DNA from: Lunularia cruciata
Lineage: Eukaryota > Streptophyta > Marchantiopsida > Lunulariales > Lunulariaceae
DNA: 64,000 bases
Reading direction: 5' to 3'
NCBI GenBank assembly: GCA_948567375.1
Contig: OX419762.1
Location: 55,694,841-55,758,840, forward strand
How positions within the stretch are numbered: position 1 is the stretch's first letter; the number at the start of each line of letters is the position of its first letter. A program made the translations under genes and the position numbers. A model generated the notes under the pieces. That model was not told the DNA's origin. It ran no database searches and was given only the letters and a program-made list of their open reading frames with translations. Below are positions 1-64,000 of the stretch, one piece after another.

Positions 1-1135
1 CATGATTGAAAACTCCACTTTTCATAGTGTGATCCTACTTTTTTTATGATTTTGCATCTTGTCTCCGATAGTATTGACAAAATTTTCCAAGAAGTGTTTG
101 CACAATGTCATAAGAGATGGCAGTCAAGGAAAGAGAAATGCAACAAGAAAAAAGTGAGAAGTGAAATCAAAAAGTGAAATTGCATAAAGAGGCGCCTCAT
201 GGGGTGTAGTTGGCTCCTTTTATAGTCCCAATGGATGAGGTTTGTCTTTCTTCCATCATGGTAGTTGGGGAAGGCTTGCAATCATCCATCACACATGTGA
301 GATCTGGTGCAAAATAGTTGTCTTGCTTCTTTGGTGTCACGGGCATCTTTTTGAGTGATCTTGAAATGGTGGTGGAAATTGGTGGAGTTACATATTTGTC
401 AAAAAGTTATCACGGCCTCCATTGTTCCACAACACCTCAAGGTTTTGAAGCTTCCTTGTATTGGAGTGGTTTGTTTCATTGGGAAATCCTCTTCTTAAGC
501 CATATGGAACCAAAACAAAATGATTTTCGTGCCATTCTTGTTGGGTAGCCATGGATAGTCCATTTTGTTTAGGCACTCCACATCTTTTTATCATGGGAAT
601 ATGATCTCCTAGGAATTAGCACTTCCTACAAAAAACACTTCCAACCCTTTTCTTTGGACTATTTACATGAAGAAAAACAACAAAAAAACAACAAAAAACC
701 AAGGCTCATGACAAAGTGGGTTGTGACACATACTCCATAGTTGTCTTACTGGCCCTGGCTAATTCTAAAGTCATTTTTTTATTGATGCTTGGTTTTTGCA
801 ATCCTCTCCTTAAATTTAAATTTTTTTATTGATGCTTGGCTTTGAGAGCATCAATCTGGCTAGCTGACATCTCTTTCTTGCTTCCATCAATGTAGTCCTC
901 AATTTGACATGGATGGCAATGTCTTGAGTAGAAGTATTTAGTGTAGGGCAATTCTTTGTATCTCTTTAATGATAACCTCCTCCTCCTGCATGATTCTCTT
1001 TGGTGCTCATCCAACACATCTACTCCATCCTTTTCACCTTTCTCTCTTGCCTTCAGATTATGTCTTCAAAAGTAGGACTTCTAAAGACATATTCTTTGTT
1101 TTTGCATGCATATCCTCTATTGATCCTAAATCCTC
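1..1135. other. Weakly coding, repeat-derived left edge
   Basis: No gene is recognised here. On the minus strand, 826-1017 reads as a charged, helix-prone peptide (…KKEMSASQIDALKAKHQ). The charged, coiled-coil-like minus-strand reading resumes beyond the LTR, at about 4873-5064 (RRLMEVQKRLMEVRK). This suggests that the LTR at 1136-4964 landed in a decayed coiled-coil coding sequence. The phrase attttttattgatgcttgg is present twice (about 776 and 824), a small local duplication. The rest of the stretch shows A-rich runs (about 675-705) and nothing else I can support. Confidence 0.35.
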
Positions 1136-4100
1136 TATGACAACCCTGCAAATATCATTTTTGTGGTAATTAGGTAAGTAAAGTTCAATCCCGCAAAGAT
1201 ACAAGTCAAAAATGTTCAAATAAAAAGTCAAATAGTAACAAGCATAGTTTGCCTTGAGTTCTTCTTTAATCTCTTGGGTAGAAACCACACCCAAAAAGGA
1301 GGAACAAGCACTAAATTTCAATCTTGTCACAAAGTAGTACTTCTTAATCACAAATCCATCAAATCTTTCCAAACAATCTTGATTGTGATGATTTAGTCTA
1401 TCCCAAAAATGGCTACTTTGCTGTAAAAAAATTTTCCTAGAATTGTGTTTCATCCATCCATTGAAGGCACAACTTCCTTGATCCAAATTGCTTTATATCA
1501 ACTCAGTACTACACTCACAAATGCAAAATATTACCAACACTACAATTCCTCTTAGATCTGTCAAGGCATTGCTCCAACTACACTTCACTCAAGATCAAAC
1601 ACATAGAATGAAGACCAGCGTTGTGGAATCCAACATCCAACAAGCACATTGACTTGCACTTTGAAGTTCTCTCAACATTCATAAACACATAAACACCAAG
1701 CAACGAGCAATGAGATCAGCACTTTGCTTTATCTATTCTTAGAAAAATGAATACTGAACAACATTTTACTACAAAGGCCTCCTTTACATATTTAGAGCTC
1801 TTGATAGTTATCTAGCTTCCTAAACCAATTCATAATAGCTTTACCAACCTACAGGTCCAAAATGACAATGCACCTATTCATATCTACCTCTTTCCTATCT
1901 CAAAAGATATCCTAATCCGATCCGATGCCTACCTCAACTTTGGCTCCTAAACCCGATGATCCTCCAAATATTTATCCTTCTTTGGGTCTATCTAATTCTA
2001 CTAATTCCTTTGCTATTTCTATGACTTCTTCACTCAGAACTACAATTGCACTAGTGTGTGCACTTATCTAACTTCTTATCTCCAGACCCACTCTTCTCTA
2101 CTGTCTTAGGTAACTGATCCAAAAAGACACATGCACTCCTACTTCTCCCACTTTGGACTTTGTCTCTAACTTCATGGAACTACTAAGTCTCTCTAATTCT
2201 GAATGTCCTAAGTCCAATCTGAGACACACATTGTCTCCTACTTCTAATATCTTCCTATCTACTCAATCTCTCAAGCAAATCAACAATTGGTTAAATTCAA
2301 TGTCCTTTGCTTTCTTCTTCCTCATTTCCTTCACTAACAACTTTCATTCATGTTGTCTTGCTTCCTCCAACTGAACCTTAGACATCATCTCTAACATTGC
2401 CTTCATTCTTACAATGATGTCTTTTCTTGCCTCTTGTCTTGGCATCTACAGCTTCTCTCTCTCCACTACTAGCTCTTCATGATACATCTTCACCTCATCT
2501 TCCAACTTGGCCTTCAATGCTTCTTTCTCCTTCATACTTTGCCTGAGCTATTCTTCCATTCCCTTGACTAACCCTTGCAATCACTCTTCTTCTCTATCTT
2601 GCGTGGCCAACTCATGTTGCCAGGCCCAATCTTTCTTTTCTACACTCGCCTTCAAACTGTCCAACTCTTGACCATGACAACAGCCATTGCCTTCAAATGT
2701 ATAACTGCTACTTGTGTATTGCATACTTCTGTCCGCAATGCTTCAGACTTCACCAACTACTCCTTCTGATCTTCTTCTTGCTTTGCCATTGGCTTTGCCT
2801 CTCTTTGCAAAGTCTTTTGTTAGACTCTCATTCCTTCCTCCTCAACTATACGTCAGTCAAAGCTCTAATAACTCACGCTTTCCCCAACTCAACTTCCTTC
2901 TCAACTCCAAATATTCATCACTCATGTATAGCACTTCTGCCCATTCATCTTTCACTCTATCTCTCTTCAAATCTTCTCTCCTCTTCTGCAATTGTCCTAG
3001 CAAGGGACAAACTACCCACAACAAGTATTCTACCCCATCAAAGACTCTGGAGCTCTCAACTTGCTTTGGCTCTTTGCTTCTTACCTCTTCTACTAGAGCT
3101 TAACTCCGAAGTCTGAATCCAAACCCTCAGAGGTACTTCACCTGAACTTTCCCCCTCTTCTACCGGATTTACATTATTTACTTCTGCCACCACAGTAGCA
3201 ACACTTCTTCTCCGCTGACTTCTGACTTTTGCTCAGCCTCCAAAGTTTCTTCTATCTCCGCTGTGGGTAATTTGTGACATAGGTTTCCTCCTCCTTCCAT
3301 TAGATCAATTGCTGTATGGAACTCCTCTTTGTTTTTATCAGCATCACCTCCTCCTCATTGCTGAACTTCTACCTCACCTTCACTTCCACTGCTTGACTCT
3401 TCACTTCACAATATCAACTCCGGTTCTTCTTCTTCTCACAAGTCTTCTTCTTTGTACTCAGATTCACCTTCCAACTCTTCTGCTCCCGACTACTCATCAA
3501 GCACTATGACTTCTTCTCTTGGGTTCACCTTCCTCACCTTCTTCAGCTTGACTGGCGACAAACTCTCCTCCGAACGACTTTGCTTCATCATCTTTGACAT
3601 GGCCATTGCTACTCAAAGATATTGTCATGTCTGCACATAGTGCTCATCACTACTTTGGATTTATTGAATGTATTGCTATTCCTCGCCATCTCTAGTCTTT
3701 TGTAAGTCTAGATGGAAATGTTATATCATCTTTCTTTGCTTAGACTCCTTCATCAAATTCAATCCAAAATAGAAATGGGCAGCAAACAGCACCAAATAGT
3801 GAGGTGCATCTTGGTCTCTCCAACACCACACCATCTACCACATTCTTTGGTGAAAGCACTTCACTCAATTTATTGGCGCGCTTGCAAACATCTAGTGGAA
3901 GAAGACTACATGATGCTTCATTACATAAGTCATGCAATTGGGCTTGAAAAGTGCCATCATTGCCCCAATGATGATTTGCCTAATTGGGTCTTGATAAGTA
4001 TCCACCTTGTATCCATTCTTTGTGCATGGCGCTATAACAGATTTTTGGATCTCATTTGTCTCCTCCGTAGACTCTTCTTTTCCCAAGAAATGTGGCCCGA

Positions 4101-4964
4101 GTCTCCTCACTGGCCTCTCTCTCCAACACCAATCTCCAATTTGACTTTGTCCATTGAGCCAGATTGCCTCTCTTTCCTTCATCCTTAGGTCCCTCCTCAC
4201 AATCACTCAAGGCTACTTCAGCCATGAACCTTGGAAAGCTCAAATTCCAGTTCCATGCCAGAAAAGTGATCCAAAGTCTACTTAGGATTTCAACCCAAGC
4301 TATCATATCTAAACTTTGAATCATTGGATTTTTGACTGCCAGCAAAGGACTCTTCTTCTCACCCTTCTTTGGCATTGTGTGATCTCTAGTGCATGGTAAT
4401 TGAAACATAATTCTACCGTCCGTTGGTCTTGAGATCCTAACTCCTTCACACTTTTTAAATATCAAACACTCAGCCGGCTTCTCTACAAGCACTCCTTTGG
4501 GTCAACTAATCAATGGCTTAGGATACTTGTGGGACATTTCAAAATCCCCTCAACAAAGTCCCAATTTTATAGTTCCTCATTGATCAGGCATTCCTCCGTC
4601 GCTCATCATTGAAATGCACCATTTTGCATGATGTCCTCTTGGCATTATATAGGTTTAGTGATTTGTGCCTTGTCTGTTGTTTCTTTGTCTGTACTGTCTT
4701 GATTCATCCCTCTGCAGGCAAGTTGTTATGCCATCTTCACCTTAGGTTGATCACCTTGAGATGAAGTCCCCTTCCTTTGGGTCTCTCTTGGCCGGTTTTG
4801 ACCCGGGTACTTTGCTTTGGACTCAAATTCACGTTACTTCGGGTTTCAACCCAAAGTCACCATTTGTCTTCTTCAATGCCGTTTGGGTTCAATACAAATT
4901 TGTCTACACACTTCTTCTTCAAAATTGCACAGAAACTTAAAAAACAAAAAATGTGAGTACCACA
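1136..4964 (-). mobile_element. Long ORF-bearing LTR (solo LTR fossil), older sublineage
   Basis: Fossil LTR of the window's main repeat family, about 3.8 kb, read on the minus strand. Its sense start is the GTGGTACTCACA-like end at 4964 and its sense end is the GGTTGTCATA-like end at 1136. Parts in sense order: a short leader, a coding region (about 4490 to 2150) with the conserved block (NGYKVDTYQDPI, then a VVFFH motif, near 3890-4090) and a coiled-coil tail, and a non-coding 3' portion (about 2100 to 1136). No primer-site sequence follows, so it is probably a solo LTR. No clean target duplication was found, although GAGGA lies near both edges. It is broken by many changes and looks older than the copies at 52-58 kb. 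Its closest relative in the window is 17542-19834. Confidence 0.75.
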
Positions 4965-5518
4965 CCTTCCTCACTTCCATCAATCTCTTTTGGACTTCCA
5001 TCAATCTCCTCATGTGCGCTTGCTCTTGTGTCTCATTGTGTAGTTTGGATATCCTCCTCTTCATAAGCTTAAATTGCTCATTTGGTGCATATTCATATTT
5101 GCACTATGTGAACTCAAATGTACTCTACTCTTGGGAACTTGGAATGCTTGTTGGTGGTCATATTAATTAATGGAGGTCAAAAGCTTGTGATCCCAAATAG
5201 AACAGTATCGTCTCCAAACATACTCTCCTCAGCCGGTAAAACTTGGCATATTTAATCCTCTTCACCCACCCATTCCAAAATTTACAAGGGCAAGAGGAGA
5301 TATATTAGCTCTACCTCCAAGCAGCATATCCATCCTCAAATAATAAGGACACATATTATTTAGTTTATCCTCAATCATACATCCGTGTTTGATCTCCTTA
5401 TCAATGACTCCTTTGCCAGTGGATTTTTCCTTCCAATTATGAGCAATTTTGTATGACTTCAGAAACCTGGCCCATTTTCTTCATCAAATTCAATCTTGTC
5501 ATGGACTATGGAAATCCA
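4965..5518. other. Flank of the 1136-4964 LTR, no gene
   Basis: The first 200 bases read on the minus strand as a charged, coiled-coil-like peptide (LHNETQEQAHMRRLMEV) that matches the character of the DNA left of the LTR. The remainder has scattered minus-strand coding potential with interruptions and no domain I recognise. Confidence 0.3.
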
Positions 5519-5977
5519 CTACCAAATCTCACCAAAAAAAGTTTCCATGTAATTGAATGTTATATTCTTCTGGATGGGTTTCTTGCTAGTGCACCCATAG
5601 ATTTGCTTAAAGTGCTGAAGATCGTCCAGATAATCCAAAATTTGGCTAAAGTGATGGGCTTCCATTATGAACCTTTCATCTTTTCCTTCCCTTCTACTTT
5701 TGCTCAAGTTGGAAATAGCAAGTGCAAGGCACTTTGCTTTACTCAATGGAGTGACAAGAGTCTCCCTTTTTCTTGCACAAGCTATAGATGGCCCTGATGC
5801 TGCAGAGCAAACCATTTTCAAAAGTTTTACAAATCCAGGTGCAGGAATGCAACTACCAATGTGTGCAGGTTTGGAGATGGGATTAGAATGCTCGAGACCA
5901 ACAAGAGAACTGGAATCTATGTATGAGTGAGCTGGCTGCTTACTTGCATCCACATGATCAGCAAGCTCCTCATTCAC
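5519..5977 (-). CDS. Unidentified 152-aa ORF, possible exon or gene relic
   Basis: This is an ATG-started, closed 152-codon frame on the minus strand, with no close resemblance to the retroelement proteins elsewhere in the window. It is mixed in composition, not low complexity, and has an N-terminal stretch rich in Ser, His and Pro, a central KRETLVTPLSKAKCLALA-like helix, and a C-terminal part with SQILDYLDDLQHFKQIYG. I see no signal peptide, membrane segment or known motif. Coding-like sequence weakly continues downstream (toward 5200) in other frames, so it could be one exon of a host gene or a decayed gene. It stands apart from the repeat families and just outside the inverted-duplication arm. 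I do not recognise the family and assign no function. Confidence 0.35.
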   Translation of the reverse strand: MNEELADHVDASKQPAHSYIDSSSLVGLEHSNPISKPAHIGSCIPAPGFVKLLKMVCSAASGPSIACARKRETLVTPLSKAKCLALAISNLSKSRREGKDERFIMEAHHFSQILDYLDDLQHFKQIYGCTSKKPIQKNITFNYMETFFGEIW

Positions 5978-6559
5978 TACTAAGTACTATAACAATATGA
6001 ACACCCCAAGAATTCTCTTCAGACAGTGCTGTGTACAACTTTGCCCAATTTCACGCCTGCACAAAAATTGATCAAATTTGAGTGTGGAGAGCTTTGATCT
6101 TCCCAAATTGAATTCAAAGAGCTTTGATTACATTCTTTCCTGCCATATTTTGAATTCACCTTTGCGCCATCTTTATTCTCTTTCATTTCTGCACTCTAAA
6201 CTATGACCCGCTAGTGTTTGAATTCCATTTGATGTAATTAAAATCTTAAAGCGAGTGTTTGAACCCCATCCATAACACGTGACACCTGTTTCCATATTTT
6301 CAGTGGTGCCACATGGCATACCTAGACAGGTTTTTATTAATACACTTTACTCGACGCTCTGGCCCTTAACCTCCCTTAAGCCATATTTCAACACCAGGTC
6401 CCAATTATAAAACGGTACGTTATGACATTCGATAGCCCGGTACTAAACATAACATCCCATTCAGTTTTACATACATGTGACTTTTTAGTTAAGGGTCCTG
6501 CCGGAGAATTTACAGAACATGTCACATAGCGGCCCGTATCTTTCAGAACTGAAACCCCG
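5978..6559. other. Intergenic DNA next to the left arm
   Basis: This sequence looks unique and has no ORF of note. A CACGTG (G-box type) hexamer lies near 6277. Repeats of the phrase aaattgaattcaaagagctttgat occur near 6080-6130. This stretch has no counterpart beside the right arm, so it marks the outer boundary of the duplication. Confidence 0.35.
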
Positions 6560-6790
6560 TAATGTGTCCAATGGAGTAGTACAATCACTAATGTTCAGAC
6601 TAGTTTGAACAGAACGACATTTGCTCAGGACTGGCATTTGCTCAGGTTTTCTTTCAAGACGCCGTGAGAACTAGAATTGTGAAATGTAAACTCTCTTGAA
6701 GACTCTCATGCAAGTGTTCGCTTAATTAATTTATTCGTGAACATATCCGGATTCTCAAAAGAATAGGAAAGATAATTCGGCAGAGTAAAC

Positions 6791-6796
6791 TTTATT
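6791..6796 (-). promoter_or_regulatory. Candidate polyadenylation signal, left gene
   Basis: AATAAA on the minus strand about 620 bases past the stop of the proline-rich gene. The same hexamer is in the matching place of the right arm (36711-36716). This is positional and comparative evidence only. Confidence 0.3.
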
Positions 6797-7413
6797 CCAG
6801 TTCTGAAAGACATCACATAAGCGGTATCCCACCCTTCTTAGTGACAGAACCAAAGTGCTCCTCGAGGTGTACCGAGGAAGCAGCATTCAGGCACCCGTTC
6901 GAGCAAACTTATTTAAACATATGGTTACACATGCGCCTTATGATCATAGAATTCTACGAACAGCTTTTTGCAGCTAGTTGTTATCTTGGCTCATTGAAGA
7001 GTCATGAGCTCAAAGATTATATCATTTCGAATTTCAGTGTACTGTTGAGCACGGAGGACATTGCTACCTTCGGTCATCCACGCGGATGATGCCAGTTTTT
7101 AACGGGGAGCCGGAACTCATAGAAAGGCAAATCTGCAGACAGATCCAAGCTCTTGTAGCCACCAGCACAGCACTGAAACGCAAATTTAGATTCGGACTGG
7201 TAAACTTTACACCAGTCAACCGCGAGAGCCGGGACGCTCTTCTAAGAAAGTCATCCAATGTGCGGACGAGTTAAGCAATAAGGCGTCCGCATCAGGCTCT
7301 CTACAAGTATGAGACGGCTGATGATCATCCCCGGTGTGCAGTAGAACCCTTGCAGACTTGTCAGCAGAGTCTCTGAAGTCTCAGCTTGACAGGCCAATAT
7401 ACATTGCGGATGA

Positions 7414-7890
7414 TCATCCCTTGTGAGGACTGGGAGCCGTGGCAGAATGGTGAGGAGGAGACGCATTGTGTGGAGGAGGGGAGTTTGGGCTTTCGTGAGG
7501 AGGAGGAGACTCTCGGTGTGGAGGAGGAGGAGACTTTGTATGTGGACGAGGTGGAAATCTGGAGGGGAATGGGACGGAAGGGAAAGAGGGTAGATGGGAA
7601 GGAGGTGCACTGGGAAGCTGAAAGATATCGGGTAGAGGAGGCAGTGTGGGGATAGGAGGATGGGAACTGGACGATGGGAAAGGGGAAGCGGGAGGTGGAC
7701 TCGATCTAGGTAAGCTGGGGAAGAAGTTCCATAAGTTAAAGTTGTGCAGGGCTGGTGCTGCTGCTGCTGATGGAGTATCTGCCACGAGAGTGCGGGATGC
7801 CATTGCTGTGGGCAATACCATTCCGCCGATCCACACACAACATACCAGTACCATACAGAAGCCAGCGGTCGAGTGATTCATCTTCCCCAT
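7414..7890 (-). CDS. Secreted proline/serine/histidine-rich protein, left copy
   Basis: A 158-residue protein without introns. The start at 7890 (MGKMN…) was chosen over an upstream in-frame ATG at 7941 because it puts a classic signal peptide first and is the shared start in both copies. Residues 1-30 are a signal peptide with a hydrophobic core (FCMVLVCCVWIGGM) and a likely cut after TAMA. Then come SRTL.ADTP, a conserved LHNFNLWNFFPSLPRSSPPP segment, and a long Pro/Ser/His-rich tail with SPPP and PPPH repeats ending in SPHKG. Such composition is typical of extensin, arabinogalactan or other wall-associated proline-rich proteins, so secretion to the cell wall is inferred. No Cys motif or enzyme domain is seen. 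Its twin is at 35653-36105, with which it shares the TATA box and 3' region. The exact family is not recognised. Confidence 0.7.
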   Translation of the reverse strand: MGKMNHSTAGFCMVLVCCVWIGGMVLPTAMASRTLVADTPSAAAAPALHNFNLWNFFPSLPRSSPPPASPFPSSSSHPPIPTLPPLPDIFQLPSAPPSHLPSFPSVPFPSRFPPRPHTKSPPPPHRESPPPHESPNSPPPHNASPPHHSATAPSPHKG

Positions 7891-7983
7891 GTTGGCAATT
7901 CTCCCACTTCTGCAAGTCCTGTGTCTACAATCTTCACTCAAACTATGATAAGGCCATAGTGGCTGCTAACTGGGACTATGCAG

Positions 7984-7991
7984 TATATATA
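7984..7991 (-). promoter_or_regulatory. TATA box of the left proline-rich gene
   Basis: TATATATA lies 94 bases upstream of the ATG at 7890. The right copy has the same octamer 95 bases upstream of its ATG, and the sequence between is conserved. Spacing fits a plant core promoter with a leader of about 60 bases. Confidence 0.6.
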
Positions 7992-7999
7992 CCTCTGAA

Positions 8000-10480
8000 G
8001 CCGCACTACCATTCTGTTACTAGCTAGCTAGCTTGCTTGTGCGATTTGGCGTGTTTGGGTAACTACATCATGTCTTTGATTGGTCGACTCACAGGTAGGA
8101 ATGTGCATCATCTACCTTAAAAAGATCTTAAAAGTAGGAATTTGGTAATCTTAATTACTCAATAACATTCCTAACTTTTTCTCTGTTTCTACCAAACTCT
8201 ATAGCTCAACTCGTATCTTCTATGAATCCACAACATTATTAGTTCATTTGACATTGTCGTTGATTTCCAGGATTGCTTGTAATTGATTCTTGATGTTGAA
8301 CGCTGCCAGTATCGATTGGTAATTAGTTAATAGAAAAACCATTTGTTTCAAGATAGAATATGATTGTGAAGTAAAGAAACCTGATATTTCTTTATCATCG
8401 TCGATTATCGATATTTCTAATAGTTATTCAGAGTGTACAAGTTCTGTTTAAGTAATTTGGAATTTTTAGAGAACACATGCAATGCAATTCTTTTAGTTCG
8501 GGACATCTCAGATTTAATATCAATTTTTAAGAGAGTTTTATTACAAGTTGAAAATTATTTTCATTGCCAAATATTTTGGGCTCTTAGTGTCAATTCTGAA
8601 GACAATCCTCAAAATTGTCCATTGTGTATGGGCAGTTTAATGTTTTTCTTCAAGATAATATAATAGATGATGTATACTTGTTGAAGGAAATACGAAATAC
8701 TTGGTAGAAAGCTAAAGAATTTTTAATCAGATGTCGTATTCAAAATAGTCCTACTTGAATGTCTTTGTCAAAATAGGTTTCAAATCTATGTTGAAGCTTG
8801 TTCTATATAGTATATGGTAATATCGTTCCAGGTTTATCTCAATTGATCTTGTACTTTTATGGATTAATCAGTTTAAAACTAGTATCAAGCTTGAAAAACA
8901 AAATATAAATATACTTTCAAGATATCTCGTTTAAACTTTTCTCTCAGGATGATTGTAAAGGTCCATCTCAAATTGATTTTAAAATACTGTAATTTATGTG
9001 ACTTCCCGATTTTAATATTAAAATTAGGAAATCACTTTGAAGGTCTAAATATCATATATAGAAGTGTGGTTTATACTTTTGGTTGTTTAAATTATTCCTG
9101 TGTACATAGATTGCTAAAAGGAACACGCGACCATCAGCGGTTGTGGTAGTGGAAGGAGCAAGTTCGTCACTCTAGTATAAGAGTGGATATTTCAAATTTT
9201 AAGAATTTTATATTAAATTTGATTACTTTTTAGAAACAAATTGATAACTCAATCACTAAAGTCATGGTATTGTATAACATCATGACTTTAAAATGTATTG
9301 ATTTATCAGTTTATTGGCTGCTATTAATAGAAATAACAATTTCGTCTGATGCATTTTAATTTATATAGTCCTTGGACCGCAGTCAATAGTTTATATAATC
9401 CATGGGAACAGAGGCACTCAATTGGATACATTTGGACTTGTGATATATTATTTTTTATTCCGTACTAGATAATTAACGTAAATAACGTAATTCTGTATTA
9501 TACATTATGAAAGTGAAAATGACTGCATTTGGTTTTATCCGGTAATTCTTCACTTACGTAATGAACTCCACATTGTTTGAAACTTTTCGCGCATCTTATC
9601 CACTAGCTGCGAGTACAATGAGAAATAGGCAGCTTCCCGAGTGGAGCATTCAACAAGGCATGATAGACTACAGGACAGATGAGACCATAGGGCTCAAAGG
9701 GTGGGGAACAGGGTTGCAAATACCTAGCTGCATTTAGGAAACAATAAAGCCCATAAAAGTTTGTAGAATTTAGCTTCATAATTAGTATAGTTTTGGGTGG
9801 TATGTGCAAAAGCCAAATCCCTGTGTCGCCTTCTATAGATTGAATTAGTGTCATAGAATTTTATATATGCTAAGGGATCCGAGGGTTTTAGCAGACCCCA
9901 AGGTCCCGGAATACTATTCATTGTAACAAGTGTTGATTCCCAAATGTCATTTGATATGCATTGCTCAAAGTTCATTCTGTCTATCGTCAAGGTTCCTTTA
10001 TCCTTAAGTAGTGGTTTATGGTCAAGTACTTCACCACCCAAAAGCAAGATTCCAACATTATGTCAATCTAGACTTCCTTGATCATCTTAGCTTAGGTCCT
10101 TAAGTGTTCAGGGTTCTTTGACTACCATGTGTATGTCAATTTATTATATCCATGGTTGTAAATAAGTTATTTTCTTTGCTTTTCAATTTTGGTTCAAATA
10201 TTATCTACATTGAAGGTTGTGAGAATTTTTCAAAAGGATATGGCTATAATAAGATTTTGAATACTTAATATTATAAGGTTTTGAGCTTTTTCTCTAATCT
10301 TTAGGTTTTCATATGACTTGTTCTAGTAAAAACTAGTTGGAAAATTATTCAGGTAAACACAAGAAGTTATAAATATTTATAATCTTTATGATGTTTAGAC
10401 TTAAAAATTTATTTATATGAGGTTGGAAGTCTTGGTTTTATAAATCCAGGTCTTGGTTTTATGAGTGGGTCCTTGTTTTG
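8000..10480. other. Left arm: gene-upstream DNA without further genes
   Basis: This AT-rich stretch is conserved with 33300-35520 of the right arm and has no convincing ORF. A tandem TAGC run (tagctagctagc, about 8021) lies just upstream of the promoter. Near 9340-9480 it holds the single copy of the block that is tandemly doubled in the right arm. Confidence 0.5.
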
Positions 10481-11097
10481 GGGAGATATAACATGGAGCA
10501 TCCCATGTTATTATATTATTTTTATCCTACCTATGGTTGCATTGTCCTATTTGAACCATTTAGGAAATGCACAAGATATACCATGCATAGTGTGTTATGC
10601 ACTCTTTACCTTGCAAGAGGTAAAAGTCCATTTAGGAAATATACACAAGGACTATAAATAGAATATCTAGGATGTTAACATGAGGTAGGTGACCACATCA
10701 ACATTCTTGACATTTGGGCTTCTATATGCAATGTTGATCCCTTTATTGACCATTTTTGGTAGGATCTTAAGTCAAGTAAGAGAGTCTAGTTGAGTGTTAA
10801 AAGCTATATACCATTTTTCTATAGCTCATTTCACTAACAAGACTACTTATTCCTTGTCCTTACTATATCTTTGGCTAAAAGAGGGAATACCATTAAAGGT
10901 CTTATAGTTTTAGCTTGAGGGACTATTATGTCCTGATAGATCACTTTTTTCCCATGGATAATGCACAGCCTCATCCCCCCAAGGAGCTTGTGAGAAATAA
11001 TTTATAAGCATTTAGAGATTACCGCAATGAATTATCCCTGTAGTGATTTTATGGAGTCTTTTTAGGTATCTAAAATAGGAGAAAGTGAAGAAATTCC
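10480..11097 (+). repeat. Dispersed repeat X, copy 1 of 3
   Basis: The segment begins near acatggagcatcc and runs to gaaattcctacatatg. It occurs inverted in the right arm (about 32130-32860) and a third time in direct orientation outside the arms (37310-38010). Shared landmarks are the phrases around accttgcaagaggtaaaagtcc and tttattgaccatttttggta. It is probably an old transposable-element remnant, because it exists independently of the arms. Coding content is not evident. Confidence 0.65.
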
Positions 11098-11700
11098 TAC
11101 ATATGTTAGTCAAGTATGTTGTGACTAATTCTTTTCAAAAAATTTGTTTTCTTTGTTTTCTTTGTATACAGTTGGAAAAACCTTGACAAAAAATGAGGAA
11201 GAAATCTCTAATTGGTATTTATTTAATAAAATGGAGATTTTATTTTGAATAAGTCCCAAATGTGTTCTTTTTAAGAGTTGGATGGTTAGTTCTTTGGAGT
11301 ATTGTATGTGGAAGAAGTCCAAAGACAAAGAAGTAGGAAGGTCTATCCAAAGATTTGGTTGCAAAGTCATACATTCTTGGGAAACTTGATGACTAGCACT
11401 CAACATATTGCTTCTCAAGTGTGATTGGCAACCACCAAAAACAGTTCTCACATGAAGACATTAAGTGAAGAATGATTGGAGTTGGCAACAATGCAACGAT
11501 GGTATAAAGAAAATATTTTGATAAAGGGAAACAGAATTGGACAATCTCATAGAATTTTGTTGTTTGGGTTAAGTGAGTGCAATCAATTGTCATGTGAAAA
11601 CCTTGTCAAAGCGAATTCAGTTGATTGACAAAATTGGAAGAGATGTAGTTCATAAATCTGCTTGGAACTCCTATGTTTGAGGAACTAGGCTATCAATCCT
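11098..11700. other. Arm-specific insert
   Basis: Sequence present in the left arm but missing at the matching point of the right arm (about 32130). It has no recognised domain, terminal repeats or ORF longer than about 100 codons, so it cannot be classed. Confidence 0.45.
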
Positions 11701-12059
11701 TGGAAGATGGAAGCATCTTGAGAATGTCCTTTCTTTTGTGGAATTAAGAGTATTTGTTTGCAGTTATGGCCTTAGAGATGACAAGTGCTCAGAATATCCT
11801 CTCTTTTTGTGGAATTGTAAGTATTCATTAATGTCAATGGTTTTAGAGATGAGAAGTGTTAAGAAATTAGTAATTGGAAACCTACATGCAAATCTTAGAT
11901 CTTTGAATGAGTTATTTTGGAGGAAGGTCCTAGTGGGATGTGGGACCAAAAGATGGGATAACATTTCATTCCCATTTTGGGTCAATCAACTAGGCAATGC
12001 AAGACCAAATTGCAAATTACTTTGTAAGAGGGAAGAATATCTCAAATGGTTAGATCACT

Positions 12060-13790
12060 TGTCATTGTGACAATCAGAATCATTGTTCAAGTTGACATCC
12101 TTTGCCTTCCACTTCCTAGTCTCCTGCACCAATAACTTCAATGTGTGCACTCTCAGCTCCTCCACCTTAACTTTGGTGTCAATACTCAGCATCACCTTTC
12201 AGCTCCACAACAACTGCTCCTATTGAATCTAGCTCACTCCTAAGAATAATCTTCTCCTTACTTCTATCTACTTCTAACTTGGTTCCTTTTGCCTTTACTT
12301 CCTTCTCTTCCACAAACTGGACTAGTTGAGATTCCACACTTCTGATTAGACGTTGCAATCTTTCTTCTCTTGATGTCTAGCAGTCAGCTCTTGTTGCCAG
12401 GCTTGGTCCTTCTCCGCTGCACTCTTTCTCAAGCTCTCCAACTCTTGCTCCATCACAACCGCAATTACCTTTGAGTGTATGATTTATAACCTCACATCAG
12501 CAAATTCACCCTTGATCTTCTTGAACACCATCTTTTGCTCCTTCAACTCTTCATCACGTTTCAAGATATCCTATTGTAAATTATCAAAACTCTTCTTCCA
12601 AAAGAACTTCCCCAACCCAAAGTTCTTTGGCTTCCCTCTCTTGTTGGTTTAACTTACTCCTCAACTCAGAGGTCTCTTCACTCAAGTACCTCACTACTTG
12701 TAGTTCATCCTTCAATTTGAAATGCTCTTTCTTCAACTCCTCGTTCTTTCCCTATAGCTACACCAACAAAGGATAGACAATCTTTGATAGATATTCAGCT
12801 CTAGCATATCTTCCTTCATCATCTTCTCTATCTTTTTCTTTGATTGGATTTCTTCCATTGGTGCTTTACCTTGAAGACACAATCTTCATACCTTCAACAT
12901 TACTATGTCCTAGCTTTCTTCCTCGTCTTTGGCTTTGCTTGGCCCTGCAGCTACAACTTGCACACTTCTCTTTGATCTTGCTGCCCTTGGGAATGCCAAA
13001 GCAATATCTCTTGCTTGTTTGTATTCTAACTCTACTGCAAGTAACTCCAAACCGGGCTCATCTCTTTCTTGCATGCAATTGATTGCCTCTTGCAATTCAT
13101 TTTCTTCTTCTCCAGCCACTTTGTCCACCAATTGCTGGACTTTGGGTTCTACTTCACTCTCAATGCTTGACTTCCCACTTTGTAGAGTGAACTCTTCTTC
13201 TTCTCGCAAGTCCTCACACTTTGACTTGGCTTCTCCTTCCAATTCTTCCTCTGAAGACTAGTTCTTCACTACCACCATCTCTGGCTTTGGATTCAGCCTT
13301 CTTGTCTTCTATGGTGTAGTGGTGATATTCTTCCTTTGGGTCTAATTCTCTTTCTTGGCCTTGCAATGTCTACCAACAAAATCTTCTCCTTCTCACTCTG
13401 GATGTAGTGATCATTGCCCTCATGGACTCGCTTGATGTTTTATTGCTCGTCTCCATCCATGACTCTTTATAAATGGGTGTAAAGTGTTACACCAATCTTC
13501 TTCTCTCCTCCAAGGTGAGTAGGGTTAATCCAAAGTAGAAATTTGGGCTGCAAAGAGTAGAAGGTAATAGGGTGGTAGGTCCATTCTCCAACTATTAATC
13601 ATTTGACCTACTTGTTGGTGTAAACACCTTGCACAATTCATCACCTCTCCTGCAAACATCTGGTGAAAGAACACCGCTTGTTGCATTATCACACAAATGG
13701 TTTGCTGTGGCTCAAACATGGCAATCATCATGCTGACTATCCTCCTTTGTCCAACTGATTTTCACCAACCAATTGTCCTCAAAGTCAGCA
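12060..13790 (-). mobile_element. Fragment of the VFFHQMFA coding family
   Basis: Minus-strand remnant of the coding region found in the long LTRs. Sense order: the conserved block with MQQAVFFHQMFAG (about 13731-13525), an acidic Glu/Ser linker (about 13240-12910) and a coiled-coil part (to about 12090). The LTR ends themselves are not recognisable, so it is a fragment. It abuts a Ty3/gypsy protease-region fragment at about 13775. It is a fossil with many breaks and is more diverged than the copies at 52-58 kb. Confidence 0.65.
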
Positions 13791-14240
13791 TCTTTGAACC
13801 ACAATTTATATTGATGCCAGTCCACTACAACTCATGCACCATACAACCATGTCTACCAATCATTAATGAGTAACCTGTTTTGATCATTGGCCAAAGTACA
13901 ATTTAATTTAATCTAAAGGGTACTCCTTTGATGATGGTTATTATATTTGTTTTTATGGAAATTTACCCATAAAAAATATGCAAAGGGCTAAAACACACAC
14001 TTATATAGATAAAAAAAACAGTTTTCTATTCAATATAGAAAAAAGATTGGACATTATTCTGGTTTATCTTAATTTTTGTGATAATAGTCCCAAAGGTTGG
14101 CATCTTGGTTGATCTACAAACTATGAAATTATGGTGTAGGTTTGAATGTATCATATCCCAACCTGTGTGCAGTATCCTCAATCATCACATTGACACCAGT
14201 ACTTGAATCAATGAGTATGGATGTAATTATACATCAAGAA
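13775..14240 (-). mobile_element. Ty3/gypsy protease-region fragment
   Basis: Matches the minus-strand gypsy pol segment at about 45800-46130, including the phrase around acttgaatcaatgagta. It is a fossil fragment of the same element family as 45355-50589. It carries about 165 bp of extra sequence inside, near 13930-14095, relative to that copy. Confidence 0.65.
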
Positions 14241-15029
14241 GTGTATGTAATATAGTAGGACAAAGTTAGATAATTAACAAATGCAAAGGCAAAGCAATGA
14301 CACACTTATGCAATGTAATCTAGATTATAATCAAGGATTAGGAGCCAAATGGCATTTGAAGGACAGCCACTATGGAAGAAGTATTGTGGGGAAGGAAGAA
14401 ATTAGTTTAGGGTTTGACCACACATAGTCTAAGGGAGCTTAGTCTATTATGGGGAAGGGTTTTGGTGTTAGTGCACAGGATTGTCATGAGTCAATCAATA
14501 GTTAGTTTAATGGAGAGTGGATAGAAGGACTCAATAAGAGGAAGGAAGATCATGTAGTATCAACATATTCCTTGCAAGGTAGGTGATGACCCTACTTTGT
14601 AAAATAATAGTCCACAACCAAGGTATATAAAGCTTAATCTCCTTGTTCATTGTGGTTCTTAACTTCATGTATGGAGGATTGCTAGAATAAATAGATAATA
14701 ATGAAACTTGTATAAATTGGTGTTCTTGTTAATCTTCAATACCCATCTTCAACTACAAGATGCCTCATAGTTTTCCTATAGCATGAGGATTGATGAATAG
14801 AGAGTGATAACTAAGGAGATTGATGGGCTCTCAAGGGTGACAGACCTACAAACCATCTCCTAGGTTAAGTGGCCTATGGTAGACTTTGTCCAATAGTACA
14901 GCGACGTGCATTCCTACAATTCTTTATCTTGTAGTGTCTAGTAATCAAACTACGGGTTAGGTCAAACTTGCAGACAGTACTCCCAAAGGTTGTGCTTCTT
15001 CAAGGTGTGCTTTTGAGTTCACAGGTTCC
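14241..15029. other. Unassigned DNA, possibly LTR-derived
   Basis: No coding region. A TATATAAA motif at about 14622 followed by a pyrimidine-rich stretch has the look of an LTR promoter, but no matching ends were found. Confidence 0.25.
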
Positions 15030-16331
15030 TCAATAACTTCTAAGGACCTGTACTACCTCTCTTGGGACATCTTTTTCCTCATTCACTTCTTCTTTTGACT
15101 TGTTCACATCTTCATCTTCCTCTAATTTTGTCTTGGAAGCCTTCTCAATCCCCTCCTTATCATCTTTTGATTCAATAGCCAATTCTTCTTCTTTTCTGGT
15201 TTCTTTTACCTTATCTTCTTTTGATTCCTTGATAATGGTCAACTTTTGTTTCTTGGCTATTGGTCTTGAAGGTAAGCATGATTGTTTAGTTTTCTTTCCT
15301 TTAGACCTACCAGGCATTTTGTATTCATCAATTCTTGCAAAAAATGCATCCCTATGTTGCACTTTTTCATCTCCTTTACACCTTTTGCATCCAACAAGAA
15401 GTAGGTGCTTGAGTAGTAGTGACCAAGAAACATGCACTTCTCCTCATTAGTTAGTAAAGTTCATGCCAATGTGAAAGTGAATCCACATGGCATTACATAA
15501 TAGAGTCTAGGTACTTTGAAGGTAGTGAATATTTAGGTGGTGTGCCAAGCAAAGATCTTTGCCCAATTGATGGTAGTCCTTGAGAAGACATGTTTGAAGA
15601 AGGCTTCTCTAGCATTCAAAAGGTAATTTGTTATTTTGGGTTTAAAGATTTTCATCAAGGCCTTGACAAGAGCTTTATATGCAAGATCTATGTAGTTTTG
15701 TACAATGCAATAGTTCTTCTTGGCAATGCCAAATGGGTCAATCTGGTCATGCATGGATTGGCTCAAAGTCCCAAGTTGGTCTCCATCATAATGCCATCTT
15801 TGGATCTAGTGTCTCCTCTTAGCTATTTTCGCCAATGTCTCTTTGTCCACAACCATGAATTAGCTTGCAATCAACTTTGCAACAAGCACTCCATCCCTTG
15901 ATATTGATCTCTATGGCTCCCAAAATGTAGTCCTAATTCTAGAGAAGGAAGAGCAGATTGAAATTTTATATAATGCTCTTGGTGCTTCCATATCCCAATG
16001 ATTGATGAAGGAGGTGGAGAGAACCCTTCTTCTAAATGTTCTCTTGCACCATCTTTGCTATAGCTAGCATTTCTCAGCACTCACTCAATTTTGCTCATTC
16101 CCAAAGATATGTGCAGTGCTTACTCAAGAACCTACTCTCTTTCTTTGGCCTCTTAAATCCTTCAACTATTATTGAAACCGGAAGTTCTTTGAGTGCCATG
16201 TCTTGAACCCATAGCCTTCAAACTACCTCATTCAATAGAGCCCTTAAGACTTATGACAACCAATACATTTGGTTTCCTAACCCATAGCCATTCTTAATTT
16301 GTAGTCAAACATTGTCATGTAATTTGAACAT
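15030..16331 (-). mobile_element. Diverged fragment of the VFFHQMFA coding family
   Basis: Minus-strand fossil. At 15766-15533 the frame contains EAFFKHVFSRTTINWAK, which lines up with the VFFHQMFA block of the long LTRs. At 15437-15030 there is a Lys/Glu-rich region with nuclear-signal-like basic clusters (RSKGKKTK) that corresponds to the acidic linker. The order matches the family. No LTR ends are attributable. It is broken and old. Confidence 0.55.
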
Positions 16332-17541
16332 TGTGACAACCCAACAAGTCTCACTTTTGCAGTAATTGATGAGTAATTGTTTGTTCCCACAAAGATATTG
16401 GTCAAAAATGGTCATACAAAGTAAAGAGTAACAATGTAGCTCTTCTTGATTTCATCTTGAGTCTCTTGGGTAGAAACCACATCTAGAAGAGAGTAACAAG
16501 CACTCAATCATAGTCTTGTCATAATTATAAGTCACCCAAATCACAATTCTTTGGATCCTCTCCAAATTGATACTAATTATGATGATTAAATTGCTTTGAA
16601 GAAGGCTACTTCACCACAAAGTGACTTCACCTTGGAATTGCATTACATCCCTCCATTGAAGGTTCAACTTCCTCAAGCAAAATGTCTTTGCATCAATCTT
16701 GTGCCTACAATCACAAATATCAATTACTACTAACACTATAGTTCTCACATATCCATAAAGGCATTTTTGTGATTGCTATCCACTTAGGATCAAATACAAA
16801 AAATGGAAATCAGAGCTGTAGAATCCAACATCTAACACACTCTGAATTGGATTCAAACTTCTCTTTACATGCACAAACACACACACACATAGGATTGAAA
16901 CTTGAAATTAAGCTAAACAATGAGCATTGAATGTCAACACTTTGCTTTACTTAACTTCAAAACTTAATACAAAATACAATGCATTGCAAATGACTGATTT
17001 AAATAGGTACAGTACTCAATAGTTAGAAAACTATCTAAACCACTTCAATTACTTCCTAGCAATCTTTAGATCTGAATTGTCTTATCCACATCTGCACCGC
17101 TTCAACTCTAAAAACTATTACTTACTAATCCAATCCAAGTACTACCTCAAGTTCAGCTCCTACTTCCAAATTACCAACAAGTGCCTCTTGCACTTTGGGT
17201 TCATCTACTACTTCTACATCTTCATCTACTTTGTCATATCTTCAATCTAGATTGAGATTGAAGCCATCAATATACTAATTATGTTATTTTTTGCTACTCT
17301 AATTTCTTTAGTGAACTCAGGTAATTCACCCATAGTCACCTCCACGCAAACTTCAACTACTTTGGGTCTATTCACTAAACTTTTATTTAATCTATTGCAG
17401 AGTTTATCTAATGTTTGTCTTAGATTAGATAAATCTAATCTAGAACAAACATTGTCTCCTACTTTAATCAAATTTTTATCTACTGTACCTCTTAGATGAA
17501 TTAAAAAATCTTTCAAGTTGATGTCCTTTGCCTTATGCTTA
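16332..17541 (-). mobile_element. Part of a long LTR, split by a second copy
   Basis: Starts on the plus strand with TGTGACAACC, the sense 3' end of the family, and runs through the non-coding 3' portion into the C-terminal coding part (17645-17247), which shows the family's DINLKDFLIHLRGTVDK-like segment. It stops abruptly where the next copy (17542-19834) begins, so that copy appears to have inserted into it. The remainder on the far side is not clearly identifiable. Broken, old fossil. Confidence 0.6.
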
Positions 17542-19834
17542 TGTGACAATCCAGCAAGTATCACTTTTGTGGTAATCCATAAATAAACTTCATTCCCACA
17601 AAGATACAGTTCAAAAATGGTCAAATACAAAGTAAATAGTAACAACTAGCTCTTCTTAGTTGCGTCTTTAATCTCTCAGGTAGAAACCACACCCAAAAGA
17701 AAATAACAAGCATTGATCACAAACTCGTCATAAATCAAAACACTCCTAATCACAATACTCCAAATCTTTGCAAAAAATCTTGATTATGATGATTTAGATT
17801 CTCCCCAAGAAGGCTACTCCACTACAAAACAACTTCACCTAAGAATTGTGTTCCACCTTTCCATTGAAGGCATGACTTCCTTGACCAAAATTCCTTTGCA
17901 TCAACCTCATCTTGCACTCACAAATGCAAAATACTACCAACACTACAATTCCTCTTAGATCTGAGAGGAATTTAATCTAAGAGGAACCTAAGAGGAATTA
18001 ATTTTCCCCACCTCTTCTACCAAACTTACATTGCTTAATTCTGCCCCTGCAATAGCAATACTCCTTCTCCCTCTTCTGCTTCACTGAACTTCCGCCTTTT
18101 ACTCAACCTTCAGAGTTTCTTCTATCTCCACAGTGGGTAACTCATGACATAGGTTTCCTCCTGCTTCCATTTGATCAATCGCAATATGGAACTCCTATCT
18201 TCTTTATCAGCATCATCTCCTCCTCATTGCTTAACTTCCACCCCCTCCCTTTTGCTTCCACTACTCAACTCTTCACTTTGTAGCGTCAACTCCGGTTCTT
18301 CTTCTTCTTCCACGTCCTTTGTTCTGTACTTGGCTTTGCCTTTTGACTCTTTTGCTCCCAATGACTCATCAAGCACTATGACTTCTTGCCTCAGGTTCAC
18401 CTTCCTCATTTTCTTTGGCTTAACTAGAAACAAACCCTCCTCCGAACAACTTTGCTTCCTCATCTTTGGGATGGTCATTGCTACTCTTAGATATTTCCAT
18501 GTGTGCGCCTAGTGCTCATCACTACTTTGGATCTATTGGATGTACTACTATTCCCCGTCATTTGTAGTCTTTTGTTAGTTTATATGAAAATGCAACACCA
18601 TCTTTCTTTGCTTAGACTCATTCATCAAGTTCAATCCAAAGTAGAAATAGGCAGCAAATGGCACCAAATAGTAAGGTGCATCTCACTCTCTCCAACACCA
18701 CACTATCTGCCTTGTTCTTTGATGAAAGCCCTTCACTCAATTTACTGGCGCACTTGCAAAAATGTGGTGGAAGAAGACCGCCTGATGCTTCATTACGTAA
18801 GTCATGCGATCGGGCTTGAAGAGTGCCATCATTGCCCAAATGATGCTTTTCCTAACTAGGTCCTGATAGGTATCTACCTTGTATCTGTTCTTTGTGCATG
18901 GCATTGTAAAAGAATTTTGGATCTCATCCATTTCCTCCGTAGACTCTCCTTTCCCAAGAAATGTTGCCCTAGTTTCCTCACCGACTTCTCTTCCCAATAC
19001 CAATCTCCAATCCGACTCTATCTATTGAGCCAGATTGCCTCTCTTTCCTTCATTCTTAGGTCCCTCCTCACAACCACTTGATGCTACTTTGGCCATGTAC
19101 CCTAGAAAACTCAAATTCTAATTCCATGCCAAAAAAGTGATCCAAAGTCTACTTAGGACTTCAATCTAAGCTTTCATATCTAATCATTGAATCATTGGAT
19201 TTCTTGCTACAAGCAAAGGACTCTTCTTCTCACCCTTCTTTGGTATTGTGCGATCTCTAGTGCATGGCAATTGAAAAATAATTCTAACATCTATTGGTCT
19301 TGAGATCCTAACTCCTTCAGACTTGTTAAACATTAAACACTCGACCGGCTTCTCTACAAGCACTCCTTTGGGTTGACTACTCAATTGCTTAGTATACTTG
19401 TGGGACATTTAAAAATCCCCTTGACAAAGTCTTGATTTTATAGTTCCTCATTGATAAGCCATTCTTCTGTTGCTCATCACTGAAATGTACCCTTTCTGCA
19501 TGACTTCCTTCTTGTGATATCCAAGTTTGTGGTTTGTACCTTGTCCGCCATTTCTCTGCCTATACTTTCTTGATTCACCCCTCCAAGAGAAGTTGTTACA
19601 CCATCTTTGCATTGGGTTGATCACCCCAAGATGAAGTCCCCTTACTTTGGGTTTCTTTTGGCCGGTTTTGATCCAAGTACTTTGCTTCTAACTCGGAGTC
19701 ACGTTACTTTGGGTTTCAAGCCAAAGCCAAAGTCTTCTCCTTACAATGTCATTTGGGTTCAATACAACTTTGTCTATACACTTCTTCTTCAAAATTGCAA
19801 AGAAACAAAAAAAACAAAAAATGTAAGTACCACA
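17542..19834 (-). mobile_element. Shortened long-LTR copy nested in the previous one
   Basis: Bounded by TGTGACAATC at 17542 and a GTAAGTACCACA-type end at 19834, so both family ends are present. At 2.3 kb it is much shorter than the 3.7-3.8 kb full LTRs. The conserved block (NRYKVDTYQDLV, near 18830-18860) and the N-terminal part (about 19408-19184) are visible. It groups by motif with 1136-4964. No clean 5-bp target duplication could be read. It is a fossil with many breaks. Confidence 0.65.
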
Positions 19835-19835
19835 A

Positions 19836-20960
19836 TATTTCATATGTAACCATGGACCAAGTACTCTTCTTTGAAAACATCTTTGCAAGGGAAGAGATAG
19901 ATTGGGCATATGTTTCAAACATAGAATATGAATAATGCTTTCAAAAATCAAGGTCCTGAGTACTAAGTACCTTTCATTGTGCATTTCAATGCAAGGACAA
20001 AGTTATTGATAGAGTGAGAAGAAAACCTTTCAATTTAGATGCATCCCTAATAGTTATTTCTCTAGTAGAGTTATGGTACTACAACCTTGTGTAAGATATA
20101 AAAGGAGGATGCTGATTTTGTTGAGGCCCAAAGAAAAGAGAGAAAGAGCCTATTGAAGGTTTGGAGAAATGGAAGCTGAACTCTCTAGAGCACAAGGTCA
20201 TGCAACTAGACTTTGTAAGAGGACAAGAGAGCCATGGTTGAAGAACCTGCAGAACCTATGGCAATGCAAGAGATCTCCTCATCTTTGGATGATGAAGACC
20301 AAGCAGTCACCAGTTTGAAACCAAACACATAGATTATTCCTTTGCCCAAGAAGAGAGAGGATTAGATGAACCACAAGAGGAATTACATTTGGATTTGTTG
20401 TTTGATATTCCAAAGTATGAAACAGACCAAAGGCAAAGTGCAATAGCCATTAGCTTGGGCAGGACTAGTGGGTCTAAGGAGAGTCATGGTAGAGAGAAAC
20501 TTTGTGGATGTAAATGTAGTGCAGGCCTTGAAGGGAACAATAAACCCAGATATGGATTTCTTTGTGAGATTTATCCAATGTATACTCAAGAGTGGCCAGA
20601 AATGAGAAATCTATTGGATCTGGTGCATTGATTGTAACTTCCTACAAGTCACAAATTCCATCATTGAAGTAGCAGTCAAAGATGAAGGAGAAGTTGGAAG
20701 AGATATTGCAAGAGGAGAGCAATCTTCAAAAGCAAGTGGATGCATTGCAACATAGCATGACAAACAAAGTTTAGGTGATTGAGTTGTAGAAGCAGCAGAT
20801 TAGAGAGTTGGAATCCAATGTGGCCTACGTTTTGAAATTAAGAGGGGATGACCAGCAAGCTGCACATCTGACAATGCCAATTTTAATGAAAGAATCACTT
20901 TGTAAGGATGTGGAAAGGAAATCTTTCAAATACCATTCAGTTGAATGATAAAATGCTTTG
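19836..20960 (+). mobile_element. Diverged plus-strand fragment of the coding family
   Basis: The frame at 19850-19935 has MDQVLFFENIFAREEIDWA, resembling MQQAVFFHQMFA..PVNWA of the long LTRs. Downstream, 20640-20870 reads as a heptad-rich coiled coil (LEEILQEESNLQKQVDALQ). Order and spacing match the family (conserved block, acidic part, coiled coil). This is a separate, strongly diverged sublineage in the opposite orientation to its neighbours. Fossil, many breaks. Confidence 0.5.
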
Positions 20961-22299
20961 GTTGTAGGTAGTTCATACTGTTTGTAACAGTATAAAGATG
21001 AGCATTCAAACTGCACATGTTGTTCAGTTCAACTTTTGGGTGAATAAAAGGAAATATTTCATGCTCCATGTCATTTTGATTAACTTTTGAGTGAAGATTG
21101 TGATCCTATTAGTGGATTGTCTTGATGAATTTCTCAAGTGATTGCATTCTATTTCATGTGTGTTTGATCCTTGAAGTTGAGTGATGAATGAAGAGGTGAT
21201 ACCTTGATGAGATAAAGAAGTGTTGTAGCATTAGTGTTAGTCAAGAAGCACACTCAAAATTTTTGAAAGACTTGTAGAGAAGGTATTTCCTAGATTTGGA
21301 GGGAAAGTTCATGCTTTGGTAGAATTTCCACTATGTTGTAGAATGGGAAACATTGCTTTGCTATGCAAGTTTCTTTGCAATGGGTGAACCTTGCTTCACT
21401 AGGCTTTGGATGCTTTGGTGGGGGTTTTGGGACTTTGGTGGCAGTAAGATTGCTTTGGTGTGGATAATTTAGCTTTGCTAAAGGAATTTTTGCAAGGGAG
21501 TTAACACCTAAGTGAACTAAAACATACTACTTTCAAAGTCTGAATTGGATTTATTCTAGTTGATTGAGGTTTTACTTTGTGATTTTTGTAGTGTGCCTTT
21601 TATAATGTCATTTCCCCCCTCAAGGAGTAGTTTCTGCCTAAGTTAAGGAGGTGACAATAAAGAATTATTATGGGAGAATTTCCTTTGTATCTTGTTATCT
21701 TTGATTGTATCCTTCTAGGAAAAAACTATTTTTTGATGAAATACTACATTTTGGAGATAAGTGTGTTGTCAAAAAAGGTCACAATCCCACTGACTTTGAA
21801 GAACTTTGGATCCAATGCTTCCTCACTCCAAGTGTGTAGTCATTGTCATCCTATTCCCTCCAAGAGAACAAGGTCTTCTTTAGAGTGGCATCCCTCACTC
21901 TGAGTACATCACCCTTCACTCGCTTAAAGTGAGGTCTCTACCCTTCATTTGGAGTGAACTTTTGTGTATTACAAATGAAGGATACCCTCACTCTTCAAAG
22001 TGATTGCTTCCTCCCAAATAATCTCAACTTGTTCTTGTTTTACTAGTTCTTTGCCTTGCTATCTACAAAACAAGAGAAAATAAGGGCCAAAAACCAGAAA
22101 AAAGCAAAATGTGGATATCACAATCCATCCAAGTACACAACCACTCACAAATAACATAGACTCATACAAATAAAATCTTAGAGTTCTAATAATTATGAAA
22201 CTTTGTGAACCAAGTATTCACTCAATGTATAAATGAATAATTGACTGAAAAATAAACATAGTTTACATTAGTCTTAAGCCACCTATACTAATCCTAATT
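20961..22299. other. Non-coding stretch ending in an LTR-edge-like motif
   Basis: No gene seen. The sequence around 22095-22119 (gcaaaatgtggatatcaca) resembles the GCAAAAATGTGGGTACCACA edge of the family, and the 300 bases before it have the same repeated ctttgg/cactc phrasing as other copies. A non-coding LTR piece is likely. The other end was not found. Confidence 0.35.
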
Positions 22300-23985
22300 T
22301 TCATTGGAGGAGATCTAGTGACTACAGTGTATCAAAAATTGGATGTACACATCTACATTGAATATTGCTAATTTGATCTTATCTTCTTGTAATCTAATTA
22401 AATTGACAACTGCTAGGTGGCAATGCCAGATCAGCATCCTACTATTGTCATCTACTTCTTATTTATTGCCTTTTGCTAGTGATCACAAAGGTCTTTAACC
22501 ACAAAATTGAAAACTCACATAGAATGTATTGAGTCATTAATTTACAATCATGGAGATCCTTGGCTTGAAAGATTTCATCTTCCGTGTTACTAGGAAAATG
22601 ATCCTCCCACATTACACTAGCATGCACTTCATGACATCACAAATCTATATACTATTGTGAAGAACTATAGCACCAAACTTCCTTTGCCCTTTTTCCTTTG
22701 CCATCCACAATACTAGCTCAACCTTTCTCTTGTAATGGAATCAATTAGCATTTTACTCATCATGTTGTCAAACTTCTGGTTCATGTGACTCTTAAGACAA
22801 GTAAATAGTTGATTAAACTGTTCATTGTTCTACACTTTGCCTCTAATGCATGGACTTGCATCTTCAAGTCCTGCAGTTTGGCTTAGTGTGTGACGGTCTT
22901 GGCTAGTTTCTATGCATGCTCCACCATTTCTTTAATCATAGATTCCATTATTGTAAGCACATATGCATGCTCTTTTTCCATGTTAGCCCATATGACTTGC
23001 ATCTCCATTTGCATCTTCTACTTTACCTGAATATGAATGAGTTTTTCTTATTCCTCTTGTTGTTCTAATTGCTTGGTGAGTTTCTCAACTAAATTTTGGC
23101 AAGCTTGTTGTAATTGCCATGATTAATTCATTTATCATGATCTTGATGCACACTTTCTCTACCTCTACCTCCAACATAATGACCTTCTTGTCTTGGGCAC
23201 AAAGTTGTTCATTATTCTTTTCTCTCTTCTGCTCAATCCAAATAAGGATAATTTGCACCTCTGCTTGTACTCTCTTGAGTACAAGCAGATGTACTTCTTT
23301 TTGGTACTTCTCCTACCTCACTTGCTCTTCTTTCCTCCACTTCTCCATTTTCTACTCATGTTCATCCCTGGTTGCTTCTTTGGCCTGCAACTGCTCCCAA
23401 GTCTTCTTGAGCTCCTAATGAGATCTTGCCTTGTCTACATTGACCAAGTGATCAACTTGATAGAGATGAGTAACCAACTTCATGTGAGTCATTATTGTCC
23501 CATCCAATTCTTGGTAGTAAGGAACAATCATCTCTCATTTGTGCAATACTAGTCCTATTGTGTGAATCATCTCCCATGCAAGAGCCTTTTTTTTGTGGCC
23601 TTGTAAGTTTATGTGTTCTTCTTCTTATGATGGACCCTCCTCACTTGGAGATATGATGAAGAGAGGGACAAGCATCGGTTCATGCACTTCCTCATTATTT
23701 GTGGTTGTATTTTTGGCCACCTATGTATCTCCTTCCTTGTGTATGTATGTTGTTGTAGATTTTTCTTCATTAGATTTCAAAGTCTCTATGGCTTTCTCCT
23801 TCTCCTCTTGGATTCTCTTCTCTTTGGCCTCTAGGACCTCATTCATAGGAACTTTGAAACTCTAGTACTCACCAGCCTATGGGACTATGTTCTTCTTCTA
23901 CATTCCTCTCTTCATTACCTTTTTCTTCTTCTCTTGCACATGCAATTTAAGCTCATGCAATTATTGTTTTAGTGTACAAGGGCCA
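22300..23985 (-). mobile_element. Coiled-coil coding relic, minus strand
   Basis: The minus-strand reading is rich in Glu, Lys and Gln with heptad spacing (for example KTWEQLQAKEATRDEHE near 23400 and LEAKEKRIQEEKEKAIETL near 23800). It resembles the coiled-coil half of the LTR-borne protein and the regions at 28-31 kb. No conserved VFF block is seen here. It ends against the LTR-like block that starts at 23989. Family assignment is inferred from composition and order only. Confidence 0.4.
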
Positions 23986-23988
23986 AAG

Positions 23989-24732
23989 TGTAAGGACAAA
24001 TAATGTCCTTAATGGGGAAGTACAAAAGAGAAGTACAAGATGAAGATGCATTGTGGGATCATACATCCTATAGGATGTATAGGAAAATCAACTATAGGTG
24101 CACTTGTTTAAGTGTAGGATTAATCTCCTATGGGGATGTACAATAGAAGAAGTGCAAGATTATTCCTCTACAAGAATATACAGTAGCCAAAAGGACAAGT
24201 AGTAACTAAAGCTATAATGGCACTCTGACTATGTCATGGAATCTATCTTTAGTAAAGAAAATCTAGGAGAAGGAACCATTGGACATTTATTGCCATGGTG
24301 CATGAAGTACTTCATACACCATGTGGCAAAGATGCAGGCAAATTGTTGTTAGGAGGAGATAGAAATTTCTTTTAAGGTTTAGGCACTTGTATATATTTGG
24401 GCTTGTGCTTCAGTTCTTTGATTGTTCTTTGATTGAGAGTTTGGCCAATTGTATCTAATTTTTCTCTAGTTCATCAAGCTAAGGAGCCTTGTTCTTTGAG
24501 TGGCTTTCTTGCTAGTAGTTCTGCAATCACTAGTTTATTCATTCTTGGAGAACCCTAGGTAGAGAACTGATCCTTGAAAGTAGATTTGGCTGCTCAATGT
24601 AATCATGGGGTCCACATATTGAGCTTTAGCCAGTGTTTTTGGGAAACTGATTCACAAAGAGTTTGGTGCCATTTGGTGAGCTCTAGAGTTTCCCTTTGTA
24701 ATACTTAATATCAAGAGTTTCTTTGTGTTACA
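23989..24732 (+). mobile_element. Candidate solo LTR (about 744 bp)
   Basis: Begins TGTAAGGACAAAT and ends TTGTGTTACA, giving short inverted ends (TGTAA/TTACA). It has a TATATATT promoter-like motif near 24391 about 400 bases in, followed by pyrimidine-rich sequence. The flanks are CAAAG and CAACA, a 4-of-5 match, so the target duplication is only suggestive. The superfamily is not identifiable because no internal region is attached. Confidence 0.4.
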
Positions 24733-24799
24733 CAACACTTGGAGCTCAACTTTGTGATACGCCGACACATGACTTGTTTATGGAATTGGAATCTTGGGA

Positions 24800-27175
24800 A
24801 TATTTATTTAGTGTCATTTGAGCAAGTAAATCTTGAGAGAGTATTTTGTCTAGTACCATTTGAGCAAATAAGTCTTATGTGAGTATTTCAGTTAGTGTTG
24901 AGCCAATAGATCTTGAGAGTTTATTTGGCCACTTGAGCAAAAGAACCCTTTTGGGAATTTCACAAAAGTGTTGGTTGTAAGTGTTTGATCTATGAAGGAA
25001 AGTCTTGAAAAAGGCTTTGAGAAGGCAGGGATATATAGTGGACAAAAAGGGGAATTTTTCCACAAGAAAGGGGGAAATGGACTTTGAAGGCTTACGAGGA
25101 CAGGAAAGATGTGAATGAAATTTGAGAGTTTTGGGAAGCCTTGGATTGGTGGACAATGGAGAGGAAAATTTTCCAGCTTGCCCTAGACAGTGACAAGAAA
25201 GAGAGAATTTGGGGGGTCTGGCTTGTGCTTTGATTGGTGATAGGTGGCCAGAGAAGGGAGGGAAGGCTTGGGAGTTTTGGGAGATGGCTGGCGGGGAACA
25301 GGGAGGAATGAAGGGGATTTGGAGAAAAGAGAGAGGAAATTTGAAGTTTGGGTGCAAAGAGTGTTTAGCCAAGAGGAAGAGCAAAAATGGAATTTTTTCC
25401 AAGTTTTAGGTGGAAGAGTGTTCCGAACAGGAAGAAGAGCTCAGGAGGAAATTTTTGAAGTTGGGAGACTGAGGGCTAAATAGGAATTAATTTTTGTAGG
25501 AAGGCATAGGGCTTGAGATTGAGGGCAAAAAAGGGAGATTTTCTCCAAAAGGGAAGGAATGAGGAGTCGGCAAGAGATTGAGGATTGCCAGGACAGTGAA
25601 TATGTGTGACAGAGAGTAATTTTCAAAATTTGCTGCTGGCCTGGTCTGTGATAGGGAGACTGAGGATTGCCAAGACAGTGAAGGTGTGTGACAGAGAGTA
25701 ATTTTTGATATTTACTGCTGGCCTGGTCTGTGATAGGAAACAGAGGGGAAGGAGTTCAGGTTTAAGGAGTTTTGCCCTCAAGAGAAGTGACCAATGGAGG
25801 AGAGAAGAATTTTGAAATTTGCTTGGCTTGGTCTGTGATAGGAAACAGAGGGGAAGGACCTCAGGTTTCAAGAGTTTTGCCCTAGAGAGAAGTGACTAGT
25901 GGAGGAGCAAAGAATTTTGAAATTTGCTTGGCTTGATCTGTGATAGGAAACAAAGGGGAAGGAGTTCAAGTTTTGGGAGTTTGCTTTGGAGAAGAGAGAG
26001 TAATTTTTGAAATTTGCTGCTGGCCTGATCTATGATAGGAAATAGAGGGGAAGGAGTTCAGGTTTCAGGAGTTTTGCCTTGGAAAGGAGTGACCAGTGGA
26101 GGAGAGAAGAATTTTGAAATTTGCTTGGCTTGGTCTGTGATAGGAAACAGAGGAGAAGGAGTTTAGGTTTAGGAAGTTTTGCCCTAGAGAGGGGAACAGT
26201 GAAGAAGGAGAATTTTTTAGTTTGCCCTGGATAGTGAAGGTGTGTGTGAGAGAGTATGTTTGAAGTTGCAGCTTGCCTTGAACTGGACAGGATGAAAAGT
26301 GAAAAGCTTAGGGGAATTTTTGAAGGATTAAGTCTTGGACTATGAAATAGGGGAGGAGTACTTCAAAGTTTGCTTGTGCCTTGTTTGGACAGAAATGAAA
26401 GAGTGGGGAGAATTTCCGAGAGACTCTTGCTGATGCAGTGGCAAGATAATGAATGGACTTAGGGTTTTGAGGGAAGAGCTCTGACTGATCAGGAGACAGC
26501 CAAGAGAAATTTTCAAGTTTATTGTGAAGGTTGGGAGTGAACCAAGAGAGACAGGAAGGAGGAGTTTCAAAATTTTGTTGTAAAGGTTGAGAGTGAACCA
26601 GGAGAGACAAACAGAGAGGAATTTTTGAGCTTTACAGTGAGGACCAGGAGAATTGGAGACAAAAGAGTTTTGAGGTTTAGAGAGGACTGAGCAAGAGCAA
26701 AGGGGAAAATTTGAAGCTTGTAGTGAAGGCTCAAAGCAAAGCAAGAGAGCTAGAGACAACAGAGCAGTTCTCTAAGGTTGGGGAATGGCTGATGCTGGGC
26801 AGAAGATAGAGAGGCAATTTTCTCAAAAGTGATGTGAAGGTCTGATGTTGAAGTGACAGGGCAGAGAGAAGAGAAGGAGAAGCTTCAAATGCTGAGTGGT
26901 GAGTGACAGTTGGATAAAAGATAAGTAGTTGAGAAGATTGTCTGCATGTGATTGGGCGAGTTTTGGATGCTCAGCTGGAATGTCTCAGTTGCCCAGGTGT
27001 TAAAGTAGGAATGGTCACTCCATAGGAAAGAGTTTTTTTTCTTGTAAGACTTATAGTTGTATGACTGGTTGAAAGGATGATTAATGAACGGATAAATGTA
27101 CTCTGAATTATGGGTGTTATCAAGGGAAGGGCTGCATTTAGGAGCTCTTGGTCCAGTCTATATGATTGCACAGTT
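24800..27175 (+). repeat. Purine-rich tract with tandem repeats
   Basis: The plus strand is strongly G/A-rich. A unit of roughly 105-116 bp, recognised by the phrase cttggtctgtgataggaaac, recurs about six times between 25620 and 26210 with variable spacing. At 24800-24930 a shorter unit with gagcaagtaaatcttgagag recurs three times. Related phrases (gaatttttgaa, ccaggagaga) continue to about 26800. ORFs on either strand here are side effects of the composition. It could be the long leader of an LTR element or a decayed satellite. Confidence 0.55.
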
Positions 27176-27640
27176 CAGTGACTGATACAGCCGGGTTTGA
27201 CCATTAGTTGCTTGCGGCTATTCCACAAGTCTCACCAGAGCTGTCTTAGGAATCTGTCTGAGCCAAGGGCCAAACCCACAAACCCGAACGTAAAAGAGAA
27301 CTGCAAGTGATACTTTATAGGAGTAGAGCTACAAGGCCAACCACAGCCAAACACAACTGAACGCTATAGATCTACTTTAGGCTACAAGATCCAACATACA
27401 AACCTGGGAGAAACCTACCCTAGGAGCAATTAGAACAACCTGACCTATTGGAACGAGCTTGGCAGCCATACCAAAAAAGGAAAAGAATATCAAACTTTGG
27501 GAAGACTCAAGCCATCGACACCAATCGCAACTAAGCACGAGCAGCCAGGTGCCCGGTGCACTCTCAAGGACAAACCCCCCAACACCGGTTGTGGTTGTGA
27601 GAATTAGTCTATGTGCTTGAAATTGATAGCTATAGAGCTC
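27176..27640. other. GC-richer, unclassified block
   Basis: About 460 bases with clearly higher GC than both flanks and no ORF. It runs from ccgggtttgacc to caacaccggttgtgg. It could be the end of an unrecognised transposable element. I can name no family. Confidence 0.3.
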
Positions 27641-27976
27641 ATACCCAACTGATTAATCAGTTATCATCATAAAAGAAAGTAAATTTTTTGCCATTCTTGT
27701 GATTGTTTGTGAGTCCATTTCCAAGTTGTAAATGTGTAAGTTTGTGAAGTAGTACTCTTTGCCTTGCTTGTTGCACCATTGTCTAAATCATAGAGTAGCA
27801 TTGCTCATAGCATTGAGTTGCTAACTCAAGAGTGAATGTATAATGGAGGCCAAAGGACTCACATGGGTCATAGGTTTGTGAGTCATTTTTGGGTTAAGTG
27901 TCCAAATGTGAACCCTATTTCTTAATGGAGCTACAATTTCTATGGAAAGTTTGCCTCCAATTCTTCCATGAGCCAA

Positions 27977-28090
27977 GTGAGAGGCTGGCCATGCAAGGAT
28001 TTTCCTATTATTTTCTCATTCCTATAGCATCAGGTGAGAGGCTAGCCATGCAAGGACTGTCTTATTATTTTCTCATTCCTATAGCATCAC
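27977..28090 (+). repeat. 57-bp tandem duplication
   Basis: Two adjacent copies (27977-28033 and 28034-28090) of a unit that starts gtgagaggct and ends atagcatca, differing at only a few bases. The period is divisible by three, so one plus-strand frame repeats ERLAMQG.SYYFLIPIAS. The frame has no other support as a gene. Confidence 0.85.
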
Positions 28091-28159
28091 TCACTTCCAC
28101 TATGGGATTGGACCAACCAGCCAACAATTGGGCTTTGGTCATTATTTGTCCATGTGAGT

Positions 28160-30230
28160 AGACATCCTTGGTTGAAACCAAAGTATCATGTCCCCCAATG
28201 TCTCTCCTTTGGAAACTTATGCATTTGCTTCCTCAAGTAACAAACTCACTTGCTTGGTTATTGAAGCAACATGATTCCTCAAATCTTCTTCAACTGTAGT
28301 CAACATCTCATACAACTAAGTAATATTGGTGGTAAGTTGCTTCTAAAGTGTCACCAAGGAAATCATTGCTTTAATCTTAATCTATGCAGAATGTAATTTA
28401 GCACAAAGTTGGTTTTCCTCTTTACTTTGCTTGCATAGTTCATTGTCTTGATCTTTCTACTTCTATAGACTTGTCAACCACAATGCAATCATCTCATCTT
28501 TATTTTGGATCACTAAGGACTTCTGACCTAACTCTCTTCTTTTTTCTTCTATTGCTTGTTCTATCGACTTGATGCACATGGGATCTGCAATTCTTAGCAT
28601 TTGCAGCTGCTCAAACTCACTTTACATGCCATCCAACTTTCCTCTCAAGACTGACTCAATAGCATGTATTACCTTTACCAATGAAGTATAATTGACCACC
28701 CCCTAATAATCAATTTTAGACATTGTTAAGAGAGTGTGCAAGTAACTAAGTGGATACAAGGTACCCATGATGAACTTGAGACCATCTACAATATTCTCTC
28801 CACAAACAGCTTTGAAACACGTATCTGAGTAGCACTTTCAATCACATTGAGTACATGCACACTTGGAATAGACTTTGGCATCATCTCTTTATGAATTGTC
28901 AAAACACCCATTTGATTTGTTCTTCTTCCCATAATCCTCCTTTACCATAGTCTCAGCATCAACTAGGGGCTTGTTTACACAAGGTCAAGACTAAATGACC
29001 CCATCATCTTTATCCTCCTCTAAGTCTATCTTTGAACCCCAAGCCCATAATGTTTACTCATTCTCCTCTATTGTATTCTTGCCTTGGGAGCTTGTAATAG
29101 CTTTGTCTTCCCAAGAAAGATCAATGGGCTCTTTAGGTTGTTTCCTTGGTTGTTTGGCAATTTTGACTAAGGTTCTTTTACTCAAAGGTGACATGTTATG
29201 CTTCCTCTTCATAAATTCTCTTTCTATTTTGACAAACTATTTATCAACCCAAACCTCTCATCTCCTTCTTGGAGTTGCTCCATGAAGGCAAAATCATCAA
29301 GATCCCCCTAAAGAATTTCATTTGAGTACAAATGACTAGAAAACTTCTATCTTTCTACCCGTGACAAGTACATGTGCATAGCAGAAGGTATAATGTAATG
29401 AGGTCCATCATCCTCATCCAAGTCCCTTACCATATTTCTCACATAAGTATGATAGGTCTTGCCACACAAAATAACCTTTTAATAAATATTGCTCTTGTAA
29501 CACTAATGTAAGTGGTTCATTCTGGTTTAAACAGATGCATGAGTAAACTAACAATGTAGCATTCAATAGGATCTCTATACAATCCTACTCTATATCCAAT
29601 CCTTGATTGTTCTTCTACAAATTTGGACTTGATTTCATTTGTCTTGTCCTTTGACCCAAACTTATGATCAAACATCATTCCTCAAGGATCCCTAACTTCA
29701 GACCCCAACACCATGACCCGATCATGTAGGTCCCATGAATGCAGATTACCTTGTTGCTTTTGACTATCATCAATTCTACCATCAATCATCTCATTACCTA
29801 TAATTTGACTAAATTTGCTTGCCTGGCTTCCATCTCCCACTTGTCAATTTGGGGACTTCAATGTTCCATCCTATCAACTTATATCTATCTTCCTTCTTTG
29901 GCATTCTGGTGATAGAAATGACTCAACCCACCCGACACTATCACAAAAGTGCAAATGCTCTTGACAACCCATAAAGGAATTCACTAATGTTTCTACAGCT
30001 GATAGTTCCCTTGTAAAGTCCTCAACTTTCTTATAAGCCTTGTGGTTGGTCTTTAGTTAGTCCTTAGACTTCTCATGTGCAACGGCATGCAATTCTTATG
30101 ACTTGGCCAATATTAGAATTTTTTTGTGGCACTATTTAAATCCTGTCCAACATGTCATGCCAAGCTACTTTGTACTTATTGTCTCATGCCCTGTTAGTGA
30201 CCATACTTTTTATCAATCCTACATGTCACA
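28160..30230 (-). mobile_element. Strongly diverged copy of the VFFHQMFA coding family
   Basis: In the minus-strand reading near 29620-29440, IGYRVGLYRDPIE followed by TTYISVTRAIFIKRLF lines up with the long-LTR block NGYKVESYQDPIQ … TTYVNMQQAVFFHQMF. Downstream in sense come an acidic part and a coiled coil (EEDLRNHVASITKQVSLLLE near 28300-28220). The whole domain order is therefore kept in a copy without recognisable LTR ends. It is broken many times and is among the most diverged members here. Confidence 0.5.
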
Positions 30231-30599
30231 AAAGTGAACACATCATGTTGCTTAACTCCAAAGTGCTATAGTTACCTTGTAGTATAATAGAGTTCTTCAC
30301 CTCCAACTCCTCTTGTCTTACTTTACTCTGAAGTTTGACAAAACTGTAAGTTTTAAGTAGAACCCATGAAGAACTTACCCTTATCAGCAAAGTATTAACC
30401 AAAAATCTATCTTCATACACATTAAAAAAGATTGTGCACCACATCTACCCTTCTTCCAAAGGCACATATCTTCCCAAGTATCAATACAAAGACAATAAAA
30501 GTCATATAGATTTAGTGTCAAGTTAAAAAAAACTATAGTACTATATAAGCACCATCAATGAATTGGCTTCAGAAAAACAATCATCATACCAAGGATCAC

Positions 30600-31950
30600 A
30601 TACAATAGATAATATAATTTATTGTGAAGATTCACCCTACACTTAAACTCAAAGGAATGTAAGCATTCAAAAAAATTTGAGGAAAGTGAAAAGGAGAAAA
30701 AAGCTCTTTCATTTTATTCACCTTCTATCAAAATATACTCATAGCAATTTTGATTAACAAGCTCATATAGCTAAGTGAACTGGGACTTACAAAAACTGCC
30801 AATATTCTTTAACATTCAAGACCCAAAATGGGTACAAAGAAACTGTAACTAAATTGATTGCCATCAATGCTCATCTACTCCAAGTAAATGGTCAAAACTC
30901 TCTGCCCATCTTGAGGTTCTAGATCTTCTGCTAATGCATCATATCTATGTCTCATGCATAGCAATGTCAATCTTAAACTCTCCCTAATTTCCATGAACTT
31001 CCTCTCTAATCTAACTCATAATCCAATAGCAACTTATTTTAATGGTTCCTCTTGCAATATTTGTTGAAGCGTTGTAAAAAATTTCTTCAATTCTCAAAAT
31101 TTTGTCTTTCATGATAGACAAAATGACAAACTCACTCAAAATGTGCATCATTGCTTAACACACTCCTGATCGTTGTCTCCATTTCTTCTTTGCTATATCT
31201 TTCACAAACAGCCTTACCACTACTTCACCTTCAACTTGTTTAGTTGGAGTCTGAAAATTCTTCTGTTCTTTCCTCTTGATGCTCAACTTTCTTTCCATGG
31301 TCTTCCAACTCTTGAATTTGGGTAGCTGCCTTCTCTAATTCTTCATGTAGCTTGAGTGTAGGCTCTTACAAAGATGTGAGATGTAAGTACAAAGATTTAA
31401 ATTCTTTCTATATTTTGTGAGTAAAGTGTTGATCTCCCTTTGGTAAGCCATGAAGTCATCTCTATATTATAACTATTGAGAAGTCATGCATTGACAATAT
31501 TCTTTCAATTGGCCTCTTGAATCTTCAAATTTGCCACCTGCAAGTGTTTTTTGTAGAGTGCCATGGCTGAAGTTCTATGTAGAACAGCTAGATCATGCTT
31601 GAATTTCTTATGGTTTGAGCACATTTGAGCTCAGGTTTTTCCTTTTCTCTTATTTTAAAGTGTCAATTTGGTCATATAAATCCTGTTCCTTTTTAGCCTT
31701 CTCCTTCCAAAAATAAAATCTTTCTCTTGCAAGAATCAATGCTTATTGTTTGATGCCATAGCTGATTATGCATGCTTTGAACCGTCAAGGCATAGTCACA
31801 TACCTCTGCAAACTTTTGACAATACATCATAATTTATCGGTATACTAACATCATCAAGGAAGCTATAGAATTTTGTATGGAACTGAATCCTAGGGCACTT
31901 TCTTCTATCGGCAAGCTTGACTTGGCTCAATTGGTTTTTTTGAACCTTTA
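30600..31950 (-). mobile_element. Second coiled-coil relic next to the previous copy
   Basis: Minus-strand reading with helix-forming, charged segments (for example EINTLLTKYRKNLN near 31420 and KRKEQKNFQTPTKQVEGE near 31250). It probably represents the C-terminal half of another family member lying head-to-tail with 28160-30230. It ends where the right arm begins. The assignment rests on composition and position. Confidence 0.35.
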
Positions 31951-32129
31951 CTACAACTAAATAAGTGAAAGTAGGTTTCCAAGTACCAATCTCTTAGTGC
32001 ATCTTATCTTTAAGGCCATTGATCAAACAAATATTCTCAATTCCACAAAAGAAAGTGCATTTTCAACCCTTCTTATCTCTACGGCCATAGACATAGAGAA
32101 ATATTCCCAAATCCACAAGAGAAAAGACA

Positions 32130-32860
32130 TTCTCCATATGTGCAAGGTATGTAGGAATTTCCTCACTTTCAATTATTGTAGGTACCTAAAACAACTCCAT
32201 AAAATCACTATAGGGATTATTTGGGAGTAATCTCTATACTGCCCATAAATTATTCCTAACAAGGCCCTTGAGGAGGTGAGGTTGTGCATAATCCATGGGC
32301 AAAAAGTGATGTATCAAGACATAATAACTCCTCAAGCTAATACTCTAAGACCTCTAATAGTACTCCCTTTTTTAGCCAAGGATGCAATAAGCACAAGGGA
32401 GAAATAGTCTTATTAGTGCAACTAGCTATAGATAAAGGCTATAGCTTTTGCCACTCCAATACACTCTCTAGATTGACTTAAGATCAGACCTGTTGTAATT
32501 GAGTGGAATTTACAATATCTTGGGATTGATATACTACTCCACAATATTATCTATGTACAATATTATCTGTGTACCAAAAATGGTCAATAATGGGGATCAA
32601 CATAGCATATGAAAGCACAACTTTCAGAAACATTGATGTGGTCACCCGCCTTACTTAAATATCCCCAAATTATAATTCTTGTGTATTTTTCCCACAGGAC
32701 TTTTATCTCTCCTAAGGTAAAGAGTGTATAACACACTATGCATCACATATCTTGTGCTTGTCTAAATGGGTCTAGGTGTGAAAATGAAAACATAGCCAGG
32801 ATAAACATAATGTAATAATATTGGATGCTCCATGTGGTTATCTCCACATACTTGCAAAAC
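32130..32860 (-). repeat. Dispersed repeat X, copy 2 of 3 (inverted)
   Basis: Reverse complement of 10480-11097 with the same landmarks (ggacttttatctctcctaag … aaggtaaagagtgt). Present as part of the right arm. Confidence 0.65.
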
Positions 32861-33792
32861 CACAACCCACTCACATCTCACCTCACATAAATAAATGCTA
32901 AGTCTAAAAATCTTAGAAATTATAAATCTTTATAACTTCTTTCTTTAATCTCCATAAATTTCATACTACTTTTCACTAGAAAAATTCAAATGAAACCAAA
33001 AGATTAAAAAATAATCTCACAACCTTATCCAAAACCCTATAAAATCTAATTATGCCATATCTACAAAATTCTCACAACTTCCATTTAGATAAAATTCGAA
33101 CCAAAATTGTAAACAAAGATAATAACTTATTTACAAAAATAAGTTTTTACTAAATTGACATGGACATGGTACTCAAGGAACTCTAAATACTCAAGGACCT
33201 AAGCCAAGATTGATCAAGGAAGTCTAGATTGATATAATGTTAGAATCTTGCTTTTGGATAGTGAAGTACTTAACCATAAATCACTAATTAAGGACGAAGG
33301 AACCTTAGCAATAAACAGAATGAACTTTGACATTGCATATCAAATGAAATTTGGGAATCAATACTTATTACCATTGAATAGCATTCCGGGATCTTGGGGT
33401 CTGCCAAAAACGCCGGATCCCTTGGAGTATATAAAATTTAATCTCTAGCAGGCGCCACAACTGGCTTTCGCTTTTGCACATACCGCCCAATACTATACTA
33501 GTTAGAAAGCTGAAATTCTATAAATTTCTATGGGCTTTACTGTTTCCTAAATGCAACTAGGTATTTTGCAACCATGTTTCCCATCCTTGAGCCCTGTGGT
33601 CTCATCTGTCTGGTAGTCTATCATGCCTTATTGCATGTTTCGCTCTGGAAACTGCCTATTTCTCATTGTACTCGCAGCTAGTCGATAAGATGTGCGATAA
33701 GTTTCAAACAATGTGGAGTTGCATTATGTAAGTGAAGAATAATTAGATAAAACCAGATGCGATTATTTTTCACTTACATACGTCTAACATAT

Positions 33793-34250
33793 AATTACGT
33801 TATTTACATTAATCAGATAATACGAAATAAAACCAAATACATCGCAGTTCCAAATGTATCCAATTGACTGCCTCAGTTTCCATGGACTATATAAAATATT
33901 GACTGTGGTCCACAGATTATATAAATCAAAATGCAGGAGATTAAATTTTAATTTTTATTATAGCAGCCAATAAATATAATTATAATCATAATTTTTTCTT
34001 TTAATATCAGCCAGTAAACTTAATTACGTTATTTACATTAATCATATAATACAGAATAAAACCAAACGTGTAGCAGTTCCAAATGTATCCAATTGACTGC
34101 CTCAGTTTCCATGGACTATACAAAATATTGACTGCGGTCCACGGACTATATAAATTAAAATGCATGAGATTAAATATATTTTCTATTAATATCAGCCAAT
34201 AAACTGAGAAATCGATACATGTATTGTCATGATAAAGTCATGGTATTATA
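33793..34250 (+). repeat. 229-bp tandem duplication in the right arm
   Basis: The phrase aattacgttatttacatt starts at 33793 and again at 34022, and the following about 200 bases (ccaattgactgcctcagtttc, then actatataaa) repeat with a few differences. The left arm has one copy (about 9300-9530), so the duplication happened after the arms formed, or one unit was lost on the left. Confidence 0.8.
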
Positions 34251-35550
34251 AAAAAAAACCATGAGTTTAGTGTTTGAGTTATCAGTTTATTTCTAAAAAT
34301 TCATTAAAATGTAAAATTCTTAGCATTTAAAATGTCCACTCTTATACTAGAGTGACGAACTTGCTCCTTCCACTGTTACAACAGCTAAAGATCTTTTTTT
34401 TTCTTGAAGCAATCTATGCACACCAGATTGATTTGAACAACAATAACTATAAACCACACTTCTATATATGATATTTAGAATTTCAGAGTGATTTCCTAAC
34501 TTTAATTTTATATACTCAAATTAGGAAATCAAAGAACTTACAGTATCTTAAAATGACTTTGAGATAGAAAGTATCCTGCGAGAAAATTTTAACGAGCTGT
34601 CTTGACAAGTATATTTATATTGTGTTTTTAAAGCTTGAATACTAAGTTTTAAACTCATTAACTCATAAAGATATATAATAAATTGAGATAAACATGGAAC
34701 GTTATACCATATACTACGTTCAACAAGCTTCAACATAGATTAAGAAATATGAATTGAAAATTGATTAGCAACCTATTTTGAGGAAGACGTTCAAATAGGA
34801 GTATTTTAAACAGGACATCCGATTAAATTATTTTTTTAGCTTCTACCAATTTTTTCGTATTTCATTCAACAGGTATACATCCTGTATTATACTATCTTCA
34901 TGAGAAACATTAAAACTGCCCATACACATTGAACAAGTTTGAGGAGTATCTTCAGATTGGCACTAAAGCCCAACATATGTGGGAATGATGATAATTTTCA
35001 ACTTGTAATAAAAAATCTCTTAAAAATTGATATTCAATCTGGGATATCCTGAACTAAAAAAATTGTATTGCATGTGTTCCCTAAAAATATCCAATTCTTA
35101 AACAGAACATGGACACTCTGAATAACTATTATAAATATCGACAATCGACGATGATATGGTTTCTTTACTTCACAATCCTATTCTATCTTGAAACGAATGG
35201 GTTTTTCTACTAACTAATTACCAATCGATACTAGCAACGTTCAACATCAAGAGTCATTACAAGCAATCCTGGAAATCAACAACGATGTCAAATGAACTAT
35301 TAATGTTGTGGATTTCAAAGAAGATACGACTTGAGCTATAGAGTTTGGTAAAACCAGAGAAAGAGTTAGGAATGTTCTGAGTAATTAAGATTGCCAAAAG
35401 ACTACTTTTAAGATCTTTGAAAGTAGATGATGCACATTCCTATCTGTGAGTCCAGCAATCATAGACATGATGTAGATACCTAAACATGCCAAATCTCACA
35501 CGCACGCTAGCTACCTAGCTGGTAACAAAATGGTAGTGCTGCTTCCGAGC

Positions 35551-35558
35551 TATATATA
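35551..35558 (+). promoter_or_regulatory. TATA box of the right proline-rich gene
   Basis: TATATATA lies 95 bases before the ATG at 35653. It matches the left copy in sequence and spacing, with the intervening leader conserved. Confidence 0.6.
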
Positions 35559-35652
35559 CTGCGTAGTCCCAGTTAGCCGCCAGTATGGCCTTATCATAGT
35601 TTGAGTGAAGATTGTAGACGCAGGACTTGCAGAAATTGGGAAAATTGCCAAC

Positions 35653-36105
35653 ATGGGGAAGATGAATCAGTCGACCGCTGGCTTCTGTATGGTACTGGTA
35701 AGTTGTGTGGCCATCGGAGGAATGCTATTGCCCACAGCAATGGCATCCCGCACTCTCATGGCTGATACTCCATCAGCAGCACCACCACCAGCCTCGCACA
35801 ACTTTAACTTATGGAACTTCTTCCCCAGCTTACCTAGATCTAGTCCACCTCCCGCTTCCCCTTTCCCATTTTCCAGTTCCCATCCTTCTATCCCCACGGT
35901 GCCTCCTCTACCCGATATCTTTCGGCTTCCCAGTTCACCTCCGTCCCATCTACCTTCCGTCCCATTCCCCTCCAAATTTCCACCTCGTCCACATACAAAG
36001 TCTTCTCCTCCTCCTCCTCACGAAACCCCAAACTCCCCTCCTCCTCCACGCAATGCGTCTCCTCCTCACCATTCTGCCACGGCTCCTAGTCCTCATAAGG
36101 GATGA
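35653..36105 (+). CDS. Secreted proline/serine/histidine-rich protein, right copy
   Basis: A 150-residue intronless protein, the twin of the gene at 7414-7890. The start MGKMNQSTAG at 35653 is preferred to the upstream in-frame ATG (35605) because the signal peptide begins there and the start is shared. Residues 1-30 are a signal peptide ending near TAMA. Then follow SRTLMADTP, the conserved SHNFNLWNFFPSLPRSSPPP stretch and a Pro/Ser/His-rich tail ending ATAPSPHKG. Against the left copy it is shorter by whole codons (a 4-residue gap before SVPFPS and a shorter PPPH run) and otherwise differs by scattered substitutions. Wall or apoplast localisation is inferred from the signal peptide and composition. 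Known wall-protein families are merely similar in style, and no named family is assigned. Confidence 0.7.
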   Translation: MGKMNQSTAGFCMVLVSCVAIGGMLLPTAMASRTLMADTPSAAPPPASHNFNLWNFFPSLPRSSPPPASPFPFSSSHPSIPTVPPLPDIFRLPSSPPSHLPSVPFPSKFPPRPHTKSSPPPPHETPNSPPPPRNASPPHHSATAPSPHKG

Positions 36106-36710
36106 TCATCCGTAATGTATATTGGCCTGTCAAGCTGAGACTTCAAAGACTCTGCTGACAATTCTGCAAGGGTTCTACTGCACACCGGGGATGATGATCA
36201 GCTGTCTCATATTTGTAGATAGCCTGAGGCGTCCTCGTCCGCACATTGGTTGACTTTCTTAGAAGAGCTTTCCTGGCTGTCGCGGTTGATTGGTGTAAAG
36301 TTTACCAGTCCGAATCTAAAAATGCGTTTGAGTGCTGTGTGTGGCTACACGAGCTTGGATTTTCTGCAGATTCGCCTTTCTATGAATTCCGGCTCTCCGA
36401 CAAAAACTGGCATCGCCCGCGTGGATGACCGAAGGTAGCAATGTCCTCAGTGCTCAACAGTACACTGAAATTCGAATTCGAGATGATTTAAGCGTTAAGC
36501 ACATGATTCTTTGATGAGCCAAGATAACTAGCTGCAAAAAGCTATTCGTGGAATACTGTGCTCATATGTCGCATGTGTGACCATATGTTTAAATAAGTTT
36601 GCTCAAAACGGGTGCCTGAATGCTGCTCCCTCGGTACACCTCGAGGAGCACTTCAGTTCTGTCACTTAGAAGGGTGGGATACCCGCTTATGTGATGTCTT
36701 TCAGAACTGG

Positions 36711-36716
36711 AATAAA
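36711..36716 (+). promoter_or_regulatory. Candidate polyadenylation signal, right gene
   Basis: AATAAA about 606 bases after the stop, at the position matching the left-arm hexamer. The long distance from the stop makes it tentative. Confidence 0.3.
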
Positions 36717-37073
36717 GTTTACTCTGCCCGAATTATCATTCCTATTCTTTTGAGAATCCGGATATGTTCACGAATAAATTAAGTGAACTTTTGCATGGGA
36801 GTCTTCAAGAGAGATTACATCTTATAATTCTATTATTTGTTCTCACGGCGTCTTGAAGAAAAACCTGTCTAGACCATGCGGCCACGGACTCCGTAACTTG
36901 CCAGCCCTGCGCAAATGCCGTTCTGTTCAGACTAGTTTGAACATTAGTGATTGGACTACTCCACTGGACAACAACCTATGTTCAGTCGTAAGTTCTTTGT
37001 GGGACGTCAAAAATGATCAGCGAATTTAAATAAACTTAATCACAAATATCTTAGCGTGGTCGTACAAAGACCT

Positions 37074-37300
37074 ACCGCTTTTAGCAAAGTAAGAGCGACC
37101 GCTCCTTCTCAAGCGACGACAAGCTGAGTGCGGGCGGGCAGTCATCATACGCTGTTTCTCATTTGACTCGCATCTAATAATTAGGATTTGCACACGTTTC
37201 GAGCAATTTCGGGTTGCATTATGTATTTCTTATCAACGCAGAAATATCTGTGCTTGGATTTAAACTTGCTTGGTTCTTATGGTTTCATAGGACCAAGTCG
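37074..37300 (+). repeat. Direct repeat, GC-richer copy
   Basis: The sequence from ccgcttttagcaaag to ttgcattatgt recurs at 39479-39740 in the same orientation. This copy keeps many CG dinucleotides where the other has TG or CA. The end part (caatttcgggttgcattatg) also resembles arm sequence near 33700. Confidence 0.6.
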
Positions 37301-37309
37301 TTTTGGCAA

Positions 37310-38010
37310 GTGTGAGTAGATACAAGATGGAGCATCTTATGTTATTAATAGTATTTTTTGCGCTAGCTAAGGTTTCATTGTTGCATTTGAGAACATTTAG
37401 AATAGCACAAGATATACCAAGCCTAGTGTATTATAAACCCCTTTACCTTGCAAGGGGTAAAAGTCCATAGTGAAAGATATAAAGGGACTATAATTAGACC
37501 GTCTATGACAAGCACATGAAGCATGTGACCATATTTACATTGTTGACAATTTATGTTCAAAAATGCTTTGTTTATTCCTTTATTGACCATTTTTGGTATA
37601 TAGATGAAGTTGTGGAGATAGTTTACCAATCACAAGTTACTATAAAAGATACTAAAGATTCTACTTGATTACAACAAGTAGTATCTTGGATCAAACTAGA
37701 AAGTGTAGTAGAGTGGCACAAGCCATATACCCTTTGACAATAGTTGGTCTCACTAACAAGACTACTTCCTTCTTGTGCTTATTACACCCTCCACTAAGAA
37801 AGGAAGTACTATTAGAGATCTTGGAGTATCAACTTGAGTATATATTATATCTTGATAGATCATTTTTGGCACATGGATTATGCACAACCCCACCTCCTTA
37901 AAAGGCTTGTTAAGAATAATTTATGAGCATTCTAGATTACCTCCAATAAATAATCTTCTAGTGAATTTATGGAGTTGTTTTAGGTATCTATAACAATAGC
38001 AAGTGAGGAA
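37310..38010 (+). repeat. Dispersed repeat X, copy 3 of 3
   Basis: Direct-orientation match to 10480-11097, from agatggagcatctt through ccttgcaaggggtaaaagtcc to gaggaaattcctcc. It lies outside the arms, so repeat X was mobile or was duplicated separately. Confidence 0.6.
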
Positions 38011-38149
38011 ATTCCTCCATTTGGTGGTGAATGCTAATCAATTTCTCGCAATGGAGAAGGACACAAGCGGGCATAAGACTGGTTGGCATGGTGGAGTTCT
38101 TCTTGTACCTAGGTAGTTGTCTCCTTATCTTTTAGCACTATTCTCACTT

Positions 38150-38720
38150 TTAGGAGCATCTTAATCCATATTAATTTGGAGTTGTTATACCAAGAAGATA
38201 CAATGCTATATCTCTTTGGTATTAGAGCAATCATCAATATCCACTCAAGTGTTATTATCCTACAAGTGGATATTGAAAACATTTTTTATATTTTCTTACA
38301 TGCATCTATCTCTAGAGAGCTTAAGGAGAATGTTGGATCACAAAGAATTTTTATTTCTTTTTGGGGTCCTTCTATAATGTTACTCCTTCTCTTTACTACT
38401 AGTATTATTATTAACAGGAGTGTGTCATCTTCTTCAATCAACTACTTGTACATAATAATAAGATCCACTAGAGATGTGTTTTTATTATAGCTCATTGTAA
38501 ATTCTTTTGTTTACTACTTTGGCCATGGTTGTGTTTCTCCCTCCTTGACTACAATACACACCTAGTGGGTCTTGTTGACCAAATCAGAAAGGCCGATGAC
38601 TACTTTACTATTGAGCTTTATCTTGTAGGCTTGAGAATCAAGCTAACAAAGCCTAAGGCATAGTACTTTTAGGTATTCCTTCTTACCTTGAGCTACTAGA
38701 GAGGTGTTTTAATTTATAGA
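38150..38720 (+). mobile_element. Reverse-transcriptase remnant, LINE-like
   Basis: The reading at 38240-38330 has ILQVDIENIFYIFLHASIS followed by RELKEN, which resembles the LQVDIANAFN…FQELR motif of a plant reverse-transcriptase family without LTRs. Further on, at about 38555-38650, THLVGLVDQIRKADDYF and VGLRIKLTKPK resemble the region after the catalytic DD box. Frames change between the two pieces and stops are present, so it is inactive. No 5' or 3' end, poly-A tail or target duplication could be placed. Resemblance to an LTR-type polymerase was considered less likely. The family call is tentative. Confidence 0.45.
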
Positions 38721-39478
38721 TGGCTTATGTATTTGTGGAATGCTAGTAAGATCCATGGATTTTTTTCACTTGCTTAATAAACACCACACTTTAGAATATA
38801 TCTTTTATGAGGTTTGTAGTCTTCTTTGATGGATCAACTGTTTCAGTAGGCTCTATGGTCTCTTCTAGTTGATTCATCTACTCCTTCTACTATTGAAGCA
38901 TGCCTTCACTCTAGCTTTGGTAAGGATTTAAACTCTTGGATCTTAGTTCAACCTTGCATTAGAGCATTCTTACTAAAACCAACTACTTTCTCTACAAAGG
39001 TAAAGTTTTTCCTGGGCTTGGTCCACCCATCTACATCTTCACTACTCACTTGTAAATTTTGTACTACCTTAGATAAAGTAAAGGTTTGTAAGACTTGTTT
39101 TCCTTTTTACAGAATAGAGGATAACTGTGATTCTATTGAAGATATAATGTTTTAATAGCAAGGAAGACTATATAGTTCAATGGGAGGGAACATCCATATA
39201 CATTATAGAGAATATGAGTTAGGGTTGACTTGTATCTATACTAAGACAATAAGGTGATAATAGTGGATGTTGTGGGTATACATCTCATAAGCAATGTAGT
39301 TTTGGAAGAGTAATTATCTATCTCCTTAGATGGGTGGCAAGCAAAGCTAAAAGCTTTCCATAGCTTTTTGAGTCTAAGAGCTTTCCACTAGAAAAGTGGT
39401 AATCAAGTTTTTAAGACTTTGAGCCTCCTACATTGTTCTATGAACCACTCTCAAATTGACCATCCAAAAAAACTTTCC
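38721..39478. other. Unassigned stretch after the RT remnant
   Basis: No ORF or clear motif. It may be the 3' part of the same dead element. The direct repeat at its right edge suggests that it belongs to the repeat unit spanning 37074-39740. Confidence 0.3.
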
Positions 39479-39740
39479 GCTGTTTGTAAAGTTTAGAGCT
39501 ACCCTACCACTCCTTCTCTAGTGACAAGAAGCTAAGTATGGGCATTCATACTTTGGTTTCTCATTGTTCTCTCAATTCATAGTTAAGATATGCAAACACT
39601 TCAAACAATGATGAGATGTCTTACATAAGTGACACATATAAGTGATAATTATACATGGACCATTCATCCTCTTAGACAGTACAAAATAAAACCAAATGCT
39701 TAGCCATTCCAAATATAATATCTTTAGCTAGTAAATCAGC
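39479..39740 (+). repeat. Direct repeat, AT-shifted copy
   Basis: Partner of 37074-37300. Its tail (caaacaatgatgagatg … aataaaaccaaatgc) also matches arm sequence at 33690-33860. Relative to its partner many CG sites read TG or CA, as expected from decay of methylated cytosine. Confidence 0.55.
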
Positions 39741-42140
39741 CTCAGGAATGTGGGGAACTTACCCTCTTGAAGTATTAGTATTTTAAGTTTAAACAAATTT
39801 TTTGATAAACTTCTTTTATTACGCTGTCAATTAAAAATAAAAATATAAAATTTAGCAATTATTATTATAGGATAATGATTTATTATATTATATAATATTA
39901 TATATTAAACTTAAAAATATACTCCTTAAAATATATTTAGTGTCAATTAGTGTCTCTAGAAAAATCATGTTTCCCAAAGTTATAAAAATAATTATCTGAG
40001 TTTTGAAATTAATTTTTAATATCTTTAAATATAATAACATTATAAGAGATACAATTTTAATATGAAAGTTGCAACATAATAAGAAACTTTTTATACTTTT
40101 TATTGATCAAAATCATTCAATATTTTGACGATTGAACTTAATGCAATACTTCAAGCTCTTCATACACCCCTTCAATATCAGTACTTAAATTTATATCCAT
40201 ATAATTTTAATAGGAATTTAGTAATATTATAAAAATAAAATTTTTAACAAAGGTAGACTTAAATATATTCTTCACTCTTGTATCTATAATTAGGATTATT
40301 TTTCATTTTCTCTCAGGTTTAAATATGAAGAGGAACTATTTTTATCTAGAGTATATTTTAATTTATAAGATACAATTTGATTACCAAAATTAGAAGTTAA
40401 TTATGTTAAGTAACTTGAAGTAGCAAGATTAAAGAGTATAAGTACAAGTATAAAATGGAAAAATTTATGGACTAGTATATTTAATATTATAATATTTAAT
40501 TTATAAAAATAATATTCTTAAATTTAGATTTTTTTGGACATAATTATTAGTCTGTAACTTAATAGATTAAGCCTTCAATTTGGTCTACATGATAAATGTT
40601 TGACTTATTATTTTGTTTTGAAAACTGCTAAAATTTTACATATATTTATAGATTTTAGAATATCTTTGCTTATACTTGATGATAAAGCATTTTGGTATAT
40701 TTTATGGTTGTATAGTATTCTTGTTAACTTATGTATAAACATATAATTCTGTAAAATGAAATATTTGAAGTAAAACTCTGTATGAAAAGATATCCATGAG
40801 ATTTATTCTTCCTACTTTTTTTATATTATACCTCAACATTATTCTCAAGATCTAACTAGATCAAAAGTTCCCAATTTTGGAGTGAGTTTATTGTTATCCT
40901 TTTAGAGCTACTTGGGAAGAATGACAGGTTGAAATTATAATTTCTTAAATAAGAACACAAAACAACCTTAAATCTGAATTGAGAATATTGACTCACCCTA
41001 AATTTGACTGTAAAATAATTTTTACATACCTCTTTTAATTAAAATTTTATTCTATGACTTCCTTAGTTTATGGGCATACTTCATCTCATGAAGCTCCAAT
41101 ATATTTAATTTCTTACGGAATTTTACTTACTAAAATAATAAAATTCTACTTACTTATTTTTTTTAAAGGTGGAAAAAATATATAAGAAGAATGGTAAGAG
41201 AATAATAACATCTTTATTATAATTAATTATTATTTTTTTGAAATGATGGTTTTCTACATAATCCAATAATAGATTTCAGTCTTTATTAGACATAAGCATT
41301 CTAATATTCTCCACAAATTGCAACTTGTAATGATTTTAGAGTTTACTTGTTCTTCTTATTTACATGTAGGAATGTTTAAATACCACTTAGAATTATGAAA
41401 GTAATCAGCTTTATATACACAAATCTATCCATTATCAATAGTCTAAGATCAGTTATGCAATTTTGTGTATTATGAGAATTTTAGTTTGTATATAGAAATA
41501 AATATTATCTTGAATCTAGAATATATTTCACTCTATAATGTAAGAATGGTTTATTAAAACTATATGATCACAATTTTTATAAGCTGGAAGACTAGGTAGA
41601 GAAAGTATAAATATTTTCTAAAAGTTTATTCTCATCATTATATGATATGATGCAAATCTACTCCAAGCAACTATAGCAAACTTCCTCCTCTACATATAGT
41701 ATTCATATTTTACAACATAGACAAAAAATTATATCATATTGAACTTCAAATAGTATTATAAAACAATACAAGTATTGTTAATAAATTATTAATTCTTTTG
41801 AAGCATAAGAGATATCGAGCTAGTTAACGTTAATTTTATTACTTTATTAAGTACAATATATCTTCAAAATTAAGTCCCAAAATCCATGTTATTCCAATGA
41901 AACATGAGACACTTAGGAAAACAAGGAAGATGGGTAGAACCAACAAGGATAAAACCTAGTACTTATGATGGAACAGATTAGAAAAGCATCAAAATTAGAA
42001 ATTTGTCCTAATGGACATAAAAATATCAAAGTAAGTAAAAAAATCCACATTCTATTGGATCTACAATAATGTGGAGTTAGTTGAAGCTAAATAGAACTAA
42101 TAAGTGGCAAACTAACATATGACTAATAACTTCTAAAAAA
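39741..42140. other. Very AT-rich, gene-free stretch
   Basis: About 2.4 kb of strongly AT-rich DNA with many A and T runs and no ORF, repeat or motif I can support. It stands out in composition from everything else in the window. It could be ancient, heavily decayed repeat DNA or a matrix-attachment-like region. Neither can be shown from the sequence. Confidence 0.5.
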
Positions 42141-42164
42141 CATCTCGGAATTTTCTTGGATGTT

Positions 42165-45100
42165 TGTAATACTCCGAGGACAAGAAAAGAGAGAAAACAC
42201 ATATTTCACACTCAATCATCCAATGCCCCAAAGGATCACCTTCTCTTTATTATATAGACAAAGAGGATCCCGTCCAAGGAAGCTCCACCATAGGATTAGG
42301 CACAGAGATAGGTGACATGTCAGAAAGCTCCACCATTGGATTACTTACTTGGATGGGTGACATGTCGGTCTTGGTCCTATCATCTGGTTGGTCAAACAAG
42401 CTTTGACCGGAGTTCTTTGAGGGAATCTTCCTATAGGAATCTCAGAATCACGTGGGTGAGGTACCATTGGAAAACTCTCAACAAGACAAAGCAAGGGCGA
42501 GGGAAGGCCAACATTTCTTCCAATTAGGGAGGGATCTGCACATTTTTGAGACCTAATTCATCCATTTAGGCCTCCAAAATTGCCTTCAAAGATTTCAAGC
42601 ATATATTTGGTTCCTACTCTATTAGTAGAAGTTCCCTTTTGGTGATACCTCTTTCTGATCTGTTTAGTCCATCATATGTAACATCTTTCCAGATATTACC
42701 AAACCAATTCTCACCTTTCAATCATATGTCTAGCTATTGGTCCTAAGGTTTTCAAGTATATTTTGGTTTTTGCCCTATTTGTAGAAGAACTCTTTTGGTG
42801 ATACTTTTATTTGATGTGTTTTGACCATCATGTACAACATCATTCCAGATTACAAAACCAAATTTCACATCTAGATCATATGGCTAGCTCTTGGTATTAC
42901 AATGTTCTAGAAGCATCTAGGAAATTTCTTAATGAGAAGCTTCTAGGAACTTCCAAGGTTTGAGTATCTTGTATGCCAAGTTGATGGCTAGCTTAACTTG
43001 CATGCCAAACAAAGAACTAGATTAAATTGCACTCCAAGTAAGGTGACTTCTAGAAGAAAATTTCCTTGTAGACTTCTTGGTGAGTGTTGTATCCATGCTG
43101 CACATAAATATCAAAGCAAAGCTCAGTCTAAGTACACAAAGTTCCTCTCAAGTTCCTCCTCCTCCTATTATCCTATTTCTCTCCTCCATATTTTACATTG
43201 GTATGAGATCAAGAATAGGATGGATTGTATCTATGGACCCTTAAATCTGTTTCTCCTAAACCACTGGGATTTCCATGTTCACATACTAGCAAAGCATCAT
43301 TTCATGCAGTTCATCATTTCATGCTTTGGTCAAATTTTTTTAACTATAGTTACCTTGTCTGATGAACCATTGATTTATCTAATTGTAGCATATGGAGAGT
43401 AGTGTAAGTGTTGTATGTATGTGTTATAGAAATTTGCAAGTAAGTAGTAGTAGCCATAGCAGCAACCAAAGGGTTGCTGCTATGGCACATATACATACAT
43501 ACACATATACATCTATAACACATACATACAACACTTACACTACTCTCCATATGCTACATAATTATGAAACAATAGATAGAACATCTACTTGATTGTTAGA
43601 GAGGAGAGAGAGAGAGATTGTGAGGTCAACAATAGTAGAAAATGAAGAGAGCAACTTTCCACACAAAAAAAGATCAAGTATGATTTTCAAACTCTAAGCT
43701 ATTTGAAGGCAAGAACTTACCAAGTGTAGTAGAGAACTTTGTACTTAATTGTGAGTGGTAGTTTGAAGTTACAATTCTTCTAGATGAACAAAGATGGATA
43801 CTCTTAGCTTTGAGCCAAATAAATGGAGAGTTAAAATTATGGTGGCAATTCCAAGTAGAGTAAGCTCAATGAAAAACTATTGCTCCAATATCAACATGGG
43901 AAGAATTCAAGAATGTAGTAATTGGGAGATTCCAAGTGGTGAATGTTGCATGAGCCATACAAGATAGATTGGCAAAATTGAGGTACATTTGTTCTATGAG
44001 TAGCTACATCATTCAATTTGAAAACACAATAATATATATATTCCATAGATACAAGAAGACAAAGCTTTGGACTGGTTTGTGAGAGGCTTGAAATCATGCA
44101 AAAAATTAGAAGTAACTATGCATGAACCCAAAAATTTGGAAGAAGCCATGCAATTGGCTATGCACTTTGATTCCTTGGTTGTCACAACTTGGTCTTGACC
44201 TAGAGCTTCATATAACTTGCAAACACACCACACATGGATGGAGGAACCAACATCAATGGAGATTGATGCAATCCAACAAGACCATTGGCACTATAGAATA
44301 GATAATAATTGTGATAAAATGGTGGTTGCTTATATTATTACCAAATTGGACATCATATTGCCAAATATCAAACTAGGAATAGACAATCTTGACCCATTTC
44401 CCAGATGAAGTTCTTGGAGCATGAGGATAAACAAAATGTATAGTCCTAATAAAAGACATTGAGGCACTTATTAGAAGCTGATTAGTCCAATAAGATTGAA
44501 GACTAAACCTATGCTAGTTTGATTCACTTGCAATATATGATATCATATATTGATAATATGATTTTGGTTGGTTATGAAAAATTTGAGAATTGCATGTCAA
44601 TTGAATTAGCAAGGGACTATGTATTCCTATTAAGCCGGTATTAAGTAACAAATTGATCATGCATGATGGTAGAAAGTGATCCACATTCTATACCTTGAGT
44701 CCTATTGCATTCAAGATTAGAAAGGAGTATTCAAAACATATAAGATTTATAGTAGCTCCCATATATTGCAATATTATTCTAGGTCTTCCTTGGATTAAAC
44801 ATTATAGGGTTGAATTTGATTGGGCCCAATGAAAAATTTGTGTACAACACCAAGGTGAGGATTATCCATTTGGTTGTTTGGCACTTTTGAGGAAGACACT
44901 TGAGAGTAGTCAACCCTAAGACAAGAAGTTTGATAGTATAGCGGCTATAGAGTAAGCTTTGGAGGAAGATATTCTTATTTTTATTGTTTATATCAAGCAA
45001 GGAGAATCTGATGAGGATAAACCTCAAAAAGTTACAATTGGTTAGATAGTTCAAGAGTTTGTAGATTTGTTTCTAGATGACCTTCCTAAGGGGTTACCTT

Positions 45101-45350
45101 CTGATCAAGGTTTGCTTTTCAAAATCAAGCTATTACCAAGTAGTATTCTAATGAATAGACCAATCTATTGGCTCTCACCAAAGAAGTTAGAAAAACTTTT
45201 AACAACATTGATTAAGTTGTTATAACAAGATTTTAGAGATATATAGTACATACCCTTGGGGAGCATCAGTACTATTTGTACCAAATAATGATGGAGAACT
45301 TGGATTCTATATTGAGTACCATGGTCTTAATAAAGAAACCTTGAAGAATC
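42165..45350 (+). mobile_element. Ty3/gypsy fossil, 5' half
   Basis: Plus-strand element. A candidate 5' LTR at 42165-43197 (about 1.03 kb, TGTAATAC … TTTTACA) is followed at once by a primer-site-like TGGTATGAGATC (43199-43210) that resembles the initiator-Met tRNA site used by many plant gypsy elements. Then come a leader containing a nested hairpin, a gag remnant (about 43880-44200, with EAMQLAMHFDSLV), a protease-end segment (about 44750-44830, IILGLPWIKHY) and the start of reverse transcriptase (about 45040-45345, DLPKGLP and NRPIYWLSPKKL). It stops at about 45350 against an opposite-strand element. The 3' half and 3' LTR are absent. It is broken in many places. Confidence 0.75.
43384..43558. 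repeat. Nested perfect hairpin (47-bp arms)
   Basis: Positions 43384-43430 and 43512-43558 are exact reverse complements over 47 bp (starting tgtagcatatggagag). Inside the 81-base spacer, 43453-43467 and 43472-43486 form a second perfect 15-bp stem (gccatagcagcaacc) with a 4-base loop. Both strands therefore encode the same short peptide start, an artefact of symmetry. It could be a foldback or MITE-like insertion or a recent local inverted duplication. The exact arms imply a young age compared with the decayed element around it. Confidence 0.85.
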
Positions 45351-46506
45351 AATCTGGCGTTCTCCAAATTCTTGTGGAATACCCAGCATTTGATCAATAG
45401 ACCAGGAAAATACATCCTAAAATTCTATAAACAGGGCAGTGTATCCTGCCAACTCCTCTAAAGTGACTGTCTTCAAAATTTTCAAATTTTTTCCTTCAGT
45501 CAAGATAACCTCTTGATAGTCATCGGGGTTGATGACTCCTTCAACGTGGCTTACTTGGCTAAATCCAAGTCAAGCTGCCATCAAACCCCCTTCCTCCAAG
45601 TTAGGTTCACCCGAGGCAAGGTCATATGGGTCTTTGTCTTCTACATCCACCTCGTAGCATTCCAAGTAATTGACTTGGACTTCGTTGTCGGAGTCTTCTA
45701 AGGACAAAGACAATGAGTCTTTAGAATCATCATTGTCTTTTGACAAACTTGTTTCCGCGAGATGGGGAACCTTTGTCCAACTCACCGTCACCAGCTTCTG
45801 GTCTTCGAACAAAATATCCTTGAACCGTAGCTTCTGTTGGTGCCAATCCACCACAACTTGAGCACTGTACAACTAGGGTCTGCCAATTAACAATGGATAA
45901 CCGGTTTTGGTCATTGGTCGCAACACAATGTAGTTCAACTTGAAGGGCACCCCTCCAATGATTATGGTAATGTTTGACAGCATGCCCAATGGCCATCTCC
46001 TGGTTTGGTCTGCAAATTTCAATACTTGGGGTGTTGGCTCAAACGTATGATACTCGAGTTGATTTGCAGTATCCTCAATCATGACATTCACACCAGAACT
46101 TGAATCAATGAGTATTGATGTGATCATGCACTCTACAATCTCTGCATCAACCTCGGGAGATCCCAAATCTTCTTGTTCAATCCGATTTATAGCGGGCAGG
46201 TCTTTCTTTGACATCGCCCTGACTTTCTTGAAGGCTAAGTTCAGCTGCATTTTGTACAGCTTATTGTCTTCCCACAATTGCTTAAATGTGATGTTTGCAT
46301 TTGTGGCTGCAAGTCCGCTACAATATCAAATTGGGGTACTCCTCCCAATTTCACCTTCTTCGCCTTCGGCTTTGGGTTCAAAGTCTCTCCATGTTGAAAT
46401 TTGACTTTGGGACGCTTCATGATGGTGATGGAGGTACTAGTGGTCTTGACTTGAGGTTCCTTGTGTTGGCTCACCTCGGCTTGGATCAGACACTTCACTT
46501 CAGATC

Positions 46507-47197
46507 TATGAGCCAGGCTGTCTCTCACTCAGGATGAACCTCTGATGGCTATTATGGTAGCACACCATGGACTAAGTAGGCAAGGAACCCCAACTCCATC
46601 ATACTCCTCCAAGGCTAACACTCCAAGACTCAAGACATTGCTCACTAGAGAACTCAATGAGAGAGAGATAGTTTCAAATGAAAGGATGATGAGTACCTCC
46701 TCACCCCTTGTTTATATACTCGTGAAATAATTACGGACCAAAGTTAATAATTTCTGTAGTAACTCAAGTTATTAGACTAAAGGTCAAGTAAAGTCAAAAA
46801 GTAGAAATGGCTATCCATTTACATGGGCATATTCCACTAGCATGTGATCTTATCTTGACCCAACCACTAAGTCAAGGATTCCTTCACATGGGCTATCCTT
46901 GGACTATAGAAGAATCCAAAACAAAAAGGCTTGCGGGGTCAAGAGTTCTCAACTCTTTCCTCAAAGCCAAACACCTAGGAATAATACCAAGTCAACACAC
47001 TAGAATCCAAAAAAGTGTTGCTCATTGTTTCCACTTGCTCTAAAGTAAGGTCCCCTCTATCTTAGCTATGACTAGCTTTAGTTAATCATTACTAATGTAG
47101 AACCATTCTTTATCTCTATATAAACAATATCTCTCAAAGACTTGTACTACCAAGCTAAATATCACAATACCACACACATGCACAAATGGGTGTTACA
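46507..47197 (-). mobile_element. Solo LTR (TGTAACACCC family) inside the gypsy fossil
   Basis: Sense is minus: TGTAACACCCATTTGTGC at 47197 to a GGCTCATA-type end at 46507. GATC flanks both sides, a probable short target duplication. It contains a TATA-type promoter (tatataaa, about 47117 on the plus strand, sense TTTATATAG). No primer site follows. It is about 691 bp and closely similar to the LTR at 59657-60330. Confidence 0.7.
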
Positions 47198-49482
47198 GAT
47201 CAGATATCCACCGAAAACACTGGAGGCTTTGTCTTTGTCTCCTCCTCCAAGCTCAGTTCTCGGGTCTTGAGTATTGCTTCCTTGAGTTCTTTCTACAAGG
47301 CTTCAGCTTTAGCTTTTGCAAGGATCTTTTCCTCCTTGGCAGAAAGGATTGCCTTTGGGTGCAGCCTCTTTGCCTTTCTAGAAGACGATAAGGTCGTACT
47401 CGGTTCTTTGGGATCACGCTTCTTCTTACTTGTGCGTGTCTCAACCTTCAAATTTCAAGTTCTGGCCATTCTCCTTTCAAGGCCGGGCTTCCTTCTTGGG
47501 GTCTCTCCTCCTCAAGTGTTATGCAATTTATAGTTGTATCACCCTTCGCCTAAAGCACCGCACGCTCAGCTGGGGTCTGTACATACTTTACATGCGGCTT
47601 TGGGTTTGGTGGGTGAGGGCATTGGTTGCTTGTATGACCCGATCCTTTGCAATTTCCACATAGGAGAACATACCCATTTTGCCTTCTTGGCTCAGGACAG
47701 TTTGGAGACCAATGTCCCATTGAGCCACAATTATAACATGCCTTGGGTGCAACATTCTGAGGTTGATTTTGGTTGCTCACCGGTAGTCTTCATGGAGGAG
47801 CATTGGGGTTATACTCCCTTGGTCCGTATTGAGGCTGTACCTCTTGAGTTTGGTACACAGCCTCCTCTTCCTCTTCCTCTTCCTGGTTCCATCCCATAAC
47901 CCAATCAATTCAATGCACCAAGAATGCATTGCAAGTATTGCATTCCGTGTTTGCATGGCCTGACTTGCCACACGTGGTGTACCATACATTAGATCTGCCA
48001 AATGATGGGGGCTTCTTTTGGTCCTTTGCCTCAATCATTTGGATCTTAAAATCCAAAAACTCCATGATAAGGGCTTGGTATCAGCCTTATGTACACTCTT
48101 TGCTGAGGGAGTCACTTGTTTCCTACCCCCAAGTCTTTGTACTTGTCCTGGCTTTGATTCTCCTTTGGATTCCAAAGAAGAGTTTGAAGACGTGTAGGAT
48201 TCCTCCAAAGAGGGGGATGTATTGCAAGAAGCTCTCCTTCTGGGCTTCTTGCCTTTCTTCTTTTGGTTTCTTTGATTACCGGTAGAGTGAGAGTGAGTTG
48301 CCTCATAGCGGGCAACATGTTTGAGTTCTTTGTCTAGAGAAGTTACATTCCTCTCCTTGGCAAAGATCCAAATCTTTGGTGAGAGTCCTCCCAGGAACCA
48401 AGTGATGGCTTGGGCATCAGAGTAACCCACCACACCCGATTGCTTCATGACTTGGTTCAAGAGTGCCATGAACAACTCAAAGTAGTCTCTCAACTTCTCC
48501 TTCTTGCCTCTGTCTAGATCATTGAGTGCCACAAAGACACTCGTATTGTAATCAACTTCCTGGAATTGTTCTAGGAAATTGTTTCTCAAGTCTGCTCATT
48601 CCGCCAGTACAAACCCCTTCTAGGTTACATAGGTGTACCAACTCTGAGCTTTCTTTTGCAGCATAGTTGGGAAAATGCCCAGTCAATCCGCCAAGTCATG
48701 TTCCTTGTTAGCAAAGAAGATGACTTCAAATTCTTTGATGAATTCATCAGGGTCTTTGTCTTGTTCTGTCTCCTTGTACTTCTGATAGGCATGTCGGGTG
48801 ACAAGTAATGAAGTAATTGTTTGACTTGATGGGATTGGCTGGGGTAAGTTTGAACTTGATGGAACCAAGGAGCTGGCTGGTATTGACGCCATGTTGACAA
48901 CCTAGGGGTTCCAATTGGTCAAGTTCAAAGTTGGGTCTTCTTTGACAATTTCTTTTTTGAGGGTGTTGACTTCAACTCGAGTGGAAAAATCAAGCTCAAC
49001 ACCTTTGGAGTGTTCTTCAAAATTCCTTTGAGAGAATCGAGGAATCATTTGTAGAAGGTGTTGACATTCTTCTTCCGTTAGTGTCTATGCTGTCTTTTCT
49101 TGAACAAATTCTTTAGAGATGCGACTTTCTTTACAGCTCTAAGGGAAGTCGGTGTACTGGGCCGTAATGAATATGTCTGGCCACTTGAGTCTTTCTTCTT
49201 CTTGGAAGATGGGGATGCAAAGTAGCCTTGCCAACCGCCTTTGTGTTTCTTTTGGTCAAGTTCTTGCAGGGCTTCTTGCACTTCATGAAGAAGTTGAAAG
49301 TCCAACACCTCTCATTTGGTTTTGTCAAAATTAGATTGGATCTTCAGGTGTTTGTCTTCTTCATGATGCAACGTTTGTCTTTGAACTCTCTCTTCCCGTC
49401 ATTCTCTCAATGCAGACATTCATATTGCTTTGACACCCAATTTTGAAATTGGCTTTGTATTCTTCCACTTCCAAGATTTGTA

Positions 49483-49505
49483 TCCCTAGCAGTAGTGCTA
49501 AAAAT
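49483..49505 (-). other. Primer-binding-site-like sequence
   Basis: Read on the minus strand, the bases right after the LTR resemble the TTTTTGGCGCCGCTGCCGGGG pattern that follows the 5' LTR in many plant Ty3/gypsy elements, in decayed form. Its position immediately after TTGTCACA marks 49508-50589 as a genuine 5' LTR. Confidence 0.6.
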
Positions 49506-49507
49506 CA

Positions 49508-50589
49508 TGTGACAACCTGGCAAATATCACTTTTGCGGTAATTAGGTAAGTAAAGTTCATTCCCATAGAGATACTAGTCAGAAATGTCCAAATACAAACT
49601 CAAATAGTAACAATATTTAGTTTTTCTTGGTTGTATCTTTAATCTCTCAAGTAGAAACCACACCTAGAAGAGAGTAACAAGCACTGACTTGCAACCTTGT
49701 CACAAATTAACAATTCTTAATCACAACTCCATCAAATATTTCCAAACATCTTGATTGTGATGATTCAAGCTCTCCCAAAAACAACACTTCACTGCAAAAC
49801 AACTTCACCTCAGAATTGTGTTCCATCCTTCCATTGAAGGCACAACTTCCTTGATTGAAATTGCTTCACATCAACATTGTGTTGCACTCACAAATGCAAA
49901 ATACTTACAACACTACAATTCCTCTCATATCTATCAAGGCATTACTTGTATTGCACTTCACTCAGTATCAAACACACAAAATAAAGATCAAGGCTATGGA
50001 ATCCAACATCCAACAAACACATTGACTTGCACTTCAAATTTCTCCACACACTCACAAACACAAACACAAACACAGAGTTGATACTCAGAATCAAGCTCAA
50101 GCAACGAGCACTACTTGACAGCACTTTGCTTTATCTATTCTCAGAAGTAATGAGCACTGAACAAAATTTTCCTGTGAATGCCACTCTTAAATAGTGAAGC
50201 AAACGATAATTCTAACAACTATACCATTTCCTAACAACTCTTCTAACTTGAAGATCCAAAATGAAAATGCACCTCTTCATATTTGCATTCATATCTTCAT
50301 ATGCACCACCATTTTTGAACGGTTCCTTCTTGAATGTCTTGCCTCAAAGGAAAGTTGTTACATTGTCCTCACCTTGGGTTGAGCACTCCCAAAACAAAGA
50401 CTCCTTACTTTGGGTTGTATGCTAATAGGGCAATTCCAAGTACCTCAACTTTTAACACAAAGTCACTTTACCTTGGGTTACACCCTGTGGACACTTTTCT
50501 TTGCCTTCTTCTGCCATACAGGCACAATTCAACTTCCCTGTACACTTCTTCTACAAAATTGAGAAAAAAGCAAAAATGTGGGTACCACA
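49508..50589 (-). mobile_element. Short-form 5' LTR without the coding region
   Basis: 1,082 bp. Its ends are those of the ORF-bearing LTRs (sense TGTGGTACCC … GGTTGTCACA) and its non-coding 3' portion matches theirs closely (compare 54188-54960). The long coding region is not there. It is followed in sense by the primer-site-like sequence and gag, which identifies the superfamily of the whole LTR family. Confidence 0.75.
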
Positions 50590-52137
50590 TAACCCCTCAC
50601 TATCTTTCTTTCTCTTTTCTTTTCTCTCACTCTATAACTAATAGAGTATGTACATGACTAATACCATTTGAGAGTTATCCACCCTAAATAACACAAAAGG
50701 CTCAGGTTGCTCCAAGATTTCTATAGCAACATCAAATCCTAAAGTGCATATTAATCAAATCCTCATGGATAATTTATCTATAAGTTGAAAGATTATCTCC
50801 ATCACTAATCTTGAGAACTAACTGATGAAGGTGGTAGTATTTCTATAGTTGTACTAAGACTCTCTCTGAGATCCTTTACCAAAGTCTCCAAAATTACTTT
50901 TACTCTACTACACTCATGTCTTTTTGGAAGTCCTTCAACTCCACAAACCTCACACAACTCCTTAGTCTTAGATCTTCTCTCTCCTAATCTTGGTGAAGAG
51001 GGTCCAACATGCAAACCAAAGTCAAGTAATTCTCTCCTTTCCCATAATCTTTTGCTTTCAAAGGTCAATGGACATGAACTTGCCTTATGTCCCTTCTCTC
51101 CACATAGAAAGCACTTAGACTCACTCTTTCCTCCAAGTGGTGTAGGTTTTTGGATCCTCTCAAGACTCTCTTCAAATTCTGTTATAAACTTTATTTTCCT
51201 CAAACCCTTCAATCACTTCAAACCCTTGGGGAACCTTGCATAGTCTCAATTTCCACTCTTGATGACCATCCATATTCCCAAGATGAATCTAAACACTCAA
51301 ACATACTTTTTGTTGCTCTCACACTCCTCATGCATGAGATCTCAACTCTGCAAAATTCACCCTTCCTCACAATGTCACACAAAACATTATAGGGAATGTA
51401 CATTACAGTCCTTGAAATTTTTCACACTTGATCAAAACTCTAGAGTGTCTCTTCTTGTAAACTTTCAAATCTTTTCATTGAGACATTTGGCCTAGACACC
51501 TTTCTATTAAGTACTCATATTTCAGATTTGGTGTGAAAACCACCACTCTCACTATAAAAACTCATAACTTTATGTGAAAGAATGATCTCTCTCTTGTGTC
51601 ATCAAGTAGGATAAAATGCATTGAATTTTCTTGGAAATTTTCAGAAAAATCCACACAAAATTGAAGAAATGACAAACTCTGTACAATTTTCCATAGAGCA
51701 TGCAGTTCCAATAGCAATTTACCCTATCAACTTTCAAAAATTCTAGCTCATTGCGGATAGTAGCTCTCAAAATAATTTTAAGTGTACTAACTGAAAGATA
51801 ACTCAAGCTATATGTGTACAAATTTCAAGTCCAGATCTCAAAGTTGAGATTTTGCCCAAAATCACCTTAATCCCCAAAATCTACAATCCACCTCACACAA
51901 TCTCTCCAAATCCTCTCATGTGTACAAGATGTGATGTACAAAATCACCTCAAAGATATCATAATGAACTACAAGGTATAAAAATAGGTCCAAGTTCTCTA
52001 ACATAAGTTCAGCCCTCTCCTCTCCTAAAGAGCTCTCCAAGTGAGCTCTCATAGCCTCCTTCTGTCTAATATGGAATTGTATGTGGAACATTATCTTGCC
52101 TTCTAGAGAAGTTTTGGCAATGGAACCAAAAATGTGA
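50590..52137 (-). mobile_element. Ty3/gypsy-like leader and zinc-knuckle gag fragment
   Basis: The right edge (about 52137-52110, minus strand) reads TTTTTGGTTCCATTGCC, a primer-site-like sequence directly after the end of the LTR now at 59657-60330, from which it was separated by the insertion of 52138-59656. About 900 bases of leader follow, then a gag-like frame at 51212-50805 with one clear CCHC knuckle (CFLCGEKGHKASSC) and a second Cys/His cluster (CEVCGVEGLPKRHEC). The left end is cut by the short-form LTR at 50589. Broken fossil. Confidence 0.55.
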
Positions 52138-55100
52138 TGTGGTACCCACATTTTTTGTTTTTCTATGTTTATTAGTGTTTAAGAGAAGAAGTAAGCATTA
52201 GAAGCCAAATTGTAGACAAAGAATGGACGGAAGTAACTTCGGAGGACATCCAAAGAAGATGACATTGGATCCGATGATGGAGGTACTCGAAAAAAGGAGT
52301 ACGATGGAAAAAGTCCAAAGAGCACCGTCTTCGGGTCAGAAGGCATTAAAGATATGAAGACCATTTAACAACCTTGGTACGTGGCAAGAAAGTACATTCA
52401 AGAAATGGTGGAGGCAAAAGAAGCATGTCTTGACAGTAACCGGGATTTGCACGTAGAAGAGAGAAGGTCAAAATTGAAATTGACTGAAGAATGACTGCAA
52501 TTTGGGGTAACATAAGATTGCAACTGCGCAAGGACAAGTTGAATGTGCCAAGTAAATTTCCAATCCCTTCGAGTAGTCGTCCTGCAATAATGCATGTCTA
52601 GAAGCCCATCGAGAGTGAAATTTTCCAAAATCTCGAGGGAGTTAGAGTGTCTCATCCAGGAGAGGGTATCATCTTCCAGCATCGTAGAACAAGAGAACAG
52701 ATTATGGTGACGAAGGTGGCCAATGCGCTAGCGGTTTGAAGTTTTGCATTTCAAAGATTAGATGTTGTAGCTAGAATCAAAATCTTGACTAGACTTTGTA
52801 TTACTTTCTTAGCATGGAACTGGAATTCCAATTTCCCAAGGTGATGGCAGAGATAGCTGCCAATAATTGTGAGGAGGGTCCCGAGGTGGAAGGGAAGAGA
52901 GGAAATCCGGCTCGATGGACTGAGTCAGATTGGAGGTTAGTATTGGGGAGAGAAGCAGGAGAGCCAACGGGGATCACCTTCTATTAGAAGTGTGATGTTG
53001 CAGAAGAGACGGCGGAAATTCACAATTCGTTTTTTGCTCCAAGAACGACGAATGGATACAAGGTGGAGTCCTATTGGGATCTGATTTAGAGAAGCATTGT
53101 GGGGGCAATAATGGCCATGTTCAAGCCAGAACAAACCACATATGTGAACATGCAGCAAGCCGTTTTCTTCCACCAAATGTTTGCAAGAGTTCCGGTGAAT
53201 TGTGCAAAGTGCTTCCATCACCAAACGAGGCAAATGGTGATCAATTGGCAAATAAGTTCTCCACCGCATTATTTTGCACCATTTGCAGCACACTTCTACT
53301 TTGGGTTGAACCTGCTGACAGAAGAGGAGCGTCGTTGTATGGTGTCTCATGTTCATCCTGACTTACGACGGGAAGCGGACGAGGAAGAGTGCTAGTATAT
53401 GCTACATCTACGAGCCAACAATGAGTATTTCTCAAAGACCAGACAGTGGAAGGTCAAAGAAATCACCAGTCCAAAGACAAAGAAACACGGCAAACCCGAA
53501 GACGTAAAGTCGCCTCCCACTCAAAGAAAGATTTGATGGCTGATTATGAAGAATACAAAGATGGTGAGAGAAGCATAATCGGGATCAAAGTCTGGGGAAG
53601 AAATTGAATCACAAGAGGAGGAATCCGAAGAAGAGGAGCTCACCTTAAAAAGTGAGGAGTCCAAAAGCGATAGTGAGGGAGAGCTAGAAGTTCAGCAATT
53701 GGTGGCGGTCAGTGAAGATTGTCAAGCGATGGTGGTGAACAAGCCAAGGTCCAAGAAGAAGGAGGAGTACCCAGCGGGGCTGAGTTCAAGAAGCAAAGAC
53801 AAAGAAAGTGCCAAACGATGTCTCTGAAGATACAAAGATCACAACTTTGGATGAAGGAGCTGATGACGGAGGTGAAGATTCAAGACAAAGACGGCGATGA
53901 AGAGGAAGAGAACTTTGGGGGGATATTGTATTTGACAAAAGTGGTCACACCATTGCTGGAGCTACTGAAGGAGCACCAGAAGGAAATTCCCCAAGATCGT
54001 AGGAAGGGGATGAATGAGTTGCAGGTGGTGAAGCATGTGTTGAGTGAAGTGAAGAGGTTGCAGGAACAACAAGTCCGAAGAAGTGAAGAAATGGAAGAAC
54101 TTTGGAGGGAGGAAGGCTTGAAGAAGAAGACTCTTACAATGTTACAAGAAAGCTGTGAGGTTAAAGAAAAAGAACTGCAGAGGCAAGTGTGACAACCTGA
54201 CAAATATCACTTTTGCGGTAATTGGGTAAGTAAAGTTTGTTCCCGTAGAGATACTATCCAGAATTGGTCAAATACGAAGTCAAAAGTCACAATTGCAGTT
54301 CTTCTTGATTTCTTCTTTAATCTCTCAAGTAGAAACTACACCCAGAATAGAGTAACAAGCTCATAATCTTGTCAACTTGTCACGAATACACACACATAAT
54401 CACAACATAGCAAATTCTGTCCAAACAACTCTTGATTGTGATGATTCAGATTCTCCCAAAGATGGCACTTCACTGCAAAGATCAATTTTGCCTCAAAATT
54501 ATGTTCCACCCCTCCACTGAAGGCACTACTTCCTCGATTGAAATTGCTTCACATCAACTTCGTGCTGCACTCACCAATGCAGAATACTACCAACACCACA
54601 ATTCCTCTCAGATCTGTCAAGGCATTGCTCCGATGCACTTCACTCAGGATCAAACACACAGAATGAAGATCAAGGCTGCAGATTCCAACATCCATAGACA
54701 CACTGACTTGCTCTTTGGAATTCTCCACACACTCACAACTACAAACACAAAATTGACAAATTGGAATTAAGCTTAAGCGACAAGTACTGAGAACAACACT
54801 TCACTTTATCTATCTTTAGAAATTTGAATACTGAACAACATTGTACTGCAAATGCTCCACTTAAATACTAAAGCAAATGGCAGACTTGCCTACCTGGGCA
54901 CCACTTCCTAACATCTCTTCCTACCTGCAGATTCTAAGTGACAATCTATCTCTTCATATCTACCTCTTCCTATCTCAAAATTGACATTTATCCTGATCCA
55001 ATGTCTACCTCATCATCGGCTTCCAAACCCGATGATCTTCCTACTATTTCTCCTTCTTTGGGTATGGCTAATTCCACCAAGTCCTTCATTACTTCTACTA

Positions 55101-58100
55101 CTTCTACACTACAATCTACAATTGAGCTCATGGGTAATCCATCTACATCCTTATCTCTTGACCCACTTTTCTCTAATGTGTCAATCATCAAGTCCGATGA
55201 CACTTGAATTTCTACTTTTGTGACATCGGGTTTCTTTTCCACTGTCACACTATTCCGAATCTTCTCTAATTTCAAATTGACTAAATCTAGTCTAAGACTA
55301 ACATTGTTCTCTACATCTAACATTTTCCTATCTACGTGTTCACTCAATCAAATCAATAAGGTGTTCATGTCCACATCCTTGGCCTTTCTCTTCCGAGTTT
55401 CTTGCACAAGTAACTTCAACCTATGTAGGCAAGCTTCCTCCAATCTCCCTTCAGCCTCCGTGCTTAAGATTGCTCTTAACTTCCTGCAACTTCCCCTACT
55501 GACTCCGATGCATATCCTCGAGAGCGCTCTACCTTCAACTCCTCACGATACATCTTCAACTCGTCTTTGTATTCTGCAGTGAGCATCTTCTTCTCCTCTG
55601 CATACAGCACGCTCTGCTGTTCCGCGCTCTTGACAAGTTCTTGCAATCGTTCTTCTTCTTCTTGCCTGGCTGCCAACTCTCTCTGCCATGCTTGATCTTT
55701 TGCTGCTGCACTTTTCTTTAAACTGTCCAACTCCTGCTCTATTACAATGGTCATCGCCTTCAAATGAATGTTCTCAATGCGCACATCACTCACTTCTTCC
55801 TTCATCTTGTTGAGCCACATCGCCTGTTCCGTGATTTCTCTGGCTCGCTTCTGCAGTTCCTTTGCAGCTCTCTTGTAACATCTTGAAAGTCTTCTTCTTC
55901 AAGACTTCCTCCCTCCAAAGTTCTTCAATTTCCTCATGTCTTCGGACTTGTTGCTCTTGCAACCCCTTCACTTCACTCAACAGATGCTTCACCACCTGCA
56001 ACTCATTCATCTCCTTCCTACAATCTTGGGGAATTACTCTTTGATGCTCCTTCAACAACTCCAGCAATGGTGTGACCACCTTCGTCAAATATGGTATCCT
56101 GCCAAAGTTTTCTTCCTCTTCATCACCATCTTTGTCTTGAGTCTTCACCTCCATCATTGGCTCCTTCATCCAAAGTTGTGATCTTTGTATCTTCATCGTT
56201 TTGGCACTTTCTTCATCTTGGCCTCTTGAACTCGGCCCTGCGGGATTCTCCTCTTTCTCTTTTGGTCTTGGCTTATTCACCACCATCGCCTGACAAGCCT
56301 CACTTACTGCCACCGATTGCTGGACCTCTGGCTCCCCATCGCTATCGCTCCCAAACTCCTCACTTTTTAATGTGAGCTCCTCTTCTTCCGATTCCTACTC
56401 TTGCAACTCAGTCTCTTCCCCAGACTCTGATCCCGATGATGCCTCTTTTACGATCTTCGCAGTCTTCAACATCAGCCGCCAAGTCTTCCTTTGCGTGGGA
56501 GGTGACTTTGCTTCTTTGGGTTTGCCATGTTTCTTCATCTTCGGACTGGTAATTTCTTTGCCTTCCATTGTCCGGTCTTCAAGAAATATTCATCGTTTGC
56601 TCAAAGATGCATCATATATTGGCACTCTTCCTCGTCTGCTTCTCGTCTTAAATCGGGATGCATGTGAGACACCATACGATGACGCTCTTCTTTGGTCAGC
56701 AAGTTCAGTCCAAAGTAGAAGTGGGCTGCAAACGGTGCAAAATAATGTGGTGGTGAGCCCGTTCGCCAATTAACCACCATCTGCCTCGTTTGGTGGTTAA
56801 AGCACTTTGCTCAATTCAATGGAGCTCCTGCAAACATCTGATGGAAGAAGACAGCTTGTTGCATGTTCACGTAGGTAGTTTGTTCAGTCTTGAACATGGC
56901 TATCATCACCCCCACAGTACTTCTTTGGATTGGATCCTGATAGGACTCCACCTTGTAGCCATTTGTAGTTCTTGGAGCAAAAAACGAATTGCAGATCTCC
57001 GCCGTCGCCTCTGCAGCATCACACTTCCGATAGAAGGTGATCTCCGTCGGTTCTCTTGCTTCTCTCCCCAATACTAACTTCCAATCTGACTCAGTCCATT
57101 GAGCCGGATTGCCTCTCTTCCCTTCCACCTCAAGACCCTCCTCACAATTACTGGTAGCAATCTCTGCCATCACTCCTGGGAAACTGAATTTCTAGTTCCA
57201 TGCTAAAAAGGTAATACGAAGTCTAATCAAGACTTTGATTCTAGCTACTACATCTACTCTTTGGATTGCAAAACCTCGCATTGCCAGTGCATTGGCCACC
57301 TTCTTTGCCATGATCTGTTCTCTTGTTCTATGATGTTGGAAGATGAGACCCTCTCTTGGACGAGACACTCTAACTCCCTCAGGATTTTGGAAAATCTCAC
57401 TCTCAATGGGCTTCCGGGCACACATTATTGCAGGACGACTACTCAAAGGAATTGGAAATTTACTCGGAACATTCAACTTTTCCCTGTGTAGTCGCCATGT
57501 TATATTTCCCTAAATTGCAATCATTCTTCAGTCAATTTCAACTTCAAATTGCTCTCTTCTGCGTGCAACTCCCGGTCATTGTCAAGACATGCTTCTTTTG
57601 CTCCCGCTGTTTCTTGAAATGTACTTTCTTGCCACGTACCAAGGTTGTTAAACGGTCTTTGTCTCTCCTGTGTCTTCCAACCCGAAGATGGTGATCTTTG
57701 GAATTTTTCCGGCATACTCCTCTTTTGAGTACCTCCATCATCAGATCCGATGTCATCTTCTTGGATTTCCTCCGAAGTTAGTTTTGTCCATTCTTCATTC
57801 GCAATTTGACTTTCAGTGCTTGCTTCTTCTCTTAAACACGACTAAACATAGAAAAAACAAAAAATGTGGGTACCACAGCAAGCCGGAGAATTAACGGAAC
57901 AAGCGATGTGGCTGAGCAAGATGAAGGAGGAAGTGAGTGATGTGCGCATTGAGAATGTTCATTTGAAGGCGATGACCATCGTAATGGAGCAAGAGTTGGA
58001 TAGCTTGAAGAAGAGTGCAGCGGGGAGGGATCAAGCATGGCAGAGGGAGTTAGCAGCCAGGCAAGAAGAAAAGGAACAATTACAAGAACTCATTAGAAGC

Positions 58101-59656
58101 GTAGAATTGCAGAGCACGTAGTATGCAGAAGGGAAGAAGATGCTTGCTGCGGAGTACAAAGACAAGTTGAAGATGTATTGTGAAGAATTGAAAGTAGAGC
58201 ACTCTTGAGGATATGCATCGGAATCAGTGGGAAAAGTTGCGGGGAAGTTGAGAGCACTTCTAAGCACGGAGGCTAAAGGGAGATTGGAAGAAGCACGCCT
58301 ACATGAGTTGAAGTTGCTTGTGCAAGAAACTCGGAAGAGAAAAGCCAAGGATGTGGACATGAACACATTGTTGATCCGATTGAGAGAGCGTGTAGATTGG
58401 AAGATGTTAGAAGTAGAGAATAATGTTAGTCTTAGATTAGATTTAGTCAATTTAGAGTTAGAGAAGATTCGGAATAGTGTAACAGTGGAGCAGAAACCCG
58501 ATGTTGCAGAAGTAGGAATTCAGGTGTCATCAGACTTGATATTTGACACATTAGAGAGGAGTGGGTCAGGAGATAGAGAGTTAGATAAGTCACTCCTTAG
58601 TGCAATTGTAGTTCCTAGTGTAGAAGTAGTAGAATTAGTGAAGGAATTGGTAGAATTAGCTATACCCGAAGAAGGAGAAATAGTAGGAAGATCATCGGGT
58701 TTGGAAGCCGATGATGAGGCAGACATCGGATCGGGATAAGTGTCAATTTTGAGATAGGAAGAGGCAGATATGAAGAGATGGATTGTCAGTTTGGATCTGC
58801 AGGTAGGAAGAGATGTTAGGAAGCGGTGCATAGGTAGGAAGGACTGCCATTTGCTTCAGTATTTAAGAGGAGCATTTGCAGTACAATATTGTTCAGTATT
58901 CATATTTCTGAAGATAGATAAAGCAAAGTGTTGTTCCCAGTGCTTGTCGCTTGAGCTTAATTCAGATTGTCAATTTTATGTTTGTGGTTGTGAGTGTGTG
59001 GAGAATTCCAAAGAGCAAGTCTGTGTGTTTGTGGATGTTGAATTCTGCAGCCTTGATCTTCATTCTATGTGTTTGATCCTGAGTGAAGTGCATCGGAGCA
59101 ATGCCTTGATAGATCTGAGAAGAATTGTAGTGTTGGTAGTATTCTGCATTTGTGAGTGCAACACAAAGTTGAAGTGAAGCAATTTTGATCAAGGAAGTTG
59201 TGCCTTCAGTGGAGGGGTGGAACAAAATTCTGAGGTAAAGTTATTTTGTAGTGAAGTGCCATCCTTGAGAGAATCTGAATCATCACAATCAAGAGTTGTT
59301 TGGACAGAATTTGTTATGTTGTGATTATGTGTGTATGAATTAGTGACAAGTTGTCAAGATTGAGTGCTTGTTACTCTCTTTTGGGTGTGGTTTCTACCCA
59401 AAAGACTAAGTGATTATGTGTGTATGTTTGTGACAAGTTTGTGATTATGTGTGTATGTTTGTGACAAGTTGTCAAGATTATAAGCTTGTTACTCTCTTCT
59501 GGGTGTAGTTTCTACCTAAGAGATTAAAAAAGAAACCAAGAAGAATTGTAGTTGTGACTTTTGACTTTGTATTTGACCAATTCTGAATCATATATCTGCG
59601 GGAACAAACTTTACTTACCCGATTTCTGGCAAAGTGATATTTGCCGGGTTGTCACA
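52138..59656 (+). mobile_element. Long ORF-bearing solo LTR, younger sublineage (interrupted)
   Basis: The outer copy has sense start TGTGGTACCCACA at 52138, sense end GGTTGTCACA at 59656, and a perfect 5-bp target duplication TGTGA (52133-52137 and 59657-59661). Without the nested copy it is about 3.8 kb. Parts in order: leader; conserved block (about 52815-53395, with NPARWTESDWRLVLGREAG and MQQAVFFHQMFA); acidic linker (about 53560-53800); coiled coil (about 53820-54187, continuing at 57878-58738); non-coding 3' part (about 58740-59656). No primer site follows, so it is a solo LTR. It holds a moderate number of breaks and looks rather young. A short local duplication of gtgattatgtgtgtatg occurs near 59320-59460. 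Confidence 0.85.
54188..57877 (-). mobile_element. Long ORF-bearing solo LTR nested in its own kind
   Basis: 3,690 bp in the opposite orientation to its host copy, with ends TGTGACAACC (54188) and GGTACCACA (57877) and a perfect target duplication GCAAG (54183-54187 and 57878-57882). Sense order from 57877: leader, conserved block (about 57476-56640, with NGYKVESYQDPIQ and MQQAVFFHQMFAG), acidic linker, coiled coil (about 56190-55480), C-terminal part with MLDVENNVSLRLDLVNL (about 55347-54988) and the non-coding 3' part. By eye it is very similar to the host copy, so both are from one recent burst. Solo LTR, a few breaks, among the best-preserved copies. Confidence 0.9.
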
Positions 59657-60330
59657 TGTGAGCTAGCCTATCTTTCACTCAAAATGAACCTTTGATGACT
59701 ATTATGGTAGTGTACCATGGACTCAAAAGGCAAGGAACCCCAACTCTATCATACTTGGCCAAGGCTAACACTCCAAGACTCAAGACATTGCTCACTAGAG
59801 AACTCAATGAGAGAGAGATAGTTGCAAATGAAAGGATGATGAGTACCTCTTCACCTCTTGTTTATATACTTGTGAAATAGCTACACCAAAGTTACTAATT
59901 ACTATAGTAACTCAAGTTACTAGGCTAAAAGTCAAGTAAAGTCAAAAAGCATAAAGGAATATCCATCCACATGAGCATGTGATCTTATCTTGACCCAACT
60001 ACTAAGTCAAGGATTCCTTCACATGGGCTATCCTTGGACTATAGAAGAATCCAAAACAAAAGGCTTCCGGGCCCAAGAGTTCTCAACTCTTTCCTCAAAG
60101 CCAAACACCTAAGAATAATATTAAGTCAACACACTAGAATCCAAAATAGTGGTGGTCATCATTCCGCTTCCTCTAAAGTAAGGTTCCCACTATCTTAGTT
60201 ATGACTAACTTTAGCTAATCATGACTAATGTAGAACAAGCCTTTATCTCTATATAAATAATATCTCTCAAGTATTTGTAATACTAAGCTATACATCAGAA
60301 TACCACACACATGCACAAATGGGTGTTACA
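59657..60330 (-). mobile_element. TGTAACACCC-family LTR, 5' LTR of a gypsy fossil
   Basis: Sense start TGTAACACCC at 60330 and sense end GGCTAGCTCACA at 59657. It is the same family as 46507-47197, with the same internal TATA-type promoter (tatataaa, about 60251). The 52138-59656 element inserted exactly at its 3' edge. Beyond that insertion the sequence resumes with a primer-site-like stretch (52137-52110), so this is likely the 5' LTR of the element whose gag fragment is at 50590-52137. Confidence 0.6.
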
Positions 60331-62400
60331 AGCCAAAGAAGGAAGACCGCAAGGGAGGCAGAGACAAGAAATCAACAATAGAAGACCTTGCAAGACCAAG
60401 TTCAGCCGGTAAGGAAGAAGGAAGCTCAAAAGAAATATTGCTAAAAGTACAAAGATTGAGACTTTGGGAGAAGGAGTAGGCGGAAGAGACAAAGTATGAA
60501 GATGGAGCCAAAGATGAAGAGAGCTTTGGAGGAGTAGAATATGTAATGCAGATTGTGACTACATTGTTGGAGCTATTGAAGGTGCAGCAGAAGGTAATCC
60601 CGCCAGATTGTATGAAGGTGAAGAATGAGTTGCAAGTGCTGAAGTACCTTCTAGACAAAGTGAAAGGATTGCGAGAAAGTGTAACCCGAAGAGAAGAAGA
60701 AGTTGAGGAGCTTTGGGTGGATACAAACTTGAAGAAGAAGATGTTAGAGAATTTGCAAGAGGCTTTTGAGGAGCGGGGAAGAGAGATGCAACGTCAAGCC
60801 AAAGAGTTGAAGGAGCAGATGATGTTGCTGGCAAAGATGAAAGAGGAGGTCAATGAAGCTCACATTGAGAGTATTCATGTGAAAGCGATGGCAACAATTA
60901 TGGAGCAGGAGTTAGAGGGCTTGAAGAAGAGTGCAACAAGGAAAGATCAAGCATGACAGAGAGAGTTGTCTATCTGACATCAAGAGGAAGAAAGACTAAG
61001 AGATTTGGTAAGAAGTGCTCAGCTATAGAGTTCTCAGTATGCAGAGGAGAAGAAAATGCTTGTTGTTGAGTATGAAGATGAGTTAAAGATATACTAAGAA
61101 GAGTTGAAGGCAAAACAAATCAGTAGGAGAAGTTGTGGGAAACTACAGGCCATGCTGAGCATAGAGGCTGAAGGAATTGAAAATTGATGGTGCAAGAAAC
61201 TCAGAAGAGGAGAGTTAAAGATGTAGATATGAACACTCTTCTGATTCATTTAAGGGAAAGAGTAGATAGAAAGATGTTGGAGGTAGGAGACAATTTAAGT
61301 CTCAAATTAGATTTAGTGGACTCATAGTTGGAGAGGGTTAGGAGTAGTGTGAAGGAAGAGAAGAAGTCCAAAGTAGCAGAAGTAGGAGTATAGGTGTCTT
61401 TGGAGTTGTACTCTAAGATATTAGAGTAGAGTAGGTGAGAAGATAAAGAGTTAGATAGATTACCCATGAGTGCAATTGTAATTGAGAGTGAACAAATGGT
61501 AGAGATAGTGAAGGAATTAGTAGAATTAGATAGACCCGAAGAAGGAGAAGTGATAGGAAGATCATTGGGTTTGGAAGCCAAAGAAGAAGTAGACATTGGA
61601 TCAGAGTAGTAACAATTTTGAGATATGAAGATGCAAATATGAAGAGGTACATTGTTCATTTCAGATCTGCAAGTTTGTAGAGTTGTGTAGAATGGTATAA
61701 TTGTTAGTAATTATCAATTGCCATACTATTTAAAGGAGGCATTTAGAATGTTATGTTGTTCAGTATTCATAATTTTTGAAGATAGATAAAGCAAAGTGTA
61801 GATTTTAGTGCTTGTTGCTTGAGCTTAATTTCAAATATCAATATTGCATGTGTGTTTGTGAGTATTTGCAGAATTCTTAAGTGCAAGTCAATGTGCATGT
61901 TGGATGTTGGATTCTGTAGTCTTGATCTTCATTTTGTAGCCTTGATCTTGAGTGGATTGCATCGGAGCAATGCCTTGATAGGTCTGAGAAGAATTGTAGT
62001 GTTGGTAGTATTCTGGATTTGTGAGTGCAATGCAATGTTGATGTGAAGCAATTTTGATTGAGGAGGTTGTACCTTCAGTGGAAGAGTGGAACAAAATTTT
62101 GAGGTAAAGTTATTTTGCAGTGAAGTGCCATCTTTGAGAGAATCTGAATCATCACAATCAAGATTTTTTTGGACAGAATTTGTTATGTTGTGATTATGAG
62201 TGTATGAATTAGTGACAAGTTGTCAAGATTGAGTGCTTGTTACTCTCTTTTGGGTGTGGTTTCTACTCAAGAGACTAAAGAAGAAATCAAGAAGAACCAC
62301 ATTTTTTACCATTTGTCTTTGTATTCTGACATTTCCGATCAATATCTTTGCGGGAATAGACTTTACTACCCAATTACCTGATATTTGATGGGTTGTCACA
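60331..62400 (+). mobile_element. 3' part of a third long ORF-bearing LTR
   Basis: Begins mid-coding next to the LTR at 60330, which appears to have inserted into it, and ends with the family's GGTTGTCACA at 62400. It contains the coiled-coil coding part (60546-60956, heptads such as EEEVEELWVDTNLKKKMLEN), a C-terminal region (about 61190-61610) and the non-coding 3' part (61620-62400). The N-terminal block is not in this piece. No primer site follows 62400. More decayed than 52138-59656. Confidence 0.75.
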
Positions 62401-64000
62401 CTTCTTCTCATCACAGTTGCAATTACAACAGTGTCAATTGACTCTAGAGTCCAAAATGAGTTTTATTGAGGTCTATAACAAGATTCTTTCTTCCAAATGC
62501 AACATGGTCGTTTGATAGCATGTAACAAGGAGTGCAACACCTTCTCCTTGAAGGAAGGTCTTCTATTCCATGAGGACTAGATCTATGTTCTAGCCAAAGG
62601 TGATCTCCAACTTGTGCGCCTTCAAGAAGCCCATGATTTACCAATAGTTGGTCACATGGGTGTGGAAAAGACCTTGGGTACCCTCCAATAACAATGGTGG
62701 TGGCCTAACATGGCACAAGATGTTCAAGAGTTTGTCTGACCGTGTAAGAGTTGCCAATGCAACAAGGCTAGTAGCCAAAAACCAAGTGGACTCCCTCAAC
62801 CACTCTCCATTATATCTACTCATTGGGAACATGTGAGCTTAGATCTCATCACCTTCTTGCCCAAGACAAAGCAAGGTCACACAACAATTGTGGTGTTTGT
62901 GGATAAGCTTAGTAAACAAATCCATTTGGCACCAATAGCTGATAATGTGGATGCTCCAACCTTGGTGCAAATCTACTTCAATAATGTATTCAAGCATCAT
63001 GGGATGTTGCATGTACTCATTTCCGATCGTGATCCTTGCTTCACTAGAAAGTTTTAGCAAGCACTCTTCTAGATACTTGGCACCAAGCTTGCTTTCTCCA
63101 TGGTTTATCATCCTCAAACTGATAGACAAACTGAACGGGCAAATTGTACCTTGGAAGATATACTTTGTGCCTTTGTCAACATTCACCATACCAATTAAGA
63201 TGAATGTCTTGCAACTGCGGAGTTTGCAAACAATAATTCTAAACAGGCAAGCACTAGATTCTCTACTTTCTTTCTCAACTCAGGCCAATATCCACTTGTT
63301 CTAGATTCTCTTCTTTCTCCTCTTCCATCTCATGTCCCTCATACTTCCACCTTCTTGACCACCATCTCCCAATCCCTCTAACAAGCCAAATCTCATCTCC
63401 TTATTGCTCAAAATTGGCAAAAACAATATGCGGATCTCTATCATCGTGACCTCAGCTTTCAAGTTGGTGATCAGGTCATGCTCTTATCCAATAACCTCCC
63501 TCTCCTACTTGATACCCATGTTTGTAAACTTGTCCCTAATTGGATAGGACACTTTGATGTCACCTAAATTGTCTCTCATATTGCTACCGACATGCCTTAC
63601 CTTGTCATATGTGCATCCATCTTGTCTTTCATATTTCCAAATTGAAACCCTTTGTTCCTAACCCCTCTTCTTTCTCCTCTTAAGTTCAAACTCCTCCTCC
63701 TCCTATCCTTATCAATGATCATGAGGAATACGAAGTTGATCATATCTTTGCGTGTTGCCACATTCAATGTGACCATCTACAACATATGGAGTACAAGGTC
63801 CTTTGGAAAGTGTATCCCCTTCATGATGCCACATGGGAGCCTCTTTCTCATCTCCAAAATGCACAACGGGCCATCCAAGCGTTTGAAGCTTTATTGGCAA
63901 TGAGGAGATCACCAACTTGGTGGAAAATTTTTTGCATTCCACTTTTTGTTCTTGAATCCATTTCATATCAAGATTATGTACATCCAATGTGAGCAAGTGA
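62401..64000 (+). mobile_element. Chromovirus (Ty3/gypsy) 3' half, cut by the window edge
   Basis: Plus-strand pol remnant. HHCC zinc-binding segment of integrase (about 62620-62760, HDLPIVGHMGVEKT … CKSCQC); integrase core (about 62825-63130, with HVSLDLITFLPKTKQGHTT, HGMLHVLISDRDP and the VYHPQTDRQTER motif); a C-terminal integrase part; and a chromodomain (about 63720-63890, EEYEVDHI then YPLHDATWEPLSHLQNAQRA). The chromodomain places it among plant chromoviruses. The reverse transcriptase side is missing, and the 3' LTR, if any, lies outside. It is broken in several places. Confidence 0.85.

Follow-up and report, generated by a model that had tools for sequence, protein, structure and literature searches.

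We analysed a 64-kb stretch of DNA, hereinafter designated the window, and found in it a repeat family that is quite likely a family of LTR retrotransposons (probably Ty3/gypsy, and probably of a plant) with an accessory gene of ~850 codons in U3. Two copies of the family, A and B, would be solo LTRs. The plant assignment goes back to an earlier note, and the density of old, nested repeats is in keeping with it. LTRs are ordinarily regarded as non-coding, holding control sequence only. Throughout, "sense" and "U3" are defined relative to the orientation of the TG..CA termini and of a TATTTAA box.

The span 52138-59656 contains two nested copies of one family, with B (minus strand) inside A (plus strand). 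An earlier note, made from the same DNA, had described for this span copies with common ends, 5-bp target duplications and a coding block. The ends, the duplications (TGTGA for A and GCAAG for B) and the coding block are all present in A and B; the one correction is that the span comprises two copies, one inserted in the other. A is 3824 bp long when B and one of the duplications are taken out, compared with 3690 bp for B, and the two are 82-93% identical per 200-bp step (steps printed). Comparison with the window detected no direct repeat between the own ends of A or of B. Near its 3' end, A has a local tandem duplication of ~120 bp. The termini TGTGGTACCC...GGTTGTCACA (TG..CA) are found in A, B, and C, while E terminates in GTCATA and F2 begins with TGTGGTACTT. 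Among the five two-ended copies, the 5-bp target-site duplication (TSD) is perfect in two (A and B) and absent in three (C, E, and F2).

The further copies were located by nucleotide and translated comparison within the window (Table 1), in which block H was visible as well. A profile of the conserved N-terminal block of the encoded protein, built from A, B, E, F2, and G, places the block at seven loci of the window; three lesser profile matches (19831-19908 on the plus strand, with an E-value of 0.007, and two weaker ones) were left out of the count. The coding cassette is carried by A, B, D, E, F2, and G and is absent in C. H and I, judged by their divergent blocks, probably carry it too, and the divergence of these two blocks suggests that the family is old. 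The right flank of F1 was considered as a candidate internal region and dropped, as it contains the divergent block I.

Table 1. Features of the repeat family and its surroundings, in positions of the window.
Feature	Position	Strand	Remarks
Copy A, 5' part	52138-54187	+	5' end TGTGGTACCC
Copy A, 3' part	57883-59656	+	3' end GGTTGTCACA
TSD of A	52133-52137 (left), 59657-59661 (right)		TGTGA, perfect, 5 bp
Coding region of A, first part	52491-54187	+	putative start codon; frame with internal stops and frameshifts
Coding region of A, last part	57883-58739	+	stop codon 58737-58739
Conserved N-terminal block in A	52823-53461	+	
TATTTAA box of A	58860-58866	+	putative promoter
Copy B	54188-57877	-	nested in A; complete unit, 3690 bp
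TSD of B	54183-54187, 57878-57882		GCAAG, perfect, 5 bp
Coding region of B	54988-57524	-	putative start; stop codon 54990-54988; broken
TATTTAA box of B	54861-54867	-	
Copy C	49508-50589	-	LTR-like, both ends, 1082 bp, without coding cassette
gag-like frame downstream of C	48038-48595	-	Retrotrans_gag, E = 6e-4, below its cut-off
Two zinc knuckles downstream of C	47553-47789	-	zf-CCHC, E = 5.5e-11, above cut-off
Another LTR-like repeat	46507-47197		between zinc knuckle and protease-like frame
Protease-like frame downstream of C	45876-46325	-	motif read by eye
Relic similar to the protease-like frame	13745-14233	-	abuts copy G
Copy D	60369-62400	+	5' part missing
Copy E	1136-4964	-	both ends, co-linear, 3829 bp, without TSD
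Copy F1	16332-17541	-	3' part
Copy F2	17542-19834	-	both ends, internal deletion, without TSD
Copy G	12085-13749	-	partial: block, linker, coiled-coil parts
Divergent block H	29251-29762	-	profile matches 29762-29463 (E = 5.9e-19), 29604-29251 (E = 5.1e-7)
Divergent block I	15413-15721	-	profile match 15721-15413 (E = 3.6e-13)

A and B have in common a frame of ~850 codons, which opens ~350 bp in from the 5' end and closes ~120 bp ahead of the TATTTAA box. The ATG at 52491 is the likely start of the frame in A, giving this length. The changes between A and B are distributed over codon positions 1, 2, and 3 as 88, 65, and 187 (748 codons; p = 7.9e-17). Transversions alone, on which deamination of methylated C has less effect, number 22, 11, and 35 (p = 0.0017). 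By the Nei-Gojobori method, dN is 0.089 and dS is 0.575 over the 748 codons, with a ratio of 0.15 that is approximate because transitions dominate and dS is therefore overestimated. All six further comparisons made point in the same direction, with codon-position bias in E (p = 1.9e-8), F2 (7.8e-8), G (4.2e-7), D (1e-5), F1 (0.012), and H (0.009); when transversions alone are counted, D and H are non-significant (p = 0.087 and 0.26, respectively).

The distribution of stop codons shows the same frame. Specifically, in-frame stops number 6 in 749 codons of A (74 and 39 in the other frames), 3 in 771 of B (73 and 43), 11 in 405 of D (52 and 24), 15 in 551 of E (59 and 40), and 10 in 283 of F2 (23 and 21). 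A, B, D, and E all close the frame at one aligned codon, which is TAA in the first two and TAG in the last two. The long sense-strand coding region claimed by the earlier note is thus real, on the codon-position test of A and B and on the scarcity of in-frame stops. As judged from these comparisons of sequence, the frame of A and B evolved as a protein, and the gene is genuine, in the sense of a fossil left by selection.

The frame is broken in every copy looked at, as would be expected if the coding region were a captured host gene fragment, with a protein-like pattern that predates the capture and copies that have drifted since; the absence of the cassette from C is also what a gain predicts. 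However, A and B share the surrounding LTR and yet their changes are concentrated at silent positions, which indicates that constraint acted after the LTR came to be shared, and the divergent blocks H and I point to a long history of the family. Capture followed by drift alone is therefore unlikely. The differences at codon position 2 between A and B (65 of 748, or 9%) are about as frequent as those of the 3' non-coding part (8-10%), a rate that fits most amino-acid changes having arisen after insertion, during decay of the copies.

In the protein encoded by the selected frame, the N-terminal block is conserved and is followed by a charged linker; the tail is helical, with heptad-like periodicity in part, and some of it is predicted to be coiled-coil. 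Of the motifs named previously for the block, VFFHQMFA is present in both A and B, and WTESDWRLVLGREA is present in A, with WTESDWKLVLGREA at that place in B. An acidic linker and a long coiled coil had also been proposed. The charged linker is present after the block; the coiled coil is supported in part, as hydrophobic periodicity of 3.45-3.65 residues is reached by 17 of 5000 shuffles for the end of the linker and by 187 of 5000 for the first coiled-coil segment (cc1), and is not significant for the second (cc2; 1222 of 5000).

No protein piece out of five scores above the cut-off in Pfam (best E-value 0.068), and the match to a transposase that would have spoken for DNA transposons is likewise not among these results. 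Searches of 5.8 billion proteins with the block, as a single sequence or as a 9-row alignment, gave no match at E<=0.01; this says little about the block, because the gag-like frame of the relic downstream of C is also without a match there at E<=0.001. A profile search of the PDB gave a best E-value of 0.11, which is not credible, and AlphaFold2 on the N region and block gave no usable model (mean pLDDT of 37.1). Most likely, the protein associates with itself and acts as an accessory factor of the element, a role that we guess at from selection and from the position of the gene. Particle assembly, nuclear entry, and counter-silencing are candidate roles, and these too are guesses.

Five of the seven copies examined (A, B, C, D, and F1) have TATTTAA at a distance of 674-797 bp from the 3' end; the box reads TATGTAA in E, and F2 has lost the region. 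If the box is taken as a promoter, the frame would fill U3, and ~0.65-0.8 kb would be left for R and U5. The purine share of the last 20 bases before the copy is 80% for C and E, 70% for A and H, 55% for F2, and 30% for B. Such a purine-rich run ahead of C and E would be more in keeping with 3' LTRs, but A and H come to 70%. Scans for tRNA and Rfam families gave no matches in the 64-kb window.

Copy C may link the family to retrotransposon genes. C aligns to positions 1-268 of E and F2 at 64-67% identity and to A at 59% (E-value of 1.4e-4). After ~30 unaligned bases, C matches A, B, D, and E at 77-79%; this second match begins 12 bases past the stop codon of A and continues as far as the 3' end. 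Missing from C are the coding cassette and somewhat less than 100 bp ahead of it. C is, by these alignments, a related LTR without the gene, and a single copy of this kind fits ancestral absence and later loss alike. According to the earlier note, full-length elements with LTRs that never include the coding region would refute its reading; C goes half of that way, being a related LTR without the region.

Downstream of C are a gag-like frame, two zinc knuckles, and a frame that we take to be protease-like from a motif read by eye (45876-46325); Pfam gave no protease match for the latter at E<=0.1. Neither reverse transcriptase nor integrase was found near C in the eight ORFs scanned. The LTR-like repeat between the zinc knuckles and the protease-like frame presumably inserted into one element. 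The relic beside G is 62-79% identical to the protease-like frame in three pieces of 34-37 residues and lies on the strand of G. The frames downstream of C and this relic are the only links found between the LTR family and retrotransposon genes. C may well be the 5' LTR of the gag-like relic; it is unproven in this role because no TGG occurs within 30 bases after C and there is only a 9-base self-complementary match. The lack of a TSD at C and the purine-rich bases before it also speak against the link.

That the gag-bearing relic has an ORF-less LTR, and that the ORF-bearing units are seen only singly, with TSDs, would also fit a non-autonomous passenger, which uses the enzymes of C-type elements and carries the gene for its own benefit. 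Such a passenger is distinctly unlikely: a lone LTR is without a primer-binding site and polypurine tract, nothing here shows movement of single units, and a protease-like relic abuts an ORF-bearing copy (G) too. Each of A and B is a single co-linear unit that has no terminal direct repeats and encloses a selected protein, which might suggest complete DNA transposons with TGTG..CACA termini and the conserved protein as their own transposase. This is highly improbable, since no protein piece out of five passes the Pfam cut-off (leaving room for a family outside Pfam), the termini are alike only in TGTG/CACA, C retains the two ends but not the protein and is followed by gag-like and CCHC frames, and TATTTAA is where a U3/R border would need it in five of seven copies.

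The unit is, instead, probably an LTR with a gene in its U3, and A and B are probably solo LTRs, as far as their sequences can tell. The TG..CA ends, the 5-bp TSDs, the TATTTAA box in five of seven copies, the ORF-less C with its gag-like frames, and the evidence of selection all support the solo-LTR reading proposed in the earlier note. Against it, no full-length element with two ORF-bearing LTRs, and no paired direct copies, were recognised in the 64-kb window.

If the U3 gene belongs to such an element, genomic RNA would start just past the TATTTAA box of the 5' LTR, pass gag-pol, and terminate in the 3' LTR, with the U3 gene last on the RNA. A spliced mRNA, or one started internally, would serve for translation of the gene, by analogy with sag of mouse mammary tumour virus (MMTV). 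Reverse transcription would copy U3 to both LTRs, doubling the gene in each cycle, and the gene would be left behind in every solo LTR. The cassette-less relative of type C is a new fact, which favours, again by analogy with MMTV sag, a U3 with an optional gene. We regard as evenly balanced the wider proposal that LTR elements of this, seemingly plant, lineage gained a large U3 gene, an old and exchangeable cassette kept by selection while the family diverged; this would be a counterpart of sag, with each solo LTR a dispersed copy of the gene. A selected U3 gene, if true, would be doubled per cycle and outlast solo-LTR formation, and it would be annotated as an unknown repeat or as a host gene family. 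Because related LTRs would then exist in both states, with the gene and lacking it, the benefit of carrying a gene in an LTR could be put to the test.

Lentiviral nef and foamy-virus bel/bet are 3'-terminal genes that extend into U3. The gene described here would be like them in this respect; unlike it, they lie only partly within the LTR and belong to animal viruses. The product of MMTV sag is a superantigen of ~320 aa. In MMTV-like betaretroviruses, according to the available text of one study, most of sag lies in U3, old copies are mostly solo LTRs (490 of 527 shortlisted contigs), and sag has a dN/dS of 0.289 (PMC4667437). On the LTR reading, the present family is similar in all three respects, with a gene mostly in U3, old copies as solo LTRs, and dN/dS below 1 (~0.15 for A and B). 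It differs from MMTV in its ~850-codon frame, its seemingly plant host, and its ORF-less LTR relative; MMTV is an animal retrovirus and is likened here by layout alone.

Among plant elements, Athila, Ogre, Retand, Grande, and SIRE have additional ORFs (aORF, eORF) in the internal region, before or after gag-pol, and the available text of two papers describes these as accessory genes that are kept in many copies, often diverge fast and for the most part have no clear relatives (PMC7264820; PMC6317226). The second of these texts gives lengths of up to ~5 kb for non-chromovirus LTRs (PMC6317226). The gene described here is similarly a multi-copy, putatively accessory gene without clear relatives; in contrast to the aORFs and eORFs, which these texts place in the internal region (PMC7264820; PMC6317226), it probably lies inside an LTR. 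The accessible portions of a paper on Retand (PMC11963269) and of one on Gymny (PMC2633040) contain no LTR-borne gene. Searched by title and start of abstract, with subscription journals mostly outside the scope, the literature returned MMTV-type cases and no plant element with an LTR-internal gene. The suggestion that the family is undescribed agrees with this result, and is weakened by the fact that the gag-like frame nearby found no match in the protein collections either. ORFs in or near LTRs are reportedly mentioned in older work on giant legume elements. A gene borne by an LTR is already known from MMTV sag; what may be new here is a plant-like family with a gene of ~850 codons in its probable LTR.

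The insertion site of copy A, an LTR-like unit bearing an ORF, is the initial 5 bases of one copy (59657-60330) of an LTR-like repeat distinct from the copy A family, with two copies that are 85-99% identical in blocks. Close to its 3' end, copy A carries a tandem duplication of ~120 bp. A further zinc-knuckle frame is on the same strand as copy C, a related LTR-like unit without the coding cassette, and is separate from the other knuckles. By tblastx, two stretches of the window have a lengthy duplicated segment in common, inverted in one relative to the other.

Positions of the features in the window
Feature	Position	Strand	Remarks
Second LTR-like repeat	46507-47197; 59657-60330		ends TGTGAGC...GTGTTACA
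Tandem duplication	59331-59545		
Zinc-knuckle frame	50805-51212	-	zf-CCHC E 1.2e-4; between copies C and A
Stretches sharing the duplicated segment	4965-11500; 30444-45500		
Proline-rich frame	7251-7965; 35605-36105	-; +	inside duplicated segment
Relic/copy G junction	13745-13749		

The protease-like relic directly joins the conserved N-terminal block of copy G, a partial ORF-bearing copy. Such a junction would be expected had a deletion brought an internal region up against the gene in a 3' LTR.
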